Positions 1 to 64,000 of a stretch of 64,000 nt of DNA are shown piece after piece. Positions within the stretch are counted from its first letter, which is position 1. Every line of letters begins with the position of its first letter. Location: positions 1-64,000 of the forward strand of contig LADO01000010.1 of NCBI GenBank assembly GCA_000961595.1, read 5' to 3'. Origin of the DNA: Peptococcaceae bacterium BRH_c4b (GTDB lineage: Bacteria; Bacillota; Desulfotomaculia; Desulfotomaculales; Desulfocucumaceae). Under the pieces are notes generated by a model. That model was not told the origin of the DNA and searched no databases. It saw only the letters and a program-made list of their open reading frames with translations. The translations under genes were made by a program, and so were the position numbers.

Positions 1-573
1 GACGGGGCTCAGCTCCAGGGACTTATTGTGGCGGGCGAACTGACGGCAAGAGCACAGGCAGCCGGGGTGCAGGTGATGGTGGAAGGCCCGGGCCATGTTC
101 CCATGCACCATGTGGGAGCAACCATGCTGCTGCAAAAGAATCTGTGCAACGGCGCTCCCTATTTCATTTTAGGCACCCTGGCCACCGATATTGCGCCGGG
201 CTACGACCATATTACTTCGGCTATCGGAGGGGCCATTGCCGGTGCCGCCGGCGCCGACTTTTTATGCTATGTAACACCGGCGGAACATCTCGGCCTGCCC
301 ACGGAAGAAGACGTCAAGGATGGCGTTATGGCTGCGCGTATAGCTGCACACGCCGCAGATATTGCCAGGGGTGACAAAAGAGCCCTGGCCAGGGATCTGC
401 AAATGGCCCGCGCTAGGGTAGCCCTCGATTTTGACAGGCAGGCCGGCATGGCAATTGATTCGCAAAAAGTAAAGAATGCGTTGCAGGGCCACAACGGGCA
501 CGGGGATGAATGTGCCGTCTGTGGCGGTAACTGCACGGCCCGGATTGCGGCAAAATACTTCGGCATAGCTTAG
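1..573 (+). CDS. thiC: Phosphomethylpyrimidine synthase ThiC (3' part)
   Basis: ThiC is the radical-SAM enzyme that converts aminoimidazole ribotide into hydroxymethylpyrimidine phosphate for thiamine synthesis. The frame is open from base 1, so the gene is cut by the window start and only its C-terminal ~190 residues are present. Visible family motifs are VMVEGPGHVP, GTLATDIAPGYDHITSAIGG and the C-terminal cysteine cluster CAVCGGNC. The cluster has CX2CX3C spacing, the short form as I remember it from clostridia rather than the CX2CX4C of proteobacteria. It binds the [4Fe-4S] cluster. A strong hairpin follows the stop codon. Identity is secure; nothing can be said about the missing N-terminus. 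Confidence 0.95.
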   Translation, partial: DGAQLQGLIVAGELTARAQAAGVQVMVEGPGHVPMHHVGATMLLQKNLCNGAPYFILGTLATDIAPGYDHITSAIGGAIAGAAGADFLCYVTPAEHLGLPTEEDVKDGVMAARIAAHAADIARGDKRALARDLQMARARVALDFDRQAGMAIDSQKVKNALQGHNGHGDECAVCGGNCTARIAAKYFGIA

Positions 574-580
574 ACCGGCT

Positions 581-607
581 TAGCGGCGGCCTGGCAGGCC
601 GCCGCTA
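581..607 (+). terminator. Hairpin after thiC
   Basis: Perfect 11-bp inverted repeat (TAGCGGCGGCC / GGCCGCCGCTA, 5-nt loop) starting 8 bases after the thiC stop. It has no clear T-run, so it may be an RNA 3'-end stabiliser or a factor-dependent terminator. Confidence 0.5.
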
Positions 608-647
608 AAACTAAGGGGAAAATTTTCCCGTCCTCTGACTCATAAAG

Positions 648-684
648 AAAGCCTCTTCAAACTGAAGTTTGAAGAGGCTTTCGG
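648..684 (+). terminator. Second hairpin downstream of thiC
   Basis: Perfect 16-bp inverted repeat (648-663 with 666-681) with a very small loop, followed by a short T-rich stretch. It probably ends thiC transcription together with the hairpin at 581-607. A short palindrome, GGGGAAAATTTTCCC, lies between them at 616-630. Confidence 0.5.
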
Positions 685-740
685 TTCAGAGCCCGTAGTG
701 ACCTACGCTACAACTACTATGAGTATCTGCGTAGCCCACA

Positions 741-1130
741 ACAACCTTTCGGCTATTATAGACCATTACGACACCCATAATAATCTTTGCTTGACTATCA
801 TGGATACCTTAGAAGCCGGCAACAATCTTTCGACTGTTACAGACCTCAACACTAACCTAAAACTAAACGCAATAGATTAAAATAATTCGGAACCCATGAT
901 AATCTTAGCTCGACCAATGAACATCCCTTACGACCACATTGCAATCGTTCGGACTGCAATATAGCCTGCCGGAACATACACCAGTCTGCCCGCCGACTAA
1001 TACCGAGCTAGTTTAACCCGATATTAATCTTTGGCCGACTATCACAGAGCCTATTAAGACCCTGTAACAATCTTGGCTCGGCCATTACGAACCCTGATGA
1101 CTGTATTATAAACAATTCTGAGCTTTATAT
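741..1130. repeat. Degenerate ~41-bp tandem repeat in non-coding DNA
   Basis: The 600-base gap between thiC and floA holds no convincing gene. It contains imperfect units of the form (A/T)AATCTTTSGSYCGRCTATYAYRGACC beginning near 741, 780, 822, 899, 941, 1024, 1067 and 1111, with weaker units near 861 and 982. Spacing is therefore ~38-44 bases throughout. A 60-codon open frame at 698-880 is a by-product of the repeat: it has no ribosome site and is repetitive. Function unknown. Confidence 0.6.
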
Positions 1131-1277
1131 ACTGGTAATTTGTGGATGATAAAATTGGACAAATAAACCATTTTACTATAAACTTAAGTTACTGTGTTCA
1201 CCCTGAAATCGTTTCAAGGTTGTGGTGTGGCGTTTTTAAGGTGGCACTATTTTAATATTCGGAGGTGTTTTGATTAA

Positions 1278-2282
1278 ATGTGGTATTTTACCTCTTCCAT
1301 TATTTTTATCTTACTTATACTTATAGCCGTGGCCGTAATCTTTTCCTTCATACCGGTGGGATTGTGGATTTCGGCCCAGGCCGCCGGCGTACGCATAGGG
1401 ATTTTCACCCTCGTTGGTATGAGGCTGCGCAGGGTACCGCCGGCTCAGATTGTCGGCCCGCTGATTAAAGCGGTCAAAGCCGGGCTGGATGTGACGGCAA
1501 ACCAACTGGAGGCGCACTACCTGGCGGGTGGGAATGTCGACCGGGTGATTAACGCCCTTATTGCCGCCGAGAGGGCGGCCATCCCTCTGGGTTTCGAGCG
1601 GGCTGCGGCCATAGATCTGGCCGGGCGGAACGTACTGGAAGCCGTCCAGATGAGCGTTAATCCCAAGGTTATTCAGACACCACTGGTGTCTGCAGTGGCC
1701 AAAAACGGCATCGAGGTAAAGGTGGTAGCCCGGGTAACGGTTAGGGCGAATATCGACCGGCTGGTGGGCGGCGCCGGTGAGGAAACCATTCTGGCCAGGG
1801 TGGGCGAGGGTGTGGTGACCACCGTGGGCAGCGCGGACTCTCATAAGCATGTGCTTGAAAACCCCGACTCCATCTCCCGCACGGTGCTGGGAAAAGGCCT
1901 TGACGCGGGAACGGCTTTTGAGATTCTATCCATAGACATAGCTGATGTCGATGTGGGTAGAAATATTGGCGCCCAACTGCAGACGGACCAGGCTGAGGCC
2001 GACAAGCGTATAGCCCAGGCCAAGGCCGAGGAGAGGCGGGCTATGGCGGTGGCCAAAGAGCAGGAAATGAAGGCTGCGGTGGAAGAAATGAGGGCCAAGG
2101 TGGTGGATGCCGAGGCCGATGTTCCCCGGGCCATGGCCGATGCCCTGCGTCAGGGCAAACTGGGTGTAATGGATTATTACAATATGCAGAATCTGCTGGC
2201 CGACACCAATATGCGGCAAAGCATTTCTAACCTGGACAGTGGTACCTCCGAACGGGGTAAAACGCCGGTGGACGGCAAATAG
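1278..2282 (+). CDS. floA: Flotillin-like membrane scaffold FloA
   Basis: FloA (YqfA) forms flotillin assemblies in functional membrane microdomains and affects membrane fluidity, secretion and signalling complexes. The 334-residue protein has the family's usual length: a hydrophobic N-terminal hairpin at about residues 4-28, an SPFH/PHB-like domain at ~35-230 with motifs such as [12 protein letters not shown] and [14 protein letters not shown], and an Ala/Glu-rich coiled coil at ~235-290 ([20 protein letters not shown]). The ATG start is preceded by GGAGGTG at 1261-1267. It is followed 12 bases later by a small membrane-anchored protein, probably in one operon. Confident. Confidence 0.95.
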
Positions 2283-2294
2283 GGAGCTGGCAAG

Positions 2295-2954
2295 ATGAAA
2301 TATATCTGGCTCATTTTTGTAATCTATATGGTTTACAGGATGCTTAGCAGTGCCAGACGGAGGCTGCCCCGGGAGCCGCAGCCCATTCCCGGGAACTACC
2401 GCAGGCCGGAGGGAACCAGCAGCGGCCCAGTGCTGGCGGAACAAAATGACGACGGACCCCTTGCCGGGCCATGGTCCCGGCCCCGGGATACTTCTCCTGC
2501 CTCTCCAGAGTCAGGTTGGGGTGAAGTTCCCGTGCCCTGGGGCGAGGAACCATCTTATACGCCGGCAGAAACTGCCGGTAAGGCCGGGGAAGCTAACACC
2601 GCTTACCGGGAAAATGATGATCCTGTAAATATACCGGAAAAACTTCGGGACAAAGAGGAAAGTGGGATTGAGGAGGAACAGGGCTGCGCCGGTGCTGATG
2701 CCGGGCCTCGCCGGCGTCAGAAGTATATGGCCGTTGACAGGGAGGGGCGGCGCTGTGCTCTTGCCGGGGGTGACGGATTGTCCTGCACTGAAGACACGGG
2801 ATACAGTGAGGTAGCGGAAGCACCTGTCCGGCGGCAAAAGGAGCCCGGCTATTGCCGGCAAAACCTGACCAGACTGCTTACACCACGGAATATCCAGTCG
2901 GGCATAATCCTGGCGGAGATAATGGGTCCCCGTGGGGGCAGGAGGAGGCGGTGA
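2295..2954 (+). CDS. Membrane-anchored protein of unknown function
   Basis: A 219-residue protein I cannot assign to a named family. It starts with one hydrophobic segment (residues ~3-15, YIWLIFVIYMVYRML), continues with a long low-complexity Pro/Gly/Glu-rich region (~20-185), and ends with a more ordered, Arg-rich tail (LTPRNIQSGIILAEIMGPRG) that looks like the conserved part. It sits 12 bases after floA with a GGGAGCTGG ribosome site and 3 bases before the amidase gene, so it is co-transcribed. The tail may bind a partner at the membrane, possibly the flotillin; that is inference only. Confidence 0.65.
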   Translation: MKYIWLIFVIYMVYRMLSSARRRLPREPQPIPGNYRRPEGTSSGPVLAEQNDDGPLAGPWSRPRDTSPASPESGWGEVPVPWGEEPSYTPAETAGKAGEANTAYRENDDPVNIPEKLRDKEESGIEEEQGCAGADAGPRRRQKYMAVDREGRRCALAGGDGLSCTEDTGYSEVAEAPVRRQKEPGYCRQNLTRLLTPRNIQSGIILAEIMGPRGGRRRR

Positions 2955-2957
2955 CGG

Positions 2958-3800
2958 TTGGACATTGTAGAAGTTGCCGTATGCCAGCTTAATGTAGGCG
3001 AGGATAAAGCGGCCAATATAAAAAAAGCCAGGGCTATGATCGGTCAGGCAGCGGAACAGGGGGCACGATTGGTGGTGCTGCCGGAGATGTTCAACTGCCC
3101 GTACCGGGCCGAAGTTTTTCCCGGGTTCGCGGAAACCTATCCCGGCGGTGATACTTTCAACATGCTGTCATCCGCGGCCGAAGAAGAGGGCATCTATCTG
3201 GTGGGTGGGTCCGTGCCGGAGCGGGAAGGTGAGCGGGTATACAATGCCAGTTATATTTTCGGCCCGGACGGCTCCCTTCTGGGCCGGCATCGTAAGATTC
3301 ATCTTTTTGACGTGGAACTGCCTGGGGGTATACGGGTTAAAGAATCAAGCACCCTGGGGCCGGGAGAAGAAATTACCGTGATGTCCACCGCATTCGGCCC
3401 ACTGGGGGTGGTCATTTGCTACGACATAAGGTTTCCGGAATTAATCAGGTTAATGGCACTGCAAGGGGCAAAAATTATTATTGTTCCGGCGGCCTTTAAT
3501 ATGACCACCGGTCCCGCCCACTGGGATTTGGTGTTCCGAACCCGGGCGGTGGATAACCAGTTATTTGTGGTGGCAGCCTCCCCGGCCAGGGATGTCTTAG
3601 CCGGATATGTTGCCTACGGACACTCCATGGTGGTGGATCCCTGGGGCGGGTTGGTGGCCCGGGCAGGCTCCGGGGAAGAGGTATTGACGGCAGCACTTGA
3701 TTTTACCATGATAGATAAAATCAGGAGTGAACTTCCGCTGTTGGCGCACCGCCGGACCGACCTGTACGAATTGAGAAGTTTATGTAACTGCCCAGTCTAA
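2958..3800 (+). CDS. Nitrilase-superfamily carbon-nitrogen hydrolase (omega-amidase type)
   Basis: Cytosolic C-N hydrolase of the nitrilase superfamily, most like the Nit2/omega-amidase branch that hydrolyses small amides such as alpha-ketoglutaramate. The 280-residue length is normal. The catalytic triad is visible: Glu43 (LPEMF), Lys113 (HRKIHLFD) and Cys154 (VICYDIRFPE). The TTG start at 2958 is chosen because GGAGGAGGCGG lies at 2941-2951 and the frame begins with the family's typical VAVCQLNVG strand. It follows the preceding gene by 3 bases. Exact substrate not determinable from sequence. Confidence 0.9.
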   Translation: MDIVEVAVCQLNVGEDKAANIKKARAMIGQAAEQGARLVVLPEMFNCPYRAEVFPGFAETYPGGDTFNMLSSAAEEEGIYLVGGSVPEREGERVYNASYIFGPDGSLLGRHRKIHLFDVELPGGIRVKESSTLGPGEEITVMSTAFGPLGVVICYDIRFPELIRLMALQGAKIIIVPAAFNMTTGPAHWDLVFRTRAVDNQLFVVAASPARDVLAGYVAYGHSMVVDPWGGLVARAGSGEEVLTAALDFTMIDKIRSELPLLAHRRTDLYELRSLCNCPV

Positions 3801-3845
3801 GGTCCAATGTCCAATGTCTAAGGTTCCCAGTTTTCATTGACTTTT

Positions 3846-3873
3846 GACATTTGACTTTCGACATTTGACTTTC
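3846..3873. repeat. Tandem 14-bp repeat GACATTTGACTTTC
   Basis: Two adjacent copies of the 14-mer lie between the amidase gene and ychF, preceded by related TTTTGACA and GTCCAATGTCCAATGTC stretches (~3801-3845) that are partly inverse complements. Looks like non-coding filler repeat; no function can be assigned. Confidence 0.6.
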
Positions 3874-3886
3874 GCCTAGGTCGAAC

Positions 3887-3919
3887 ACCGGGTTATTGTT
3901 TGCCCGGTCTTTTTCTGTT
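3887..3919 (+). terminator. Rho-independent terminator upstream of ychF
   Basis: Inverted repeat ACCGGG / CCCGGT (3887-3892, 3903-3908) followed by CTTTTTCTGTT. It fits termination of the floA-amidase operon just before ychF. Confidence 0.6.
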
Positions 3920-3943
3920 AAAATGTAGCGGGTGATGTTATAT

Positions 3944-5035
3944 ATGTTAACAGCAGGGATTATCGGCCTTCCAATGGTAGGCAAAACCACGGTATTTAAC
4001 CTGATTACCAATGCCGGGGCGGAGACCTCCAATTTTCTGTCCGGCAAGACCGAAACCAACGTGAGCATGGCCCGGGTTCCTGATCGCCGGGTAGATTTTC
4101 TCACCGGCCTGTTCAAACCAAGGCGTACCTTATACGCGCAGGTTCAGTTTAGTGATGTGCCCGGTCTGGTGCGTGGCTCCAGTCAGGGCAAGGGAGTGGG
4201 CAACCAGTTTCTGGACGGCATCAGGAATGCCGACTTGCTGGTTCACGTGGTGAGGGCTTTTCAAAGCAACGACGTGCTGCATGTGGACGGGGAAATCGAT
4301 CCTTTAAAGGATATTGAAACCATAGACATGGAACTGCTTTTTGCCGACATGGAACTCATTGAAAAAAGGATTCTTCGCATTGAGGGCGGCAAAAAGATTA
4401 CCAAGGAAAATGCAGCGGAACTGCAGGTGCTGAAAAAATGCTTCGCCACCCTGGAAAATGAGATTCCCCTGCACAGGCTGGAATTGAGCGACGAAGAGAA
4501 GGAATTACTGGTCAACTATAATTTCCTTACTGAAAAAAAGGTTATTCTTGTCATTAACACCGACGAAGAGCAGTTCAAATCCGGGGATTATCCCGGGAAA
4601 AAGGGTATAGAGGAGCTTGCCGCTGCCAGGGGGATAAAATTTATTGAGGTTTGCGGTCTGATGGAAGCCGAAATCAGCGAACTCCCGCCAGAGGACAGGG
4701 AAATGTTCATGGCCGACCTGGGTCTGACGGAACTGGGCGTGGAAAGGCTGGCGCTGGCCGCCTACGACACCCTGGGGCTGATGTCATTTTTTACCGTTGG
4801 TGAGGATGAGGTCAAGGCCTGGACTATCCACCGGGGCACGGAGGCCAAAAAAGCCGCTGGGAAAATTCACTCGGATATAGAAAGGGGTTTTATCCGGGCG
4901 GAAGTCGTCAAATATGACGATTTGGTTGAAGCCGGTTCCATGGCCGGAGTAAAGGAGAAGGGTCTAGCCCGGCTGGAAGGCAAGGATTATGTTGTACTGG
5001 ACGGGGATATTATCAACTTCAGGTTCAATGTATAA
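3944..5035 (+). CDS. ychF: Redox-regulated GTPase/ATPase YchF (OLA1 family)
   Basis: YchF is a ribosome-associated P-loop NTPase of the Obg family that prefers ATP. Domains in order: G domain with G1 GLPMVGKTT (residues 8-16), G3 DVPGLV (residues 71-76) and the family's altered G4, here NTDE instead of NKxD; a helical insert; and a C-terminal TGS domain. I chose ATG at 3944, giving MLTAGIIGLP, because the weak site GGGTG at 3930-3934 is then 9 bases upstream. GTG 3932 and ATG 3935 are in frame as alternatives. Stands as its own unit, convergent with the following minus-strand genes. Confidence 0.92.
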   Translation: MLTAGIIGLPMVGKTTVFNLITNAGAETSNFLSGKTETNVSMARVPDRRVDFLTGLFKPRRTLYAQVQFSDVPGLVRGSSQGKGVGNQFLDGIRNADLLVHVVRAFQSNDVLHVDGEIDPLKDIETIDMELLFADMELIEKRILRIEGGKKITKENAAELQVLKKCFATLENEIPLHRLELSDEEKELLVNYNFLTEKKVILVINTDEEQFKSGDYPGKKGIEELAAARGIKFIEVCGLMEAEISELPPEDREMFMADLGLTELGVERLALAAYDTLGLMSFFTVGEDEVKAWTIHRGTEAKKAAGKIHSDIERGFIRAEVVKYDDLVEAGSMAGVKEKGLARLEGKDYVVLDGDIINFRFNV

Positions 5036-5070
5036 TATTGCCTTGAGACGCTAAAGGCAGAACAACTGTT

Positions 5071-5733
5071 TTAGAGATTGACTAATTTGGATTTAACTGC
5101 ATAGAGGGCCGCCTGGGTGCGGTCATCCACCTCAAGCTTCTGGAAAATGCGGTAAAGATGATTCTTTACCGTTTTTTCGCTTATGTATAGGTTTTTGGCT
5201 ATGGATCTGTTTGATTCTCCATGGGCCACCAGTCTTAAAACCTCTATTTCCCTGGGTGTCAGCAGATCGTCATTTTCATCCCGGCCATAGCTTTGGGGGG
5301 TTTCGGAAAGCCTGTTAATTTCATGAAATACCCTGCTCATTAACTTCGGAGGTATGAAAGATTCGCCGTTGGCTACACCCCTTATGGTATCTACCAACTG
5401 GTCCGGGCTTACATCTTTTAAAAGGTAGGCTGACGCCCCGGACCTGATAAATTCAAATAAATATTCCTCCTGGTCGTGTATGGTGAGGGCGATTACGCCC
5501 AAGTCCGGTTTTTCCCTTTTGATTATTTTACAGGCCTCCACACCGCTCATGCCGGGCATGTTGATATCCATAAGAATGATGTCAGCATTAATCTTATGGG
5601 CCAATTCTACGGCCTCGGCCCCGCTGCCGGCTTCGCCGACCACTTCAATGTCTTTTTCCAGTGACAGTATTTTGGTAATGCCTTCTCTGATCAGGGCGTG
5701 GTCGTCAACAATAATAACCTTAATTAAAGCCAT
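5071..5733 (-). CDS. DegU/NarL-type response regulator (copy 1)
   Basis: DNA-binding response regulator, cognate to the adjacent DegS-like kinase. It has an N-terminal receiver with acidic pair DD at 10-11, phospho-acceptor Asp56 (IILMDINMP) and a conserved Lys near LLKDVSP. The C-terminal LuxR-type helix-turn-helix reads LTPREIEVLRLVAHGESNRS. The ATG at 5733 is preferred over an in-frame ATG at 5751 because GGAGAGGTGAG lies just upstream. The kinase stop codon is ~20 bases upstream, so the two are co-transcribed. A close paralogue lies at 16632-17291 beyond the Tad locus; pilus control is a context inference. Confidence 0.9.
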   Translation of the reverse strand: MALIKVIIVDDHALIREGITKILSLEKDIEVVGEAGSGAEAVELAHKINADIILMDINMPGMSGVEACKIIKREKPDLGVIALTIHDQEEYLFEFIRSGASAYLLKDVSPDQLVDTIRGVANGESFIPPKLMSRVFHEINRLSETPQSYGRDENDDLLTPREIEVLRLVAHGESNRSIAKNLYISEKTVKNHLYRIFQKLEVDDRTQAALYAVKSKLVNL

Positions 5734-5752
5734 CCTCTCACCTCTCCGCATG

Positions 5753-6892
5753 CTACTCTTCCAGCGGCATGGAAATATTTATTACGGTGCCATGGCCGGG
5801 GGCGGTGTTGATCACCAGTTCACCGTTCAGTATCTGGATTCTTTCCCTGATGCCGATTAACCCGTAACCTTCTCTTTTTTTATCGGCTAAAACTTCCTGC
5901 AGGTTGAATCCTTTTCCGTCATCTTTTATAATCAGGAGAATTTTTTGTGGAAGAAGTTCAATTTTTACCATAACCCGTTTGGACCTGGCATGTTTCTTTA
6001 TGTTGCTGAGGCTCTCCTGAACTATCCTGAATAGGGCAACTTCCACGGGCATGTTAAACCGCTTGGGTTCGCCGATGATTACGGCTTCCACCATTAGACC
6101 GTATTGTATTTGAAATTCATCCAGGTACTGGTTGATAGCCGGTATAAGCCCCAGGTCGTCAAGAACCATGGGGCGCAGGTCGAATATTATTTTGCGTACA
6201 TCCTGCAGGCTTTGCCGGACCATTTCCTGGAGTGCCACCAGTTCTTCCCGCACACCGGTGTGATCTATGTCTATTAGTTTCAGGCAGTATTCTGTTCTCA
6301 TAATGATATTTGCCAAGAGCTGGGCGGGGCCGTCATGTATGTCCCGGGCTACTTTGCGTCTTTCTTCTTCCTGGGCCCTGATAATGTTTACTCCCAGCTT
6401 TTGAATCTGCTCCAGTTCCATAAATCTGGAGTTGACGTCGGTCAGGGCGTTGCTTAGATAGTTGGTTACCGCTGTAAGATGGGAGGCAAGGTTTTCCGCC
6501 TTGTTTAGCAAATTTTTCATTTTGCGGAGGCTGGCTTCCAAGTAGTCTCTTTTGGTTCTGAGCAGATTTTCCTTGCTTTTCAAATCGGCCAGCTCTAGCT
6601 TTTTGTCTTGCGCCTCTTCGTAGGCTTTTCTTATGTCCACCTCTTTAAATACCTTAAAATTTTTACTGACTTCAGCCAGTCGCTGGCGGGCTTTTTTATC
6701 CTCTTTCAGCAGTATGTCCACTGCGTCGATCAGTTCAGCAACGGCTGTTTTTACTTCTATTAGCTCTTCTTCCAGACGGTTGTATTCCGTCCTGGAATGC
6801 TCGGCTATATCGAATATTTGTCTTTTCCCGTTGTCTATGGCGGCAATGGTATCCTTGAGAACCTTATCCAGCATTTCAACTTCGGATGACAT
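5753..6892 (-). CDS. DegS-like cytoplasmic sensor histidine kinase (copy 1)
   Basis: Soluble histidine kinase of 379 residues with no membrane segment. An N-terminal DegS sensor region (~1-165) is predicted to be almost entirely coiled coil. It is followed by a HisKA_3 dimerisation domain with phospho-acceptor His186 in VARDIHDGPAQLL, and a HATPase_c domain ending IGIRERIQILNGELVINTAPGHGT. The ATG is preceded by GGAAGGTGG. It transfers phosphate to the downstream DegU-like regulator. A paralogue of identical length, with its acceptor His at the same position, lies at 17311-18450. Confidence 0.9.
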   Translation of the reverse strand: MSSEVEMLDKVLKDTIAAIDNGKRQIFDIAEHSRTEYNRLEEELIEVKTAVAELIDAVDILLKEDKKARQRLAEVSKNFKVFKEVDIRKAYEEAQDKKLELADLKSKENLLRTKRDYLEASLRKMKNLLNKAENLASHLTAVTNYLSNALTDVNSRFMELEQIQKLGVNIIRAQEEERRKVARDIHDGPAQLLANIIMRTEYCLKLIDIDHTGVREELVALQEMVRQSLQDVRKIIFDLRPMVLDDLGLIPAINQYLDEFQIQYGLMVEAVIIGEPKRFNMPVEVALFRIVQESLSNIKKHARSKRVMVKIELLPQKILLIIKDDGKGFNLQEVLADKKREGYGLIGIRERIQILNGELVINTAPGHGTVINISMPLEE

Positions 6893-7009
6893 AGGCCACC
6901 TTCCTCAATATGATAATTTTACTTGCAATGCAATATTATTCTACAAAGAAGCACCCATATCCTGCGTTAGCTTAAAACCTGTTCATTTCCGGCTGAACGA
7001 ATCAGGTTA

Positions 7010-7046
7010 GAATAAATAAAACCCCTTATCCCTGGGGATAGGGGCT
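7010..7046 (-). terminator. Rho-independent terminator of the Tad operon
   Basis: Read on the minus strand: AGCCCCTATCCC, a 2-base loop, GGGATAAGGGG, then TTTTATTTATT. One base bulges from the stem. It lies right after the last gene of the operon (HAMP sensor, ending at 7060). Confidence 0.7.
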
Positions 7047-7059
7047 GTAGGTGATTTCA

Positions 7060-8034
7060 CTAAACTTTGAACTGCAGGGAAAGGCTGTTGAGCCTGTCTA
7101 CCAGGCGGGCCATCCTGCGGGCTGTGGATGTTATTTCCTGAAGATTTTCTACCTGACTGGAATTACCCCCTTCAATGCCGCTCTGGCTGCCGGACAGCGA
7201 TGTTTCACCCTCCATGGTTTGCTTGAAATTTTCAGCCCGGCTGATGATAATCTGGCTGGATTTGGTTATTTCCGCTGCACTGGCCTGAACAGAACGGAAA
7301 AGATTGCCCAGATGTCCGGTCATGGTATTAAACGCAGTGGCCAGCCTGCCCAATTCATCGAAGTTATGCACTTTGACCTGATGGGCGAAATTCCCGGCGG
7401 CAATGTGTTCCGTGGCATTCATCAAATCCTGGATGGGTTTCCTTAATATTCTTCTGGTAAGTACCATGGCCAGGAACAATCCAGCGATAACCGCCGCTGA
7501 AGTTATGGAAATCATATTATACAGAAGATTTTTTAACATGGCCTCATCGCCGGTGGTATTAAGGCCCAGAGAAAAATATCCGATTGTCTGTCCGTCTGCG
7601 GTTACAACCGGAGCGACAAAATCTATTCCCGGCGCTCCTGTTTTATCGGTGTATTTCCGGGCCTTAGGCTTCTCCGGCAGGCTAATGCCGGAATTGCGTC
7701 CGTTATAAAAGGGGTCGGTATGATTCATTACCCGTCCGCCCTTGTCCATGACCATTATATAATTGACGTTGGGCATTGCCTTTATATTGGCCAGGAATTC
7801 CGCCGGCAGGGCCGGGCTGCCGGATCGTAAGTACTCTTTAGCGAAGGCGGCGCAGGTGCTTACTATGCTCCAGCCTTTGTCCAGTACCTGGTTTTCCAGG
7901 ATCGTTCTGGTCCGGTAATAATTGGCGGCGCCCACTGCCGACATGAGGAAAATTATGAGCAGGGAAATGGCGAGCCCAACTTTGAACGTTAGGGAAGAAT
8001 TTTTTTGCTTTGCCATGCTATTTTTCTTTTTCAT
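7060..8034 (-). CDS. Membrane sensor with extracytoplasmic domain and HAMP, no output domain
   Basis: Signal-transduction membrane protein of 324 residues: TM1 at ~18-40, an external domain at ~41-175 that looks like a single Cache/PAS-like sensor (NVNYIMVMDKGGRVMNHTDP, FVAPVVTADGQTIGYFSLGL), TM2 at ~177-198, and a HAMP linker at ~199-250 (NATEHIAAGNFAHQVKVHNFDELGRL). The ~75-residue cytoplasmic tail is helical. There is no kinase, cyclase or chemoreceptor signalling domain, so it must signal through a partner. It overlaps the DUF192 gene by 17 bases and ends the Tad operon, so it may inform pilus activity; the DegS-like kinases are possible but unproven partners. Confidence 0.8.
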   Translation of the reverse strand: MKKKNSMAKQKNSSLTFKVGLAISLLIIFLMSAVGAANYYRTRTILENQVLDKGWSIVSTCAAFAKEYLRSGSPALPAEFLANIKAMPNVNYIMVMDKGGRVMNHTDPFYNGRNSGISLPEKPKARKYTDKTGAPGIDFVAPVVTADGQTIGYFSLGLNTTGDEAMLKNLLYNMISITSAAVIAGLFLAMVLTRRILRKPIQDLMNATEHIAAGNFAHQVKVHNFDELGRLATAFNTMTGHLGNLFRSVQASAAEITKSSQIIISRAENFKQTMEGETSLSGSQSGIEGGNSSQVENLQEITSTARRMARLVDRLNSLSLQFKV

Positions 8035-8389
8035 CCGGATATCCCCCCGTATAAAATTTTACTGTGTCTCCCAGCACTGAGCCGGAGCGGGACAGAGTGC
8101 CCGCAGGCAGTTCCAGAGCCCGGTGCGCTCTTTTGATATAGGGAGTAGTATTATAAGGTCTCATTTCTACGGCAAGATAAACAATTTCCCCCTCTTTGTT
8201 TAAAAATATAACGTCAATGGGGAAACGCATGAAACAGGTGTGCACCGACCGGCAGGGTTCCAGCAGCAGGCCCCGGCCCGGTGGCAGTTCCGCTCTGCCC
8301 ATCAGCCCCCGTAAACGTGCCAGGAAGCTGTCCGCCCTTTCCATATATACAGCCAGCACGGTGTCCCGGGTGGTGTTCACAGCCATCAT
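8018..8389 (-). CDS. DUF192 family protein
   Basis: Small protein (123 residues) of the DUF192 family, recognised by RLRGLMGRAELPPGRGLLLEPC, the central MRFPIDVIFLNKEGEIV and the ELPAGT segment near the C-terminus. The fold is a small beta-barrel and the function is unknown; members are often encoded beside Tad/Flp genes, as here. No signal peptide. ATG preceded by TGAGGGA. The gene overlaps the downstream sensor gene and is therefore in the Tad operon. Confidence 0.85.
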   Translation of the reverse strand: MMAVNTTRDTVLAVYMERADSFLARLRGLMGRAELPPGRGLLLEPCRSVHTCFMRFPIDVIFLNKEGEIVYLAVEMRPYNTTPYIKRAHRALELPAGTLSRSGSVLGDTVKFYTGGYPDEKEK

Positions 8390-8470
8390 GGTAAATCCCT
8401 CACTAACCTAAAGTGCTTCGAAAAGTTTCTTCCATGTTGCGGCTGCTATCGACGGGAGCGATATTGTGGG

Positions 8471-9388
8471 TTATTTGGAAAAGGCATTGAGTATGTTAAT
8501 TACCGCCGGCCCCAGCAGCACCACGAAAATGGTGGGGAATATAAACAGCACCATGGGGATCATCATTTTCACCGGGGCTTTCATGGCGCTTTCTTCAGCC
8601 CTCTGACGCCTTTTTTGCCTCATTTGTTCCGACTGCAGGCGTAGCACGTTGCCCAGCCCCAGCCCCAGCTGCTCGGCCTGGATCACCGATCCGGTAAAGG
8701 TGCTGAGGTCGTCCACCCCCATTCTCTCTGCCATGTCCCGCAGTGCTTCCCGGCGGGGTTTGCCCATCTTGCAATGGTGCAGCACCTGTAAAAATTCTCC
8801 GGCCAGTATCCCCTTGCCTTTGTCTACTACTTTCAGCAGGGCTCCATCGAAACCCATGCCTGCCTCTACGCTGACAGTGAGCAGGTCGAGAATATCGGGC
8901 AGTGTTTTTTCGACTTCGGATTTCCTTTCCAGTATTTTTTGACGAAGGTAAAACCCGGGCAGGTACCAGCCCGCTACTCCGGCGAGAACAGTAAGCAACA
9001 GCCATTTCTGCCTGGGCAGGGTAAACAAAGTTTCCAGCAGTAGCATCATACATATTGAAGAGACGGTTACGATAAATTTAAGGGCCGTAAATTCCCTGGG
9101 TCCAAATCCTCCGGGTCGTCCGGCCATTTCTATTTTCTTAGCCAGCAGCGCTTCTTTTTCCGAGGGCAGCCAGCGTGACGTATGCAGGGCTACCCGGTGT
9201 ACCAGAGGTTTTAGCATGCGCTTGCTTAATGGTTCACTTAATTCCCGTTCCCTGATGTCAGGGGCGGGGCCGCTAAGTATGGCGTTGGCCCGCTTCGATA
9301 AGTCCACGTTTTTCCTTGAGATCAGATTATGCATCGCTAAAAAGCCCAGGGCCGAGCCGCTGAAAACCAGGAGCAATACATACAGCAA
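8471..9388 (-). CDS. tadC: Tad pilus inner-membrane platform protein TadC
   Basis: Polytopic platform protein of the type II secretion F family, partner of TadB, on which the ATPase acts during Flp pilus assembly. The 305 residues include hydrophobic segments near the N-terminus (1-20), at ~105-150 and at the C-terminus (~275-300). The GspF/TadC domain reads LPDILDLLTVSVEAGMGFDGAL ... ALRDMAERMGVDDLSTF. It follows tadB by 15 bases. Two tandem F-domain genes are the standard Tad arrangement. Confidence 0.92.
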   Translation of the reverse strand: MLYVLLLVFSGSALGFLAMHNLISRKNVDLSKRANAILSGPAPDIRERELSEPLSKRMLKPLVHRVALHTSRWLPSEKEALLAKKIEMAGRPGGFGPREFTALKFIVTVSSICMMLLLETLFTLPRQKWLLLTVLAGVAGWYLPGFYLRQKILERKSEVEKTLPDILDLLTVSVEAGMGFDGALLKVVDKGKGILAGEFLQVLHHCKMGKPRREALRDMAERMGVDDLSTFTGSVIQAEQLGLGLGNVLRLQSEQMRQKRRQRAEESAMKAPVKMMIPMVLFIFPTIFVVLLGPAVINILNAFSK

Positions 9389-9403
9389 TGGTCAAACCTC
9401 CCG

Positions 9404-10384
9404 TCATACCCGGATATTGATAATCTTTCGGATTAGTATGATACCGATTACTTCCATCACCACCGCGCCCCCCAGCATGGTCAGCCCCAGGGGGTGTGTG
9501 AAAAGCACAGGCAAATAAGTCGGGTTCAGCACTGCCAGGATGGCGGCCAGGATTAGCGGCAGAGTCCCTATCAGCAGGCCGGAAATACGTCCCTGGGCGG
9601 TAAGTGTTTTTATTTCACCTTTTATGCGGATCCTTTCGCGGATAGTGCCGGCGATGTTGTCCAGCACTTCTGCTAAATTACCCCCCACCTGCCGCTGGAT
9701 TAGAACTGCCGTAACCACCAGATCGAGGTCTTCGCTGCCCACTCTCTGGGCCAGATTCTCCATAGCCTCTTCGGTGGGTGTTCCCAGGTGCATTTCCTGA
9801 AAGGTACGGCCAAACTCCGTGGCCAATGGTGCAGGCATTTCCTTGCGGACCATATCCATGGCCTGTAAAAAGGAAAAGCCGGAGCGCAGGGCGTTGGAAA
9901 TCAGCACCAGGGCATCGCCTATCTGGGAGTTGAATTTGTTTAGCCTTTTTGCTTTAGACCGCCTCAGCCAAAGTGAAGCCATAATAACCACGGCTGCCGC
10001 AAATATAACGCCTGTGCCGGCGTTGCTCAGTATTATTGTGGTCAATGCCCCGGTTCCGGCTGAAATTGCCATCACCATGACTATAAATTCTTCACTCTTC
10101 AGGGGTATGTCGGCTTCCGTAAGTTTTTTATCCAGTATAGCAGCAATTCTGTTAAACAGCCTGTATCTGGAACCTACAGCTATTAATGCCCTGAAAAATT
10201 TTCGCGGAGGAGTGGTTTCGCCGTTGCTAATCTCCTCCTGGCTGCCCGGGGTTGATATTCTTTTTAAACGCTCCTTTAAAACCCTGTCCCCGGCTGAAAG
10301 AGCATGATATATTCCTATCACCAGCAGACAGCAGGAAGAAAACACCAGGACAAGCAGGTAATAGAACTGAGACATGGCAAACAC
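9404..10384 (-). CDS. tadB: Tad pilus inner-membrane platform protein TadB
   Basis: Second GspF/TadB-type membrane protein (326 residues). TM segments lie at ~5-25, ~105-135 and ~275-320. The F domain has ALVLISNALRSGFSFLQAM and LDLVVTAVLIQRQVGGNLAEVLD. It pairs with TadC to form the platform for the CpaF ATPase. A ~240-base gap with short repeats separates it from cpaF upstream, unusually long for this otherwise tight operon. Confidence 0.92.
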   Translation of the reverse strand: MFAMSQFYYLLVLVFSSCCLLVIGIYHALSAGDRVLKERLKRISTPGSQEEISNGETTPPRKFFRALIAVGSRYRLFNRIAAILDKKLTEADIPLKSEEFIVMVMAISAGTGALTTIILSNAGTGVIFAAAVVIMASLWLRRSKAKRLNKFNSQIGDALVLISNALRSGFSFLQAMDMVRKEMPAPLATEFGRTFQEMHLGTPTEEAMENLAQRVGSEDLDLVVTAVLIQRQVGGNLAEVLDNIAGTIRERIRIKGEIKTLTAQGRISGLLIGTLPLILAAILAVLNPTYLPVLFTHPLGLTMLGGAVVMEVIGIILIRKIINIRV

Positions 10385-10387
10385 CTC

Positions 10388-10415
10388 TAGTCAGTAGTCA
10401 GTAGTCAGTAGTCAG
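10388..10415. repeat. Four tandem copies of TAGTCAG
   Basis: Exact 7-bp tandem repeat, four units, directly upstream of the tadB start. A further CAGTAGTCAG lies at 10551-10560, on the other side of the palindromic element at 10471-10528. Could vary in length by slippage; no function is evident. Confidence 0.75.
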
Positions 10416-10470
10416 ACACCCATGCCGCAAAACGCAGCACCAGTAGAATGGTGAAAATCTGTTTGCAGTT

Positions 10471-10528
10471 ATGTCATTCTGAACGAAGTGAAGAATCTAA
10501 GATCCTTCGCTAACGCTCAGGATGACAT
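10471..10528. repeat. REP-like palindromic element (ATGTCATTCTGAACGAAG type)
   Basis: Interrupted inverted repeat: ATGTCATTCTGAACGAAG at the left, CTTCGCTAACGCTCAGGATGACAT at the right. This matches a family of ~55-60-bp palindromes (TGTCATTCTGAGCGAAG...) that I recall as scattered through many Firmicute genomes. It sits inside the Tad operon between cpaF and tadB, where the RNA hairpin could stabilise or attenuate the message. Confidence 0.65.
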
Positions 10529-10622
10529 TTCCCTAAACTTATTTTCAGGGCAGTAGTCAGAATATTTGAGACGATAAAAACATTCTCTCATTCTCCTGAG
10601 TACTTACATATTTAGACCGGGT

Positions 10623-11999
10623 TCACACCAACGATGGCACAAACAATTCATGGTCCAGGTGAATACCCGCTTCTTCCAGCCGATGTACAAATTTGGGCCG
10701 AATGCCGGTGGATACGAAGCTGCCGGTTATATTTCCTTCCTGGTCCATACCGCCGGGGCGGAAGATAAATAAATCTTGCAGAACTATGACATCACCTTCC
10801 ATGCCCTGTACCTCGGTGATGTGGGTGATTTTTCTTGAACCGTCCCGAAAACGGCTTTGCTGTATAATCAGGTCTACGGCCGAGGATATCTGATCCCTTA
10901 TAGCCCGCACCGGCAGCTCCATGCCAGCCATGAGCACCATGGTTTCCAGCCTGGAAAGCATGTCCCTGGGTGTGTTGGCGTGCCCGGTGGTCAGTGATCC
11001 GTCGTGGCCTGTGTTCATGGCCTGGAGCATGTCCAGGGCCTCACCGCTTCTCACCTCGCCCACTATGATGCGGTCAGGTCTCATGCGCAGGGTATTCCTG
11101 ACCAGATCCCGGATGGTTATGGCCCCCTTGCCTTCAATGTTGGGTGGCCTGCTTTCCAGGGTTATTAAATGCTCTTGCCTGAGTTGTAGTTCGGCGGCAT
11201 CCTCAATGGTTACTATACGCTCGCCTGGTGGGATAAAGGAAGACAATACGTTTAAAGTTGTGGTTTTGCCGCTGCCGGTGCCGCCGGATACCACTATGTT
11301 TAGCCTTGCCTGTACACAGGCCTTAATAAAGCTGGCCATGGGAGGGGTCAGGCTGCCCAGTCGTGCCATGTCATCAATGGATAGGGGGTCTTTGAAAAAT
11401 TTTCTAATGGTAATGCTGGGACCTTTCAGGGATAGGGGCGGAATAATGGCGTTAACCCGGGAGCCGTCGGGTAGCCGGGCGTCCACCATGGGCATGCTCT
11501 CATCTATCCGTCTGCCTATGGGGGCCACTATTTTTTCTATTATATGGATCACATGGGCATTGTCCCTGAAGCATATGTCGGTAAGCTCCAATTTACCCCC
11601 TCGCTCTACATATATCTGATCAGGTTTGTTAACCATTATTTCGCTGATTTCTGGGTCGTTTAACAGCGGGGTGATGGGACCGAAACCGATAGCCTCGTTT
11701 ACTATTTCGGTGGTTATTCTTTGCCTCTCGTGCCTGGGCAGGTTTTTTTCCTCCCGGTCCAACAGGCCGGCCACCAGTTCCGCTATGCTGCGGGACGTTT
11801 TCTCCCTGTCCTCCTGATCGGTATTAATAAAAGACAGTTCCGAAATAACTTTTTTATGCAAATCGTTTTTTAGGTTTTGATAAGGGTCCCGTTTGCGGGG
11901 CGGGGGAGTGAGTTGCTGCCGGGCCGGTTGGCTCCCCGGCGTCGCTGTAGGCTCCGGTACGGGAGTGGCTCGTTTTTCCAGTCGTCTGAGCAGTGACAT
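10623..11999 (-). CDS. cpaF: Tad pilus secretion ATPase CpaF/TadA
   Basis: Hexameric type II/IV secretion ATPase that powers Flp pilus assembly from the cytoplasmic face. The N-terminal Pro-rich linker is followed by an all-helical domain and the catalytic core with Walker A GGTGSGKTT (Lys245), an Asp box, Walker B near RPDRIIVGEVRSGEA and the His box GHDGSLTTGHAN. ATG at 11999 is preferred over an upstream in-frame codon at 12041 because AGAGGGGA precedes it with good spacing. This gives 458 residues, normal for CpaF. Confidence 0.93.
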   Translation of the reverse strand: MSLLRRLEKRATPVPEPTATPGSQPARQQLTPPPRKRDPYQNLKNDLHKKVISELSFINTDQEDREKTSRSIAELVAGLLDREEKNLPRHERQRITTEIVNEAIGFGPITPLLNDPEISEIMVNKPDQIYVERGGKLELTDICFRDNAHVIHIIEKIVAPIGRRIDESMPMVDARLPDGSRVNAIIPPLSLKGPSITIRKFFKDPLSIDDMARLGSLTPPMASFIKACVQARLNIVVSGGTGSGKTTTLNVLSSFIPPGERIVTIEDAAELQLRQEHLITLESRPPNIEGKGAITIRDLVRNTLRMRPDRIIVGEVRSGEALDMLQAMNTGHDGSLTTGHANTPRDMLSRLETMVLMAGMELPVRAIRDQISSAVDLIIQQSRFRDGSRKITHITEVQGMEGDVIVLQDLFIFRPGGMDQEGNITGSFVSTGIRPKFVHRLEEAGIHLDHELFVPSLV

Positions 12000-12086
12000 G
12001 ATATCCCCTCTTACCAATAAATTGTCCGCCGATCCTAACACTACAGCGTAATATTGCTTATTTCGCTATGCCCGCTTTACGTAGTG

Positions 12087-13334
12087 CTAAAAGCTGAAAA
12101 GCTTACCAATCAGCGATTTGCGGGCCGGCCTTGTCATATCCTCCGCCGGGGGGGCCGCACCTGATGACACTGAGGATTCGGTTTGAGCCAGTGTTGCGCC
12201 CAGGTTCAGCAGCGCTCTGGTTATAGGCGCCCCCGGCTGTGTCAGTACAAAGGGTTGCCCTTTGTTGACGGATGCTCCCACTGTTTTGTCATCCTCCGGC
12301 AGGCTGGTGGTAATATTAATGCCTATATTTTTTTCTACCTCCTGAATTTTCAGGGCGTCGGTTTTTTCACGGTTTAAAAGCAGTCTGGTCTTATAGGTCA
12401 GGTTCAGCTTTTCCAGTATCGCCAGGTTGTTACGGGCATGTTTCAGTGCTGGCAGGTCCTGGGTGAGGACTGTCAGTATATGATCGGAAAGCTCCAGGCA
12501 GACCAGGGTAACGTCATTCAAGGTGACGGCGGTATCCACCACCACAAAGTCATAGCTGTCTTTCAGTGTTTTCAGAATCTCTTCCACCTTTTCAGCCGGT
12601 ACGGTTTCGGCCAGTTCCGGCGAGGCCGGGGCCAGCAGAACCCTGACACCGGAAAAGTGTGGGGAAAGATAGCTTTCCAGCAGGGAAGGGTCTGCGTAAT
12701 CATTCTCCTGTACCAGTTCTGCCAGGCCGCCCCGGGAGGTAATGTTAAGCATCACTGCCACGTCGCCTCCCTGCAGGTTAAGGTCAACCAGGGCAACTTT
12801 CTTTTTGGTTTCCTGGATTAAACTAATGGCCAGATTGCAGGCGGTAGTGGTTTTTCCCACCCCGCCCTTGGAGGAGAAGAGAGTAATCATTTTCCCCGGC
12901 TCCCGGCGCGCCCTGTAAGGGGCAGGGGAGCCTTTATCCACCAGGTGCAGTCGCCTTTTCTTGTTCATTTCGTTAACTTTACGGATAGTTCCGGCCAGTT
13001 CACCGCTACTGAAGGGTTTTACCAGGTAGTCCCTGGCTCCGGCTGCCATGGCTTTGCGCAGGTATTCCTTTTCTCCCTGGATGGAGACTATTACAATGGC
13101 CGCCTCGGGGTTTTTCATGGTAATCATTTCTGAAGCCCTGATGCCGTCCAGGCGCGGCATGTTTACATCCATCAGCACCACGTCCGGCTTCAGGCTTTCG
13201 GTGAGCTGCATGGCCTCGTCACCGTCTTCAGCCTCGCCGATGACTTTGATATCTTCTTCAAAATAGAGCAGTCTCTTGATGTCTTCCCGGGTAGCCGGGA
13301 TGTCATCCGCTATCAATACGGTAATGTGATTCAT
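12087..13334 (-). CDS. cpaE: Receiver-CpaE/TadZ fusion, Tad pilus localisation ATPase
   Basis: A 415-residue fusion of an N-terminal receiver domain (acidic pair at 10-11, phospho-acceptor Asp56 in VVLMDVNMP) with a MinD/ParA-like P-loop ATPase (deviant Walker A KGGVGKTTT near residue 155; LVDLNLQGGDVAVML; VVVDTAV). CpaE/TadZ proteins place the pilus machine in the cell. Many carry degenerate receivers, but here the Asp appears intact, so phosphorylation, perhaps by one of the flanking DegS-like kinases, is possible (inference). Lies between cpaB and cpaF. Confidence 0.9.
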   Translation of the reverse strand: MNHITVLIADDIPATREDIKRLLYFEEDIKVIGEAEDGDEAMQLTESLKPDVVLMDVNMPRLDGIRASEMITMKNPEAAIVIVSIQGEKEYLRKAMAAGARDYLVKPFSSGELAGTIRKVNEMNKKRRLHLVDKGSPAPYRARREPGKMITLFSSKGGVGKTTTACNLAISLIQETKKKVALVDLNLQGGDVAVMLNITSRGGLAELVQENDYADPSLLESYLSPHFSGVRVLLAPASPELAETVPAEKVEEILKTLKDSYDFVVVDTAVTLNDVTLVCLELSDHILTVLTQDLPALKHARNNLAILEKLNLTYKTRLLLNREKTDALKIQEVEKNIGINITTSLPEDDKTVGASVNKGQPFVLTQPGAPITRALLNLGATLAQTESSVSSGAAPPAEDMTRPARKSLIGKLFSF

Positions 13335-13349
13335 TGTATAACCTCCAGG

Positions 13350-14060
13350 TCATCTGACTAGATTATTGATTTGAGAAGAAGATATAGGTGTAATATTCTG
13401 ATCTCCCGGCATCCTGAGTAAAAGGCGCAAATTACCTCTGGCCGAGGCCAGAGCAAGCTGCTGAGCTTCCAGGGGATTAAGGGACATGGTGATTAACTGA
13501 CTGATGGGCTGGCCGGTATCCTTGCCGGTACCTGCGGTGCCCGTTACGGCCAGCACCCTGATGTTCTGAATAAAGGTGGAGGCCACAGTAGTTTTTGTCT
13601 TGCCCGGCACATCTAGCACCACTACTGCATCGATGCGGTCACCTGGTTTTAAAATCCCGGCCACACCGGCCACCGGGTCAACCTCAATGGTGGCTGCCCG
13701 CCTACCCGGCTCAATCATCACGGCCACGCCTCCGGAGGGGTCGTCCGGGGCTATAATTTTATTTTTTAATATCTGTTCTCCGGGATAGATATCCCCTTTG
13801 CTCAAATGATTAATTACATCATTTTTTTCGGTAACGGCATCTGCATTAACGTAATTGGAGGGCATCTCTTTGAATTCCACCAGTTGTTCGGTAATGCCGG
13901 TTCTGGCCGGAATCTTTTCCCTGGCCACCGCCACCGTGACGAATTTACCTGAAGCCTTGTAAGTTTTCTTAATATGTTCCAGGTACTGGTAGGTGCCCCA
14001 GGCGGCCATGGCCCCGAATACAATGGCCAGTATCAGTATGATGTTAATTCTGTTTTTCAT
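13350..14060 (-). CDS. cpaB: Flp pilus assembly protein CpaB/RcpC (SAF domain)
   Basis: 236 residues: one N-terminal membrane anchor (~6-24), an SAF domain at ~40-105 (VAVAREKIPARTGITEQLVEF, NHLSKGDIYPGEQIL) and a C-terminal CpaB domain (GVAVMIEPGRRAATIEVDPV). In diderms it supports the secretin; here there is no secretin gene, so it probably acts in the envelope outside the membrane, perhaps binding peptidoglycan through SAF. Sixteen bases upstream of cpaE. Confidence 0.9.
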   Translation of the reverse strand: MKNRINIILILAIVFGAMAAWGTYQYLEHIKKTYKASGKFVTVAVAREKIPARTGITEQLVEFKEMPSNYVNADAVTEKNDVINHLSKGDIYPGEQILKNKIIAPDDPSGGVAVMIEPGRRAATIEVDPVAGVAGILKPGDRIDAVVVLDVPGKTKTTVASTFIQNIRVLAVTGTAGTGKDTGQPISQLITMSLNPLEAQQLALASARGNLRLLLRMPGDQNITPISSSQINNLVR

Positions 14061-14079
14061 GTCTTCAGCTCCTGTGGTT

Positions 14080-15009
14080 TTACTCGACCAGCTTCACTCC
14101 GTAAAGTGTGGTGGGCGGGGTATTTACGTCGATATCGCCTTCACCGGCCATGCGTACAAAATACCCCTTTATTTCATCGCTGGCGCATTGTGATGACCGG
14201 TCAATGAAAAACGCCGCAAATCCCGTTACCGTTATGGTGTCCCTGCCTTCCAGGCTATCCTCCCGGTGCAGGGGTATGATTAAAACTCTGGGGCAGCCGG
14301 GCTTGAAATGGTCGTAAGTGCAGCCGTCGGTGCAGCGGTTCAACCTTTCATCAATGCCGTCCGTGGGGCCGCTCATGTTACCAGGTTCGGTATCCAGCAC
14401 CTCGCCTTGGTGCACCGGTTCCTGAAATCCGTTGATGAGATTGTCTCTATAGGTTCTTGACCCTCTTCCGCCCAGGGCCAGGGCACCGAAGTTGCCCTGT
14501 GAGTCCGGAGAACCGAATTTGATGGTGTATAGGGTGTCGTATGCAAAGAGTTGCTCCCTGATGCAAAGGGGGGCCACGCCTTTGTATGATACCAGACTTC
14601 CCGCGGAGGCTGCGGCGTGGGCGGCTGCCTGGCCCGACTCCAGCCCCAGGACCGGGGCGAACATGTATGACACGTTTCTCGTGGCATCTACTGAAACCTT
14701 GTTGTTCATAATGTTCACGGTAAGATCCGATTCTGCGATGCCGTTACTCTGCGCGCATGCCAAGGCCTGCTGCCTGGCGGCAGACTCCCTGGCAGAGGGA
14801 TCAGTCCCGGGGTTAACGGCGAATTCTCTGGCCCCGGCCATAGCCGCCGCGTCTACGGCGTTTACCAGGGATTGCCTGGCCGCTGCCAGGCGGCCAATGT
14901 CCACCACCATGGCCGCGAAGCCTATCAATACCGTCATGCTTATCGCCACTACTGCAATGACCGTGCCTCTTTCGCTGTACCACAGTTTATCAAATAGATT
15001 TTTAAGCAT
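14080..15009 (-). CDS. TadG-like pilus assembly protein
   Basis: Membrane-anchored protein of 309 residues with the TadE/TadG-type N-terminus: a short basic leader, RGTVIAVVAISMTVLIGFAAMVVDIGR as a single TM (~14-40), then the conserved AARQSLVNAVDAAAMAGAREF helix. The external part has paired cysteines (CTDGCTYDHFKPGC) and no von Willebrand domain. Predicted minor pseudopilin or assembly factor of the Flp pilus. Seventeen bases from tadE. Confidence 0.85.
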   Translation of the reverse strand: MLKNLFDKLWYSERGTVIAVVAISMTVLIGFAAMVVDIGRLAAARQSLVNAVDAAAMAGAREFAVNPGTDPSARESAARQQALACAQSNGIAESDLTVNIMNNKVSVDATRNVSYMFAPVLGLESGQAAAHAAASAGSLVSYKGVAPLCIREQLFAYDTLYTIKFGSPDSQGNFGALALGGRGSRTYRDNLINGFQEPVHQGEVLDTEPGNMSGPTDGIDERLNRCTDGCTYDHFKPGCPRVLIIPLHREDSLEGRDTITVTGFAAFFIDRSSQCASDEIKGYFVRMAGEGDIDVNTPPTTLYGVKLVE

Positions 15010-15025
15010 TCTGAACCCCTCGTGT

Positions 15026-15421
15026 TCATTCCATTCTCATGGTGGTGGCGGTCTGTATGGTAATGGGGTTGGGCAACATGGTGTTGATCAGCGGGGCCAT
15101 AAGAGTAACCTTGTAATTAACCTGTACCGTGACCAAGTCACCTGATTTTCTCAGGGAGGTGTCCGGGGAGATGCTGGTTTCCAATACCGTGTTGTCCAAC
15201 TGAGTTGTCGTATTCGCCACTCTTTCCCGGATTATAACGTCTGTACAGCCCAGCACCGCCTTTCTGGCGCCTTCCCGGGAGGCGTTGGTGATCACCATGT
15301 AGGAATGAAAGATTCTCCCCAAATCTACCATTCCCATCAGCAGGAGGAGCAATATGGGCAGTACTATGGCCATTTCCGCCATGGCCTGGCCCCGGTCGTT
15401 TTTTAATAATTTGCCGAACAT
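15026..15421 (-). CDS. TadE-like minor pseudopilin
   Basis: 131 residues with the TadE N-terminal signature GQAMAEMAIVLPILLLLLMG followed by VDLGRIFHSYMVITNASREGAR. Such proteins are cleaved by the TadV/CpaA peptidase before the hydrophobic stretch and act in pilus initiation. Located between the prepilin peptidase and the TadG-like gene. Confidence 0.88.
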   Translation of the reverse strand: MFGKLLKNDRGQAMAEMAIVLPILLLLLMGMVDLGRIFHSYMVITNASREGARKAVLGCTDVIIRERVANTTTQLDNTVLETSISPDTSLRKSGDLVTVQVNYKVTLMAPLINTMLPNPITIQTATTMRME

Positions 15422-15432
15422 GGGGCGTCACC

Positions 15433-15969
15433 TCATGAAATGTGTAATATGTTGAAATAGGTAAGTATTACCCCGCTGCCTATGGCCAGAGCGTAAGGAA
15501 TGATCAAGGGCTCAGTTTCCCGGGAGTACAGTTCGCTACTGGCCAAAAGGGCGGGGCAATATCTGGTTAGGGGTTGCAATAGTGTTACTTTCAGTCTTCC
15601 TGCCCTGATCATAATCAAGAGGGAGAGCATCCCGCCGGCCACGGCCCCGGTAAGAAAAACGCTAAGTACAAAAACCGGTCCTTTTAACGCCCCCACGGCG
15701 CCCAGCAGTTTCACGTCGCCTGCTCCCATGCCGCCCAGAGCAAAGGGTATAAAAAGCAAGGCCAGACCCAGGAGTAAACCCTTAACGCTCCAAAGCAACT
15801 GGGAAACTCCACCGCTGCATAGGCTGGTAAGCAAGGCAGCAAAAACAAAGGGAAGCAGTACTATATTGTAGATACGGTTTTTGCATATGTCCGTGTATAC
15901 ACAAACAGACATTAAAAATATTAACAGATAGTCTGACAGTATTAATTTTTGACCTAATATTGCTTCCAT
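15433..15969 (-). CDS. cpaA: Prepilin peptidase CpaA/TadV
   Basis: Membrane-embedded aspartyl protease that processes the Flp prepilin and the TadE/G-like pseudopilins. 178 residues, ~5-6 TM segments, with catalytic Asp27 (VYTDICKNRIYN) and Asp85 in the GxGD motif (GMGAGDVKLLG). It lacks the methyltransferase domain of PilD, as expected for TadV. ATG at 15969 is chosen because GGAAGGGA lies 6 bases upstream; an upstream in-frame codon at 15999 lacks one. Confidence 0.9.
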   Translation of the reverse strand: MEAILGQKLILSDYLLIFLMSVCVYTDICKNRIYNIVLLPFVFAALLTSLCSGGVSQLLWSVKGLLLGLALLFIPFALGGMGAGDVKLLGAVGALKGPVFVLSVFLTGAVAGGMLSLLIMIRAGRLKVTLLQPLTRYCPALLASSELYSRETEPLIIPYALAIGSGVILTYFNILHIS

Positions 15970-16021
15970 AAAATGTCCCTTCCGGTGTGATAAATTCAAT
16001 CGATGGTTAAAATTTAATGAG

Positions 16022-16052
16022 ATACCCTACTTAATTGCATTAAGTAGGGTAT
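16022..16052 (-). terminator. Perfect 14-bp hairpin between pilin gene and rest of Tad operon
   Basis: ATACCCTACTTAAT / ATTAAGTAGGGTAT separated by 3 bases, located ~60 bases after the Flp pilin stop and before cpaA. On the minus strand only a weak AT-rich stretch follows, so it more likely stabilises the pilin mRNA or terminates partially, giving excess pilin over assembly proteins. Confidence 0.6.
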
Positions 16053-16113
16053 AATGAAAAAGGTTCAGGTGTAATTCCAGGCTATTATTTTGTTCTTATG
16101 TTAATTACAAATC

Positions 16114-16287
16114 CTACCTTGGTGCAATGATTTCATTACCTACTCCCTGAATTTTGGTGGTTATATTTTGCCCCAGCGCCAGAAATGCTCCGATTGCCAC
16201 TACTGCTACCAGCGCCAGGATCAGTCCGTATTCAGCCATGCCCTGGCCGCTTTCTTCCGCCCACAATCTTGTTAATAGACCGGTCAT
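16114..16287 (-). CDS. flp: Flp/Fap-family major pilin
   Basis: 57-residue Flp pilin: short basic leader, then the processing region ESGQGMAEYGLILALVAVVAIGAF with the conserved Glu-Tyr, followed by a short tail (GQNITTKIQGVGNEI). Cleavage would occur after the Gly of GQG. ATG at 16287 is supported by GGGAGGTC just upstream; the longer frame reading back to 16383 is not used. It is the first gene of the Tad operon. Confidence 0.93.
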   Translation of the reverse strand: MTGLLTRLWAEESGQGMAEYGLILALVAVVAIGAFLALGQNITTKIQGVGNEIIAPR

Positions 16288-16309
16288 TGCTTTGACCTCC
16301 CTTGTTAAT

Positions 16310-16337
16310 TTTATACTATAATAGCAGTTATGGACAA
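16310..16337 (-). promoter_or_regulatory. Probable sigma-A promoter of the flp-tad operon
   Basis: On the minus strand TTGTCC (16337-16332), 16-base spacer, TATAAA (16315-16310), ~22 bases before the pilin start codon. A TATTAT overlaps as an alternative -10. Confidence 0.4.
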
Positions 16338-16451
16338 AGTGTACATCAGTAAACGGACTCAAATCATACTGTGTATGTGGCACAAAGATATGGGGTGTCC
16401 GGCGTCCTAGGGCAGTGTTAATATGGAAAGGTGAAATTTTAATTTGCCCGG

Positions 16452-16500
16452 TTAAAGAAAAAGCAGCAAAGCTTCCTGCGAAGGTCAGCTTTGCTGCTTT
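16452..16500 (-). terminator. Rho-independent terminator of the second degS-degU pair
   Basis: Perfect 14-bp stem AAAGCAGCAAAGCT / AGCTTTGCTGCTTT (13-base loop); on the minus strand it is followed by TTTCTTT. It lies ~130 bases after the stop of the response-regulator gene and separates it from flp. Confidence 0.75.
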
Positions 16501-16631
16501 ATAAATAGGTCTATAGTTTTAGTTAATTGCATGGTCATAGACTAGCAAAAAATTCATATGATTCTTTGTTTTTAAATATATAAAAAAATACCTGACAAGC
16601 TACATGTACTATCAAAATAACTGGCTTGATA

Positions 16632-17291
16632 CTATATATTGACCAGTTTGTTTCTTAGGGCATATAGTGCGGCCTGGGTGCGATCCTCCACTTCTATCTT
16701 TTGAAAGATCCGGTACAGGTGGTTTTTCACTGTTTTCTCACTGATGTACAGTGCCCTGGCTATGGTTTTATTCGTTTCGCCCCTGGCCAGAAGTTTTAGG
16801 ACTTCAACCTCACGGGGGGTGAGCAGTTCGCCGTCCTTACGCTGGGCACCCAGGGGACTGTCGGCCAGCCTGTTAAGCTCTTTGAATATTTTAGTAATGA
16901 GCTTGGGGGGGATAAAGGATTCGCCTCTGGCTACGTCTCTTATAGTGCGAACCAGTTGATCCGGACTGACATCTTTCAAAATATACGCGGATGCGCCGGC
17001 CCGGATAAATTCAATCAGATATTCCTCCTGGTCGTGAATTGTCAGGCCTATAATGCCGGTGCCCGGGATTTTTAGTTTGATAGTTTGGCAGGCTTCAACG
17101 CCGCTGATGCCCGGCATATTAATATCCATCAGGATAATGTCCGGGTTTTTAGACAAGGCCTGCGTAATGGCCTCTTCTCCGTTGGCGGCTTCACCGATTA
17201 TTTTTATGTCCGGCTCAAGGGACAATATCTTTCTGATGCCCTCCCGAACCAATGCGTGATCGTCCACGATGATTATCGAAATAACGTTCAT
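16632..17291 (-). CDS. DegU/NarL-type response regulator (copy 2)
   Basis: 219-residue paralogue of the regulator at 5071-5733: receiver with DD at 10-11 and phospho-acceptor Asp56 (IILMDINMP), LuxR helix-turn-helix LTPREVEVLKLLARGETNKT. ATG preceded by GGTGAGGTG. It is transcribed with the upstream DegS-like kinase and stands directly upstream of the flp promoter, making it the most obvious candidate regulator of the Tad operon (inference from position). Confidence 0.9.
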   Translation of the reverse strand: MNVISIIIVDDHALVREGIRKILSLEPDIKIIGEAANGEEAITQALSKNPDIILMDINMPGISGVEACQTIKLKIPGTGIIGLTIHDQEEYLIEFIRAGASAYILKDVSPDQLVRTIRDVARGESFIPPKLITKIFKELNRLADSPLGAQRKDGELLTPREVEVLKLLARGETNKTIARALYISEKTVKNHLYRIFQKIEVEDRTQAALYALRNKLVNI

Positions 17292-17310
17292 TTTTTCACC
17301 TCACCAAACA

Positions 17311-18450
17311 TCATTCTTCCAAGGGAACAGAGATATGGATGCTGGTACCGCTATCCAGGGCGGAGGTTATGGCGAATTCGCCGTTGAGTATCTGTATTCT
17401 TTCCCTCATTCCTAATAAACCGTATCCCTCCTGCTTATTATCGGCCATGACATTTTTAGGGCTGAAACCCACACCATTGTCTTTCACCGTCAGGTTAACC
17501 TTGCTGGGTAAAACCTCAATTTTAACCAGGAGATTATTGGCTTTGGAATGTTTTCTTATATTGCTGAGACATTCCTGGAAAACCCTGAATAGCGCGACTT
17601 CTATGGTATTGGTGAATCTTTTGGTTTCTCCTATCACCACCAGTTCAGCCGGTAAACCGGTTTGTGTCATGAATTCCTCAACATAGCGGTTGATTGCCGG
17701 AATTAATCCCAGGTCGTCCAGTACCATGGGGCGCAGATCGAATATTATTTTGCGTACATCCTGCAGGCTTTGCCTGACCATCTGCTGTAATTCCACCAGT
17801 TCTTGCTTTACTTTGTTATGGTCTATATCCATTAGTTTAAGGCAGAATTCCGCCCTCATCACTATGTTGGCCAGCAACTGGGCTGGACCGTCATGTATGT
17901 CCCGGGCCACCTTTCTTCGTTCCTCTTCCTGGGCTCGAATAACATTAACCCCCAGTTTTTGGATTTGTTCCAGTTCCAAAAACCTGGAGGTGATATTGGT
18001 TAAATCGCTACTTAGATAGTTCGTGACTGCAGTCAGGTGGGAAGCCAGTTTTTCGGCTTTTTCCACCATGTCTTTGATTTTACGCAGATTAAGTTCCAGA
18101 TTGTCGCGTTTGTATCTGAGTAATTGTTCCCTGCCTTTCAGGTTGGCCAGACGCAGTTTTTTCTCCTGGGCATTTTCGTAGGCTCTTTTAATATCATCCT
18201 CGCCGAATGAATTAAAATTTTTGCTTACCTCGGCCAACCTTTGCCGTGCCCGTTTTTCCAGTGGCGTTAAGGTATCAACTTCCCTGATCAATGTATCTAC
18301 TTCTAATTTTACCTGTTCCAGCTCTTTTTTTAGACGACTATATTCTGCCAGTGTGTGTTCGGCAATGTCATATATCTGCCGTTTTCCCAGTTCAATGGCA
18401 GAAATGGTATCCTGAATAACTTTATCTAGAATATAAGCCTTGCCCGGCAT
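17311..18450 (-). CDS. DegS-like cytoplasmic sensor histidine kinase (copy 2)
   Basis: 379 residues, same architecture as the kinase at 5753-6892: long N-terminal DegS sensor coiled coil, HisKA_3 with His186 in VARDIHDGPAQLL, HATPase_c with KDNGVGFSP and GYGLLGMRERI. No TM segments. Sequence identity to copy 1 is highest around the His motif and the catalytic domain and lower in the sensor, as expected if the two pairs sense different cues but could cross-talk. Confidence 0.9.
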   Translation of the reverse strand: MPGKAYILDKVIQDTISAIELGKRQIYDIAEHTLAEYSRLKKELEQVKLEVDTLIREVDTLTPLEKRARQRLAEVSKNFNSFGEDDIKRAYENAQEKKLRLANLKGREQLLRYKRDNLELNLRKIKDMVEKAEKLASHLTAVTNYLSSDLTNITSRFLELEQIQKLGVNVIRAQEEERRKVARDIHDGPAQLLANIVMRAEFCLKLMDIDHNKVKQELVELQQMVRQSLQDVRKIIFDLRPMVLDDLGLIPAINRYVEEFMTQTGLPAELVVIGETKRFTNTIEVALFRVFQECLSNIRKHSKANNLLVKIEVLPSKVNLTVKDNGVGFSPKNVMADNKQEGYGLLGMRERIQILNGEFAITSALDSGTSIHISVPLEE

Positions 18451-18649
18451 TGTATAACCTCAAATGTATAAATTTGTTGTTTACTCACTATTATACATGA
18501 AAAATGTCGTTTCCTGCGTGAGTCAATTGTCCTTTTTTTGTGTGCATTTCTCCCTTCCCACCAGGCAATTTAAGAAAACCGTATGTTGCCGGGGACATGC
18601 GGTAATGAATTTTTGATATTTGCCACAAGGTGGTAAAATAAATAGGTCA
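18451..18649. other. Intergenic region upstream of the degS-like gene
   Basis: About 200 bases with AT-rich tracts, which presumably hold the minus-strand promoter of the kinase gene. No gene, clear promoter pair or hairpin was recognised; it ends at the first copy of the 66-bp repeat. Confidence 0.4.
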
Positions 18650-18716
18650 GGGGACACACCTTCTTGGGTTAGACAAATTCTTTACTTTTAAACAATCTTC
18701 ACGAAGGAATGTCCCC
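18650..18716 (+). repeat. GGGGACA...TGTCCCC interspersed repeat, copy 1
   Basis: 67-bp element: GGGGACACACCTTCTTGGGT at the left, TCACGAAGGAATGTCCCC at the right, so the ends are an imperfect inverted repeat. The same element occurs at 18728-18792, 20837-20901 (inverted), 21331-21396 (inverted) and 57501-57567. Confidence 0.8.
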
Positions 18717-18727
18717 AATTTATGTCA

Positions 18728-18792
18728 GGGGACACACTTTCTTGGGTATCTAAAGTCCTTGCGTCTAAACAGTTTCACGAAGGAATGCCCCC
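18728..18792 (+). repeat. GGGGACA...TGTCCCC interspersed repeat, copy 2
   Basis: Second copy in tandem with copy 1, 11 bases apart. The right end is mutated to TGCCCCC. It lies directly upstream of the HI0933-family gene and would be in its 5' leader. Confidence 0.75.
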
Positions 18793-18836
18793 AATTTAAT
18801 AGTAATTAAAAATATCTTCGTGCAAAATAATCTTTT

Positions 18837-20135
18837 TTGGGGGGTTATGCAGAAATAAATCCAAAAAACAAGGCAGGAAAATATGATGTTATCGTGATCG
18901 GGGGCGGTCCTGCCGGTATGATGGCGGCGGTGGCTGCCGCAGGGACAGGGGCAAGGTTGCTGTTGCTGGAGAAAAAAAACAGCCCCGGCAGGAAAATGAC
19001 TATAGCCGGGGGCGGAAGGTGCAATTTTACCAATATCGCCGGTCCTGAAGCTATGATAGATAATGTTCCCGGCAACGGTAAGTTTCTTTATAGCGCTTTG
19101 CATCGTTATACCGGGGAGGACTGCCGCGAATTTTTCAATTCTTTGGGCATAGTATCCAGGGTAGAGGGGGGAGGCAGGGTATTTCCTGCGGATTGCCTGG
19201 GAGCGGATATGGTATCTGCTCTTGTCAGGCACCTGCATTCCCTCGGGGTGGAGATAAAGTGCGGTAAAGAGGTTGAGGCGCTGATACTGGAAGGGAACTG
19301 CTGTCTCGGCGTTGCCGGCGTGGACGGTGGAAAATATTATGGACGGGTGGTGGTGGCCACCGGCGGGCTCTCTTATCCCGGTACCGGCTCAACTGGTAAG
19401 GGGTACCAGCTTGCGGCCACTGCCGGGCACCATGTAACAGAACTTTTTCCGTCAGGGGTGGCACTGGTATGCTCCGATGACTGGGTAGGGTCGGGGCGGG
19501 TACAGGGCCTGGCGCTAAGCAATATAACAGTCTCTCTAAATGACGGTGAGCGCCGGCTGGCTTCGGCCGGGGGGGATCTATTATTTACCCATTTTGGGGT
19601 GTCCGGGCCGGCAGTTCTTAATATCAGCAGGGCTGCCGCTAAAATCTTTCATCATAAAACTGATCAAAACTATACCCTGACCATATTAATCGATATGTTC
19701 CCGGATAAAAACATTGATATGCTGTTAAACGAGTTGGAAAAGGCGGCTGGGATTGAAACCAGGAAAACAGTCAAAAGCATCATGAGATTTTTTATACCAG
19801 ACAGGATGGTGCCCTTAGTCTTTAGTATCGCCGGAATAGATGGCGAGATGAAGGCGTCCGGGGCGGGTAAGGTTGTGTGGCGCAGGCTGGCAGATACAAT
19901 GAAACAACTCCCTTTGACTTTAGCCGGCACCTGCCCCATCAGGGAAGCCGTAGTTACGGCGGGCGGGATTGATACAAAAGAGATCAATTCCCGGACCATG
20001 GAATCAAAACTGGTCAGGGGATTGTATTTCGCCGGAGAGGTAATAGACGTTGATGGCTATACGGGGGGCTTTAACATGCAGATTGCTTTTTCCACCGGCT
20101 ATCTGGCAGGCCTGTCGGCAGCTCTGGCAAAATAA
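18837..20135 (+). CDS. HI0933/BaiN-family FAD-dependent oxidoreductase
   Basis: Flavoprotein of 432 residues in the HI0933 (YhiN/BaiN) family. It has an N-terminal FAD-binding Rossmann motif VIVIGGGPAGMMAA (~residues 18-31), the family signature GRKMTIAGGGRCNFTN, and the C-terminal GEVIDVDGYTGGFNMQIAFSTG that closes the flavin site. The physiological substrate is unknown for most members; BaiN acts on bile acid intermediates in gut clostridia, but that role should not be assumed here. The start is uncertain: TTG 18837 is the first plausible codon, with no good ribosome site, and the leader carries two interspersed repeats. Confidence 0.85.
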   Translation: MGGYAEINPKNKAGKYDVIVIGGGPAGMMAAVAAAGTGARLLLLEKKNSPGRKMTIAGGGRCNFTNIAGPEAMIDNVPGNGKFLYSALHRYTGEDCREFFNSLGIVSRVEGGGRVFPADCLGADMVSALVRHLHSLGVEIKCGKEVEALILEGNCCLGVAGVDGGKYYGRVVVATGGLSYPGTGSTGKGYQLAATAGHHVTELFPSGVALVCSDDWVGSGRVQGLALSNITVSLNDGERRLASAGGDLLFTHFGVSGPAVLNISRAAAKIFHHKTDQNYTLTILIDMFPDKNIDMLLNELEKAAGIETRKTVKSIMRFFIPDRMVPLVFSIAGIDGEMKASGAGKVVWRRLADTMKQLPLTLAGTCPIREAVVTAGGIDTKEINSRTMESKLVRGLYFAGEVIDVDGYTGGFNMQIAFSTGYLAGLSAALAK

Positions 20136-20244
20136 AAACATGCAAGAATAAATATATACCCGGTTTTATGAAGCTCCCCCGGGGTGAAATACTATATAGC
20201 GGTTATGTGTCCCCGGGTAATGCTTTTATATTAGCGGAATGTTT

Positions 20245-20811
20245 TTAAGGCGGGATAATCATACCATTACGTAAAGCTGTTTTAATATCCTCGGGGAGTC
20301 CCGGAGCGATATGGAAAGCCGGGGCTTTTTCCTGGGGAGTAATATTTTTCATTTTTTTAGAACTGTGTATTTCCACGGGAGTGCCTACCGGTACGGTGTC
20401 AAAAAGCCAGCTGACGTCCTTATTTTGCATCCTGATGCACCCGGCGGAGGCGTACTTACCGATGGAGGAGGGATTGTTGGTGCCGTGTATACCGTACTGG
20501 CCGCCTCCCCCCAGGCTCAGACCCAGCCACCTGTAGCCCAGAGGGTTGCGGGGGCTCCCGCCGGGAATTTTCAGCTTGCCGTAATAGGGATTAACTATTT
20601 TGACGGCAATAGAAAATTTGCCTTCAGGAGTCAGGGACGGTTTTTTACCCGTGGCTACCGGGACAACCTTTACGATGCTGTTATCCTTAAAAAGTGTTAG
20701 CCGGTTGACTGATTTGTCAATCTCTATTTTATACCCGGCCTCCGCCGCCCGGGTCAGGCATAGGCATAGCGCCAGTACCGCAACCAGTATCCGTGCGCCT
20801 GATTTGAGCAT
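20245..20811 (-). CDS. Secreted L,D-transpeptidase (YkuD domain)
   Basis: Exported peptidoglycan cross-linking enzyme or relative, 188 residues. A signal peptide (MLKSGARILVAVLALCLCLT, cleaved about AEAG) is followed by a YkuD catalytic domain with His109 (YGIHGTNNP) and nucleophile Cys125 in SAGCIRM. The usual SHGC is SAGC here, a variation also known in other Firmicute members. The C-terminal ~25 residues form a short extension. ATG at 20811 is chosen because GGGAGGC lies 6 bases upstream. Monocistronic, convergent with the flavoprotein gene. Confidence 0.9.
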   Translation of the reverse strand: MLKSGARILVAVLALCLCLTRAAEAGYKIEIDKSVNRLTLFKDNSIVKVVPVATGKKPSLTPEGKFSIAVKIVNPYYGKLKIPGGSPRNPLGYRWLGLSLGGGGQYGIHGTNNPSSIGKYASAGCIRMQNKDVSWLFDTVPVGTPVEIHSSKKMKNITPQEKAPAFHIAPGLPEDIKTALRNGMIIPP

Positions 20812-20836
20812 AGTTAAGCCTCCCGCAAATCTAGTT

Positions 20837-20901
20837 GGGGACATTCCTTCATGAAATTGTATAGAGGTAAGGAATTTTGGTAACCAGGAAGGTGTGTCCC
20901 C
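20837..20901 (-). repeat. GGGGACA...TGTCCCC interspersed repeat, copy 3 (inverted)
   Basis: Inverted copy (GGGGACATTCCTTCATGAAA ... GGAAGGTGTGTCCCC) immediately upstream of the L,D-transpeptidase start, so it would lie in that gene's 5' leader. Confidence 0.8.
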
Positions 20902-21072
20902 TTTTCTATTTATGCGGGTGGTTTTAATATGTATGCATAAATAAAAAGGGACTTTCGCGGTGATATTGCAGGTGCGGATCGAAGCTCTAGCGGGCCGGCA
21001 CAGTGGCCGTTACATAAAATTATGGATTATGGATAACACTAACACCGCAACTAGAAGTGGGGAGGTGAGCCA

Positions 21073-21327
21073 GTGCAAACCAAATTGAGCGAAATTGAAA
21101 AATTAATGATTATGGAGCAGCTTCGGGCGGAGGAACTGTGTGCCAGAAAAGCTCAGAATTACCTGAACATGTCCCGGGATCCGGCTATCCAGGGCTTACT
21201 GCAGCAAAGCGTAGAAAAGGGCCAGCGCCACATCGGCATGCTGAACGGGCTGTTGCAGGAAGCAGGCATTAGCGGAAGCGCAGGAATGGGGAGCATTTCC
21301 GGAATGACCGGAATGACCGGCCACTAA
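21073..21327 (+). CDS. Small coat-protein-like protein
   Basis: 84-residue protein with an acidic/helical N-terminal two thirds (EIEKLMIMEQLRAEELCARK) and a Gly/Met/Ser-rich tail (GMGSISGMTGMTG). GTG start preceded by GGAGGTGAG at 21061-21069. The helical part resembles the small ferritin-like or coat-associated proteins often encoded beside CotF, and the next gene is a CotF-domain protein; a spore-coat role is inferred from that. The Met-Gly repeats near the end are unusual. Confidence 0.7.
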   Translation: MQTKLSEIEKLMIMEQLRAEELCARKAQNYLNMSRDPAIQGLLQQSVEKGQRHIGMLNGLLQEAGISGSAGMGSISGMTGMTGH

Positions 21328-21330
21328 GTT

Positions 21331-21396
21331 GGGGACATTCCTTGGCGAAATTGTGAAGAGGTAAGGAATTTTAGGTAACCAAAAAGGTGTGTCCCC
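21331..21396 (-). repeat. GGGGACA...TGTCCCC interspersed repeat, copy 4 (inverted)
   Basis: Fills the space between the two coat-like genes, beginning 3 bases after the stop of the first and ending 12 bases before the ribosome site of the second. It is therefore inside the transcribed region and would form an RNA hairpin between the two cistrons. Confidence 0.8.
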
Positions 21397-21421
21397 TTAC
21401 ATTAATTCGGAGGTGAAGAAG

Positions 21422-21799
21422 TTGAACTTTTCGGATCAGGATATACTAACGGATCTGCTGCTTGACAGCAAGATGATATCCACCGGCTATCACCATGCGC
21501 TGCTGGAAGCGGCCGGTGACAGGTCACGCAGCTTACTTGTGCAGATCCATAACGATGAACTGAACACTCACAGGCAAATATTTGAGCTAATGTCTGCCAG
21601 GGGTTTTTATCAGGTGGAACCGGCCCGGGCGGGGATTGCCGGGACTTATGCTTCCACCATTGGCATGAACATGATGGGGCAACAGGCTACCGCACCGGCA
21701 CAGCAGATGAGCCCCGGCACAGTCGCTCAAAGTTATTATCATATGCCGGCACAGGGCATGACGGGTATGCAAAACATCAATAGCAATCCTGGCCGGTAA
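21422..21799 (+). CDS. Spore coat protein, CotF domain
   Basis: 125-residue protein with a CotF-like helical domain (DQDILTDLLLDSKMISTGYH, LVQIHNDELNTHRQIFELM) and a Met/Gln/Pro-rich tail. The TTG start at 21422 is preferred because GGAGGTGA lies at 21409-21416; reading further upstream would run into the interspersed repeat. Likely structural protein of the spore coat; its presence supports a spore-forming host. Confidence 0.82.
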   Translation: MNFSDQDILTDLLLDSKMISTGYHHALLEAAGDRSRSLLVQIHNDELNTHRQIFELMSARGFYQVEPARAGIAGTYASTIGMNMMGQQATAPAQQMSPGTVAQSYYHMPAQGMTGMQNINSNPGR

Positions 21800-21834
21800 A
21801 ATAAATAAGCCCCTTGGGCGGCTATAAAAATCTA

Positions 21835-21920
21835 ACCCTGGGATTTATATCTTTTTCGTAGAAATCCCAGGGTGTTATATTGACTTTGTCAAAACCCGGG
21901 CCGGCGGCTCGGGTTTATTA
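21835..21920. terminator. Two hairpins between coat gene and uppP
   Basis: ACCCTGGGATTT / AAATCCCAGGGT (21835-21846, 21862-21873) and AAACCCG / CGGGTTT (21892-21898, 21910-21916) followed by ATTATTATA. They separate the plus-strand coat gene from the convergent uppP gene and may end both. Confidence 0.5.
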
Positions 21921-22026
21921 TACAGGGACATGGGCTGATGCTTGATTCTCTTTATACAGAGGTGCAAACATACCTTCAAGAAAAGCACTTTTATTCCTCA
22001 TACTGTACACTGTTTGTTGTTGTTTA

Positions 22027-22836
22027 TTAGCGCAGGATCATTATATAATAACCAACTGATAAAACGAAGCGATAGACTGCAAAGGGTGTCAGTTTAACCC
22101 GCTCCAGCAGCTTTAAAAAGCCCACGATGGCCAACACAGCAACCACGAAAGAAACCACAAAACCAATGAGCAACGTTACGATAAAATCCGGAGTAATCAA
22201 GGACCAGGATTTAAGCAAATCATATCCGGTGGCTGCAATCATTACCGGCACAGCGATAATAAAGGAAAATTCAGCTGCCGTTTTATGGTTCAGTCCAGCT
22301 AACAAACCACCAGAAATGGTAGCTCCGGAGCGAGAGAAGCCGGGCCAGAGGGATAGGCACTGAGCCAACCCGATAAGCAGGCACTGCCTGAAGTTTATTT
22401 TATCCAGGTCAGTGGCAAAGGTTCGGGAAGGCATGCGTTCTGCCACAATCATCACAATACCGCCAATAACCAAACCAATGAGGACAGTCTGCACAGAGAA
22501 CAAATATTTTTTGATGATGTCGTGGACCAGGTAACCTAAAACCATAGCCGGCAAGATGGCAACGGCTATGTGCATCCAATTGAGTTCACGTTGCTTCATT
22601 TTGAAGCCGCTCACGATGTTTTCAAAGGTGAGAAAGTGTCTGAATCTTTCCCGATACAGCATCACCACGGCCAAAATTGCTCCTAGTTGGATAAAGACCT
22701 CAAAGGTGGCAGCCCTTTCTCCGGTAAAATTCAGCAATTCTCCACTTAAAATCAAGTGGCCGGTGGAGGAAACCGGGATAAATTCCGTCAGGCCTTCCAC
22801 GATACCAAGAATAACAGGAACTAAATATTGCTCCAT
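22027..22836 (-). CDS. uppP: Undecaprenyl-diphosphatase UppP/BacA
   Basis: Integral membrane phosphatase that recycles undecaprenyl diphosphate to the monophosphate carrier used for peptidoglycan and exopolysaccharide synthesis; members confer bacitracin resistance. 269 residues with ~8 TM segments, and both family motifs are present: GIVEGLTEFIPVSSTGHLIL near the N-terminus and LWPGFSRSGATI (~residue 165). It is divergent from the exopolysaccharide locus that starts ~650 bases away and needs the same lipid carrier. Confidence 0.95.
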   Translation of the reverse strand: MEQYLVPVILGIVEGLTEFIPVSSTGHLILSGELLNFTGERAATFEVFIQLGAILAVVMLYRERFRHFLTFENIVSGFKMKQRELNWMHIAVAILPAMVLGYLVHDIIKKYLFSVQTVLIGLVIGGIVMIVAERMPSRTFATDLDKINFRQCLLIGLAQCLSLWPGFSRSGATISGGLLAGLNHKTAAEFSFIIAVPVMIAATGYDLLKSWSLITPDFIVTLLIGFVVSFVVAVLAIVGFLKLLERVKLTPFAVYRFVLSVGYYIMILR

Positions 22837-23138
22837 TAGTAAATCCTTTCTTCCATTCCGCTTTCTAAACCCTCATGCCCCGTAGGGCACAATCAATAAT
22901 GAAGGTTAATTTAAAGGCAAATTTTCCAGCAAGGCAAGTATAAGTATAGTACAGTTCTACTGAAGTAAGCAAGATGTTTAGTTCAGTACGGTATGAAGCG
23001 TACTTTCATTCTGGTTGTGTTGAGTATATCATACCTGGGTATCATTTCTAAGCAAAATATACATTGGTATTAGCCAGAAGGAAAGGAATTTTAAAGAGTT
23101 GTTTTTTAAAAGATAAATAAATTGAATTTACTTTAATA

Positions 23139-23194
23139 ACGTCCGGAGGGAAGCAGCTGCCTTCTGTATAAGCTGCTTGCGCCGGGCGTTTTTC
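23139..23194 (+). terminator. Terminator-like hairpin in the exopolysaccharide leader
   Basis: ACGTCCGG ... CCGGGCGT enclosing a second hairpin (AAGCAGCT / AGCTGCTT), directly followed by TTTTT. There is no plus-strand gene upstream to terminate, so it may be an attenuator in a long 5' leader or the end of a small RNA. Confidence 0.6.
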
Positions 23195-23344
23195 TGCTCC
23201 GCATAGATGGTTTTATACAGCCTGGAGGCTAGTGCTTTAAGTTAATAAATTGTTAAATAATACGAAATGCTTTTACATGTATGTAGGTTTTTTTAGTTTG
23301 GTATTAGATATGGGCTATAAAATCGCTTCGATATTGATAAATCA

Positions 23345-23420
23345 CTCATACCCTAATCATACCTGCCACTGATACACAACGTAATCGCTCTTTGGTAGTA
23401 TATAACTGCACTCGCAAATA
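23345..23420 (+). repeat. Leader block shared with the RiPP cluster leader (copy A)
   Basis: Contains TCATACC, CTGATACACA, CTTTGGTAG and GCACTCGCAAATAT in the same order and spacing as at 44567-44640. Identity by eye is roughly two thirds to three quarters. Confidence 0.6.
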
Positions 23421-23488
23421 TTGTTGTACGGGTGCTGCAAAATGTTGATTCATTCCAATATTTCTTGAAAAGCGAGGTAGGAAATCAG

Positions 23489-24403
23489 TTGAGTAATCAA
23501 AATACTCAGTGTGACATTGACGAGAAGGTTATTGATTTACGGGTATTAATTAATGTACTAAAAAAGCGCTTTTGGGTTATTGCATTGCTGACGGCACTAG
23601 CGGTAACTGCTAGCGGCCTGTTGAGTTACTTTGTTATGACACCAGTTTACGAGGCCAAGACCGTCCTGCTGGTCACTCAGGCGGCAGAAAAGCAACAGGT
23701 GACAGCCCAAAAGGACGATGTTAATTCCATCTTGAATAATGCATACCGTATCCCGGTCCTTACCATGAATGACTATATTGGGCAGGTAAAAAGCGTAACT
23801 TTGATGCAGCGAGTAATCGACAAGCTGCACTTGAACAAACTGGGCTACACCCCACGCGTTCTGGCCGGGCAGATTAGAGCCACCGCTGCCAAAGACTCCT
23901 ACCTTATTGAGGTGATTGTAAGCAATATTAACCCTGTACTTGCAGCGAATATCGCCAATACTTTGAGCCAGGAATTTATGGCCCTAATTTCCGAAAGAAA
24001 CACGGAAGTGATGGACCGCTCCGCCAAATTCATGCGGGACCAAATGAATAATATTAAAGTAGAACTGGCAGCGGCCACTGACCCTTACGAAAAACAGCGC
24101 CTGCAGGGTGTCCTTAACCTCCTCGCCGAGGGGATCACCAGGACCCAAATCACCCGCTCCATTGACCTGGGCAGTACCAGCCTGGCGGTAATATCTCCCG
24201 CCATAGCTCCGAATAGCCCTGTGAAGCCAAACAAAGAGCGTAACATGGCCGTGGCCTTTATGCTTGGTCTAATGGCATCTGTAGCCCTGATTTTCGTGTT
24301 GGAGTTCCTGGACAACACCATTAAGACTCCGGATGACGTGGCCGCACACATGGGCCTGCCCGTGCTTGGGCTCATACCAGCTACGAATAGCCGGACAAGG
24401 TGA
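23489..24403 (+). CDS. Wzz/YveK-type polysaccharide co-polymerase (BY-kinase modulator)
   Basis: Chain-length regulator and activator of the tyrosine kinase encoded next. 304 residues: cytoplasmic N-terminus (~1-27), TM1 (~29-49), external Wzz domain with coiled coil (~60-250), TM2 (~254-276) and a short cytoplasmic C-terminus (FLDNTIKTPDDVAAHMGLPVLGLIP) of the kind that activates BY-kinases. A TTG start at 23489 is chosen because GAGGTAGGA lies 6 bases upstream; an ATG-less frame extends to 23432 without such a site. First gene of the exopolysaccharide operon. A decayed fragment of a second copy lies at 44671-44752. Confidence 0.88.
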   Translation: MSNQNTQCDIDEKVIDLRVLINVLKKRFWVIALLTALAVTASGLLSYFVMTPVYEAKTVLLVTQAAEKQQVTAQKDDVNSILNNAYRIPVLTMNDYIGQVKSVTLMQRVIDKLHLNKLGYTPRVLAGQIRATAAKDSYLIEVIVSNINPVLAANIANTLSQEFMALISERNTEVMDRSAKFMRDQMNNIKVELAAATDPYEKQRLQGVLNLLAEGITRTQITRSIDLGSTSLAVISPAIAPNSPVKPNKERNMAVAFMLGLMASVALIFVLEFLDNTIKTPDDVAAHMGLPVLGLIPATNSRTR

Positions 24404-24428
24404 CTGATTATAAACGAGGTGTATAAAA

Positions 24429-25190
24429 GTGCTTAGCAGTAAAAACGCCACTAAAAAGCTCATTGCCCATAATAATCCGAAATCTCCAATCGCGGAGTCC
24501 TTCCGGACCCTGCGTACCAACCTGTCTTTTTCTGCCACTGACCGCCCAGTGAAGGTGCTGCTCATCACCAGCGCCGGCCCCCAGGACGGCACGTCGGTGG
24601 TGGCTTCAAACCTGGCCGTGGTAATGGCCCAGGCCGGTGGCCGAGTACTCATTGTGGACGGAGATCTTCGCAATCCTACCATGCACAAATTCTTTAACCT
24701 GGACAACAGCCAAGGCCTGACCAACCTTTTAGTGCAGGACCTCGACTTAAAGGAAGCAGCACATTCTACTGAAATAGATGGGGTGTGGATAGTTCCCAGC
24801 GGTCCCATCCCGCCCAACCCGTCCGAGCTGCTTGGTTCTCAGAAGATGAAAGCCTTCCTGGAAAAAGTTTCGGTTCAGTACGATACAGTCATCCTGGATG
24901 CGCCGCCGGTTATTGCCGTGACGGACGCCGCAGTGCTGGCTCCGCTGGTTGATGGTGTAGTGCTGGTGGTAAAGGCCGGTTCCTCCCGCATCGACATGGT
25001 GAAGGAGGCTAAACAGCAGCTGGAAAAAGCCAATGCCAGGATTATTGGCGTGGTTCTAAACGAAGTAAAGACGCGCCGTGAAGACTACCGTTACTATTAC
25101 TGCTACCGGGGAAAGGATAAGGCTTCGGAAGCAGCGATGTTGAAGAGAGAATCAAGCAGGGATGTAAACCATTCACTTTTTAGCTATTAA
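24429..25190 (+). CDS. BY-kinase CpsD/CapB family, Walker A lysine replaced
   Basis: Bacterial tyrosine autokinase that, with the Wzz-like partner, controls polysaccharide assembly. 253 residues with AESFRTLRTNL near the start, Walker A' VLIVDGDLRNP, Walker B VILDAPP and a tyrosine-rich C-terminus (DYRYYYCYRG) as the autophosphorylation cluster. The Walker A loop reads SAGPQDGTSVV instead of the usual ...GEGKST, so Thr55 stands where the invariant lysine is expected. Catalysis may therefore be altered or lost. GTG start, 25 bases after wzz. Confidence 0.85.
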   Translation: MLSSKNATKKLIAHNNPKSPIAESFRTLRTNLSFSATDRPVKVLLITSAGPQDGTSVVASNLAVVMAQAGGRVLIVDGDLRNPTMHKFFNLDNSQGLTNLLVQDLDLKEAAHSTEIDGVWIVPSGPIPPNPSELLGSQKMKAFLEKVSVQYDTVILDAPPVIAVTDAAVLAPLVDGVVLVVKAGSSRIDMVKEAKQQLEKANARIIGVVLNEVKTRREDYRYYYCYRGKDKASEAAMLKRESSRDVNHSLFSY

Positions 25191-25227
25191 TTTTAGATAC
25201 TTAAGTTATATAGAGTAGGGTGATCTA

Positions 25228-27066
25228 TTGAACATCTTTAGAAGGATTATCATCCTGATGGCCTGTGATGCATTACTGTTAAACCTCGCAATGGCAGTCC
25301 CGGTCATTATAAGGTTTTATAGCAGTCAAAACCCATTAAATTATATTCAATACTACATTATTTTCGCTCCGCTGATTACCCTCATCTACATAACGTTTTT
25401 TTACCTGTTTAATCTATACAACAGCGTTTGGGCCTATGCCAGCATGGGCGAACTGGTGGCCATCATCCAGGCCGTCACATTGGGCAGTCTGGGGACCATA
25501 GCTCTAACCTACTTTTCATACTGGCCGCTGCCACGAAGTATGGTTGTAACGCAGTGGGCTTTCACTATAATTCTGATTGGCGGCTCCAGGCTGGCTTGGC
25601 GGGTATATGTAGAGCATGGTAAGGCAAGCGGTTGCCAAGAGGGCCGCCGGGCTCTAATAATCGGAGCCGGCGATGCCGGGGCCATGGTAGCCAGGGAGCT
25701 TAAAGGACACTGCAATAATATCCTACCGGTGGGCTTTATCGACGATGACCTCAACAAACAGAGATTGACAGTTCTTGGACTTCCTGTACTTGGCACTAGG
25801 GAGGCTATTACCCAGGTGGTAAAGAGGCTCAATATCGACCTCATTATTATTGCCATGCCCAGCGTAAACAGCGGCGTTATCCGGGAAATGGTTGAAATCT
25901 GCCGGAAAACCGGGGTGGAAATAAAAATACTGCCGGGTATGTACCAAATAATTAACGGGCATGTATCTATAAACCACTTAAGGCCGGTGCAACTGGAGGA
26001 CCTGCTGCACCGGGAAGCAGTGCGGGTTGACCTGGAGGAAGTCGCGGGGTATCTGAAAGGGGAAACAGTCCTTATCACCGGAGCAGGGGGCTCCATTGGT
26101 TCGGAGCTATGTCGCCAGGTAGCCCTTTATAAGCCAAAGAAACTAATCCTCTTTGGACATGGCGAGAACAGCATCCATAAGATCTGGCTGGAGTTGCAGG
26201 ATAAGTTTAAAGAGATATCCCTGGAGATTGAGATTGCCGATGTGAGGGACAAGCCTAAGGTTAACCACATATTTGATAAGCATCGCCCTGGGGTGGTCTT
26301 TCATGCTGCGGCACACAAGCACGTGCCGTTGATGGAAATGCATCCGGATGAAGCTGTAAAGACCAATGTAATCGGCACACTGAATGTCTCCGATGCCGCC
26401 GACCGGGCAGGGGTAAAGGTCTTTGTCATGATATCTACGGACAAAGCTGTCAACCCCTCCAGTGTAATGGGGGCTACCAAACAGATGGCAGAGTTAATTA
26501 TTCAGCATAGGAATGGGGTTAGCGATACAGTTTTTACTGCAGTCCGGTTCGGTAATGTTTTAGGCAGCAACGGCAGCGTGGTGCCAATATTTCAGCAGCA
26601 GATTGCCAAAGGAGGCCCGGTGACAGTCACCCACCCGGAAATGAAGCGCTACTTCATGACAATTCCCGAAGCGGTTCAGTTGGTCATCCAGGCCGGGGCC
26701 ATGGCACAGGGGGGGGAGGTCTTTATCCTCGACATGGGTGAACCTGTGAAAATAGTGGACCTTGCCAAAGATATGATCAAATTCTCCGGCCTAGTGCCGG
26801 ACAAGGATATTCATATCACATTTACCGGTATCCGGCCAGGTGAGAAGCTCTTTGAAGAGCTTTTAACGACCGAGGAAGGCTCCCGCACCACCAAGCACAA
26901 GAGGATATTCATAGCCAAGCCTTTGCTAGTTGATCTGTCAGCCCTTGAGCAGTGTATAATTGAGCTTTTTAGGAAAGGACATCGCTGTAAGCGCGAGGAT
27001 GTATTTGTAATGTTGGCTTCTATAATACCAGCATTAAAGCGATACCAGAAAGAACGGGTGGGTTAA
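25228..27066 (+). CDS. Membrane UDP-GlcNAc 4,6-dehydratase, PglF/CapD family
   Basis: 612 residues: four N-terminal TM segments (~5-125), a first Rossmann domain (ALIIGAGDAGAMVAREL, ~residue 140) and a second, catalytic SDR domain (VLITGAGGSIGSELC, ~285). The SDR has STDKAVNPSSVMGATK, the active-site pattern of inverting or retaining 4,6-dehydratases, where the SDR tyrosine is replaced by Met. It converts UDP-GlcNAc to the 4-keto-6-deoxy sugar, first step toward bacillosamine or related sugars. TTG start preceded by AGGGTGA. Followed by a matching aminotransferase. Confidence 0.92.
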   Translation: MNIFRRIIILMACDALLLNLAMAVPVIIRFYSSQNPLNYIQYYIIFAPLITLIYITFFYLFNLYNSVWAYASMGELVAIIQAVTLGSLGTIALTYFSYWPLPRSMVVTQWAFTIILIGGSRLAWRVYVEHGKASGCQEGRRALIIGAGDAGAMVARELKGHCNNILPVGFIDDDLNKQRLTVLGLPVLGTREAITQVVKRLNIDLIIIAMPSVNSGVIREMVEICRKTGVEIKILPGMYQIINGHVSINHLRPVQLEDLLHREAVRVDLEEVAGYLKGETVLITGAGGSIGSELCRQVALYKPKKLILFGHGENSIHKIWLELQDKFKEISLEIEIADVRDKPKVNHIFDKHRPGVVFHAAAHKHVPLMEMHPDEAVKTNVIGTLNVSDAADRAGVKVFVMISTDKAVNPSSVMGATKQMAELIIQHRNGVSDTVFTAVRFGNVLGSNGSVVPIFQQQIAKGGPVTVTHPEMKRYFMTIPEAVQLVIQAGAMAQGGEVFILDMGEPVKIVDLAKDMIKFSGLVPDKDIHITFTGIRPGEKLFEELLTTEEGSRTTKHKRIFIAKPLLVDLSALEQCIIELFRKGHRCKREDVFVMLASIIPALKRYQKERVG

Positions 27067-27133
27067 TTTAGTTTTATAACGGCTAATATGACATGATTAC
27101 AAACAAATATATAAACAATGGGAGCAAAGTGAA

Positions 27134-28240
27134 ATGGACACGAAAATATACCTCTCATCCCCTCACATGAGCGATGAGGGATTTGAGTTGAACTACGTAC
27201 ATGATGCCTTTGAAAAAAACTGGATTGCTCCTATGGGTGAGAATGTCAATAAGTTTGAAAAGGAGCTTGCTGCTAAGGTAGGTGTTAAATCAGCGGCAGC
27301 ATTATCGTCAGGAACAGCAGCGATCCATTTGGCATTAAAAACTGCCGGGGTAGGAGCCGGGGATATTGTGTTCTGTTCCAGTCTTACTTTCTGCGCTACG
27401 GCCAATCCGATTATTTATGTGAATGCTATCCCTGTGTTTGTTGATAGTGATTTTGAGACTTGGAACATGAGTCCTGTTGCACTGGAGAAAGCTTTTGAAA
27501 AATATACGCCTAAGGCAGTTTTAGTCGTTCATTTATATGGCTTTTCAGTAGATATGGATAAGATTGTTGAGATATGTAAAAAGCATAACGTGGTATTGAT
27601 TGAGGATGCTGCAGAGAGTTTGGGGACGTTGTATAAAGGACATTATACCGGTACTATCGGAGATTATGGTGTTTTTTCATTTAATGGAAACAAAATCATT
27701 ACCACATCAGGTGGCGGGATGCTTGTAAGTAATAATGAAGAGAAAATTGCAAAAGTGAGATACTGGGCGACTCAGGCTAGAGATCCTGCAAGACATTATC
27801 AGCATAGTGAGCTTGGGTTTAATTATAGAATAAGCAATGTTCTTGCCGGTATAGGTAGAGGGCAGCTTAAGGTGTTAAATCAGAGAATTAAAAAAAAGCG
27901 GGAGATATTTAAGTTTTATAAGAGTGAGTTGGGTCAGTTAGATGGTGTTGAGATGATGCCTGTCAATGAGTGGAATGAGCCGAATTATTGGCTGAGTTGT
28001 ATTTTGTTGAGCGGTTATGTCAGGCCTTCAGATGTCATGGGAGCGCTGGAAGCTGAGAACATTGAGAGCAGACCAATCTGGAAGCCAATGCACATGCAGC
28101 CATTCTTTGCTGGGTATGATTTTGTAGGTGACGGTGTAGCGGAGAAGATATTTGAGAATGGCGTTTGTCTACCCAGTGATACGAAGATGTCACATGAGGA
28201 TTTAGACAGGATTGTAAAGATAATTAAGAAATTATGGTGA
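27134..28240 (+). CDS. DegT/DnrJ/EryC1 sugar aminotransferase (PglE-like)
   Basis: PLP-dependent aminotransferase of 368 residues that would aminate the 4-keto sugar made by the preceding dehydratase. PLP lysine is Lys187 in FSFNGNKIITTSGGG; other family marks are SGTAAIHLAL, VHLYGF and IEDAAESLG. From here onward the DNA is visibly more AT-rich than the first three genes of the locus, a likely junction with a horizontally acquired segment. ATG preceded by GGGAGCAAAG. Confidence 0.92.
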   Translation: MDTKIYLSSPHMSDEGFELNYVHDAFEKNWIAPMGENVNKFEKELAAKVGVKSAAALSSGTAAIHLALKTAGVGAGDIVFCSSLTFCATANPIIYVNAIPVFVDSDFETWNMSPVALEKAFEKYTPKAVLVVHLYGFSVDMDKIVEICKKHNVVLIEDAAESLGTLYKGHYTGTIGDYGVFSFNGNKIITTSGGGMLVSNNEEKIAKVRYWATQARDPARHYQHSELGFNYRISNVLAGIGRGQLKVLNQRIKKKREIFKFYKSELGQLDGVEMMPVNEWNEPNYWLSCILLSGYVRPSDVMGALEAENIESRPIWKPMHMQPFFAGYDFVGDGVAEKIFENGVCLPSDTKMSHEDLDRIVKIIKKLW

Positions 28241-28336
28241 TTACCATTTGTGAATTTAAAGAAGTGCTTATTATAACATTATAGTAAAAGGAAATCCTGC
28301 TAAATAAAATAGGAGTGATAAGCGAGGAATTTCATT

Positions 28337-29086
28337 ATGCTTTCAAATACAACTTTAACTGAAGGTGAAATAATCCCAGTTCCTAAAAAAAGTGTATATT
28401 CACTATATGTTAAGCGCATATTAGATATCGCATTAAGTGGTTTTGCTCTTATTGTATTATTTCCCGTGTTTGTAATAATAGCTGTTTTAGAGCTGATTTT
28501 CCACGGGAGACCAATTTTATACGTTTCTCAAAGGCCTGGAAAAAACTGCGAAATATTTAATATTTATAAATTCCGGTCTATGACAAACGAAACGGACGAG
28601 AACGGTGATCTTTTACCCGAAGAATTTAGGCTGACGAAGTTTGGTGTATTCTTAAGGAGAACTTCCTTGGATGAATTGCCGGAACTACGGAGCGTTTTTG
28701 TTGGGAAAATGTCAATTGTTGGCCCTAGGCCACTTTTGACTGAATATATAGACTTATATACCCCAAGGCATAAAATGCGTCATAGTGTTCTACCTGGTCT
28801 AGCATGTGTGAGAATTAAAAGAAGCAAAGATGATGTGGTCCCGAATTGTTTAACGTGGCGTAATCAGTTTGAGAACGATATTTATTACATAGAAAACATT
28901 AGCTTTGTGTTGGATGTTAAGATGATAATCGGGATTGCACTGGAAGCAGTAAAAGGAAGTTCTTACAGAACTAATGACACAAGAGTTCGATTCAACGGTA
29001 AAAATCTTGATGATACAAGAAGTAAACAAGAAGCTTTATCTGGATCTGAAAACGAAGTTAAAAAGGTAATAGCAAACGTAGGTTGA
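28337..29086 (+). CDS. Initiating phosphoglycosyl transferase (PglC/WcaJ-type)
   Basis: Monotopic phosphoglycosyl transferase that moves a sugar phosphate from a UDP-sugar onto undecaprenyl phosphate, the first membrane step of the repeat unit. 249 residues: one reentrant hydrophobic helix (~25-50), then the bacterial sugar transferase domain with KFRSMTNETDENGDLLPEEFRLTKFG split across the catalytic region, RTSLDELPEL and IVGPRPLLTEY. A UDP-bacillosamine-like substrate is suggested by its neighbours. The C-terminal ~50 residues are poorly conserved. Confidence 0.9.
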   Translation: MLSNTTLTEGEIIPVPKKSVYSLYVKRILDIALSGFALIVLFPVFVIIAVLELIFHGRPILYVSQRPGKNCEIFNIYKFRSMTNETDENGDLLPEEFRLTKFGVFLRRTSLDELPELRSVFVGKMSIVGPRPLLTEYIDLYTPRHKMRHSVLPGLACVRIKRSKDDVVPNCLTWRNQFENDIYYIENISFVLDVKMIIGIALEAVKGSSYRTNDTRVRFNGKNLDDTRSKQEALSGSENEVKKVIANVG

Positions 29087-29088
29087 TT

Positions 29089-29608
29089 ATGATGGTTTAT
29101 TATGAAGGTATTGGTTTTTACCTTGATGATGAAATTCTCGGTTGCGGTGGAACAATGGCTCGGCATATTGCGAAAGGTGATAAAGTAGATGTATGTATCG
29201 TCACCAGGGAAAACTGCCAGTGTTTCAAATAAATAAGGAAATATATGATAAGTGGCCGCACAATCTTTACCCCGAAATTTCAACAAGTCATTGTTTAATT
29301 GGTATTTCACAAACATATTTTTTGGAGTTTCCTGCTGTGATGATTGAGGATGTTCCAAGGTACAAGTTAAACGGCAAAATGTAGATTTAATTCGCCAGTT
29401 TCAGCCAGATATTATCTATATGCCTGGTGATATGCAGAAAGAACATACGCTGACGTACGAAGCAATTATAGTTACTGTAAGACCTATGAGCATATTGTTC
29501 AAAAATGTTTATGCATATGAAACGTTTTCAGAAACCGAGTGGAATATTCCTCATAAAAGTAGTTGCTTTATCCCAAATATGTTTGTAGATATAACGATTA
29601 TGGTATAG
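29089..29608 (+). pseudogene. Decayed PIG-L family deacetylase
   Basis: Conceptual translation across frames gives the PIG-L/LmbE pattern: DDEILGCGGTMARHIAKGDK followed by VCIVT; later YFLEFPAVMIEDVPRYKLNGK; then GDMQKEHTLTYEA and AYETFSETEWNIP. The reading frame is broken near 29215 (stop after a shift), near 29290-29380 and again around 29460, so no full protein can be made. An intact relative would remove an N-acetyl group from a sugar precursor. It lies between the PglC-like and PglD-like genes, so deacetylation of the repeat unit has probably been lost. Confidence 0.8.
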
Positions 29609-29724
29609 TTTCCGGCTTTGTACTATTCGTGATGCAAAAGGCAGAACTGAGTAGTTCTAAATTGGCACAATGGGCTTTGGGATTAGTTTTATACAGCGAG
29701 GACAAAAATCAGGAGAGTAGTTAA

Positions 29725-30357
29725 ATGAAAAAGATCATTATAATTGGTGCGGGTGGTTATGGCCGTGAATTGTTGCAATGGATTAAGGATATAAACGAAA
29801 CATCCCCCACATGGGAGATTGCCGGTTTCATTGACGACAACCTGCAGGCACTCGACGGGTTAGAGTGCGATTATCACGTAATAGGCAGAATCGCTGATTG
29901 GCACCCAAAAGAAGATGAAATATTTACCTTAGCAATCGGAAACCCGAAAACCAAGGAGAAAATTGTAACTATGATGAAGGCAAAAGGGGCTGTTTTCACA
30001 GATGTAATACATCCGACAGCTACACTGACACAATTTAGTAAACACGGTGAGGGGCTGGTAATGTTTCCTAATGCCAAACTTTCCGTAAATTCCCGAGTCG
30101 GTGATTTTGTAACAATACTTTCATCGGGAATAGGACATGACGTGGAAGTCGGTGATTATTCTACTATTAGCGGAATGTGTTCTATTTTGCCAAATGTTAA
30201 AATCGGTAAAAGAGTTTTTTTGGCTGCTAATGTGGCTATTACATATGGCGTGAAAATCGGTGACGATGCCTATCTTGGACTTGGAAGTATTGTTATTAAA
30301 GATATTGCAGAAGGACAGAAAACTTTCTGCAATCCAGCGAGAATATTACCCAACTAA
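29725..30357 (+). CDS. PglD/NeuD-like sugar O/N-acetyltransferase
   Basis: 210-residue left-handed beta-helix acetyltransferase with an N-terminal nucleotide-sugar-binding Rossmann part (IIIIGAGGYGRELLQW) and C-terminal hexapeptide repeats. The catalytic histidine is His138 (GIGHDVEVGDYS), the place of PglD His125. Together with the dehydratase and aminotransferase it completes a UDP-di-N-acetylbacillosamine-type pathway. It uses acetyl-CoA in the cytosol. Confidence 0.88.
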   Translation: MKKIIIIGAGGYGRELLQWIKDINETSPTWEIAGFIDDNLQALDGLECDYHVIGRIADWHPKEDEIFTLAIGNPKTKEKIVTMMKAKGAVFTDVIHPTATLTQFSKHGEGLVMFPNAKLSVNSRVGDFVTILSSGIGHDVEVGDYSTISGMCSILPNVKIGKRVFLAANVAITYGVKIGDDAYLGLGSIVIKDIAEGQKTFCNPARILPN

Positions 30358-30378
30358 ATTAAAGAATAGGGGTACTTT

Positions 30379-31905
30379 ATGAGAAGATTATCTGACATGT
30401 TTTATGAAAGCGCCGCAAATTATCCGGATAAGAAAGCCATCTGGTGTGATGGAAAAACTAATACATATCAAGAGTTATCGGAGTTAGTTAGCCGATACTC
30501 TAACTTGTTGTTGCATAATGGAGTTCAATATAGAGATCACATTGGTATTCCCATGACTAATAGTATTAAATCTGTAGCATTGATTTTTGCTGCAGCAAAT
30601 CTTGGTGTAGCCCTTGTTCCAATTAATCCTACATTGCCTGTTTCAGCCATAAAGACCGCTTTCAAAGCGGGTGACGTAAAACATTTAATTGCTCGTAAAG
30701 CTTTTTATGAAGAATGTGAAAAATCCGGCGGAATTGATATGGACGGTATTTGCATTTGTCTTGATGATGAATGCCCGGGAACAATTCCGTTTAGTGATAT
30801 ACAGAAGGAATCGGTTGAGCGTCCGATTATAGGCCGAGTTACCGGTGATGAAACATTGATATTGACAATGACTTCTGGTTCAACCGGTTTACCGAAGCCT
30901 ATAGATTTGACGCAGAAAAATAAATATCTTCGTGCGATGGCACATATCAGAATGTATAACATTACAAAAGATGATAGCGTTCTTGCTGCAACTCCATTGT
31001 ATCATTCATTGGCAGAGCGGTTAGTTATTATGCCTCTGATTATTGGCGGTACATCTGTTTTACTTCCCCGATTTACCCCTCATATTTGGTTAAATTGTGT
31101 TAAAGAACAAAATGTTACATTTACAATTGCGGTGTCTTCTCAGTTAGCGCAAATAGTTGATCTACTTTCCAGTCCATTTGTTCCCGAAATTGACAGTTTA
31201 AAATGTATTGTATCATCTTCTGCATTACTTGAACCATATGTTCGGAAGGAACTGATTAATAAGCTTCATTGCAATTTCCATGAAATGTACGGTACCTCAG
31301 AGACATCGACGGTAACCGATATTAACTTTAAAGAAGCTATTAACAAACAGAAGTCGGTAGGCAGATGCTTTCCTGAAGTAGAAATACGAATCTTGCGTGA
31401 TAACGGAGAAATAGCCGATACTGATGAAATCGGTGAAATTGTTTGCAAATCAACGCTTGTTTGCAACGGTTATTACGGTTTACCGGATGCTTTTAATAAT
31501 GCAATGGCAGATGGGTATTTTAAAACGGGTGATATGGGTTATCTTGATGAGGATGGATATTTGTACTTCTCTGGCCGTAAAAAAGAATTGATTATTACCG
31601 GTGGTATCAATGTTTATCCGAATGATGTAGAAAAATGTGTTTTGGAAATTCCGGAAGTAAGCGAATGTGCTGTTTTTGCGTATCCGGATGAACGTTTGAG
31701 TGAGGTTGTTGCGCTTGCTGTTGAAATCAAGCAGGGCAAAACCTTGAGGAAACGTATGGTGCAGGTTCAGTGCGCAAGAAATTTGGCGGATTTTCAGCAA
31801 CCGCATAAGATATTTTTTGTTGATAAGCTTCCAAAGAATTCAATGGGAAAAATAATGAAAACCAAACTGATGGAATATGTGCGGCTGCAATGTGAAAATG
31901 CATAA
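30379..31905 (+). CDS. AMP-dependent acyl/aryl ligase (ANL superfamily)
   Basis: 508-residue adenylate-forming enzyme: A3 core TMTSGSTGLPKP, A5 MYGTSETS, A7/A8 YFKTGDMGYLDEDGYLYFSGR followed by ELIITGGINVYPNDVE, and the C-terminal catalytic lysine in PKNSMGKIMKTKL. It would activate a carboxylic acid as acyl-AMP and load it on the acyl carrier protein encoded 20 bases downstream. Ligase-ACP pairs are unusual inside an exopolysaccharide locus and suggest that a sugar is decorated with an acyl or aminoacyl group. Substrate unknown. Confidence 0.85.
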   Translation: MRRLSDMFYESAANYPDKKAIWCDGKTNTYQELSELVSRYSNLLLHNGVQYRDHIGIPMTNSIKSVALIFAAANLGVALVPINPTLPVSAIKTAFKAGDVKHLIARKAFYEECEKSGGIDMDGICICLDDECPGTIPFSDIQKESVERPIIGRVTGDETLILTMTSGSTGLPKPIDLTQKNKYLRAMAHIRMYNITKDDSVLAATPLYHSLAERLVIMPLIIGGTSVLLPRFTPHIWLNCVKEQNVTFTIAVSSQLAQIVDLLSSPFVPEIDSLKCIVSSSALLEPYVRKELINKLHCNFHEMYGTSETSTVTDINFKEAINKQKSVGRCFPEVEIRILRDNGEIADTDEIGEIVCKSTLVCNGYYGLPDAFNNAMADGYFKTGDMGYLDEDGYLYFSGRKKELIITGGINVYPNDVEKCVLEIPEVSECAVFAYPDERLSEVVALAVEIKQGKTLRKRMVQVQCARNLADFQQPHKIFFVDKLPKNSMGKIMKTKLMEYVRLQCENA

Positions 31906-31925
31906 TTTTGAAAGGAGTTATAAAG

Positions 31926-32168
31926 ATGGCAAAAGTTGAAGAGTTTATTTTAAAATACATCCAGAAGAATTATACTGTTTCAGAAGATACTAACGTATAT
32001 ACTTTGAATTATATCGAGCAGGGATATATTGATTCGCTTGGACTTGTTAAGTTTATTATTGAATTGGAGGATGAATTTGGGTTTGAATTCAGTGACGATG
32101 AACTTAACTCACCTTCTATTAAAATTGTTGGCGAACTTATAAAGCTTGTCGAAAGGAAAATAGCATAA
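31926..32168 (+). CDS. Acyl carrier protein
   Basis: 80-residue acidic helical ACP. The phosphopantetheine attachment serine is Ser37 in GYIDSLGLVKF. ATG at 31926 chosen for AAAGGAGT six bases upstream; an in-frame TTG at 31908 is less likely. Partner of the preceding AMP ligase. Confidence 0.88.
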   Translation: MAKVEEFILKYIQKNYTVSEDTNVYTLNYIEQGYIDSLGLVKFIIELEDEFGFEFSDDELNSPSIKIVGELIKLVERKIA

Positions 32169-32243
32169 AATGAAAAATCATGAATTAGTTTTCAAAACCG
32201 AAGAAATACAAGCGACGTAATTTAAAGTAGGTGATATATCCAT

Positions 32244-33422
32244 ATGATCAATAAACCAGTTGTAATAGGAATGGCCGGTGCAGGAAGAGCAACTGAATTA
32301 CACATGATTGCATTGCGAAGGTTTAGTGGAATTCCTTTACGATATAAGAGAATAATTGCAAGAAGAATTGAACAGGTTGAAGCAGCAAAAGAGTTATATG
32401 GGTTTGAATACGCATCACTAGATTTCAATGATTTACTGAATGACCCTGAGATAGATGTAATTGATATTTGTACGCCGCCTTATGTTCATGCAGAAATGAT
32501 TGAGAAAGCACTCGCGGCAGGTAAACACGTAATATGTGAAAAACCTTTAAGTGGATATTTTGGGGAAAAGAACGACATTACACCTATTGGATTAAATGTA
32601 TCAAAACAGGTTATGTACGAAAAGTTGCTGAAATCTATAGAAAATTTGAAGTCAATTATTGTGGCTTCAGACAGAAAGTTCATGTACGCTGAAAACTTTG
32701 TATATGCACCGGCTGTTCTGAAAGCAGCAGAAATAATTAGCAAGAAAAAAAGTAAGATATTGTACAGCAAGGGCGAAGAAAGCCTGAAAGGTTCAAGTTC
32801 ACCTGTTGCCGGTGAATGGAATAAAACAGGTGGCGGAACATTTCTGAGGACGGGTGCTCATCCCTTGTCTGCTATTTTGTGGCTGAAAGAGCAGGAAGCC
32901 AAAGCGCTGGGGGAAGAGATTACGGTAAAAAGCGTACTGGCTGATATGGGACGAGTAACTGTAAATCTCTCTGAATATGATCACCGGCATATAGCTGCGA
33001 GACCTAATGATGTAGAAGACTGTGGTACAGTAATATTGACATTTTCTGACGAGTCAAGAGCATTGATAATTGCAACAGATACCTTGTTGGGCGGAAGCAA
33101 GAATTATATTGAGCTGTATTGTAATGATGCTGCAATCAAATGTAATCTGACAATGTCAGATTTAATGAGCACCTATTTCTTAGATGAAGAGAGACTTGAT
33201 GATGTATATATTTCAGAAATGCTTCCATCAAAAACCGGATGGAACAATCCATTTTTAGCTGATGAGATAATTCGCGGCTATACAGATGAGATGCAGGATT
33301 TCATGGAAGCCATATATTATGATCGTGAACCTAAATCCGGATTTAAATTAGCTTATGATACAATCAAAATAATTTATGCCGCATATATGTCCGCTGAATT
33401 AGGAAGGAAGATTGAATTTTAA
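32244..33422 (+). CDS. Gfo/Idh/MocA-family oxidoreductase
   Basis: 392-residue NAD(P)-dependent sugar oxidoreductase. N-terminal Rossmann motif GMAGAGRATELHMIAL, the conserved VIDICTPPYVHAEM and EKPLSG motifs, and a C-terminal alpha/beta domain with HAAxP-like RHIAARPNDVEDCG. Probably oxidises or reduces a nucleotide sugar, or a lactate/alanine-like acid group, for the repeat unit. ATG preceded by AGGTGAT. Overlaps the following gene if that gene's TTG start is used. Confidence 0.85.
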   Translation: MINKPVVIGMAGAGRATELHMIALRRFSGIPLRYKRIIARRIEQVEAAKELYGFEYASLDFNDLLNDPEIDVIDICTPPYVHAEMIEKALAAGKHVICEKPLSGYFGEKNDITPIGLNVSKQVMYEKLLKSIENLKSIIVASDRKFMYAENFVYAPAVLKAAEIISKKKSKILYSKGEESLKGSSSPVAGEWNKTGGGTFLRTGAHPLSAILWLKEQEAKALGEEITVKSVLADMGRVTVNLSEYDHRHIAARPNDVEDCGTVILTFSDESRALIIATDTLLGGSKNYIELYCNDAAIKCNLTMSDLMSTYFLDEERLDDVYISEMLPSKTGWNNPFLADEIIRGYTDEMQDFMEAIYYDREPKSGFKLAYDTIKIIYAAYMSAELGRKIEF

Positions 33423-34146
33423 GTACATGGCGATGCTTACATCAAAAAAGATATTAGAATATACTTTTAAGGACTTAGAAATATATACATATACAGAAAC
33501 TCAGATTAATTCAAATATGTATGTAGTATTTTCGGGGAAAAATGGAATAATCATTGATCCCATTGTAAATGATGAAGTAACAGATATAATTTTTGAATAT
33601 AAGGTTAAAGTGTTAAAAATTTTATTGACACATGAACATTACGATCATATTTCAGGTGTCAATTATTATAAAAAACAATTGCCATGCGTAGTTATTTGTT
33701 CTGCCTTTTGTGCGGAAGCTCTGCCTTATCCGAGGAAAAACCTGTCAAGATATTATAATTTGGTTATGCAAGCACACATAGGGGAAGCATCAATTGCTGG
33801 AAATGGATGTGCCACATCATTTTCATGCAAAGCTGATGTAATTTACAAGAATGAATATGAATTTACCTTTGGCAGACATCGTATAAATGCAGTTTCAATC
33901 GGTGGTCATTCAGCAGGTAGCTCAATAATTCTCATTGATAATATGGCGGTATTTTCCGGAGATAACTTGATACCAGAAAAAAATACGGTAGTGACATTAC
34001 CGAGCGGTTCTTTAAAGCAATACGAGTTATCAGTCAAGCCGATTGTATTGTCACTTAATGATTCATGTCATATTTTCCCAGGCCATGGGATCCCCGAAAC
34101 TTTAAAACACATTTTATCAAATCATCCGGATTATTTTTGCAATTAG
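33412..34146 (+). CDS. Metallo-beta-lactamase-fold hydrolase (glyoxalase II-like)
   Basis: 244-residue MBL-fold enzyme with the metal motif THEHYDHISG (HxHxDH), a later GGHSAGSS, the FSGDNLI strand and GHGIPE near the C-terminus. Closest architecture is the hydroxyacylglutathione-hydrolase-like group, which cleaves thioesters or similar. Next to a ligase-ACP pair a thioesterase or editing role is conceivable (inference). TTG 33412 has AGGAAGG upstream and gives an 11-base overlap with the oxidoreductase gene; ATG 33427 is the alternative. Confidence 0.8.
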   Translation: MNFKYMAMLTSKKILEYTFKDLEIYTYTETQINSNMYVVFSGKNGIIIDPIVNDEVTDIIFEYKVKVLKILLTHEHYDHISGVNYYKKQLPCVVICSAFCAEALPYPRKNLSRYYNLVMQAHIGEASIAGNGCATSFSCKADVIYKNEYEFTFGRHRINAVSIGGHSAGSSIILIDNMAVFSGDNLIPEKNTVVTLPSGSLKQYELSVKPIVLSLNDSCHIFPGHGIPETLKHILSNHPDYFCN

Positions 34147-34336
34147 ATTTGGTTATATATGGAATTCTTATGTAATTTCCAATACCCAAAGTTGTTAAAC
34201 ACAATTTCCTTTGATAATAACTTATTAAATGATCTAGAGGTTGTAGGGTGTAAAAAAGTTTAAATGCAGACGAGTTAAATATAAAACATTCACCGATTTG
34301 GACTGAATAAGAAGTATTTGAATGGAGAGAGGTTGG
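34147..34336. other. AT-rich intergenic region
   Basis: About 190 bases of very AT-rich DNA between the MBL hydrolase and the glycosyltransferase. No gene or clear hairpin; could contain an internal promoter. Confidence 0.4.
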
Positions 34337-35443
34337 ATGAGAATTCTAGTATATGGCATGTCAACGAATAAGCTAGGTGGCATTGAAACATTTTTATTGA
34401 ATATGAAAAATTATATGGGTGATGATTGTATATTTGATTATGTTATTGAAGGGGATAGCTGTATACATAAAGATGCCATTGAAAATAAAGATGGAAAAAT
34501 ATACTTCATTCCGCCTAAACGTCAGATGCTGCTTAAGAATATTTTATCATGGTATACCTTGCTAAAACAGAAAAATTTTACATGGAGAATTGTGTATTTC
34601 AATATGTATTCATTGTCATACTCATTCCCGATATTCCTTTGTAAACTTCTTGGCTATAAAGTTGCAGTGCATTCACACACTAATAATTTACACGATTGTG
34701 GTGTGCTGTTAAAAGGCCTACATGGCTTTAATAAACATGTGCTGAGGCTTTGCAAGATTAAGCGCCTGACAAATTCAAAACTTTCATCTGCATTTATGTT
34801 TGGAAATCCAGATGCCGGTGAAATGATTTACAATGCCATTAATGTAGAATGTTTTAAATTTAATTCAGAGGTCAGAAATAAGATTCGCCAGCAATACAGG
34901 ATGGAAGGGAAAACTGTGTTCGGATTTGTCGGAAGAATAGTTTTTGAGAAGAATCCTTTGTTTTTAATTGATATATTCAATGAAATACTAAAAATCAATG
35001 AAGATTCAGTTCTAATGATTGCCGGTGACGGGGATTTAATGCCGGAAGTCAAGGCAAAAGTGAAAGAGTATGGAATAGAAGATTCGGTGTTATTGTTAGG
35101 CCCTTGTAGAAATGTTGAAGAACTATATCAGGCGATGGACTTATTTATTCTGCCTTCACGCTTTGAGGGATTGGGTATTGTTCTGATAGAGGCACAGACA
35201 GCGGGATTGCCATGCTTAACTTCTGCTGAGGTTGTTCCGCCGGAGGTAAAGGTAACTGACCTTCTAAGTTATGTGCCTTTGAAAAACAATCCAGAGGAAT
35301 GGGCAAAAAAAGCATTTCAAAAACTTAATTCTGTTACGCACGACAGATTGCAAGGGTACGAAAAGATAAAAGAAGGAAATTTTAATATAACAAAGGAATC
35401 TTGGCGACTGGAAAAGATACTCTGCAATTATGGAAATAATTGA
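34337..35443 (+). CDS. Family 4 glycosyltransferase
   Basis: GT-B glycosyltransferase of 368 residues that adds a sugar to the lipid-linked repeat unit at the cytoplasmic face. N-terminal acceptor domain (MSTNKLGGIETFLLN), C-terminal donor domain with FVGRIVFEKNP, the strand VLLLGPCRNVEELYQAMD and the GT4 EX7E motif in EGLGIVLIEAQTAGLP. ATG at 34337 preferred over 34322 because GGAGAGAGG lies just before it. Confidence 0.9.
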   Translation: MRILVYGMSTNKLGGIETFLLNMKNYMGDDCIFDYVIEGDSCIHKDAIENKDGKIYFIPPKRQMLLKNILSWYTLLKQKNFTWRIVYFNMYSLSYSFPIFLCKLLGYKVAVHSHTNNLHDCGVLLKGLHGFNKHVLRLCKIKRLTNSKLSSAFMFGNPDAGEMIYNAINVECFKFNSEVRNKIRQQYRMEGKTVFGFVGRIVFEKNPLFLIDIFNEILKINEDSVLMIAGDGDLMPEVKAKVKEYGIEDSVLLLGPCRNVEELYQAMDLFILPSRFEGLGIVLIEAQTAGLPCLTSAEVVPPEVKVTDLLSYVPLKNNPEEWAKKAFQKLNSVTHDRLQGYEKIKEGNFNITKESWRLEKILCNYGNN

Positions 35444-35476
35444 CATTAAAACAAACGGTAAACGGAGTAATAGGTT

Positions 35477-36667
35477 ATGAGTCATAAAAGGTTAATATTA
35501 AAGACAAATATAATATATACTGGACTTATTGTAATGATTCCTGTATTAATGATGTATAAATTTCCTTTCACAGAAATGAGTTGCGTAACCGTATTTGTTC
35601 TATTATTTTCTCCTATATTTCTGTTGAAGGTGATAGAAGGTATTTGCAGACACAATAATATATATAGGACTCTACCCCTATTTTTATACTGTGTGTGGGC
35701 CATATCAAAATGTGTAGGAAGACCGATTGATTTAATATTGTTTGTTGTCATTTATATATATATTACTGCAATTGTTGTTTCTAACGTATTTGATGTAAAT
35801 AAAGCAAGAAAGATCATTGAGAATATATCAATCATTGCCAGTATAGTTGTTATGGTGCAATATGTTTTATATTATACTGTCGGATTGTCATCACCTGTAG
35901 TGTTTGTACATGCTTGGCTTATTGAGTATATGCAAAATAAAATAGATTCAACTACTATGGCAGGGCTTTTTAGACCTTCTGCTTTCTTTGCAGAACCTGC
36001 ACATTTTGCGGAATATACTATTATTGGATTAGTATCAGTACTGTTTTTAAGTACGGAAAGCAAATTAAACACAACAAAAGCAGTTGTCATCACACTTGGT
36101 ATATTTATGACGACTTCTGGTATCGGGATAGCTTTGAGTTTAGTTTCATGGGTGCTATGGATTCTGAAAAACTTTCAAAAAAGAAGAACGCTTATTTTCA
36201 GAATTCTTGCTAGTTTAACAGTAGGGTCACTAGCTTATTTTGTATTAATGCAATTTAACTTTTTTTCTAAGGCAATTCAGCGAGTTTTTGGCGAAGTTGA
36301 TGGCTATAATGCCATATCTGGACGACTTTTTTGGTGGGAAACGTATTTTAGTGGTCTTTCAATGCATGATTGGATTTGGGGCCTTGGATATAGTGCGCTG
36401 CCTGCCAATTATTTCACGGGTTTTATGGAGACAGTGTATGCAACTGGAATTATTGGCTTTATTCTGCTTGCTATGACTCTCATGAATTGTATGCTACATA
36501 CAAAAGGCTTTTCTTCTTGTTTAAGTTTAATGTATTTGGGATTGCTTTTTGTGGCAAATATAACAAGTTTTATCTTAATGATTTTCTGGCTTTCATTTAT
36601 TTATTCTGGATACACATGCAAACAGAAGCTAACAAAAACATATAGAATAAGCCAACTTACAGAGTAG
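35477..36667 (+). CDS. O-antigen/exopolysaccharide polymerase (Wzy-like)
   Basis: 396-residue polytopic membrane protein with about 11 predicted TM segments and a large external loop around residues 265-320 (AISGRLFWWETYFSGLSMHDW followed by IWGLGYS). The position of this loop and the RLFWWETY pattern are typical of Wzy/O-antigen ligase-like polymerases. Wzy proteins are poorly conserved, so the call rests on topology and on its place between a glycosyltransferase and the flippase. Confidence 0.8.
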   Translation: MSHKRLILKTNIIYTGLIVMIPVLMMYKFPFTEMSCVTVFVLLFSPIFLLKVIEGICRHNNIYRTLPLFLYCVWAISKCVGRPIDLILFVVIYIYITAIVVSNVFDVNKARKIIENISIIASIVVMVQYVLYYTVGLSSPVVFVHAWLIEYMQNKIDSTTMAGLFRPSAFFAEPAHFAEYTIIGLVSVLFLSTESKLNTTKAVVITLGIFMTTSGIGIALSLVSWVLWILKNFQKRRTLIFRILASLTVGSLAYFVLMQFNFFSKAIQRVFGEVDGYNAISGRLFWWETYFSGLSMHDWIWGLGYSALPANYFTGFMETVYATGIIGFILLAMTLMNCMLHTKGFSSCLSLMYLGLLFVANITSFILMIFWLSFIYSGYTCKQKLTKTYRISQLTE

Positions 36668-36711
36668 CCGAATTTTGAGTTTTGTTAGTAAAGTGGAGTA
36701 GAGATATTAGT

Positions 36712-37944
36712 GTGAAAAACAAGACACTTTATAAGAACACATTTATGTTATATCTAATGACTGCGGCGAAATACATATTGCCTTTAGTCACATTGCCGTA
36801 TCTTACAAGAGTATTGGAGCCAGATGGTTATGGAATTATAACCTATATGACTGCTATGATGACATACTTTCAGCTGTTTGTTGATTTCGGATTCAATTAT
36901 TCAGCAACTAAGGTGGCATCGGAAAATAGGGACAATAGAACAAAGCTATCTTTATTATTGGGCGACGTTATCGCCGCCAAGATTGTCCTGGTAATCATTA
37001 GTGCGGTTTTTTTGTTTATTCTGATTCCGTATATTGCAATACTGAAAGAAAATATCCTATTAACATATTTGTATTTTAGCTCTGTTTTGATTTCAATTTT
37101 TCTTCCTGATTATATTTATCGTGGTATTGAAAAGATGGAGATTATCACGGTCAGATATGTCATCGCAAAATTAATTAGTGCAGTATTGATTTTAGTATTC
37201 GTCAAAGACAAATCCGATCTTTTATGGATTCCTGTTTTATATACTATCGGGACAGGCGTTGCTGTTGCATTTTCTTGGTACCATGTACTAAAAAAACTCA
37301 ATCTAAAATTGTGTTGGTTAAAGTTGCATAATGTTTGGAGTACATTAAAGGATTCCGGAGTCTATTTTGTTGCGGTTTTTGCAACGACAGCTTTTAGTGC
37401 TACCAATATTATTCTAATGGGATTTTCTAGTATAACTACCCAAGAAATTGCCTATTGGGGTGTAGCATATCAAGTTATAACCGCAATTCAGGCACTATAT
37501 GACCCAATAATTAGCAGTGTGTATCCACACATGGTTGCAAAAAGAGACTATGGCCTGATAAAAAAGATTTTGATGTTCATTATGCCCGTCATAATTATGG
37601 GCATAGCCGTTTCATATTGGTTGGCAGATTTGGCTATATATATTGTTGCAGGTAGTGGGTACTCAGCCGCAGCACCAATATTCTGTTTATTGTTGCCGGT
37701 TCTATTCTTTTCTTTTCCTGCGCAGCTATTGGGTTTTCCGGTACTTGGAACTATGGGGAAAGAAAAGCTTGCTACTCGGGCTACTATAATATCTGCCACT
37801 TTCCATGGGACAGGTCTTGTGGCACTATTCATTTCCGGTTCGTTTACATTAATCAATATAGCAATTTTGCGGAGTTGTACCGAAGCTGCTCTTTGCTTGT
37901 TTAGGGTTATTTTTGTTATAGCTATGAGATATATGAAACATTAA
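36712..37944 (+). CDS. Repeat-unit flippase (Wzx, MOP superfamily)
   Basis: Polytopic protein (~410 residues, ~12 TM) with the Wzx N-terminal pattern LYLMTAAKYILPLVTLPYLT followed by RVLEPDGYGI, which is characteristic. It translocates undecaprenyl-linked repeat units for Wzy polymerisation. The start is uncertain: GTG 36712 begins at the usual family N-terminus, though a TTG frame extends to 36682; neither has a strong ribosome site. Confidence 0.9.
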   Translation: MKNKTLYKNTFMLYLMTAAKYILPLVTLPYLTRVLEPDGYGIITYMTAMMTYFQLFVDFGFNYSATKVASENRDNRTKLSLLLGDVIAAKIVLVIISAVFLFILIPYIAILKENILLTYLYFSSVLISIFLPDYIYRGIEKMEIITVRYVIAKLISAVLILVFVKDKSDLLWIPVLYTIGTGVAVAFSWYHVLKKLNLKLCWLKLHNVWSTLKDSGVYFVAVFATTAFSATNIILMGFSSITTQEIAYWGVAYQVITAIQALYDPIISSVYPHMVAKRDYGLIKKILMFIMPVIIMGIAVSYWLADLAIYIVAGSGYSAAAPIFCLLLPVLFFSFPAQLLGFPVLGTMGKEKLATRATIISATFHGTGLVALFISGSFTLINIAILRSCTEAALCLFRVIFVIAMRYMKH

Positions 37945-37971
37945 AAATCAAGTTTTCAAGGGTGAATATTA

Positions 37972-39141
37972 ATGAAAATTGGTCAGATAACATTTTGTAA
38001 TTACAATTATGGCTCGGTCCTTCAGTGCTATGCGACCCAAAAAGTATTATCCTATTCGGGAATGGATTGTGTCCTTTTTCGAAGAAGAGATGGGAAAGCC
38101 GGACAAATTGTTGGCAAAATCTTGTATTTGCTAGATGGTGCATGTATGTGTTTGCGTTATCCGAGGTATATCACTAAGTTTTATAAATTATGGAAATCCT
38201 CTAGAAGAGCAGCATTGAAAACACTTTCTGAAGATAATCTGATGGCGATTGACGACTTTGTTAAAATTGAAATAAACAGCATAGAACGTTCTTACAGAAA
38301 CATGTTACTTGAAGCGAAAAAAAATGAATATATTGCATTTATTAGCGGAAGTGATCAGATTTGGAATGGGGATTGGTTCATTATTAATAAAATACATTTT
38401 CTTCGATTCGCACCTAAACATAAACGTGTTGCATGGGGTCCTAGTTTTGCAACTTCATCTGTTGCTAAATATAACAGAAGTAAATATAAGAAATACATCA
38501 GCGATTATAAAGCACTATCGGTACGTGAGTCGAATGGTGTTGCAATAATCAAAGAACTAACAGGGCGCGAGGTTAAAGTTGTGCTTGATCCGGTGCTACT
38601 ATTAACCCCAAGCCAATGGAGGTCAGAATATTCAACTAAAGATATTGATGTATTGGATTCAAAATATATATTAATGTATTTTTTAGATAAGCCGAGTGAA
38701 ATCGCAGTAAATAGCATCAATAAAATTCGGCAGAAAACCGGATTTCAGATTGTGGCTTTTGGACATAGACATGAAGCATATTCAATGATGGATTCTGTTA
38801 AATATGTCGGCGGTAGTCCATGGAATTTTTTATCAATGATTGACGGTGCAAGTTATGTCTGCACGGATTCGTTTCATGCTTTGGCCTTTTCACTAGTGTT
38901 TCATTCGCAGATATATGTTTTTAAACGTCAATATGCTCATAATTCAGACCAGTCGAGTCGCATAGAATCAATTATGAATATGTTCGAAATGAACGAAAGA
39001 TTTATAAATAACATGGATGAGCTGAAGTTAAATGAAAGCATCATTGATTTTAAATATATTGACCAAAAATTAGATAGAGAAAGAGAAAGGTCAGTTAGTT
39101 ACCTAACAAATGCAATTAAGCTGTGCGTTAGTATTAAATAA
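37972..39141 (+). CDS. Polysaccharide pyruvyl transferase family protein
   Basis: 389 residues of the PF04230 family, which adds pyruvyl ketal groups from phosphoenolpyruvate to sugars. Recognised by MKIGQITFCNYNYGSVLQCY, the FISGSDQIWNGD motif, VRESNGVAIIKELTGREVKVVLDPVLLL split across the fold, and SMIDGASYVCTDSFHALAFS. Adjacent to an FrhB-domain gene, a pairing commonly seen in exopolysaccharide loci. Confidence 0.9.
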   Translation: MKIGQITFCNYNYGSVLQCYATQKVLSYSGMDCVLFRRRDGKAGQIVGKILYLLDGACMCLRYPRYITKFYKLWKSSRRAALKTLSEDNLMAIDDFVKIEINSIERSYRNMLLEAKKNEYIAFISGSDQIWNGDWFIINKIHFLRFAPKHKRVAWGPSFATSSVAKYNRSKYKKYISDYKALSVRESNGVAIIKELTGREVKVVLDPVLLLTPSQWRSEYSTKDIDVLDSKYILMYFLDKPSEIAVNSINKIRQKTGFQIVAFGHRHEAYSMMDSVKYVGGSPWNFLSMIDGASYVCTDSFHALAFSLVFHSQIYVFKRQYAHNSDQSSRIESIMNMFEMNERFINNMDELKLNESIIDFKYIDQKLDRERERSVSYLTNAIKLCVSIK

Positions 39142-39153
39142 GGTGGAGTTGTT

Positions 39154-40341
39154 ATGGAGCAGGTTTATAGCATTAAGGAAGATTGCTGTGGTTGCGGTTC
39201 TTGCGCAGCTGTATGCGAACAGAGTGCAATAATAATGCAAATGGATGAGTGTGGATTTGCATATCCGTTCATTGATGAGCAGAAGTGCTTGGGTTGTGGG
39301 AGATGTAGGTCTATCTGTGCATTTTCAAAAGACAAAAAAGACGGGAAGCAACCCGTAGTAACTTATGCCGCAATCAACAAAAACATGGATGTATTAAATC
39401 GGAGTGCTTCTGGCGGTGTATTTGGCGTACTGGCGGAGTATGTACTAGATCGAAATGGCGTTGTTTTCGGATGTGCATTTGACGAGAAAATACAAGCAAT
39501 TCACATTGGAGTTGAGAAGTATGGTGATATAAAAAAAATTCAAGGATCAAAATATGTTCAGAGCTATATAGGAGATTGTTATAAGCAAATTAAGAAATAT
39601 TTACAGGATAATAGATTAGTGCTTTTTACTGGAACCCCTTGCCAGGTGGGAGCATTGAATTCTTTTCTTGGAAAAGAGTATGGAAATCTGATTACGGCAG
39701 ATTTGTCCTGTCATGGTGTACCTAGTCCGGAGTTCTTTCGCAATTATGTAAATTTTTTGAATAAAAAATACCACATTGAAATAAAAAATTTTTGCTTCCG
39801 CGGAAAATATGACGGCTGGGGAAAAACAGTAAGGATAGAATACGAAAAGTGTGGGGAAGAGTTCGATAAACTTATACAAGAGTATGATTCATATTATTGT
39901 ACGTACTTTTTGAACCGTTCAATAATGCGAGATAGTTGTTATAATTGCAAATATATGTGCGTTGAGCGCCCTGGCGATTTTACCATGTGCGATTATTGGG
40001 GAGTTGAGGAGACGCATCCGGATGTTAATCGTACAAACGGTGTATCAGCACTTTTGGTTAATTCTCTCATGGGGCAAAAAATAATCAATTTAGTAAGAGA
40101 TAAAATTGAACTGTTTCCAACGAATTTAGAGAAAATCCTTGTAAAGAATGGTAGCTTACGAGATGTTTCACCAATACCTGAAGAAAGAGAACGTATTTTG
40201 ACTTTGTGGAAAACTGTTGGCGCTGACGGATTGGATAAAGATTATCAACGCAAATACAAAAAGTATATAATAAAAAGACGAATAATAAAGTGTATACCCG
40301 ATGGTTTAAAAAGAAAAATAAAAGGTTATCTGCTCGGGTAA
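39154..40341 (+). CDS. Ferredoxin-FrhB domain protein (F420 dehydrogenase beta-like)
   Basis: 395 residues: an N-terminal 2x[4Fe-4S] ferredoxin domain (CCGCGSCAAVCE and CLGCGRCRSIC), then FrhB N- and C-terminal domains (SGGVFGVLAEYVL, FTGTPCQVGAL, SCHGVPSPEFF, CNYC-like CYNCKY). It is a flavin/iron-sulfur reductase module; the electron acceptor in polysaccharide loci is unknown, and an F420 requirement should not be assumed. Twelve bases after the pyruvyltransferase gene, so the two likely act together. Confidence 0.85.
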   Translation: MEQVYSIKEDCCGCGSCAAVCEQSAIIMQMDECGFAYPFIDEQKCLGCGRCRSICAFSKDKKDGKQPVVTYAAINKNMDVLNRSASGGVFGVLAEYVLDRNGVVFGCAFDEKIQAIHIGVEKYGDIKKIQGSKYVQSYIGDCYKQIKKYLQDNRLVLFTGTPCQVGALNSFLGKEYGNLITADLSCHGVPSPEFFRNYVNFLNKKYHIEIKNFCFRGKYDGWGKTVRIEYEKCGEEFDKLIQEYDSYYCTYFLNRSIMRDSCYNCKYMCVERPGDFTMCDYWGVEETHPDVNRTNGVSALLVNSLMGQKIINLVRDKIELFPTNLEKILVKNGSLRDVSPIPEERERILTLWKTVGADGLDKDYQRKYKKYIIKRRIIKCIPDGLKRKIKGYLLG

Positions 40342-40451
40342 TTTTGGGACCTGGCTTGCGCTATACCCAAAAACTATCATTAGGGAACAGTCTGTGAGCC
40401 AAGCTAAGGGCGTTACATGAGCGATATGAAGAATAGTGACGGGGTGGTAAT

Positions 40452-41708
40452 ATGACAGGTAACCCTTTTGGAAAAATATCACACGAGCTTTGGCTAATGC
40501 TGGCCAGCACCTCTGGCAATATAGCCAAAACACAAAACTTGCTGCTAAAGCCTGTTAATTGGGATGTGTTGTTGCAGCTGGCTCTGCACCACCGGGTGTA
40601 TCCGCTTGTTTATGAAACGCTAAGCCAATTAAACAACCCTGCCATACATGAAAATACCATTGGTTATTTGCAGCAAAAATACCGGGATAACGCCATGCAG
40701 GGATTATATTTGACCGGGGAAACAGTAAGGATGGTAAAATGTTTGGAAAGCCACGGCATCCGTGCAGTAGTGTTAAAAGGGCCTCCTCTGGCCTCGCGGT
40801 TGTATGGGGATGTAGCCATTCGACCGTACAAGGATATCGACATCCTGGTTCCGCCCGGTGAATTGGTCAAAGCACAGGGGATATTAGAAAAAGAAGGTTA
40901 TCTTAAAATTGATATTCCATATCCTGAACAAAATTTTACATCCAGGCAGTTCATGATAATAAAAAGATCTTTACATCAAAATTTCCATGTCAGTTACTGG
41001 CACAACACGAAGAATGTTAATATAGAATTACACTGGAGATTTGGTAAAAGTATTCATGAACTTCCATTTCCCAACGAAAGTAACATTACCAGAATTGAGA
41101 TAGCAGGTTATCTGCTACCAGTACTTTATGATGAGGATTGGTTAATATATTTGATATTGCACGGGGCCGGCCATGCTTGGTTTCGCTTGCGCTGGCTGGT
41201 TGATATTGCCAGGTTTGCTCAGCATGAAGGTATTGACTGGGAAAAGACAGCGTTTATGGCCAAAAGCACTGGTATACAAACACTATTACATCAGTCGTTA
41301 ATATTAGCTAATGGGCTTTTGAACGCGCCTATACCGGCTAATTTTCAATCAGTTGTAGCTTCTGACCGTGCGGCATGGTGGCTATCCCAGTTGGCCATAA
41401 ACGTGTGCATTGCCACTGCGGAATATGAAATTTGGGGCTCTAATGGTCTATGCGTTAGCTATTGGCAAGATATTTATAAATTTTACACACGTAGAGGATG
41501 GAAAAACAGATTTAATTATATCTTGAAAGACCTCAGTAAGCTCTTCAGTCCATCTATTAATGATTTCATGACCATATCATTGCCCGATAGGCTTTTTGGC
41601 TTGTATTATGTTTTACACCCGTTTTGTTTTCTATATCGTCGCTTAAAAAAACCACGGTCTAAAGTACCCGCGTTCGACAGTAACAAGATACACACAAGGC
41701 TCAACTAG
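40452..41708 (+). CDS. NTP_transf_5 (PF14907-like) nucleotidyltransferase
   Basis: 418-residue protein with a nucleotidyltransferase-fold core: VVLKGPPLASRLYGDVAIRP followed by YKDIDILV, giving metal-binding Asp128 and Asp130. Members are found next to exopolysaccharide genes and in kinase-containing lasso peptide clusters; from literature memory, PsmN of the pseudomycoidin cluster modifies a phosphorylated lasso peptide. It is host-like in composition, unlike the AT-rich genes before it, and 3.1 kb upstream of the RiPP cluster with mobile-element debris between. It may therefore belong functionally to that cluster (inference). Confidence 0.8.
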   Translation: MTGNPFGKISHELWLMLASTSGNIAKTQNLLLKPVNWDVLLQLALHHRVYPLVYETLSQLNNPAIHENTIGYLQQKYRDNAMQGLYLTGETVRMVKCLESHGIRAVVLKGPPLASRLYGDVAIRPYKDIDILVPPGELVKAQGILEKEGYLKIDIPYPEQNFTSRQFMIIKRSLHQNFHVSYWHNTKNVNIELHWRFGKSIHELPFPNESNITRIEIAGYLLPVLYDEDWLIYLILHGAGHAWFRLRWLVDIARFAQHEGIDWEKTAFMAKSTGIQTLLHQSLILANGLLNAPIPANFQSVVASDRAAWWLSQLAINVCIATAEYEIWGSNGLCVSYWQDIYKFYTRRGWKNRFNYILKDLSKLFSPSINDFMTISLPDRLFGLYYVLHPFCFLYRRLKKPRSKVPAFDSNKIHTRLN

Positions 41709-41730
41709 GCTACCCACAAGGGATTGTGGA

Positions 41731-41954
41731 CTAGCAGCCTGTCTGAATATTAACAGAAACCAGGATAATTGGCTTTAGATTGCGAAATATACATTACTTA
41801 CTGCCTGCTGCTACTGCTGACCCGGGTTAATTTAAAGGTAAAGAAATCCATGCTGGAGATCCAGCAATTACTGAAGGAAACCATGTTCAAGCCCTTTGAC
41901 GATTTTTTAGAGATTTTAAACATATGTTTTTTATTTCTTGGTATTGACTTTTAA
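41731..41954 (+). pseudogene. Fragment of a transposase C-terminus with one element end
   Basis: CTAGCAGCCTGTCTGA at 41731 matches the ends of the MITE at 43566-43701. Downstream, an open stretch (41769-41954) translates to a leucine-rich segment (YITYCLLLLLTRVNLK, then LLKETMFKPFDDFLEI) that resembles the last helix of IS4-type DDE transposases. No catalytic residues are left. Call is tentative. Confidence 0.35.
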
Positions 41955-41973
41955 AGACGATTTTTATGTTACG

Positions 41974-43242
41974 CTACTGAATACAATTCTCAACCTTAAT
42001 GTTTTCGCATTTATTAGCGGTTAATGTTGCAATTTTAGAATCTTTAACTGTTATTCTACCAATCTGGTAAATATGAAGTCGATTATTTCCCTCGCTTGTA
42101 TAATTTAAATTATCAATATTAACCTCACAGTTATATTTTCCTTCACTATCTGCTTTTGATAAAATAGTTGATTCCTTATAAGCATCTTTTGATAAGTTAA
42201 TATCACAATCTTTAACGATAATGTTTCTTTTGCCCCATAATACAAAACCACCATAGTTTGATTCGAATTTACAATTCTCAAAGGTTAAAACATCCGTAAA
42301 ATAATCAAGGTTACTTTCTCCCAAACACCTTACAGCAAAACAATTAGCAGCAACAAAAGTAGAGTTTTTAACCGTTATGCTGCCCCAAGTGTGTGGTACA
42401 TCAACAGAAACACAGTCAATTTGGAATGGCTCCGCTTTCCCAGGCACATTTAACCCGTACTGCGATATTGGATCGTCACTAACGCTAGATCCGTCAGAAA
42501 CAATATAACAACCATTAAATAATATATTATTGATAGTGGCATTTGGCCTAGCACTATTTGGCTCGATGTCGATTCCAGCCACAAAATTATTGTGTTTATA
42601 CCCGCTTATATTACGGAAATTGCAATTGACACCAGCTTCAATACAAATATTTAAGCGATTGGTATTGTTTATAGTTGTGCCATCAACACTAATATTTGTT
42701 GGTGAATAGTTCTCATCACTATCTGAAACATTAGTATCAATACCTAAAAAAATCCCATCCCCACCTAAGTTAGATAAATTCCCTCCAAGTACGGCAATGT
42801 TTGTAGACGAAAGAACTGCAATTGCATGACCTTTATCTCCGATGTAAAAACCATTATCACCAAAATTGATAGGGCACCCTGCGCCACCCCAACCGCCATC
42901 AATATCCGGGTCCACAATGAATAAAGTCTTTTCGTTTACTTTATTTTTAATTTCAAGGCAATTCTTCCTATAGTTTGTCATTTTTATCTTGCCATCAAAT
43001 ATGATGGAATTTTGGAGTTGTAAGGTGTCACTTATTAAATATAGGCCAGGTGGGACATAAACTGGTAAACCTGTCGCGATTGATGTTTTAAAAGCAATTG
43101 TATCGTCAATTGCATCATTGCTTATTGCACCATAATCTTGTGGTGTAACATAAGTATAGTTATCTGCAAAGGCCGTACAGTGAACGAATATTACCAGTAA
43201 TAGTAGTGTTATGCAAAGTAAAAACCTCTTTATTTGAAACAA
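41974..43242 (-). CDS. Secreted right-handed beta-helix protein (pectate-lyase-3-like)
   Basis: 422 residues: signal peptide (~1-26, FLLCITLLLLVIFVHCTAFA), then the PF12708-type start VTPQDYGAISNDAIDDTIAF and a long series of Asn-rich parallel beta-helix turns (NISVDGTTINNTNRLNI, GITVKNSTF-like). Such proteins cleave or bind polysaccharide; phage tailspikes share this fold. No catalytic residues can be named. It is AT-rich, on the opposite strand to both neighbouring systems and embedded in IS/phage debris, so likely acquired. It could process the exopolysaccharide made nearby. Confidence 0.82.
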   Translation of the reverse strand: MFQIKRFLLCITLLLLVIFVHCTAFADNYTYVTPQDYGAISNDAIDDTIAFKTSIATGLPVYVPPGLYLISDTLQLQNSIIFDGKIKMTNYRKNCLEIKNKVNEKTLFIVDPDIDGGWGGAGCPINFGDNGFYIGDKGHAIAVLSSTNIAVLGGNLSNLGGDGIFLGIDTNVSDSDENYSPTNISVDGTTINNTNRLNICIEAGVNCNFRNISGYKHNNFVAGIDIEPNSARPNATINNILFNGCYIVSDGSSVSDDPISQYGLNVPGKAEPFQIDCVSVDVPHTWGSITVKNSTFVAANCFAVRCLGESNLDYFTDVLTFENCKFESNYGGFVLWGKRNIIVKDCDINLSKDAYKESTILSKADSEGKYNCEVNIDNLNYTSEGNNRLHIYQIGRITVKDSKIATLTANKCENIKVENCIQ

Positions 43243-43305
43243 AGTTAATACCCCCTATTCCTTATACCGTTGCCCCTGTAGCATCTACCCATACAGCAGC
43301 AATAC

Positions 43306-43337
43306 CTTGCCCTGTACTCGACTTGCCCTGTACTCGA
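43306..43337. repeat. Tandem 16-bp duplication CTTGCCCTGTACTCGA
   Basis: Two adjacent exact copies, upstream of the IS3 remnant. Possibly a replication-slippage or insertion scar. Confidence 0.7.
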
Positions 43338-43342
43338 ATTGA

Positions 43343-43565
43343 TGGACACGCAGAACTGAGATAAAATCAAAGTACTGGAGGTGTCCATAATGGGATCAAC
43401 TGATACGACAAAGAATTCAAACTTGAAGCTGTACGCTTGGTTGTTGAAAAAGGCCGTAGTGCACTAAGCGTAGCGGATGATCTTGGAATCAGCGCAAAAA
43501 CCTTATATATTTGGATTAAACAATACAATAAACATCAGGCCGATGCATTTGACACCCAGTTTTAA
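43343..43565 (+). pseudogene. IS3-family element remnant: left end and truncated orfA
   Basis: TGGACACGCAGAACTGAGA at 43343 looks like an IS3-type terminal repeat. Translation from ~43402 gives YDKEFKLEAVRLVVEKGRSA followed by LSVADDLGISAKTLYIWIKQ, the helix-turn-helix OrfA of IS3 elements. The initiating region is one base out of frame (ATG at 43390), and the gene is cut at 43566 by the MITE insertion. No orfB remains. Confidence 0.8.
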
Positions 43566-43701
43566 CTAGCAGCCTGAACATTTATTAACAGCTTATTCCA
43601 ACTGAATCTATATATAGATTCTTCAACTTGATTTAACACAGCATTTTGTGCTTCATGGTATGGATTTCATATCATTTTACAATTCTCAGACAGGCTGCTA
43701 G
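43566..43701. mobile_element. 136-bp MITE with CTAGCAGCCTG terminal inverted repeats
   Basis: Ends CTAGCAGCCTG (43566-43576) and CAGGCTGCTAG (43691-43701) are perfect inverted repeats. A perfect internal palindrome GAATCTATATATAGATTC lies at 43604-43621. No coding capacity. It interrupts the IS3 orfA remnant; a related single end lies at 41731. Confidence 0.75.
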
Positions 43702-43835
43702 GACTATATTCCTTCTTGATGATACTCCAGTGAATGAGGCTAATATACTTAATACGAGGTAATAAATTTTTCTTATGTATTTTATAAAAACAGCATAACA
43801 AATGGTCATCTATCTACAGAATATTTGGTTAAAAA

Positions 43836-44295
43836 CAGACCTCTTTCGCCGGTCCACTTCCGCCCGGATACATCAGTCCATTTGAAAACTTTTCATCAAT
43901 GGTTTTTATCTGCCCGTCGATGTTATATGGCTGTCCCTAGTCCTGTTGTCCATTGTGGCAAGCCATTCCTTTTACTCCACATCTGCTTTATTATATGTGG
44001 CAAACGTTCCATGGGTTACACTCCCATGCATCTCCGTTCGGGCAATAGTCGTCGTCATTTTTCCTTGACATCAGTAAAGACCGCACTTATGCAGTCCCTT
44101 AGCTTCGGTATTGACTCACACTGCTCTATCCCTTCGGCCAGCGTTACCCGTAGCGCCTCCTTTGTGGTGTCGTTAATCTCTTTGACCAACTCCGCTCCGT
44201 CAGCCTTTATCCAATCCAGCATCTCCGGCCGGATCAGGTCAAAGGAAATCCCTAAATCTGTTTTTTGGCGTTCCCCACTTTCTTTTCGAAGTTCT
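43836..44295 (-). pseudogene. Decayed phage head-morphogenesis gene (Mu F / SPP1 gp7 type)
   Basis: Reading the minus strand across several frames gives AEGIEQCESIPKLRDCISAV, then IARTEMHGSVTHGTFATYNK, KEWLATMDNRTRDSHI and finally KTIDEKFSNGLMYPGGSGPA. This is the order of motifs in the C-terminal domain of Mu F/SPP1 gp7-family head-morphogenesis (minor capsid) proteins. At least two stops and two frameshifts break it. A plus-strand open frame over the same bases (43825-44301) has no homology I recognise and is an artefact. Confidence 0.72.
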
Positions 44296-44301
44296 AGCTA
44301 A

Positions 44302-44566
44302 TTTATAAATATTATATCGCCTTTGCCTGCTAAATCCTATCGCATTAATCTTAAAGCAGGTAATTAACTTAGGTTTTCTATTCGGCATCGCAAGTTTTCA
44401 ATAATAGGAAATTGATTCGTAGTGTTCCTAAAAATAAACTTATCTGTGCACCATAGTTCTGGGAACACCTTTCTTTTAAATAGTTATTGTTGGCTGCTTT
44501 ACAAATTCACGATTAAGAGCGACGGTCCTCTTTTTAGTCAAACTTTTCCTCAAAAATCATACCCAA
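44302..44566. other. Non-coding AT-rich DNA
   Basis: About 265 bases with no recognisable gene, repeat or hairpin, between the phage remnant and the shared leader block. Confidence 0.4.
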
Positions 44567-44640
44567 ATCATGCTCATACCTACAACTGATATACAGGTGT
44601 TATCATCCTTTGGTAGGATATTGCTGCACAGGCGAATATG
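44567..44640 (+). repeat. Leader block shared with the exopolysaccharide leader (copy B)
   Basis: Diverged copy of the block at 23345-23420: TCATACC, CTGATATACA, CTTTGGTAG and GCACAGGCGAATAT in the same order. It includes a small hairpin ATCCT-TTGGT-AGGAT at ~44611-44625. It presumably brings promoter or leader sequence that now precedes the RiPP cluster. Confidence 0.6.
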
Positions 44641-44670
44641 GTAAGATAGACGCTAAGAAACCGTTTCAAA

Positions 44671-44752
44671 TCCTACTTCATTGATGTGGTCGTAAGCAAC
44701 ATGACCCTATACTTGCAGCGGATATCGCAAATACATTGAACCGGGAATTTAG
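44671..44752 (+). pseudogene. Fragment of a second wzz-like gene
   Basis: Translates across one small gap to YFIDVVVSN followed by a stretch equivalent to LYLQRI and ENREF-like residues, aligning in DNA with 23890-23980 of the intact wzz (shared GTAAGCAA, ACTTGCAGCG, TATCGC, AATAC, GGAATTTA). It follows leader copy B, so leader plus wzz were once duplicated here and most of the gene was deleted. Confidence 0.65.
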
Positions 44753-44780
44753 TTAATAAAGCGCCAGGAGGACACTAGTT

Positions 44781-45782
44781 ATGTTGTTGGAAAATCGAAA
44801 AAATCATTTTAGCCATGAGCTCAACATGATAAATCTGAAAAAAAGCTTCAAAAGATACCGCTACAAAGTTTTTGGCCTCCACATCGCGTCAGATATTTTA
44901 TTACCGGAGCTTTTGACTGCGATTGATACGTCTGATGCGCCGGAGGTCAGTATTAGTTTTGGTAAAGTTCCTACCGGTATTACAGACGCTGTTGAAAAAA
45001 CTAAGAGTTACCAGGTGGCAAAGAACCAATTTCTCTTACAAGTCCCGAGGGTGGGCCGTTATTACGTGACCAATGGAAACTGCATCCTTGTAGAGCCTGC
45101 TGAACAGGCGGATGAACGTTTTGTGCGGCTCTTTCTCCTGGGTACTGCCTTTGGATCGCTGCTTATGCAGCGGGGAATCCTTCCCATTCACGGCAGTGCT
45201 GTGGTTGTCAATGGGTGCTGTGTGATTTTTACCGGGGTATCCGGTGCCGGTAAATCGTCATTGTTAGCCGCCTTTAGAGAATGCGGGTATTCTTTTTTAA
45301 CAGATGATGTGGCGGCAGTGACACTGGATGCGGACGGTGTTGCATGGGTACACTCCGCCTACCCTCAACAGAAGCTGTGGCGGGACAGTGCGGAAACCAT
45401 GGGGGTTGATACTGTTTCTCTTACACCGTTTTATATTGGAATTAATAAGGACAAGTTTGCCGTACCGGTACATAAGGGATTTTGGCAATCACCTGTGCCA
45501 CTGGTTGCTGTATATGAACTCGGAGTGGAAAGGTACCGGGATGTAACCATTAGGTCTCTTTCGGGTATGGACAAACTGGCAGTGTTGATGAGTCATACCT
45601 ACCGGCCCTGGTTAATTGAAGGACTTGGTCTAAAAGCGACTCATTTTAAACATTGTGTAGCCATAGCCAGGCAGGTTGCCGTTTCCCGCCTGACCAGGCC
45701 GGAAGGGGTGTTTACACTGGAAGAGCAGGTACTTCTTGTGCAGCAGGATTTGACGCGACTGCTTGCCGACAGGGCGGTATAA
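44781..45782 (+). CDS. HPr-kinase-like RiPP kinase (lasso peptide kinase K)
   Basis: 333-residue P-loop kinase related to HPr kinase and to the PadeK/ThcoK lasso peptide kinases, which phosphorylate the C-terminal Ser side chain of a precursor. Seen here: a diverged N-terminal domain (~25-130), catalytic-type His137 (LPIHGSAVV), Walker A GVSGAGKS (152-159) and acidic FLTDDVAAV (Asp175, Asp176). AGGAGG at 44766-44771 sets the ATG. Both precursors of the cluster end in Ser, which fits this activity. First gene of the cluster, 31 bases before B1. Confidence 0.88.
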   Translation: MLLENRKNHFSHELNMINLKKSFKRYRYKVFGLHIASDILLPELLTAIDTSDAPEVSISFGKVPTGITDAVEKTKSYQVAKNQFLLQVPRVGRYYVTNGNCILVEPAEQADERFVRLFLLGTAFGSLLMQRGILPIHGSAVVVNGCCVIFTGVSGAGKSSLLAAFRECGYSFLTDDVAAVTLDADGVAWVHSAYPQQKLWRDSAETMGVDTVSLTPFYIGINKDKFAVPVHKGFWQSPVPLVAVYELGVERYRDVTIRSLSGMDKLAVLMSHTYRPWLIEGLGLKATHFKHCVAIARQVAVSRLTRPEGVFTLEEQVLLVQQDLTRLLADRAV

Positions 45783-45813
45783 TACTAAGCTTCAAAAAGG
45801 GGGATTGAGAAAT

Positions 45814-46104
45814 ATGGAAATAACAAAAGAAATCGGGTTTGATACCGTTGTTGCCCAGGCTAATGGGCTTGTGGCTGTCGATATGGACGGGGAAAAAGTC
45901 ATGCTGAACATTGAAAAGGGCAAATATTACGGATTGGACGGTATCGGCAGCCGCATCTGGGAACTGCTCGAAAAACCGCATACGGTTCGGGAGGTAGTGG
46001 CGGCGCTGCTAGAAGAATATGACGTGGAAGAAAAAACCTGTCAGTGTGATGTGCTGGCGTTTTTAAATAATCTTCATTCACAAAGGCTTGTTGATATTGA
46101 TTAG
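45814..46104 (+). CDS. PqqD-like leader-binding protein B1
   Basis: 96-residue stand-alone RiPP recognition element of the PqqD family. It binds the precursor leader and delivers it to the B2 protease. Motifs: VAVDMDGEKVMLNIEKGKYY, GLDGIGSRIWELLE and EEYDVEEKTCQCDVLAFL. ATG at 45814 is chosen because GGGGGATTGA precedes it; a longer frame from 45763 has no site. Overlaps the B2 gene by 17 bases, so translation is coupled. Confidence 0.9.
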   Translation: MEITKEIGFDTVVAQANGLVAVDMDGEKVMLNIEKGKYYGLDGIGSRIWELLEKPHTVREVVAALLEEYDVEEKTCQCDVLAFLNNLHSQRLVDID

Positions 46105-46561
46105 ACGGGTATTAAAATTCTTTGGTTTGTCATGGCGGGAGCAGTGGCTGTTCATAGAAGCCTTCTCCTTGACAGGGGTTGTGCGGTTGGCTATTCTATT
46201 GCTGCCTTTTCGCTGGCTGGCTCCGCTTCTCGGGAAACATATGCGGGAATCGCCAGTGAAGGAAGACGTTGCAAAGCTTGAAGCAGCCAGATGGTTTGGC
46301 CGGGTGGTTGAAACAGTGAGCCGCTATACACCATGGGAAAGCAAGTGTCTGGTCCAGGCGATAGCGGGTAAAATTATACTCCGGCGGCGCGGCATAACCA
46401 ATACACTATATCTCGGAGTGGGCAGGGATGAGGGAAGCGGTCTTATAGCCCATGCCTGGCTAAGATGCGGCGGAACGATAATAACCGGTGGCCATGGCCA
46501 GAAACGGTTTATTATAGTGGGTAAGTTTTCCGATGATGGGGGATACAAGGAATCAAAGTAA
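46088..46561 (+). CDS. Transglutaminase-like leader peptidase B2
   Basis: 157-residue lasso-type B2 protease that cleaves the leader from the precursor. A helical N-terminus (~1-45) is followed by the papain-like fold with nucleophile Cys87 (ESKCLVQAIAGKIILRRRG) and His122 (AHAWLRCGG). The acidic third residue of the triad is not evident, as in many Firmicute B2 proteins. The start is TTG 46088, 46091 or 46097; no strong ribosome site, so coupling with B1 is likely. A decayed copy of the last ~20 codons lies at ~51800-51860. Confidence 0.88.
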   Translation: MLILIRRVLKFFGLSWREQWLFIEAFSLTGVVRLAILLLPFRWLAPLLGKHMRESPVKEDVAKLEAARWFGRVVETVSRYTPWESKCLVQAIAGKIILRRRGITNTLYLGVGRDEGSGLIAHAWLRCGGTIITGGHGQKRFIIVGKFSDDGGYKESK

Positions 46562-46574
46562 AGGAGGTGAAGAA

Positions 46575-46724
46575 ATGAAACAACTATGGTCCGAACCGCA
46601 AATAACCGAAATTAAAGTTAGAATGACAGAAGATGATAAGGTAGGAGATAACACTGATATGTGGACAAATATGACTGGGTTAGACGGAGACATAGTTCCT
46701 GATGGTACTTGCTGCTGCTCATAG
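46575..46724 (+). CDS. RiPP precursor peptide A1
   Basis: 49-residue precursor with an excellent site AAGGAGGTGA at 46561-46570. The leader (1-19) has the recognition motif Trp5-Ser-x-Pro8-x-Ile10, like the YxxP motif bound by B1, and Thr18 aligns with the penultimate leader Thr of paeninodin-type lasso precursors. The presumed core from residue 20 starts with Asp rather than Gly, with Asp28 as position 9. Alternatively Gly35 begins a 15-residue unit with Asp43 at position 9. The peptide ends Cys-Cys-Cys-Ser; the terminal Ser is a kinase target candidate. Confidence 0.85.
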   Translation: MKQLWSEPQITEIKVRMTEDDKVGDNTDMWTNMTGLDGDIVPDGTCCCS

Positions 46725-47070
46725 ACACGCTGTAGGAGTGTTAACCGTTTTGGCAGTTTTATCTCACTGGGTGTAATGCTTTATCGTTATAGCTAGTATC
46801 ATCAGGTACTAGCAGAAAAATCCCCCGGAGGACACATATTTCCGGCATTTGTTTCACGGCTGCCCGGGAATAACGTTATTTGGCGGTAAAAGCCAATGGG
46901 CCTTCTATATTATAGGCGCAAGGCTTGCGCCGCTCTATTTTTATATGACACATAATTTCAACCTGTAAATCACACCGGCTAAAATGTTGTGAAACGATAG
47001 TAACCGGTGGCCCGGGGCGGGAACCATTTACTGTTATTTTAATTTCTGACGAAAATGGTGTTAAAAAGAT
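46725..47070. other. Spacer between precursor A1 and cyclase C1
   Basis: 346 bases with no gene. It contains an attenuator-like hairpin (46915-46945) and a second weak hairpin (CCGGAGGACACATATTTCCGG, ~46827-46847). The whole spacer is repeated in diverged form at 52022-52246. Confidence 0.6.
46915..46945 (+). terminator. Attenuator hairpin between precursor A1 and cyclase C1
   Basis: GGCGCAA-GGC-TTGCGCC (46915-46931) followed by a T-rich stretch (GCTCTATTTTTATAT). Partial termination here would yield more precursor than cyclase mRNA, a usual RiPP arrangement. The equivalent stem at 52156-52172 is eroded. Confidence 0.65.
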
Positions 47071-49038
47071 ATGAGCGCTATATGCGGCATTTACTATTGT
47101 GGCGGCAGACCGGTTGCCCCGGAAACGGGCGCGGCCATGATGCGGGAATTGGGTATCTATCATGCGGACGCTACGGGAACCTGGCAGGAGGGACAGGTGT
47201 TTTTCGGCTGCCATGCCCAGCATATAACTCCCGAGGCGTTGCGGGAAATTCTCCCATACCATGATAATATGGCCGGTTTAACGATTACGGCGGATGCCAT
47301 CATTGACAACCGTGTCGAGTTATGCGACAGGCTAGGTATCGATCATTGCTACCGGGACGGCATACCGGACAGCCTGTTGATTTTGCAGGCCTTTCGGAAA
47401 TGGGGTCAGAACTGCCTGAAATACCTTGTGGGCGATTTCGCCTTCGCCATTTGGGATGAAAAGCAGCAGGAACTGTTTTGCGCCGTAGACCCTACAGGGA
47501 CAAGGGCGTTTTACTATTACCGGTCGGCGGAGATATTTGTCTTTTCCACCCTGATCAAGCCACTATTCGTTCTGCCGGAGATTACCAAAGAGCATAATGA
47601 GACCTGGATTGCCGATTTCCTGGCTATGCCTTCCGTAATGCATCAACTGAACCCCGAACTGACTTTGTATCAGAATGTTCGTCTATTGCCTGCCGGGCAT
47701 ACGCTGACGATACGCCCTGATGGAGCAATTAAGCAGGTTTACTGGCAGGTCGAACGGCAGTCTGAACTAAAATTGAAGTCGGACGGTGAATATGAAGAAG
47801 CCTTCCGGGAAGTCCTCGGTGAAGCGGTGCGCTGCCGCTTGCGCAGCATCCGCCCGGTGGGGGTGATGATGAGCGGAGGGCTGGATTCCACCTCGGTGGC
47901 CTGTATGGCTGCCCGGGAACTAGCCAGGAGCAGCCGGCGGCTCCCGGCCTTCAGCGCGGCGCCGATGCCGGGCTACCGGGACTGGCTGCCTGCCGGCAGC
48001 CTGGCTGACGAAACGCCGTATATTGAAGCGGTAAGGGAACATATTGGAAATATTGATGTGACCTACTGCCGTTCAGAAGGAAAGCATGCCTTAAGCGATA
48101 CTGACCGGCTGCTGGCCATGCTGGAGCAGCCTTATAAGACAATCGAGAACTCGTTCTGGATTGACAGCATTATGGCGGTGGCGCTGGAACGTAATATTGG
48201 TGTTCTTTTACATGGAGGTGCCGGTAATGTCACCATTTCCTGGGGCGATTTTTCACCCTATCTGCTATCGCTGCTCCGGGCGGGTCAGTGGCGCCGGTTG
48301 TTCTATGAGATCAGGGCAATTGCCAGGCGTCAGCGCCGTCCGCTGAAGGCATTTTTCAAATTATATAGGATGCTGCTGCCTTATGATATGCAAAAATATT
48401 TATACCGGATTAATGACCGTGACAAGAAAATTCAGGATTTGTTACCCATTAACCCTGATTTTGCCCGCCGTACCTCTGTGCAGGAGCGGTTTCGCCGGTC
48501 CGGGTACGATCCGTTATTAATTAATCGAATGGACTCTTTAGAAGCGCGCAAGCAGCATCTTAGACCGGATTTTTTCAGTCACCTGGGTGTTATCACCACC
48601 AAACAGGCGCTGGCCTATCGAATGGCCTTGCGTGACCCCACTATGGACAAGCGAGTGATCGAATTCTGTCTCAGTTTGCCGGAAAGCCAGTATGTGCGGA
48701 ACGGCTGGGACCGGTTTTTAATCCGGCGGGCCATGACTGGTATTTTACCGGACAAAGTACGGCAGAACGCGACAGTACGAGGCAAACAGAGCGCCGATTT
48801 GGCCCAGCGACTGCAGTCCTGCTGGCCGGAACTGGTTGCCGAGATAAGAACCATCGGTCTCCTGGATGCTGAACGGAAGTATCTTGATGTTACCAAAATT
48901 AAGGCTAGACTGACAAGAATTAGTACAATAAATGACGATGCGTCAGATGACTACAACCTGCGTATGCTGATCCGCAGTCTAATCTTCAGCCGGTTTCTAA
49001 GACATGAAGAAAGCAAGGTTGGCGTTTGCGAAAATTGA
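47071..49038 (+). CDS. Asparagine-synthetase-like lasso cyclase C1
   Basis: 655-residue homologue of AsnB/McjC, which adenylates an Asp or Glu side chain of the core to form an isopeptide ring with the N-terminal amine. The N-terminal glutaminase-like domain begins MSAICGIYYCGG: the Cys2 nucleophile of AsnB is Ser, so it cannot use glutamine, as expected for a cyclase. The synthetase domain has the ATP pyrophosphatase motif MMSGGLDSTSVACMAA (~266). ~75% identical by eye to C2 at 52247-54208 in the first half. Start follows only AAAAAG, weak. Confidence 0.92.
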   Translation: MSAICGIYYCGGRPVAPETGAAMMRELGIYHADATGTWQEGQVFFGCHAQHITPEALREILPYHDNMAGLTITADAIIDNRVELCDRLGIDHCYRDGIPDSLLILQAFRKWGQNCLKYLVGDFAFAIWDEKQQELFCAVDPTGTRAFYYYRSAEIFVFSTLIKPLFVLPEITKEHNETWIADFLAMPSVMHQLNPELTLYQNVRLLPAGHTLTIRPDGAIKQVYWQVERQSELKLKSDGEYEEAFREVLGEAVRCRLRSIRPVGVMMSGGLDSTSVACMAARELARSSRRLPAFSAAPMPGYRDWLPAGSLADETPYIEAVREHIGNIDVTYCRSEGKHALSDTDRLLAMLEQPYKTIENSFWIDSIMAVALERNIGVLLHGGAGNVTISWGDFSPYLLSLLRAGQWRRLFYEIRAIARRQRRPLKAFFKLYRMLLPYDMQKYLYRINDRDKKIQDLLPINPDFARRTSVQERFRRSGYDPLLINRMDSLEARKQHLRPDFFSHLGVITTKQALAYRMALRDPTMDKRVIEFCLSLPESQYVRNGWDRFLIRRAMTGILPDKVRQNATVRGKQSADLAQRLQSCWPELVAEIRTIGLLDAERKYLDVTKIKARLTRISTINDDASDDYNLRMLIRSLIFSRFLRHEESKVGVCEN

Positions 49039-49055
49039 AGACGAGGAATTAATAT

Positions 49056-50855
49056 ATGGATATTCTTATGGTTTATGTCAGTGAGTTATATAATTTATCG
49101 CGAATTAAGTTTGTGGTTAATATGATACTGATGGTTGTGCTCGGGATAATGGAAGGTATAGGCGTATTATTGATTATACCATTATTAATTGTGGCCGGCA
49201 TTATTCCGGGTATGCAAGCAAGCAGTGGATTGACTTCCTGGCTGAATCATTTTTTTCAAAACATTGGTGTGCCATTAAACCTGTCGGTTGTACTGCTGTT
49301 ATATACAGGCATTATTTTTGGACAAAGTTGGCTGCAGCGCTATCAATCCCTACTTAATTTTGATATTCAGCAATCATTTGGTGTTTTTATATCTGTCAGG
49401 CTGTTCCAGGCGGTAGCTTATGCCGAATGGCAGCTTTTAATATCCAGGACGAAATCGGATATTACACATGTTATTATTTCTGAATTAATGCGTGTTTATA
49501 GCGGGGTAAATTATTTTTTGCAGATGATAACTACGGCTCTGATCACTTTGATACAAATTGTGATTGCTTTTATGATAGCGCCCGGTCTGAGTTGTTTGGT
49601 GCTGGCCGGTGCCTTTATTTTATTTATGTTTTTACAAACCTTCGTTAAGGAATCCCGCAGGATGGGACAAGATATTTCGAATTTAAACCGCAATTTACTA
49701 TTTGATCTTACAGAGCACTTAAACGGAATAAAAGAGATCAAAAGCTATGGTGTTGAGACAGCTCAAATACATAACTTTATCAAGACACGTAATATGATGA
49801 AAAAGAATCTTATTAGATTTAATAAAATTCAAACCCGGACAAACATGTTGTACAAAGTTGGCGCGGCTGTTTTTATCAGCTTATCCTTATTCAGCGCCAT
49901 TGAGATATTTAAGCTCAACCCTCAGGAGTTTATCGTGATTTCAGTTATTTCAGCCCGTCTATGGCCAAGACTCTCTTCCTTTCAAATGGGGTTGCAGAAT
50001 ATAAACACGATGCTGCCTGCTTTTCGAGCCACGAAAGAATTGGAAAACCAATGCCTTGCCGCCCGGGAAAACCTGCCGGAAGATGAGTCTTTTAAGAAGA
50101 TAGAATTGAAGCGCGGGGTGGAATTTCGCGACGTTTCATTTTACTATGACTCCGCCCGTGCAAATTACGCTGTGCAAGAGGCGAATTTTGTTCTTTCTGC
50201 CGGTACGACCACTGCATTTGTAGGTGTTTCCGGTTCAGGTAAAAGCACTTTGGTGGATTTATTGATCGGATTGCTAACGCCTAAAATGGGAGAAATTTTG
50301 ATTGACGGCGAACCATTGTTGGAAAATTTGCACCCATGGAGGATTTCCATCGGCTACGTACCCCAGGATGCTTTTTTAATGAATGCTAGCATCAGGGAAA
50401 ATCTGTTATGGGTTTGTCCAAATGCCTCAGAGGAAAGAATGTGGGAAGCTTTGCAGTTAGCCTCCGTCGATTCTTTTGTCGGCAGCCTGCTGGATGGCCT
50501 TGATACCGTTGTGGGCGACAGGGGAGTACGTCTGTCTGGCGGCGAGCGGCAGCGTATTGTTCTGGCGAGGGCGCTTTTGAGAAAGCCATCAGTTCTTATT
50601 TTAGACGAAGCCACAAGTTCTCTGGATTCGGAAAACGAAAAACGTATACAAAAGGCTATCGAAAGCCTGCAGGGCAAGCTGACTATCGTGGTTATCGCTC
50701 ATCGTATATCAACCATCAGGAATGCTGACCGGATTCTTGTCTTGGAGCAGGGACGTATCGTGGAACAAGGCAATTACCAGTCATTGATGGAAAATAAAGA
50801 TAACCGGTTCCACACTTTAGCCTATCTGAGTGAAACACCCGCTGCAGAGTTTTAG
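49056..50855 (+). CDS. ABC transporter, fused permease-ATPase (lasso exporter D)
   Basis: 599-residue half-transporter that would homodimerise to export the mature peptide and give immunity. Six TM segments in residues ~15-310, then the ATPase with Walker A GVSGSGKST, Q-loop YVPQDAFLMNAS, signature VRLSGGERQRI, Walker B VLILDEATSSLDSE and H-switch VVIAHRISTIR. No C39 peptidase domain, consistent with a separate B2 protease. Starts 17 bases after C1. Confidence 0.93.
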   Translation: MDILMVYVSELYNLSRIKFVVNMILMVVLGIMEGIGVLLIIPLLIVAGIIPGMQASSGLTSWLNHFFQNIGVPLNLSVVLLLYTGIIFGQSWLQRYQSLLNFDIQQSFGVFISVRLFQAVAYAEWQLLISRTKSDITHVIISELMRVYSGVNYFLQMITTALITLIQIVIAFMIAPGLSCLVLAGAFILFMFLQTFVKESRRMGQDISNLNRNLLFDLTEHLNGIKEIKSYGVETAQIHNFIKTRNMMKKNLIRFNKIQTRTNMLYKVGAAVFISLSLFSAIEIFKLNPQEFIVISVISARLWPRLSSFQMGLQNINTMLPAFRATKELENQCLAARENLPEDESFKKIELKRGVEFRDVSFYYDSARANYAVQEANFVLSAGTTTAFVGVSGSGKSTLVDLLIGLLTPKMGEILIDGEPLLENLHPWRISIGYVPQDAFLMNASIRENLLWVCPNASEERMWEALQLASVDSFVGSLLDGLDTVVGDRGVRLSGGERQRIVLARALLRKPSVLILDEATSSLDSENEKRIQKAIESLQGKLTIVVIAHRISTIRNADRILVLEQGRIVEQGNYQSLMENKDNRFHTLAYLSETPAAEF

Positions 50856-50873
50856 TTTTATGTTAAGAAGGGG

Positions 50874-51206
50874 ATGAATAACATATTGGCTTATAAAATA
50901 TTTAACTTAATTATATTGTCAATGTGTGTCTCGACTGTATCTTTAACAATAACTAAAAGTAAATTTTTTTCATTCCTGCGTTATTGGGTCAATAAGCGCA
51001 ATGAAAGGCTGGGAGCATTGTTAAGTTGTTCTTATTGCATGAGTCACTGGGTTGCTACATTTTTCGTTATCTTATTATATATTTACAGTCCCATAATAAT
51101 GGTAACTAATATATTATTAATTGATGCTATCATAACGATATTTGCAACAATTTCACTTGCTACAATCATCACTGGCATAATGCATTTTAGTATTTTAAAA
51201 ATGTGA
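50874..51206 (+). CDS. DUF1360-like small membrane protein
   Basis: 110-residue protein with two hydrophobic stretches (~8-28 and ~58-105) and the motif LLSCSYCMSHWVATFF, which resembles the C-x-Y/F-C-x-S-H/F-W core of DUF1360 proteins. Function unknown. ATG 50874 lies directly after AAGAAGGGG; TTG 50886 is an alternative start with better spacing. Nineteen bases after the ABC gene and ended by a strong terminator, so it belongs to the RiPP operon and may assist export or immunity (inference). Confidence 0.75.
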   Translation: MNNILAYKIFNLIILSMCVSTVSLTITKSKFFSFLRYWVNKRNERLGALLSCSYCMSHWVATFFVILLYIYSPIIMVTNILLIDAIITIFATISLATIITGIMHFSILKM

Positions 51207-51216
51207 AAGGAAAAAG

Positions 51217-51254
51217 AAAAAAGGTGTTTCCTTCTTGCCGGAACCACCTTTTTT
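51217..51254 (+). terminator. Rho-independent terminator within the RiPP cluster
   Basis: AAAAAAGGTG(T)TTCC, 8-base loop, GGAA(C)CACCTTTTTT; long A- and T-flanked stem that can work in both directions. It separates the first operon (K to DUF1360) from the VanZ gene and the second A-C module. Confidence 0.8.
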
Positions 51255-51265
51255 GAAGATATAGA

Positions 51266-51784
51266 ATGAAAAGGTATTGGAAATCTTTGAAATCATTAAA
51301 TAAAGTTAACGTTATTTTATGGCTTACTAACATATTATGGATGTTATTCATCTTTTATCTTTCATCACAGCCTGCCCGAGTATCTAATAATCTAAGCAAA
51401 AAAATAACAATATTATTTGTTAATTTCACAAAACAGGTTCAAGAGATAAATTTTATAAGCCAAAAACATTTTAGCGAAATCAATGACATAATACGCCAGT
51501 ACGCACATGTAGTGGTATATATAGTATTGGCAATTTTTGTTGTTAATGCACTAAGAGGTAGTGGGATGAATGTATTGATGAGTTGTTTACTTGCATTCCT
51601 TATTAGTGTCATTTTTGCCTGCTCAGATGAGATTCACCAGATGTTTGTGCCAGGCCGGGGAGTACAGTTACAGGATTTAATAATGGATTGTATTGGGGTT
51701 TTGTTAGGGTTGGCAATCTATACTATATGTACCTTGTTTTTTAAGAAAGTGATAAAATCAAAGGGGAAAGATGTGACGAGATGA
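51266..51784 (+). CDS. VanZ-family membrane protein
   Basis: 172-residue polytopic protein with the VanZ pattern: ILWMLFIFYLSSQPA near the N-terminus, then HVVVYIVLAIFVVNAL, and CSDEIHQMFVPGRGVQLQDL in the conserved loop. VanZ-like proteins change cell-envelope properties and can give low-level resistance to teicoplanin or to envelope-active peptides; here an immunity role toward the cluster product is plausible but unproven. Starts 12 bases after the terminator, so it must be expressed from read-through or its own promoter. Confidence 0.82.
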   Translation: MKRYWKSLKSLNKVNVILWLTNILWMLFIFYLSSQPARVSNNLSKKITILFVNFTKQVQEINFISQKHFSEINDIIRQYAHVVVYIVLAIFVVNALRGSGMNVLMSCLLAFLISVIFACSDEIHQMFVPGRGVQLQDLIMDCIGVLLGLAIYTICTLFFKKVIKSKGKDVTR

Positions 51785-51794
51785 TAATAACTGA

Positions 51795-51860
51795 ATGACA
51801 GGGCCGGGAACGGTTTACAATGATGAAAAAGTTGCCGATGATGGGGGATACAGATAATTC
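51795..51860 (+). pseudogene. Relic of the 3' end of a B2 gene
   Basis: AACGGTTTA...AAGTT-CCGATGATGGGGGATACA copies the last ~20 codons of the intact B2 gene (46500-46555), with small indels. It marks the left edge of the duplicated A-C module. Confidence 0.7.
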
Positions 51861-51880
51861 AAGGAAAGGAGGCGAAAAAA

Positions 51881-52021
51881 ATGAGAAGAGAATGGTCTAA
51901 GCCTCAAATAACCGAGATTAAAGTTAAAATGACAGAAATGCCTGCTAATGACCACCCACCGGGTAATGCCAACGGCAAAATCAGTACTGGTAATGATGCT
52001 TTTGGTTTGGGACATTCATAG
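51881..52021 (+). CDS. RiPP precursor peptide A2
   Basis: 46-residue precursor, ribosome site AAAGGAGGCG at 51865-51874. Leader residues 5-15 (WSKPQITEIKV) differ from A1 only at one position (Lys7 for Glu7), and Thr18 is conserved, but the rest is different: Pro/Asn/Gly-rich and ending GLGHS. If cleaved after residue 19 the core has no Asp or Glu at positions 7-9. A 15-residue unit from Gly32 with Asp39 at position 8 and C-terminal Ser46 is the alternative. Located 97 bases after the VanZ gene, upstream of its own cyclase. Confidence 0.82.
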   Translation: MRREWSKPQITEIKVKMTEMPANDHPPGNANGKISTGNDAFGLGHS

Positions 52022-52246
52022 ATATAACGCAAGCGTATTAATTGACCTGATTAAAAAAAGAAATCCCCCTGAGATATAAATATTTCCGCTTGCTTCACGG
52101 TTGTCCTGGAAATAGCGGTATTTGGCGGTAAGAGTTAAGGGGCCTTCCAGCTTTAGGCGCCAAGCTTATGCCGTTCTTTTTTACCATTGGCAAGCCCGGA
52201 GTTGCACAATCCTTGAATTTGCTGACGAAGATGGTGGTAAAAAGAT
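52022..52246. other. Spacer between precursor A2 and cyclase C2
   Basis: Diverged copy of the A1-C1 spacer, shorter by ~120 bases. It keeps TTGGCGGTAAAAG-type and GGGGCCTTC segments and a weakened hairpin (GGC...GCC, 52156-52172) followed by TTCTTTTTT. No gene. Confidence 0.6.
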
Positions 52247-54208
52247 ATGAGCGCTATTTGCGGTATTTACTCCTGTGATGGTAGACCGGTTACGCCGGAA
52301 ACCGGCGCGGCCATGATGCGCGAATTGGGTATCTATCATGCGGACGCCGCAGGGACCTGGCAGGAAGGGCAGGTACTTTTTGGCTGCCACGCCCAGCACA
52401 TTACTCCCGAATCGGTGCGGGAAATCCTTCCGTATCATGATGACCTGGCCGGTTTAACGATTACGGCGGACGCCATCATCGACAATCGGGCCGAGCTATT
52501 CGATAAGTTTGGTATTGACCATTCCTGCCGGGATGGCACGCCGGACAGCCTGTTGATTTTGGAGGCCTATCGAAAATGGGGTCAGGACTGCCCGAAATAC
52601 CTTATAGGCGATTTCTCCTTCGCCATCTGGGATGAAAAGCAGCAGGAACTGTTTTGCGCTGTTGACCCCACCGGGACAAGGACGTTTTACTATTACCGTT
52701 CGGCTGGGCTCTTTGTCTTTTCCACCCTGATCAAGCCGCTGTTTGTTCTGCCGGAGATTGCCAAGGAGTATAATGAGACCTGGATTGCTGATTTCCTGGC
52801 TATACCTTCCGTAATGCATCAACTGGATCCCGAACTGACCCTATATCAGAATGTTTATCTGCTCCCTGCCGGGTATACACTGATGGTACGGCTTGACCGG
52901 GCAATAAAGCAGGTTTACTGGCAGCCCGAACGACAGTCCGAACTAAAATTGAAGTCGGATGGCGAATATGAAGAAGCTTTTAGGGAGGTCCTAGATGAAG
53001 CGGTACGCTGCCGCTTGCGCAGCACCCGCCCAGTGGGGGTGATGTTGAGCGGTGGGCTGGATTCTACCTCTGTGGCCTGTATGGCAGCCAGGGAACTTGC
53101 CAAGATCGGCTGGCGGCTCCAGGCACTCAGCGCAGTGCCGATGCTTGGCTATAAGGACTGGCTGCCTACTTCCAAACTGGCTGACGAAACGCCGTATATT
53201 GAAGCGGTAAGGGAACATGCCGGAAATATTGATGTGACCTACTGCCGTTCGGAAGGCAAGCATTCTTTAAGCGATACTGAACGGTTTTTAGCAATGTTGG
53301 AGCAGCCTTATAAGATTATCGAGAACTTATTCTGGATTGACGGCATCATGATGGCTGCCCGGGAACTGAATATTGGTGTTATTTTATCTGGAAGCGCCGG
53401 TAATGCCACCATTTCCTGGGGCGCTGTTCAACCCTATCTGTTATCGCTGTTTCGAGCAGGGCGGTGGTGCCGGTTGTTCCGTGAAAGTTGGAGTTATGCC
53501 AGGCGCCAGCGCCGTATGCTGAGGGCGTTGTTAAGATTGGTTAATACATTGTTGTTGTATGATATACAAAAAAACTTGTTTCGGCTTAAAAATCCTGATT
53601 GGTGTAAAAAGCTGCATGATTTGTCACCCATTAACCCGGATTTCGCCCACCGCACTTCTGTGCAGGAGCGGTTTCATTGGTTCGGGTATGATCCTTTATT
53701 TATTAATCGATTTGACTCTTGCGAAATGCGCCAAAAACTGCTCAGCACGGAAGCTTTCAGCCACCTAAGTGTCCTCACAACAAAATTGGGACTTGCTCAT
53801 GGAGTGGCCTTGCGTGACCCCACCATGGACAAGCGAGTGATCGATTTCTGCCTCAGTATGCCAGAAAACCAGTATGTGCGGGACGGTAGGGAACGATTTA
53901 TACTCCGGCGCGCTATGGCTGGAATTTTACCGGACAAAGTGCGTCTGAACGAGACAGTGCGAGGCAAACAGAGCGCCGACTTGGCCCAGCGACTGCAGCC
54001 CTGCTGGCCGGAAGTGACTGCTGAGCTAAAGAACATCGGCGCGCGGGAAGCTGAGCGGGAATATCTTAATATTGCTAAAATTCGGGAGGGACTAACGAAA
54101 ATTAGCACGTTAAATGAATATGAGGCAGATGACCCTAACCTGCGTATGCTGATCCGCAGTCTGATCTTCAGCCGGTTTTTAAAATATGGTGAAAGTGCAA
54201 CGGGGTAA
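52247..54208 (+). CDS. Asparagine-synthetase-like lasso cyclase C2
   Basis: 653-residue paralogue of C1 with the same features: MSAICGIYSCDG start without the Cys2 nucleophile, and VMLSGGLDSTSVACMAA in the synthetase domain. Both halves are intact, so it is probably functional. The proteins differ most at ~415-480, within the synthetase domain, where they may read different precursors. Starts after A2 with the same weak AAAAAG upstream sequence. Confidence 0.92.
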   Translation: MSAICGIYSCDGRPVTPETGAAMMRELGIYHADAAGTWQEGQVLFGCHAQHITPESVREILPYHDDLAGLTITADAIIDNRAELFDKFGIDHSCRDGTPDSLLILEAYRKWGQDCPKYLIGDFSFAIWDEKQQELFCAVDPTGTRTFYYYRSAGLFVFSTLIKPLFVLPEIAKEYNETWIADFLAIPSVMHQLDPELTLYQNVYLLPAGYTLMVRLDRAIKQVYWQPERQSELKLKSDGEYEEAFREVLDEAVRCRLRSTRPVGVMLSGGLDSTSVACMAARELAKIGWRLQALSAVPMLGYKDWLPTSKLADETPYIEAVREHAGNIDVTYCRSEGKHSLSDTERFLAMLEQPYKIIENLFWIDGIMMAARELNIGVILSGSAGNATISWGAVQPYLLSLFRAGRWCRLFRESWSYARRQRRMLRALLRLVNTLLLYDIQKNLFRLKNPDWCKKLHDLSPINPDFAHRTSVQERFHWFGYDPLFINRFDSCEMRQKLLSTEAFSHLSVLTTKLGLAHGVALRDPTMDKRVIDFCLSMPENQYVRDGRERFILRRAMAGILPDKVRLNETVRGKQSADLAQRLQPCWPEVTAELKNIGAREAEREYLNIAKIREGLTKISTLNEYEADDPNLRMLIRSLIFSRFLKYGESATG

Positions 54209-54274
54209 GGTTCTGCTATGTCGCATTAGAAGCTCAAGGATTAAATGTATTTCTTCCGCTAGTAAGGAGGATAT

Positions 54275-55576
54275 GTGATTATAATAAAAATATTTTGGAG
54301 TGTGTTTACTGCTATTTATTTGTTTATGTTAGGCAATCTGATACCTTTTCATGTTTTGGGTTCTTCCAGTGCCTCTGACGTTACACTGCAGGTAAAAGTA
54401 TTGGGGCAGCCGTTTCTTGCTAAAGGAACATATCCGGCAAACGTTTGGGATATGCAAGTTTTTAACGATAAAATTTATCTTGGATTTGGCAATAGCAGCA
54501 ATAAAGGCCCGGGTGCTAACGCAGGTCCTATTCTGATTATTTACTATGATCCACCTTTAGGAAAATTTGTAACCGAGGATATTAAGCGCTATAATTCCAA
54601 TACTAAAAATTACGAAACTGTAAAATCTGTAGATGAGGAACAAATCGATATTTATAAAGTGTTAAATGGAAAGCTTTATATACCAGGTCATGATTCGCGA
54701 GAGTCATGGGATTTTGGAAACTATTATGTAAAGGATAAAAATGGCTGGCAAAAATTTAGAAATATACCTGGGGCTATACACGTTTATGATATGGCATATT
54801 TTAAAGGTAAGCTCTTTGCAGCTATAGGCAGCGACACGTTTGTGGATATAGACAATACCGGGGCTATTGTTTTAATGTCCGAGGATAACGGCAACACTTG
54901 GAAGAATATAGGTTCGATTCCTTATAGCCCAAATGTATTTAATAATAGAGCATATACATTATTTGAATTCAAAAATAAACTTTATGCAGTTGCTGGATTG
55001 TCTCCATATTGTTTTCCATCTAGTATAGGCGGATTTTATAGTGAGGCTGTTATAGTACTATGTTTCGACCAAAATTTAAATGGAACAATAAAAACCAGTC
55101 AGGTTTTGGTATACGGAAGCAAAATGATTCCAGGAGCAAAAACAATTGACAATAAATTTAATGGAATAAAGATGGTCCGTACTAATGTGGTGAATAATAA
55201 GTTGTTATATATTGCAGGTGAATACTATAATGACCATCAGTGGCTGCCTGGAGGTCTATATGTTGCGACAGATATAAATTCTACCCAGAAAATAACATTT
55301 TCTGAACATAACGCATTGCCAATGGATATAATTGTTCGAGGCAATACTGCATATGTATTAGCACATGTTAAAATATCACATAATGAATATGCAAATATAG
55401 TATATAAGTCCGATGACCTTATTGGTTGGACAGAACTTTTTAGATTTACAAAAGATACATTTGCAAGATCTTTTGAAGAATTAGACGGCGATTTTTACTT
55501 TGGTTTGGGATGCTATACAGATTATCTACCTTCAAGTACTGGTACAATTTTAATGGTTAGAAGTTCTGCATATTGA
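54275..55576 (+). CDS. Secreted beta-propeller-like protein of unknown function
   Basis: 433 residues: N-terminal signal (IIIKIFWSVFTAIYLFMLGN), then repeated blade-like segments (VWDMQVFNDKIYLGFGNSS; IHVYDMAYFKGKLFAAIGS; MSEDNGNTWKNIGSIPY; YTLFEFKNKLYAVAGL), the SEDNGNTWK Asp-box being typical of sialidase/BNR propellers. No catalytic residues can be identified. GTG start with AAGGAGG at 54264-54270. It follows C2 by 66 bases; link to the RiPP cluster uncertain. AT-rich. Confidence 0.75.
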   Translation: MIIIKIFWSVFTAIYLFMLGNLIPFHVLGSSSASDVTLQVKVLGQPFLAKGTYPANVWDMQVFNDKIYLGFGNSSNKGPGANAGPILIIYYDPPLGKFVTEDIKRYNSNTKNYETVKSVDEEQIDIYKVLNGKLYIPGHDSRESWDFGNYYVKDKNGWQKFRNIPGAIHVYDMAYFKGKLFAAIGSDTFVDIDNTGAIVLMSEDNGNTWKNIGSIPYSPNVFNNRAYTLFEFKNKLYAVAGLSPYCFPSSIGGFYSEAVIVLCFDQNLNGTIKTSQVLVYGSKMIPGAKTIDNKFNGIKMVRTNVVNNKLLYIAGEYYNDHQWLPGGLYVATDINSTQKITFSEHNALPMDIIVRGNTAYVLAHVKISHNEYANIVYKSDDLIGWTELFRFTKDTFARSFEELDGDFYFGLGCYTDYLPSSTGTILMVRSSAY

Positions 55577-55587
55577 ATGCAGAACTT
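55561..55587 (+). terminator. Hairpin across the stop codon of the propeller gene
   Basis: Perfect 11-bp stem AAGTTCTGCAT / ATGCAGAACTT with the TGA stop in the loop. No T-run follows, so possibly an mRNA 3' stabiliser. Confidence 0.45.
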
Positions 55588-55720
55588 GTCAGGCCGTATG
55601 GCCATTGGTTATAAAAACCATGTATTTTAAGCAGGCGCAGTCCACAGACATACGCGGAACCACCGCTTGGTATTATAGACCGGCGACGGGTGCGGGTGTC
55701 AATGTCGGGCGAAGTCCGTG

Positions 55721-55760
55721 AAGCCGATCAGTCCATTTAAAAGACTGTCGGCTTTGTTTA
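55721..55760 (+). terminator. Terminator-like hairpin upstream of fakA
   Basis: AAGCCGATCAGTC / GACTGTCGGCTT (one mismatch) followed by TTGTTTATG. The ~65 bases before it (CGGCGACGGGTGCGGGTGTC ...) are GC-rich and structured; together they could be a leader with an expression platform, but I do not recognise an RNA family. Confidence 0.5.
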
Positions 55761-55873
55761 TGATAGGGCGAATTTGTTCTTTCCCCGCCCATGGAAAAGG
55801 TTTTGCCTTGAATTGCGGCGAATATTAGTCGAATATTTGACACTTTTTTAACATCTTCCTGGAGGGCAGCTAA

Positions 55874-57490
55874 ATGCGTTTTGAATACTTTAGCGGCAGC
55901 GAACTTATGGTTATGCTGGTAGGAAGCGCCAATTTACTGGCGGAACACCAGGCTGAAATAGATGCCCTGAATGTTTTCCCGGTTCCCGATGGGGATACTG
56001 GTACAAATATGTATCTAACCTTACTGGCGGGAGTGAAAAAGGCCAGGGAAAGCCACGCCGGAACTGCCGGAGAGGTGGCAGAGGCGGTGGCCGGGGGATG
56101 CCTGCTGGGGGCCAGAGGTAACTCCGGAGTTATTTTGTCCCAGATACTGCAGGGCTTTGCCGGGGCTATGCAGGGAAGGGAAAAGGTATTCATTCAGGAT
56201 GTGGCTGCAGCCTTCAGGGCGGGAGCTGATGCGGCCTACCGGGCGGTGACCAATCCCGTCGAGGGTACCATGCTCACCGTATCCAGGCGGATAGCCGAGG
56301 GCTTTGAGGAAAGCTGCCGGAAGAATTACGATTTGCTCCGGGCCACCCTGCATACTTATAAGCTGGCCCAGCAGTCCCTGGCCGCAACCCCGGACATGTT
56401 GCCGGTTTTAAAGCAGGCAGGGGTTGTGGATGCCGGTGGCAGGGGTCTGGTGGTGATTATAGAGGGGATTTTATATGCCCTGAAGATGGCGGCTACCCGG
56501 CGGGAACTCAAGCTGTTCGATTTGGCCGCCAGCCAGCAAAAAGAATTCGTCGCCAGACAGCCAGGCGTATCGGCTATAATACAGTTCACCTATTGTACGG
56601 AGCTTATCGTCAGGGGCAGGGGGCTGCCCCTGGAAAAAATGAGGGAGGAACTCTCTCCCTACGGCGACTGTCTGATGGTGGTGGGCGGTGGTGATACAGT
56701 CAAGGTTCATATTCATTCCAACCACCCCGGACTGGTACTGGAATGCTGCCTGAAATACGGGGTGCTGCACTCGGTGCATATAAACAATATGGAGGAGCAG
56801 CACCAGGATATGAAACAGCAGCCCGTTCAGGAGAGGCCGCTGGGAGTGGTCAGTGTGGGTCTTGGCGAAGGTATAATTAATATAATGGAAAGCCTTGGTG
56901 TGGACGTGGTGGTTGCCGGAGGGCAGACCATGAATCCCAGTGCGGAAGATATACTTAAGGCTGTGCAGAAGGTGCCGGCGCAAAAAGTACTGGTGCTTCC
57001 CAATAATAAGAACGTGGTGCTGACTGCCCGGCAGGCTGCGGATATGGCGGAGAAAGAGGTCAGGGTGGTGCCCACCGTCAGTATACCCCAGGGTCTGGCG
57101 GCCATGATGGCTTTCAATCCTTATGGCGATATAGATGTTATTGCCGCCAAAATGATGGATAATGCCCGTGAAATAAAGTATGGTGAGGTTACCAGGGCAG
57201 TTAGGGAAACGACCATAGACGGCAGGGCGGTGACGGTGGGGGATTACATCGGCCTGCTGGAGGATAAGATTTTTTCCGGCGGGGCTGATTTTTTCAATGT
57301 TGTGGAGGAACTGCTGGCCGGCATGATTGATGAAGAGACCGGTCTGGTGACCCTTTATTACGGTGACGGCTTGAGCTGGAATACGGTACATGAACTCACA
57401 GAGAGAATGAAAAATAAATTTACCGGGCCCGATATCGAAATTCATTACGGTGGTCAGCCTCATTACCAGCTGATTATTTCCGTGGAGTAG
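55874..57490 (+). CDS. fakA: Fatty acid kinase FakA (DAK2/YloV family)
   Basis: ATP-binding kinase subunit that phosphorylates fatty acids bound to FakB, feeding exogenous fatty acids into phospholipid synthesis. 538 residues: N-terminal DhaL/DAK2 domain with metal-binding NVFPVPDGDTGTNMYLTL and GARGNSGVILSQ, a middle domain, and a C-terminal DegV-like domain (LYYGDGLSWNTVHELTERM). ATG preceded by GGAGGG. A FakB gene lies 95 bases downstream, across the fifth 66-bp repeat. Confidence 0.93.
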   Translation: MRFEYFSGSELMVMLVGSANLLAEHQAEIDALNVFPVPDGDTGTNMYLTLLAGVKKARESHAGTAGEVAEAVAGGCLLGARGNSGVILSQILQGFAGAMQGREKVFIQDVAAAFRAGADAAYRAVTNPVEGTMLTVSRRIAEGFEESCRKNYDLLRATLHTYKLAQQSLAATPDMLPVLKQAGVVDAGGRGLVVIIEGILYALKMAATRRELKLFDLAASQQKEFVARQPGVSAIIQFTYCTELIVRGRGLPLEKMREELSPYGDCLMVVGGGDTVKVHIHSNHPGLVLECCLKYGVLHSVHINNMEEQHQDMKQQPVQERPLGVVSVGLGEGIINIMESLGVDVVVAGGQTMNPSAEDILKAVQKVPAQKVLVLPNNKNVVLTARQAADMAEKEVRVVPTVSIPQGLAAMMAFNPYGDIDVIAAKMMDNAREIKYGEVTRAVRETTIDGRAVTVGDYIGLLEDKIFSGGADFFNVVEELLAGMIDEETGLVTLYYGDGLSWNTVHELTERMKNKFTGPDIEIHYGGQPHYQLIISVE

Positions 57491-57500
57491 TTTAAGGTCA

Positions 57501-57567
57501 GGGGACACACCTTCTTGGGTTATCTGAATTCATTACTATCTAAACAAAATCACGAAGGAATGTCCCC
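57501..57567 (+). repeat. GGGGACA...TGTCCCC interspersed repeat, copy 5
   Basis: 67-bp copy in the fakA-fakB spacer, ending 10 bases before the fakB ribosome site. Very close to copy 1 at 18650-18716. Confidence 0.8.
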
Positions 57568-57585
57568 AAAATTAGGAGGGAGACT

Positions 57586-58443
57586 ATGCAGAAGGTTAGA
57601 ATTGTGACCGATAGCACCGCCGACCTTGATCGGGCTACTTACGACAGGTATGGAATTACTATGGTTCCCCTGCGGGTATTTTTCGGTCAGGAAGCGTTTC
57701 TGGACGGCGTGGAAATAACCCCGGAGCAGTTTTTCAAGCGCCAGGTGGAGGGCAAGGAGATGTCCAGCACCTCGCAGCCTACACCGGTCGAATTTGTAAA
57801 CGCCTACCGCCCCCTGGCGGAGGAAGGCAGTTCCATTATTTCACTACATATCTCCGCCCTCATGAGCGGCACCATACAGTCCGCAAAGTTGGCTAAAACA
57901 ATGCTTGATTACAAAGAACTGGAGATCATAGATTCCCGGGTTACCAGCGTGGTGCTGGGGCTGATGGTTATAAACGCCGCCAGAGCTGCTGTGGAAGGCC
58001 GGAGCAAGGAGGAAATAATTGAACTTATCCGCTTTATGAAGGATAATCACCAGATCTACTTTGCCGTGGACACACTGGAATACCTGCAGAGGGGCGGCAG
58101 GATAGGCAAGGCCCAGGCTTTCCTGGGAACCCTGTTAAACGTCAAGCCCATACTGACCATAAAAGATGGTTATGTTTTTCCACACGAAAAGGTCAGGGGC
58201 AGGGCCAAGGCTTTTGACCGTATAGTCAGTATAATGCAGGATAAATTCGGCGGGCAGGAAGTGCAGTGCTTCCTGGTGCACGGCGAGGACTGGGATGGCG
58301 CGGCACAGCTAAAGGAGAAGGCTCAGAAAGGACTTAACTGCGTTGAATTTTTTGAAGGGAGACTGGGCCCGGTGGTGGGAACTCACGTGGGACCGGGAGT
58401 GGTTGGCATGGTCTGCCTTCAAAAGCGGGAGCCTTTTAAATGA
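57586..58443 (+). CDS. fakB: Fatty-acid-binding DegV family protein FakB
   Basis: 285-residue DegV protein that holds a fatty acid for FakA. It shows the family strand IVTDSTADL, the fatty-acid pocket motif TSQPTPVEF, and HISALMSGTIQSA. ATG preceded by AGGAGGGAG. The stop codon lies in the loop of the downstream terminator. Fatty acid specificity not inferable. Confidence 0.92.
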   Translation: MQKVRIVTDSTADLDRATYDRYGITMVPLRVFFGQEAFLDGVEITPEQFFKRQVEGKEMSSTSQPTPVEFVNAYRPLAEEGSSIISLHISALMSGTIQSAKLAKTMLDYKELEIIDSRVTSVVLGLMVINAARAAVEGRSKEEIIELIRFMKDNHQIYFAVDTLEYLQRGGRIGKAQAFLGTLLNVKPILTIKDGYVFPHEKVRGRAKAFDRIVSIMQDKFGGQEVQCFLVHGEDWDGAAQLKEKAQKGLNCVEFFEGRLGPVVGTHVGPGVVGMVCLQKREPFK

Positions 58444-58458
58444 GGCTCCCGCTTTTCA
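58421..58458. terminator. Bidirectional terminator between fakB and fmdB
   Basis: AAAAGCGGGAGCC / GGCTCCCGCTTTT, perfect 13-bp stem with 10-base loop; A- and T-flanks allow it to end both the plus-strand fakB and the minus-strand zinc-ribbon gene. Confidence 0.85.
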
Positions 58459-58467
58459 GTGGGATGT

Positions 58468-58725
58468 TTAATTTTCTTTGTTGGCTCCGCAACACGAGCC
58501 CGGGGTGCAGCCCTTGCTTTCGCTGCTGCTGCCGCAGCAGGGAGTGTGCAAATCGTCGTTGGCTGGCTTGCCGACGGCGCTGGGCAAAAAAGGCGCGGAA
58601 ATGAGTTTAACTAACTTTTTGCTGCTGCATTCCGGGCAGAGAGGCTCTTTTTTGGCACTTCCCGGCAGCTCAAGAATCTCAAAGGCTTTTCCACAGTCCT
58701 CGCATTTATATTCAAAGATAGGCAT
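58468..58725 (-). CDS. FmdB-family zinc ribbon protein
   Basis: 85-residue protein with an N-terminal FmdB/Regulatory CxxC zinc ribbon (PIFEYKCEDCGKAF, then LCPECSS) and a Cys-rich tail (CCGSSSESKGCTPGSCC) that may bind a second metal. Function of the family is unclear, perhaps regulatory. ATG at 58725 chosen because GGAGGTTG lies just upstream; a TTG three codons earlier is unlikely. Confidence 0.88.
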   Translation of the reverse strand: MPIFEYKCEDCGKAFEILELPGSAKKEPLCPECSSKKLVKLISAPFLPSAVGKPANDDLHTPCCGSSSESKGCTPGSCCGANKEN

Positions 58726-58819
58726 GGGTCCCAACCTCCGCTGATATATTTTTGAACCTGCCTAGTTTTCGACAAATAAAAATAAAATCCTGCCGCCATA
58801 ATCGTTTTTTAAAGAGATA

Positions 58820-58953
58820 GTAAATTATCCAAGTAGATAATTTACTAAGGAAGGGGGAGTCCCTCTAGTCACTTCAGTGCGGGGTGAGGGACCGATAGTC
58901 CCGAGGGGCGGCAGCCCCTTTTAAAATAAAGATAGGGTCGAAGACCCTTTTTC
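58820..58953 (+). promoter_or_regulatory. Hairpin-rich leader with two tandem terminator-like stems
   Basis: A series of short perfect hairpins: AAATTATC-CAAGTA-GATAATTT region, GGGAC-CGATA-GTCCC (58888-58902), AGGGGC-GGCA-GCCCCT followed by TTT (58904-58922), and AGGGTC-GAA-GACCCT followed by TTTTC (58934-58952). It lies 75 bases upstream of the HMGL-type gene. Could be an attenuating leader or a small structured repeat; no riboswitch family recognised. Confidence 0.5.
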
Positions 58954-59027
58954 AATTTTTAGAATTGATTGACCGGTAAAGCTGGTATAAAATTAAAAAG
59001 ATGTTTGCAAAAAGGAGGATATTTTTA

Positions 59028-59912
59028 TTGCAGTGGCCCGAAGAAGTTACCATACGTGAGGTGGGTCCCAGGGACGGGCTGCAGAATCTGCCCGCATTCA
59101 TACCCACGGAAACTAAAATTGAAATAATCAGGGGCCTGGCAGAGGCCGGTGTCACTGCCATAGAGGCCGCTTCCTTCGTCAGTCCCCGGGTGGTGCCCCA
59201 GATGGCGGATGCCGGAGAGGTATTGACCGGCCTGGCTGACCTCCCTGAGGATGTTGTACTGAGTGCCCTGGTGCTGAATACTCGCGGTATGGCAAGGGCC
59301 GCCGGGTCCGGGGTGAGGGAGGTTATGGCAGTTGTTTCCGCCAGCGAGGTTCACCACCTGAAAAATACAAATAAATCAGTAGACCAATCTCTTGCGGAAC
59401 TGCAGGAATTATGTTTCCTGGCCCGGGATTCAGGTGTAATACTCAGGGGGGCGGTAGCCGCTGCTTTCGGCTGTCCCTATCAGGGGGTTATTACATCCGA
59501 TCAGGTTAAAAAAGTGTTGGACCCCATGGCGGAGGCCGGCATAGAGGAGATAACCCTGGCGGATACCGCCGGTATGGGCAACCCCAGGCAGGTTTTCGAG
59601 TTGCTAGAAGATATTACTACCTGCTATCCATCCATTGCCCTGGCACTGCATTTACATGATACCAAAGGACTGGGACTGGCCAACGTTATGGCAGGTTTGC
59701 AGGCGGGGGTAACCATACTGGAAACCTCCTTCGGCGGCCTGGGCGGCTGTCCGTTCGTTCCGGAGGCTGCCGGCAACATAGCAACGGAGGATTTGGTTGA
59801 TATGCTGCAAAGCATGGGCATTAATACAGGGATCAGCCTGGAAGGAGTTATTAGCTGCACCCGGATGATGGAAGTTTTGCTGGGAAAAATGCTGCCGGCA
59901 AGGATTAGATAA
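59028..59912 (+). CDS. Hydroxymethylglutaryl-CoA lyase family protein
   Basis: 294-residue DRE-TIM barrel enzyme of the HMGL group, which cleaves 3-hydroxy-3-methylglutaryl-CoA or a similar hydroxyacyl-CoA into acetyl-CoA and a ketone. Visible: TIREVGPRDGLQN with the catalytic Arg-Asp, EAASFVSP, LHLHDTKGLGLAN with metal His residues, and GGLGGCPFVPEAAGN with the catalytic Cys. TTG start at 59028, GGAGG at 59014-59018. Leucine-degradation or related metabolism is likely. Confidence 0.9.
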   Translation: MQWPEEVTIREVGPRDGLQNLPAFIPTETKIEIIRGLAEAGVTAIEAASFVSPRVVPQMADAGEVLTGLADLPEDVVLSALVLNTRGMARAAGSGVREVMAVVSASEVHHLKNTNKSVDQSLAELQELCFLARDSGVILRGAVAAAFGCPYQGVITSDQVKKVLDPMAEAGIEEITLADTAGMGNPRQVFELLEDITTCYPSIALALHLHDTKGLGLANVMAGLQAGVTILETSFGGLGGCPFVPEAAGNIATEDLVDMLQSMGINTGISLEGVISCTRMMEVLLGKMLPARIR

Positions 59913-60027
59913 AAAAACCGGTGAATAAAATGCCGGTGTGCTATTATTTTTTAAAAATCCGGTGTATTAGCATGAAATATTAATATAATAGAAGCAAACA
60001 CATGCTTTTAGCACTGGGGTGTTGTTA

Positions 60028-60900
60028 TTGGAAAATAAAGACAATGGATATAATGATATTCAAAGGGACAGCTACACTGATTACGGGTCTTTTGAAGGGA
60101 GTCCCCCGGAAAACAAAAAAAAGAATTCATTTTTTAAGCTGCTGGCGCCCCTGCTGGTTCTACTGGCTTTTATGGGTAAGGTTTTAAAGCCACTGCTGGT
60201 ACTTCTTAAATTCAGCAAGTTCGGTTGGACATTCGTTTCAATGTTCATCACCGTTATTGTGTACTCACTTTTTTTCGGCTGGAAATTTGCCCTGGGCTTT
60301 GTCATACTTCTTCTAATTCATGAAAACGGCCACCTGATAGCCGCCAGAAAAGTTGGCCTTCCTGTCTCCAAACCGATATTCATTCCTTTTATGGGGGCCT
60401 TTATCAGTATGAAGGAGATGCCTAAAAACGCGAAGCAGGAGGCTATCATAGGACTGGGCGGCCCGCTGCTCGGAGGGTTGGCCTCCCTGGCCTGCTTCGT
60501 TATTTATGATGCCCTGAAGGAGCCGTACTGGCTGGCCCTGGGCTACACGGGCTGTTTTTTAAACCTGTTCAACCTTGTTCCCCTGGGTTTCCTGGACGGC
60601 GGCAGGATAGTCACCGCCATATCCCTCTGGCTATGGATTCCCGGAGCGGTTTTACTGGGGGTGCTGGCTTTTAAAATAGGCAACCCCATAATTTTTCTGG
60701 TACTTATACTGGGGCTTTTTGAGGGCTACAAAGTTTTCAAAAACAGGCGTAATCCCGAGGCTATGACGTATTATACTTTGGAGTCATCCTTCAAACTGAG
60801 GATGGGGTTGGCATATCTTGCCCTGTTGGCGGTTTTGGGAGCGGGAATGGGTATATCCCTGGAAATGCTCGAGGGGATGAGAAGTGACTTTAACATTTAA
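60028..60900 (+). CDS. Site-2 protease family (M50) membrane metallopeptidase
   Basis: About 290 residues with ~6 TM segments. The zinc motif HENGH is at His98-Glu99-His102, and the second metal site is within LNLFNLVPLGFLDGGRI. Such enzymes cut transmembrane segments of regulators or remnant signal peptides. An Asp/Asn-rich cytoplasmic N-terminus (1-35) precedes the first TM. TTG 60028 is preferred with GGGGTG upstream; GTG 60019 is possible. Substrate unknown. Confidence 0.87.
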   Translation: MENKDNGYNDIQRDSYTDYGSFEGSPPENKKKNSFFKLLAPLLVLLAFMGKVLKPLLVLLKFSKFGWTFVSMFITVIVYSLFFGWKFALGFVILLLIHENGHLIAARKVGLPVSKPIFIPFMGAFISMKEMPKNAKQEAIIGLGGPLLGGLASLACFVIYDALKEPYWLALGYTGCFLNLFNLVPLGFLDGGRIVTAISLWLWIPGAVLLGVLAFKIGNPIIFLVLILGLFEGYKVFKNRRNPEAMTYYTLESSFKLRMGLAYLALLAVLGAGMGISLEMLEGMRSDFNI

Positions 60901-60960
60901 TTGTGCCATTTTCATTGTCCGCCGCATAGCCCGGTGATATAATTGCCCTGGGTGAAAAAC

Positions 60961-61869
60961 ATGACTGAAAACACTTCGACAATTACCGCCAATGGGAAAA
61001 TAATAAGGGTTACAGCAAATGTGCAAACCAGGGAACAACTGGCTAAGGCGGCGGAAAACGGCGCAGAGGCTATCGGACTTCTGGATTTGAGAGGTTTTTT
61101 TGATACTGTACAGGATCTGCCAGGCGAGGAAGAACAGTATGATATATACGGGGAAATAGGCCGAATAATGGGGGACAGTCCGGTTACAGTCGTCATCTCC
61201 AATTGGGTAGGCCACCGGTGCCCTGCTAATACTGACCTTATAAAAAATCAGCTCAGGGCTTTGCTTAGAGCGAACATTCACGGCAACTTCAGCATCCTGC
61301 TGCCCAGGGTAAGCCACGTGTCGGAGATAATAAAGGTACAGCAACTGATCAGGGAATCCCAGGCTGAACTGGAGGGTGGGAATCTTCCTTTCCGCGTTCC
61401 CGGGGAGATGGGGGTTATGGCGGATGTTCCCGCGGTACTGGCGGCTATGGATATTTTTTGTTTTGAGTCCAAGTTTTTTATTGCAGGGGAGGACTCTCTG
61501 TACTACCTGTATGCCGCAGATCCGGAGATCAAAACATCAAACTCTATTTTGAATTATTTTGACTCCGCCTACCTTTCCTATCTGCAAGATCTGGTGGCAA
61601 AGGCACACCGGCGGCATAAAAGGGCAGCCGTATCATCCCCGATGGTGGACGAACCGGCGGCTATCCTCCTGCTATTGGGTATGGGTTACGATGAAATAAT
61701 AGTAGCACCCGGAAAAATTGCCGCAACCCGGGAGTTGGTCAGCCGTCTGGATGCTCATGCGGCAAAATTAATAGCCTCAAAGGCCATATCATACTGGGAA
61801 CCGGAGAAGTCGTTTGCATACTGCCGGGATTGCCTGGTGAGAGCTGTAAAGAAACCGCAGACGGACTAA
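60961..61869 (+). CDS. PTS enzyme I C-terminal barrel-like protein, catalytic residues lost
   Basis: ~302 residues aligning with the PEP-binding TIM barrel of PTS enzyme I/PEP synthase: GAEAIGLLDLRGFF for GAEGIGLLRTEFLF, KNQLRALLRANIHGNFSILL, LLLGMGYDEIIVAPGKI. Catalytic features are missing: the LLRTE arginine is Asp, the GTNDLIQY loop is AGEDSLYY, the MIEIP glutamate is MADVP, and the active-site cysteine segment reads VSSPMVDEP. There is no phosphohistidine domain. Probably a non-catalytic or differently acting member; ligand unknown. ATG at 60961 follows GGGTGA. Confidence 0.75.
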   Translation: MTENTSTITANGKIIRVTANVQTREQLAKAAENGAEAIGLLDLRGFFDTVQDLPGEEEQYDIYGEIGRIMGDSPVTVVISNWVGHRCPANTDLIKNQLRALLRANIHGNFSILLPRVSHVSEIIKVQQLIRESQAELEGGNLPFRVPGEMGVMADVPAVLAAMDIFCFESKFFIAGEDSLYYLYAADPEIKTSNSILNYFDSAYLSYLQDLVAKAHRRHKRAAVSSPMVDEPAAILLLLGMGYDEIIVAPGKIAATRELVSRLDAHAAKLIASKAISYWEPEKSFAYCRDCLVRAVKKPQTD

Positions 61870-62261
61870 TACATTACGTTCACACTTATTTATCAGGACT
61901 CATGAAGCTGAATTTTGATACAAAATAAGCAAACAAATAAGCCTTTCCATTTAAGCTCTTATTTACACAGAGCTTATTTTTTTACAAAAAACATCATTAA
62001 AATAAAAATATTTTAGGTTTATTTTAATAAAAATCAACATTTCGACATTACTCTTGTTATTATGAGATTAAATTAACTATTATCAAACTAGTATTACGAC
62101 TTGATAAAAATTATTTAATCTATTTACACATGAAAAATCTAGGAAAAATAAGGCATTACCGAAAAGAATGGCATATTCTAACAAAAACCTCCATTATAAC
62201 AATCGTTTCGCGAAAGGAATTTTTAGTATAAAAAAGGAATTAGGCTAAAAAGTATTAATAC
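61870..62261. other. AT-rich non-coding region
   Basis: About 390 bases, very AT-rich, with a rho-independent terminator at 61952-61983 and otherwise no gene or clear promoter before the structured leader at 62264. Confidence 0.45.
61952..61983 (+). terminator. Rho-independent terminator
   Basis: TAAGCTCT / AGAGCTTA, 9-base loop, followed by seven T residues. Ends the enzyme I-like gene. Confidence 0.8.
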
Positions 62262-62263
62262 AT

Positions 62264-62362
62264 CCTATACCGAAAAGGCGATCTCCTACTCTTGGAGAGA
62301 GCAAAGCCAGGATCATTTTGGGTTAAGCCCATAGTATGATGTACCGGCTACCGAAGATAGGA
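62264..62362 (+). ncRNA. c-di-GMP-I (GEMM)-like riboswitch
   Basis: Three-way junction: closing helix CCTAT/ATAGG (62264-62268, 62358-62362), P2 TCTCC/GGAGA (62283-62287, 62295-62299), and P3 AGCC...GGCT with ATCAT/ATGAT and an inner TGGG/CCCA stem. Primary-sequence marks resemble GEMM RNAs: AAAGGCGA, then GAGCAAAGCC, and ACCGGCTACCGAA near the 3' side. A weak hairpin with a T-rich tail (~62373-62395) may be the expression platform. It lies in the leader of a LuxR-type regulator gene. Family assignment is by eye. Confidence 0.5.
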
Positions 62363-62429
62363 CCGCAGTGTACTATTTTTCAGTAGTCTTTATTATTATA
62401 AATAAGGTGTATGAAAGGGGCAGAATACC

Positions 62430-63116
62430 ATGGATAAGATTCGCCTGCTCATAGCCAGCGAAGATTCTTCCACAGGTAGGGGATTAACAACTATTTTCGG
62501 ATCAGAAAGTATGTTTGAAGTGATAGGCAGTTTTTCTTTGGAGGAAGCTAATGAGAAATCGGTATGTTTTCAGCCTGATGTAATCCTTCTGGATATATTG
62601 GGTGATATAACGAAGAATGAGCCTTTAATTGTCCAGTATAAAAACGAATGCCCCTGCAGCTTGATTTTGGCCCTGATTGGCAACGAACAACTGGAAAAAC
62701 TGGGGGATTTACTGGCACATGGCGTTGACGGTTGCATACCCAGGGGGATTATCCGCGGATGCCTGGTAAAGACTGTGGAACTAGCCTGCCGGTCAGGGCT
62801 GCTATGTCTGCCCGGCTCGATGAAAAAAATGGTTTCTTTAGCCAGGCAGGATAAGGTATATAACATCAGCCAATTTAAGAATAACGTACCCGGCACGGGT
62901 GAAGTTTTAACCAGGCGAGAGATGGAGATTTTACAGTTAATGGCAAAAAACTACTCGAATAAAGAAATTGCCACCAAGCTTTTCATCAGTGAGCCGACGG
63001 TTAAGACACATGTTAGCAGCATTCTTCGTAAACTTGGTCAAAACAACAGGGCCCAGGCGGTTGTGTACTCATATAAAAACGGTCTGGTCAACGACCTGCT
63101 GGCTTTGCAGGAATAG
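62430..63116 (+). CDS. LuxR/NarL-type response regulator
   Basis: 228 residues: a receiver domain with phospho-acceptor Asp in VILLDILGD, though the acidic pocket near the N-terminus is ASEDSS, and a C-terminal LuxR helix-turn-helix (LTRREMEILQLMAKNYSNKE, then VKTHVSSILRKLGQ). The receiver is somewhat diverged. No kinase gene lies nearby. ATG after AAAGGGG. Its leader carries the c-di-GMP-I-like RNA, linking it to second-messenger control (inference). Confidence 0.85.
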   Translation: MDKIRLLIASEDSSTGRGLTTIFGSESMFEVIGSFSLEEANEKSVCFQPDVILLDILGDITKNEPLIVQYKNECPCSLILALIGNEQLEKLGDLLAHGVDGCIPRGIIRGCLVKTVELACRSGLLCLPGSMKKMVSLARQDKVYNISQFKNNVPGTGEVLTRREMEILQLMAKNYSNKEIATKLFISEPTVKTHVSSILRKLGQNNRAQAVVYSYKNGLVNDLLALQE

Positions 63117-63242
63117 ACACATGTTAATTTGAAAGCTAGCACAGCGGCAGTTAGGGGAGGATGATATTAAGTATTAATATGTAAATCTTTACTAAATCAT
63201 ACTACGGCCTGATTGTAAGGGAATAAGAAAAGATTTAGATTT

Positions 63243-63276
63243 AAAAGACCTCCTGGTAGTACAGGAGGTCTTTTAT
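63243..63276 (+). terminator. Rho-independent terminator
   Basis: AAAAGACCTCCTG / CAGGAGGTCTTTT with 6-base loop, perfect 13-bp stem, 130 bases after the regulator stop. The intervening bases show no gene. Confidence 0.85.
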
Positions 63277-63315
63277 CTTATAGCTTATATGACAAAGACG
63301 ATTAGGGGGGGTGTT

Positions 63316-63777
63316 ATGCAGAAGGTTAGGGTGATGGTTGCCTGTAGACGCAAAGTGATGCGGGACGGGTTGGCCTTAATCTTAAACTCGGCAGAAAATC
63401 TTGAATTGATCGGCCGGGAGAGTGCCAACGCATTAAGGGAAGCAAATAAATTGCAGCCGGACTTGCTTGTATATGAAATTAACACAACGGATGATGAAGA
63501 GTATGAGGCTATAAAAATGCTAAAAAATCTGTGCAACTGGACCAAAATTATTATTTACTCAGCATTCCCGCTGAACGATGAAGCGCTGAAAAGATTTTTA
63601 GCCATTTGTGACGTTTACCTGCAGGGCCCCATTCTGCCAGGTTTACTTTTAAAAGCAGTAGAACTGGCCTGTTATTCCGGCTATTTTTTCTTTTTGGGCT
63701 CATCAAAAGACATAAAGCCCGATTTTAAGGTTGAGGTTAAACAGATCATGCCTGTAAATATGCCGGGTAGCAACTAG
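63316..63777 (+). CDS. Stand-alone degenerate receiver-like protein
   Basis: 153 residues resembling the receiver of the upstream regulator (similar VKTVELAC / LKAVELAC and GYFFFLGSS / GLLCLPGS segments) but without a DNA-binding domain. The phospho-acceptor Asp is replaced (LLVYEINTTDD: Glu in its place), which can mimic phosphorylation. ATG at 63316 with GGGGGG upstream. Probably derived from the neighbouring gene and may act by protein-protein contact; target unknown. Confidence 0.75.
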   Translation: MQKVRVMVACRRKVMRDGLALILNSAENLELIGRESANALREANKLQPDLLVYEINTTDDEEYEAIKMLKNLCNWTKIIIYSAFPLNDEALKRFLAICDVYLQGPILPGLLLKAVELACYSGYFFFLGSSKDIKPDFKVEVKQIMPVNMPGSN

Positions 63778-63832
63778 TATGATGAATAGCTGCAGTCCGG
63801 ATAAATCACAAAGTAACATAGGGGTTGGTTAT

Positions 63833-64000
63833 TTGTTAAATAGGATTTTGTTTAATAGGGCCATATTCGCATTGATGATTTCATTGTTAAGTGTAGCGTT
63901 TCTATTAAATATAGCGTGGGCGCAGGCACCTGAAAAGAATATAAAAATGGTTATAAATGGTAAGAAATTGTTTTTGAGACCCCGCCATTTCTATCTAATG
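63833..64000 (+). CDS. Secreted protein, N-terminal part (cut by window end)
   Basis: TTG start with AGGGG eight bases upstream; an in-frame ATG at 63782 would extend it without a better site. A signal peptide (ALMISLLSVAFLLNIAWAQA) is followed by KNIKMVINGKKLFLRP, which resembles the start of copper-amine-oxidase N-terminal-like domains common in Firmicute surface proteins. The gene continues past the window, so function cannot be given. Confidence 0.6.
   Translation, partial: MLNRILFNRAIFALMISLLSVAFLLNIAWAQAPEKNIKMVINGKKLFLRPRHFYLM

Follow-up and report, generated by a model that had tools for sequence, protein, structure and literature searches.

Organization of the EPS and lasso-peptide loci

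The DNA analysed here, referred to as the window, is a stretch of 64,000 nucleotides from Peptococcaceae bacterium BRH_c4b (contig LADO01000010.1, positions 1 to 64,000), and it carries an exopolysaccharide (EPS) locus followed by a lasso-peptide cluster. The features concerned are listed below with their coordinates and strand.

23336-23447, + strand: leader copy 1, which precedes the intact wzz; aligns with 44551-44666 and is otherwise single-copy
23432-24403, + strand: wzz, chain-length determinant (Pfam Wzz/GNVR); 82% DNA identity to Desulfocucumis palustris from 23469
24429-41708, + strand: EPS locus, comprising wze, capD, variable sugar genes, Wzx, a pyruvyltransferase and, as the last gene, a nucleotidyltransferase (PF14907) (Pfam)
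41709-44550, no strand: decay zone between the EPS locus and leader copy 2, with a pectate-lyase-like gene, transposase remnants and CTAGCAGCCTGTCTGA end repeats
41974-43242, - strand: the pectate-lyase-like gene (Pfam)
44551-44666, + strand: leader copy 2, delimited by its alignment with copy 1
44671-44752, + strand: wzz scrap of 27 codons, frameshifted and without a start codon; 83% identical to 23897-23978 and 82% to D. palustris wzz
44781-45782, + strand: K, HPr-kinase-like kinase (weak Pfam match, PF07475), first gene of the lasso cluster
45763-54208, + strand: remaining lasso cluster, comprising B1, B2, a precursor-like ORF, C1, D (ABC), DUF1360, a VanZ-like gene, a second precursor-like ORF and C2 (Pfam, NCBIfam)

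The closest genome in our comparison is that of the sister species, D. palustris NAW-5, whose genes are 75 to 85% identical to those of the window. Its EPS locus also starts with wzz-wze-capD (82% DNA identity) and continues with different sugar genes; within the EPS locus, similarity at the DNA level is limited to these first three genes. The true start of wzz in the window is probably the TTG at 23489, near the onset of this similarity. In the decay zone, repeated CTAGCAGCCTGTCTGA ends lie at about 41.73 and 43.69 kb, the stretch 41793-41981 has copies elsewhere in the genome, and the transposon remnants near leader copy 2 include an HTH_Tnp_1 fragment (Pfam). A reading of 43.8-44.3 kb as a phage head gene received no confirmation from Pfam.

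K is 75% identical to its counterpart in D. palustris and 80% identical to that in a Pelotomaculum MAG. B1, with a PqqD-type RRE, matches lasso_PqqD_Bac (NF033536) with 109 bits at a cut-off of 80, and the leader peptidase B2 matches lasso_biosyn_B2 (NF033537) with 112 bits at a cut-off of 33; the best model for C1 is the lasso macrolactam cyclase NF033535, at 449 bits and thus under the cut-off of 525. A lasso precursor is expected to have a threonine near the end of its leader and Asp or Glu at ring position 7 to 9. The two precursor-like ORFs (46575-46724 and 51881-52021) match no family and, by eye, show W-S-x-P leader motifs, MT near the leader end and non-canonical cores. Their leaders can be written as WSxPQITEIKV, and one of the unusual cores has a GTCCCS end. 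The putative cyclase gene is duplicated (47038-49013 and 52213-54195, 82% identical), each copy standing behind its own precursor-like ORF, and D. palustris has one.

Elsewhere in the window, two DegS/DegU-like two-component pairs (5077-6874 and 16638-18432, 68% DNA identity) flank a pilus-type gene block. A dispersed repeat of ~75 bp (18638-18798, 20833-20913, 21325-21410 and 57488-57575) occurs at least 47 times in the genome, in both orientations and sometimes in tandem. A LuxR-type regulator (62430-63116) is accompanied by a protein resembling its N-terminal part (63289-63777); the two stand ahead of wzz in D. palustris and G097, and ahead of K in G030. A link between the leader and the LuxR-type regulator at 62.4 kb was considered and dropped, since the regulator precedes wzz in D. 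palustris, yet the leader is absent there.

A second copy of the leader and of part of wzz

According to the original prediction, the block 23345-23420 recurs at 44567-44640, and a wzz fragment at 44671-44752 matches 23890-23980. Both matches are real, and the coordinates proved right to within about 15 bp. In a blastn comparison of the window with itself, 23357-23424 and 44574-44642 are 75.4% identical (E 1.6e-4), and local alignment widens this match to 23336-23447 against 44551-44666, with a score of 215 where 2000 dinucleotide shuffles gave a mean of 85, a standard deviation of 13 and a maximum of 144. The same self-comparison pairs 23897-23978, inside wzz, with 44671-44751 at 82.9% identity (E 6e-16), and here the alignment score of 293 exceeds a shuffled maximum of 157 (again 2000 dinucleotide shuffles), so that neither block aligns merely as well as shuffled sequence. 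The leader block has no copy beyond these two in its own genome (3.62 Mb), and the same genome holds no other copy of the wzz-scrap block. The two pieces of the second copy are collinear with the original and on the same strand, and between them the copy lacks ~430 bp that the original has at 23448 to about 23875. Diverged leader-wzz copies thus bracket the 23.4-44.7 kb segment, as had been proposed, with the second copy just upstream of K, which starts 29 bp past the scrap.

The second copy had been called decayed, and this description suits one of its two parts. The wzz scrap is truncated at both ends, and with 27 codons and a 1-nt deletion it falls short of a functional wzz, which would have an open frame with a start codon and transmembrane and GNVR parts. 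The leader core, in contrast, carries three private changes against five in the working copy and does not appear decayed. In a three-way alignment of the scrap with the two intact genes, private changes number 5 in wzz, 8 in the scrap and 6 in D. palustris wzz, which is close to a star. From this alignment of only 82 bp we infer that the scrap split from the intact wzz about when the two species separated, and the near-equal distances argue against an origin in a recent copying event. The leader cannot be dated independently because it is absent from D. palustris.

The core element of the leader

Within both leaders we delimited a core element.

23345-23402, + strand: core element copy 1, TCATACC direct repeats spaced by 11 bp, then an imperfect inverted repeat (CTGCCA ... 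TGGTAG); aligned with the element of G032 and G080
44562-44620, + strand: core element copy 2; its divergence from the outgroup element is not above that of copy 1

Among periods 6 to 15, period 11 gives the highest self-match in both leaders of the window. A blastn search of 113 genomes of the order detected no true homologue of the leader; matches in G017, G063 and G047 were rejected as short chance matches at unrelated places. A sequence profile built from the two copies, run on the same 113 genomes, found one locus in G032 and G080 (per-genome E about 1e-3), two genomes of one genus, which is also that of Sporotomaculum syntrophicum (G093). We counted the two as one independent observation, of which about 0.1 would be expected by chance. 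The match is weak, and it may represent the same element of 11-bp direct repeats and inverted repeat; in G032 it is made credible by a period-11 array of AATCATACCTA in 3.6 perfect copies, which precedes the element and lies mostly outside the profile model. The private changes given above, five in copy 1 and three in copy 2, were counted with G032/G080 as the outgroup, and these eight changes in total are too few to tell constraint from youth.

Support for a conserved inverted-repeat structure is modest. In an alignment of four sequences, of which two are orthologous, 95% of cells keep the pairing and two pairs have changed on both sides; 41 of 500 shuffled controls reach the same pairing support, and a DNA dyad would give the same picture. 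Single-strand folding of either leader is no better than that of shuffles, and identities within the leader are not clustered above chance (P 0.40). Comparison with Rfam, including EAR, gave no match, whether at the gathering threshold or with E values up to 1. A scan of the second copy for a sigma-70-like promoter detected none, and visual inspection led us to reject a sigma-H-like site in copy 2, its spacing being wrong and the site missing from copy 1.

In G032 (L168, 1458-2260) the leader-like element lies upstream of a 42-aa ORF and next to a second, decayed copy of the FlhB-like gene that adjoins it; G080 has lost most of this region of ORF and duplicate. The G032 location indicates that the element is not confined to EPS loci. 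In both genomes it sits between convergent genes, which, together with the decayed FlhB-like copy in G032 and with the position of the window leader at the point where synteny with D. palustris breaks, might suggest a repeat, mobile or palindromic, that brought along or picked up scraps of neighbouring genes. We consider this improbable, since the element has two copies in its own genome, none in D. palustris and one each in G032 and G080, was not found in plasmid and phage collections, and shows neither terminal repeats nor target duplications; with these counts it does not behave as a transposon or a phage attachment element. Scanning IMG/VR for exact patterns yielded 26 and 11 matches, which were discarded as being at about chance expectation or inside coding genes.

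Comparison with relatives and origin of the second copy

In D. palustris, K-B1-B2-C-D (78% DNA identity) immediately follow the EPS locus in the same orientation, K being about 80 bp past the last EPS gene, and the junction contains neither the leader nor the wzz scrap. This adjacency indicates that the EPS and lasso loci were already neighbours and that the missing DNA was EPS DNA, and it speaks against the proposal that an EPS locus was replaced by the lasso (RiPP) cluster. The remnant at 44551-44752 is either specific to the lineage of the window or was lost in D. palustris.

The placement of the whole EPS-lasso block differs among relatives: in D. palustris it is downstream of FakA-DegV...LuxR, in the window it occupies the interval from about 21.6 kb to FakA (55.9 kb), and in three members of the family (G005, G006 and G007) the genes found at 1 to 21 kb of the window adjoin FakA without the block. 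Relatives without the 23.4-44.7 kb segment therefore exist, but what they lack is a larger island of ~34 kb, which includes the lasso cluster and whose edges, at about 21.6 and 55.9 kb, are not at the repeats. This bears on the idea that recombination between the two copies can delete the 21-kb EPS segment. The repeats are in direct orientation, and relatives without EPS genes at this site are known; however, the copies share 75 to 83% identity over about 110 and 82 bp, and no stretch of identity between them exceeds 11 bp. Identity this short is far below what efficient homologous recombination needs, and we regard a deletion hot spot as very improbable.

We think that 44551-44752 is a scar left by a second EPS module, and we put the probability of this reading at roughly 0.55. 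The 5' end of that module, a leader and a wzz paralogue, would have preceded the lasso genes and formed a tandem with the EPS module seen today; one deletion would have taken the rest of the module and another the 5' part of its wzz, leaving K 29 bp behind the scrap. The star-like divergence of the scrap, together with the occurrence of tandem modules in the order (G037 has two tandem wzz-wze modules with wzz starts 4.4 kb apart), favours a lost tandem module over recent copying. Further points consistent with it are the transposon remnants beside the scar, the cassette pattern of conserved wzz-wze-capD and lasso ends around an unrelated middle, and the contrast between a broken wzz scrap and a leader core as near to the outgroup element in copy 2 as in copy 1. 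Among the genomes compared, none was found with both EPS modules intact before K.

It can also be envisaged that what was copied in front of K comprised no more than the leader and a 5' portion of wzz, and that no complete second EPS module ever stood there. The self-comparison of the window agrees with this, as only leader and wzz pieces are found and it detected no trace of wze, capD or sugar genes near 44 kb. However, a divergence as old as the species split would require long persistence as a fragment, yet the scrap shows one frameshift in 27 codons, and tandem modules are known in the order. We deem such a short dispersed duplication a minority possibility, and we infer that a whole second module, not just its 5' end, was once present. 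The feature is real, and its evolutionary explanation is an ordinary one. EPS modules beside a stable lasso cluster can, by this account, be lost, which may help explain the lasting EPS-lasso linkage.

Possible joint control of EPS and lasso genes

The retained leader would now form the 5' region of the lasso operon. Because ~3 kb of junk separates the two loci, the lasso operon would have lost read-through from the EPS genes, and the leader may subject K to a signal of the EPS type. With an intact leader core, control shared through the leader, as the original prediction had it, is possible.

Under selection, the leader copy may have been kept as a candidate cis-element that gives the lasso operon EPS control, acting either as repeats bound by a response regulator together with the inverted repeat or as a leader RNA. 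Such a regulatory fusion would be compatible with an origin as a scar. It is suggested by the lower number of private changes in the core of copy 2, by the recurrence of the element upstream of the 42-aa ORF in another genome, by 11-bp repeats in phase with the DNA helix, and by the joint up-regulation of EPS and lasso genes in Paenibacillus alginolyticus, where they are induced together in stationary phase (PMC13381572). Against it stand the eight changes, too few to separate constraint from youth, the unclustered identities and lack of a promoter-like site in the scan, and a structure supported by four sequences, two of them orthologous. We treat selection for such a fusion as a tentative proposal. 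The fuller version, in which the leader represents a cis-regulatory element not described before, made up of 11-bp repeats in helical phase and a hairpin or dyad, which EPS-module turnover moved in front of the lasso operon and which couples lasso to EPS expression, seems to us somewhat less probable still. A shared leader before both operons in one genome would be a concrete cis-element for joint control.

Comparison with known systems

EAR, the eps-associated RNA of Bacillus (Rfam epsC), is a leader element upstream of an EPS operon. The leader of the window has the same position, but differs in being short, in having direct repeats and in having no Rfam match. Capsule and EPS loci are known to exchange cassettes, with a conserved wzz-wze end and a variable middle. 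The same pattern is seen here, as conservation between two species covers wzz-wze-capD and the lasso flank but not the sugar genes; unlike in simple cassette exchange, a remnant of a second module lies at the 3' border.

Lasso clusters within capsular and EPS loci have already been described for Bacilli (PMC13381572), and the related loci compared here fit that description. Clusters of the paeninodin-like type recur inside EPS loci. The cluster of the window resembles the paeninodin-like clusters in capsular/EPS loci of Bacillota in its HprK-like kinase, its discrete PqqD-type RRE (B1), its B2 and its putative cyclase, and also in its MsbA-like ABC exporter and in the NTP transferase next to the EPS genes (PMC13381572). 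It differs from them in the unusual cores of its precursor-like ORFs and in the copy of the EPS leader and the dead wzz scrap that stand at the start of its lasso operon.
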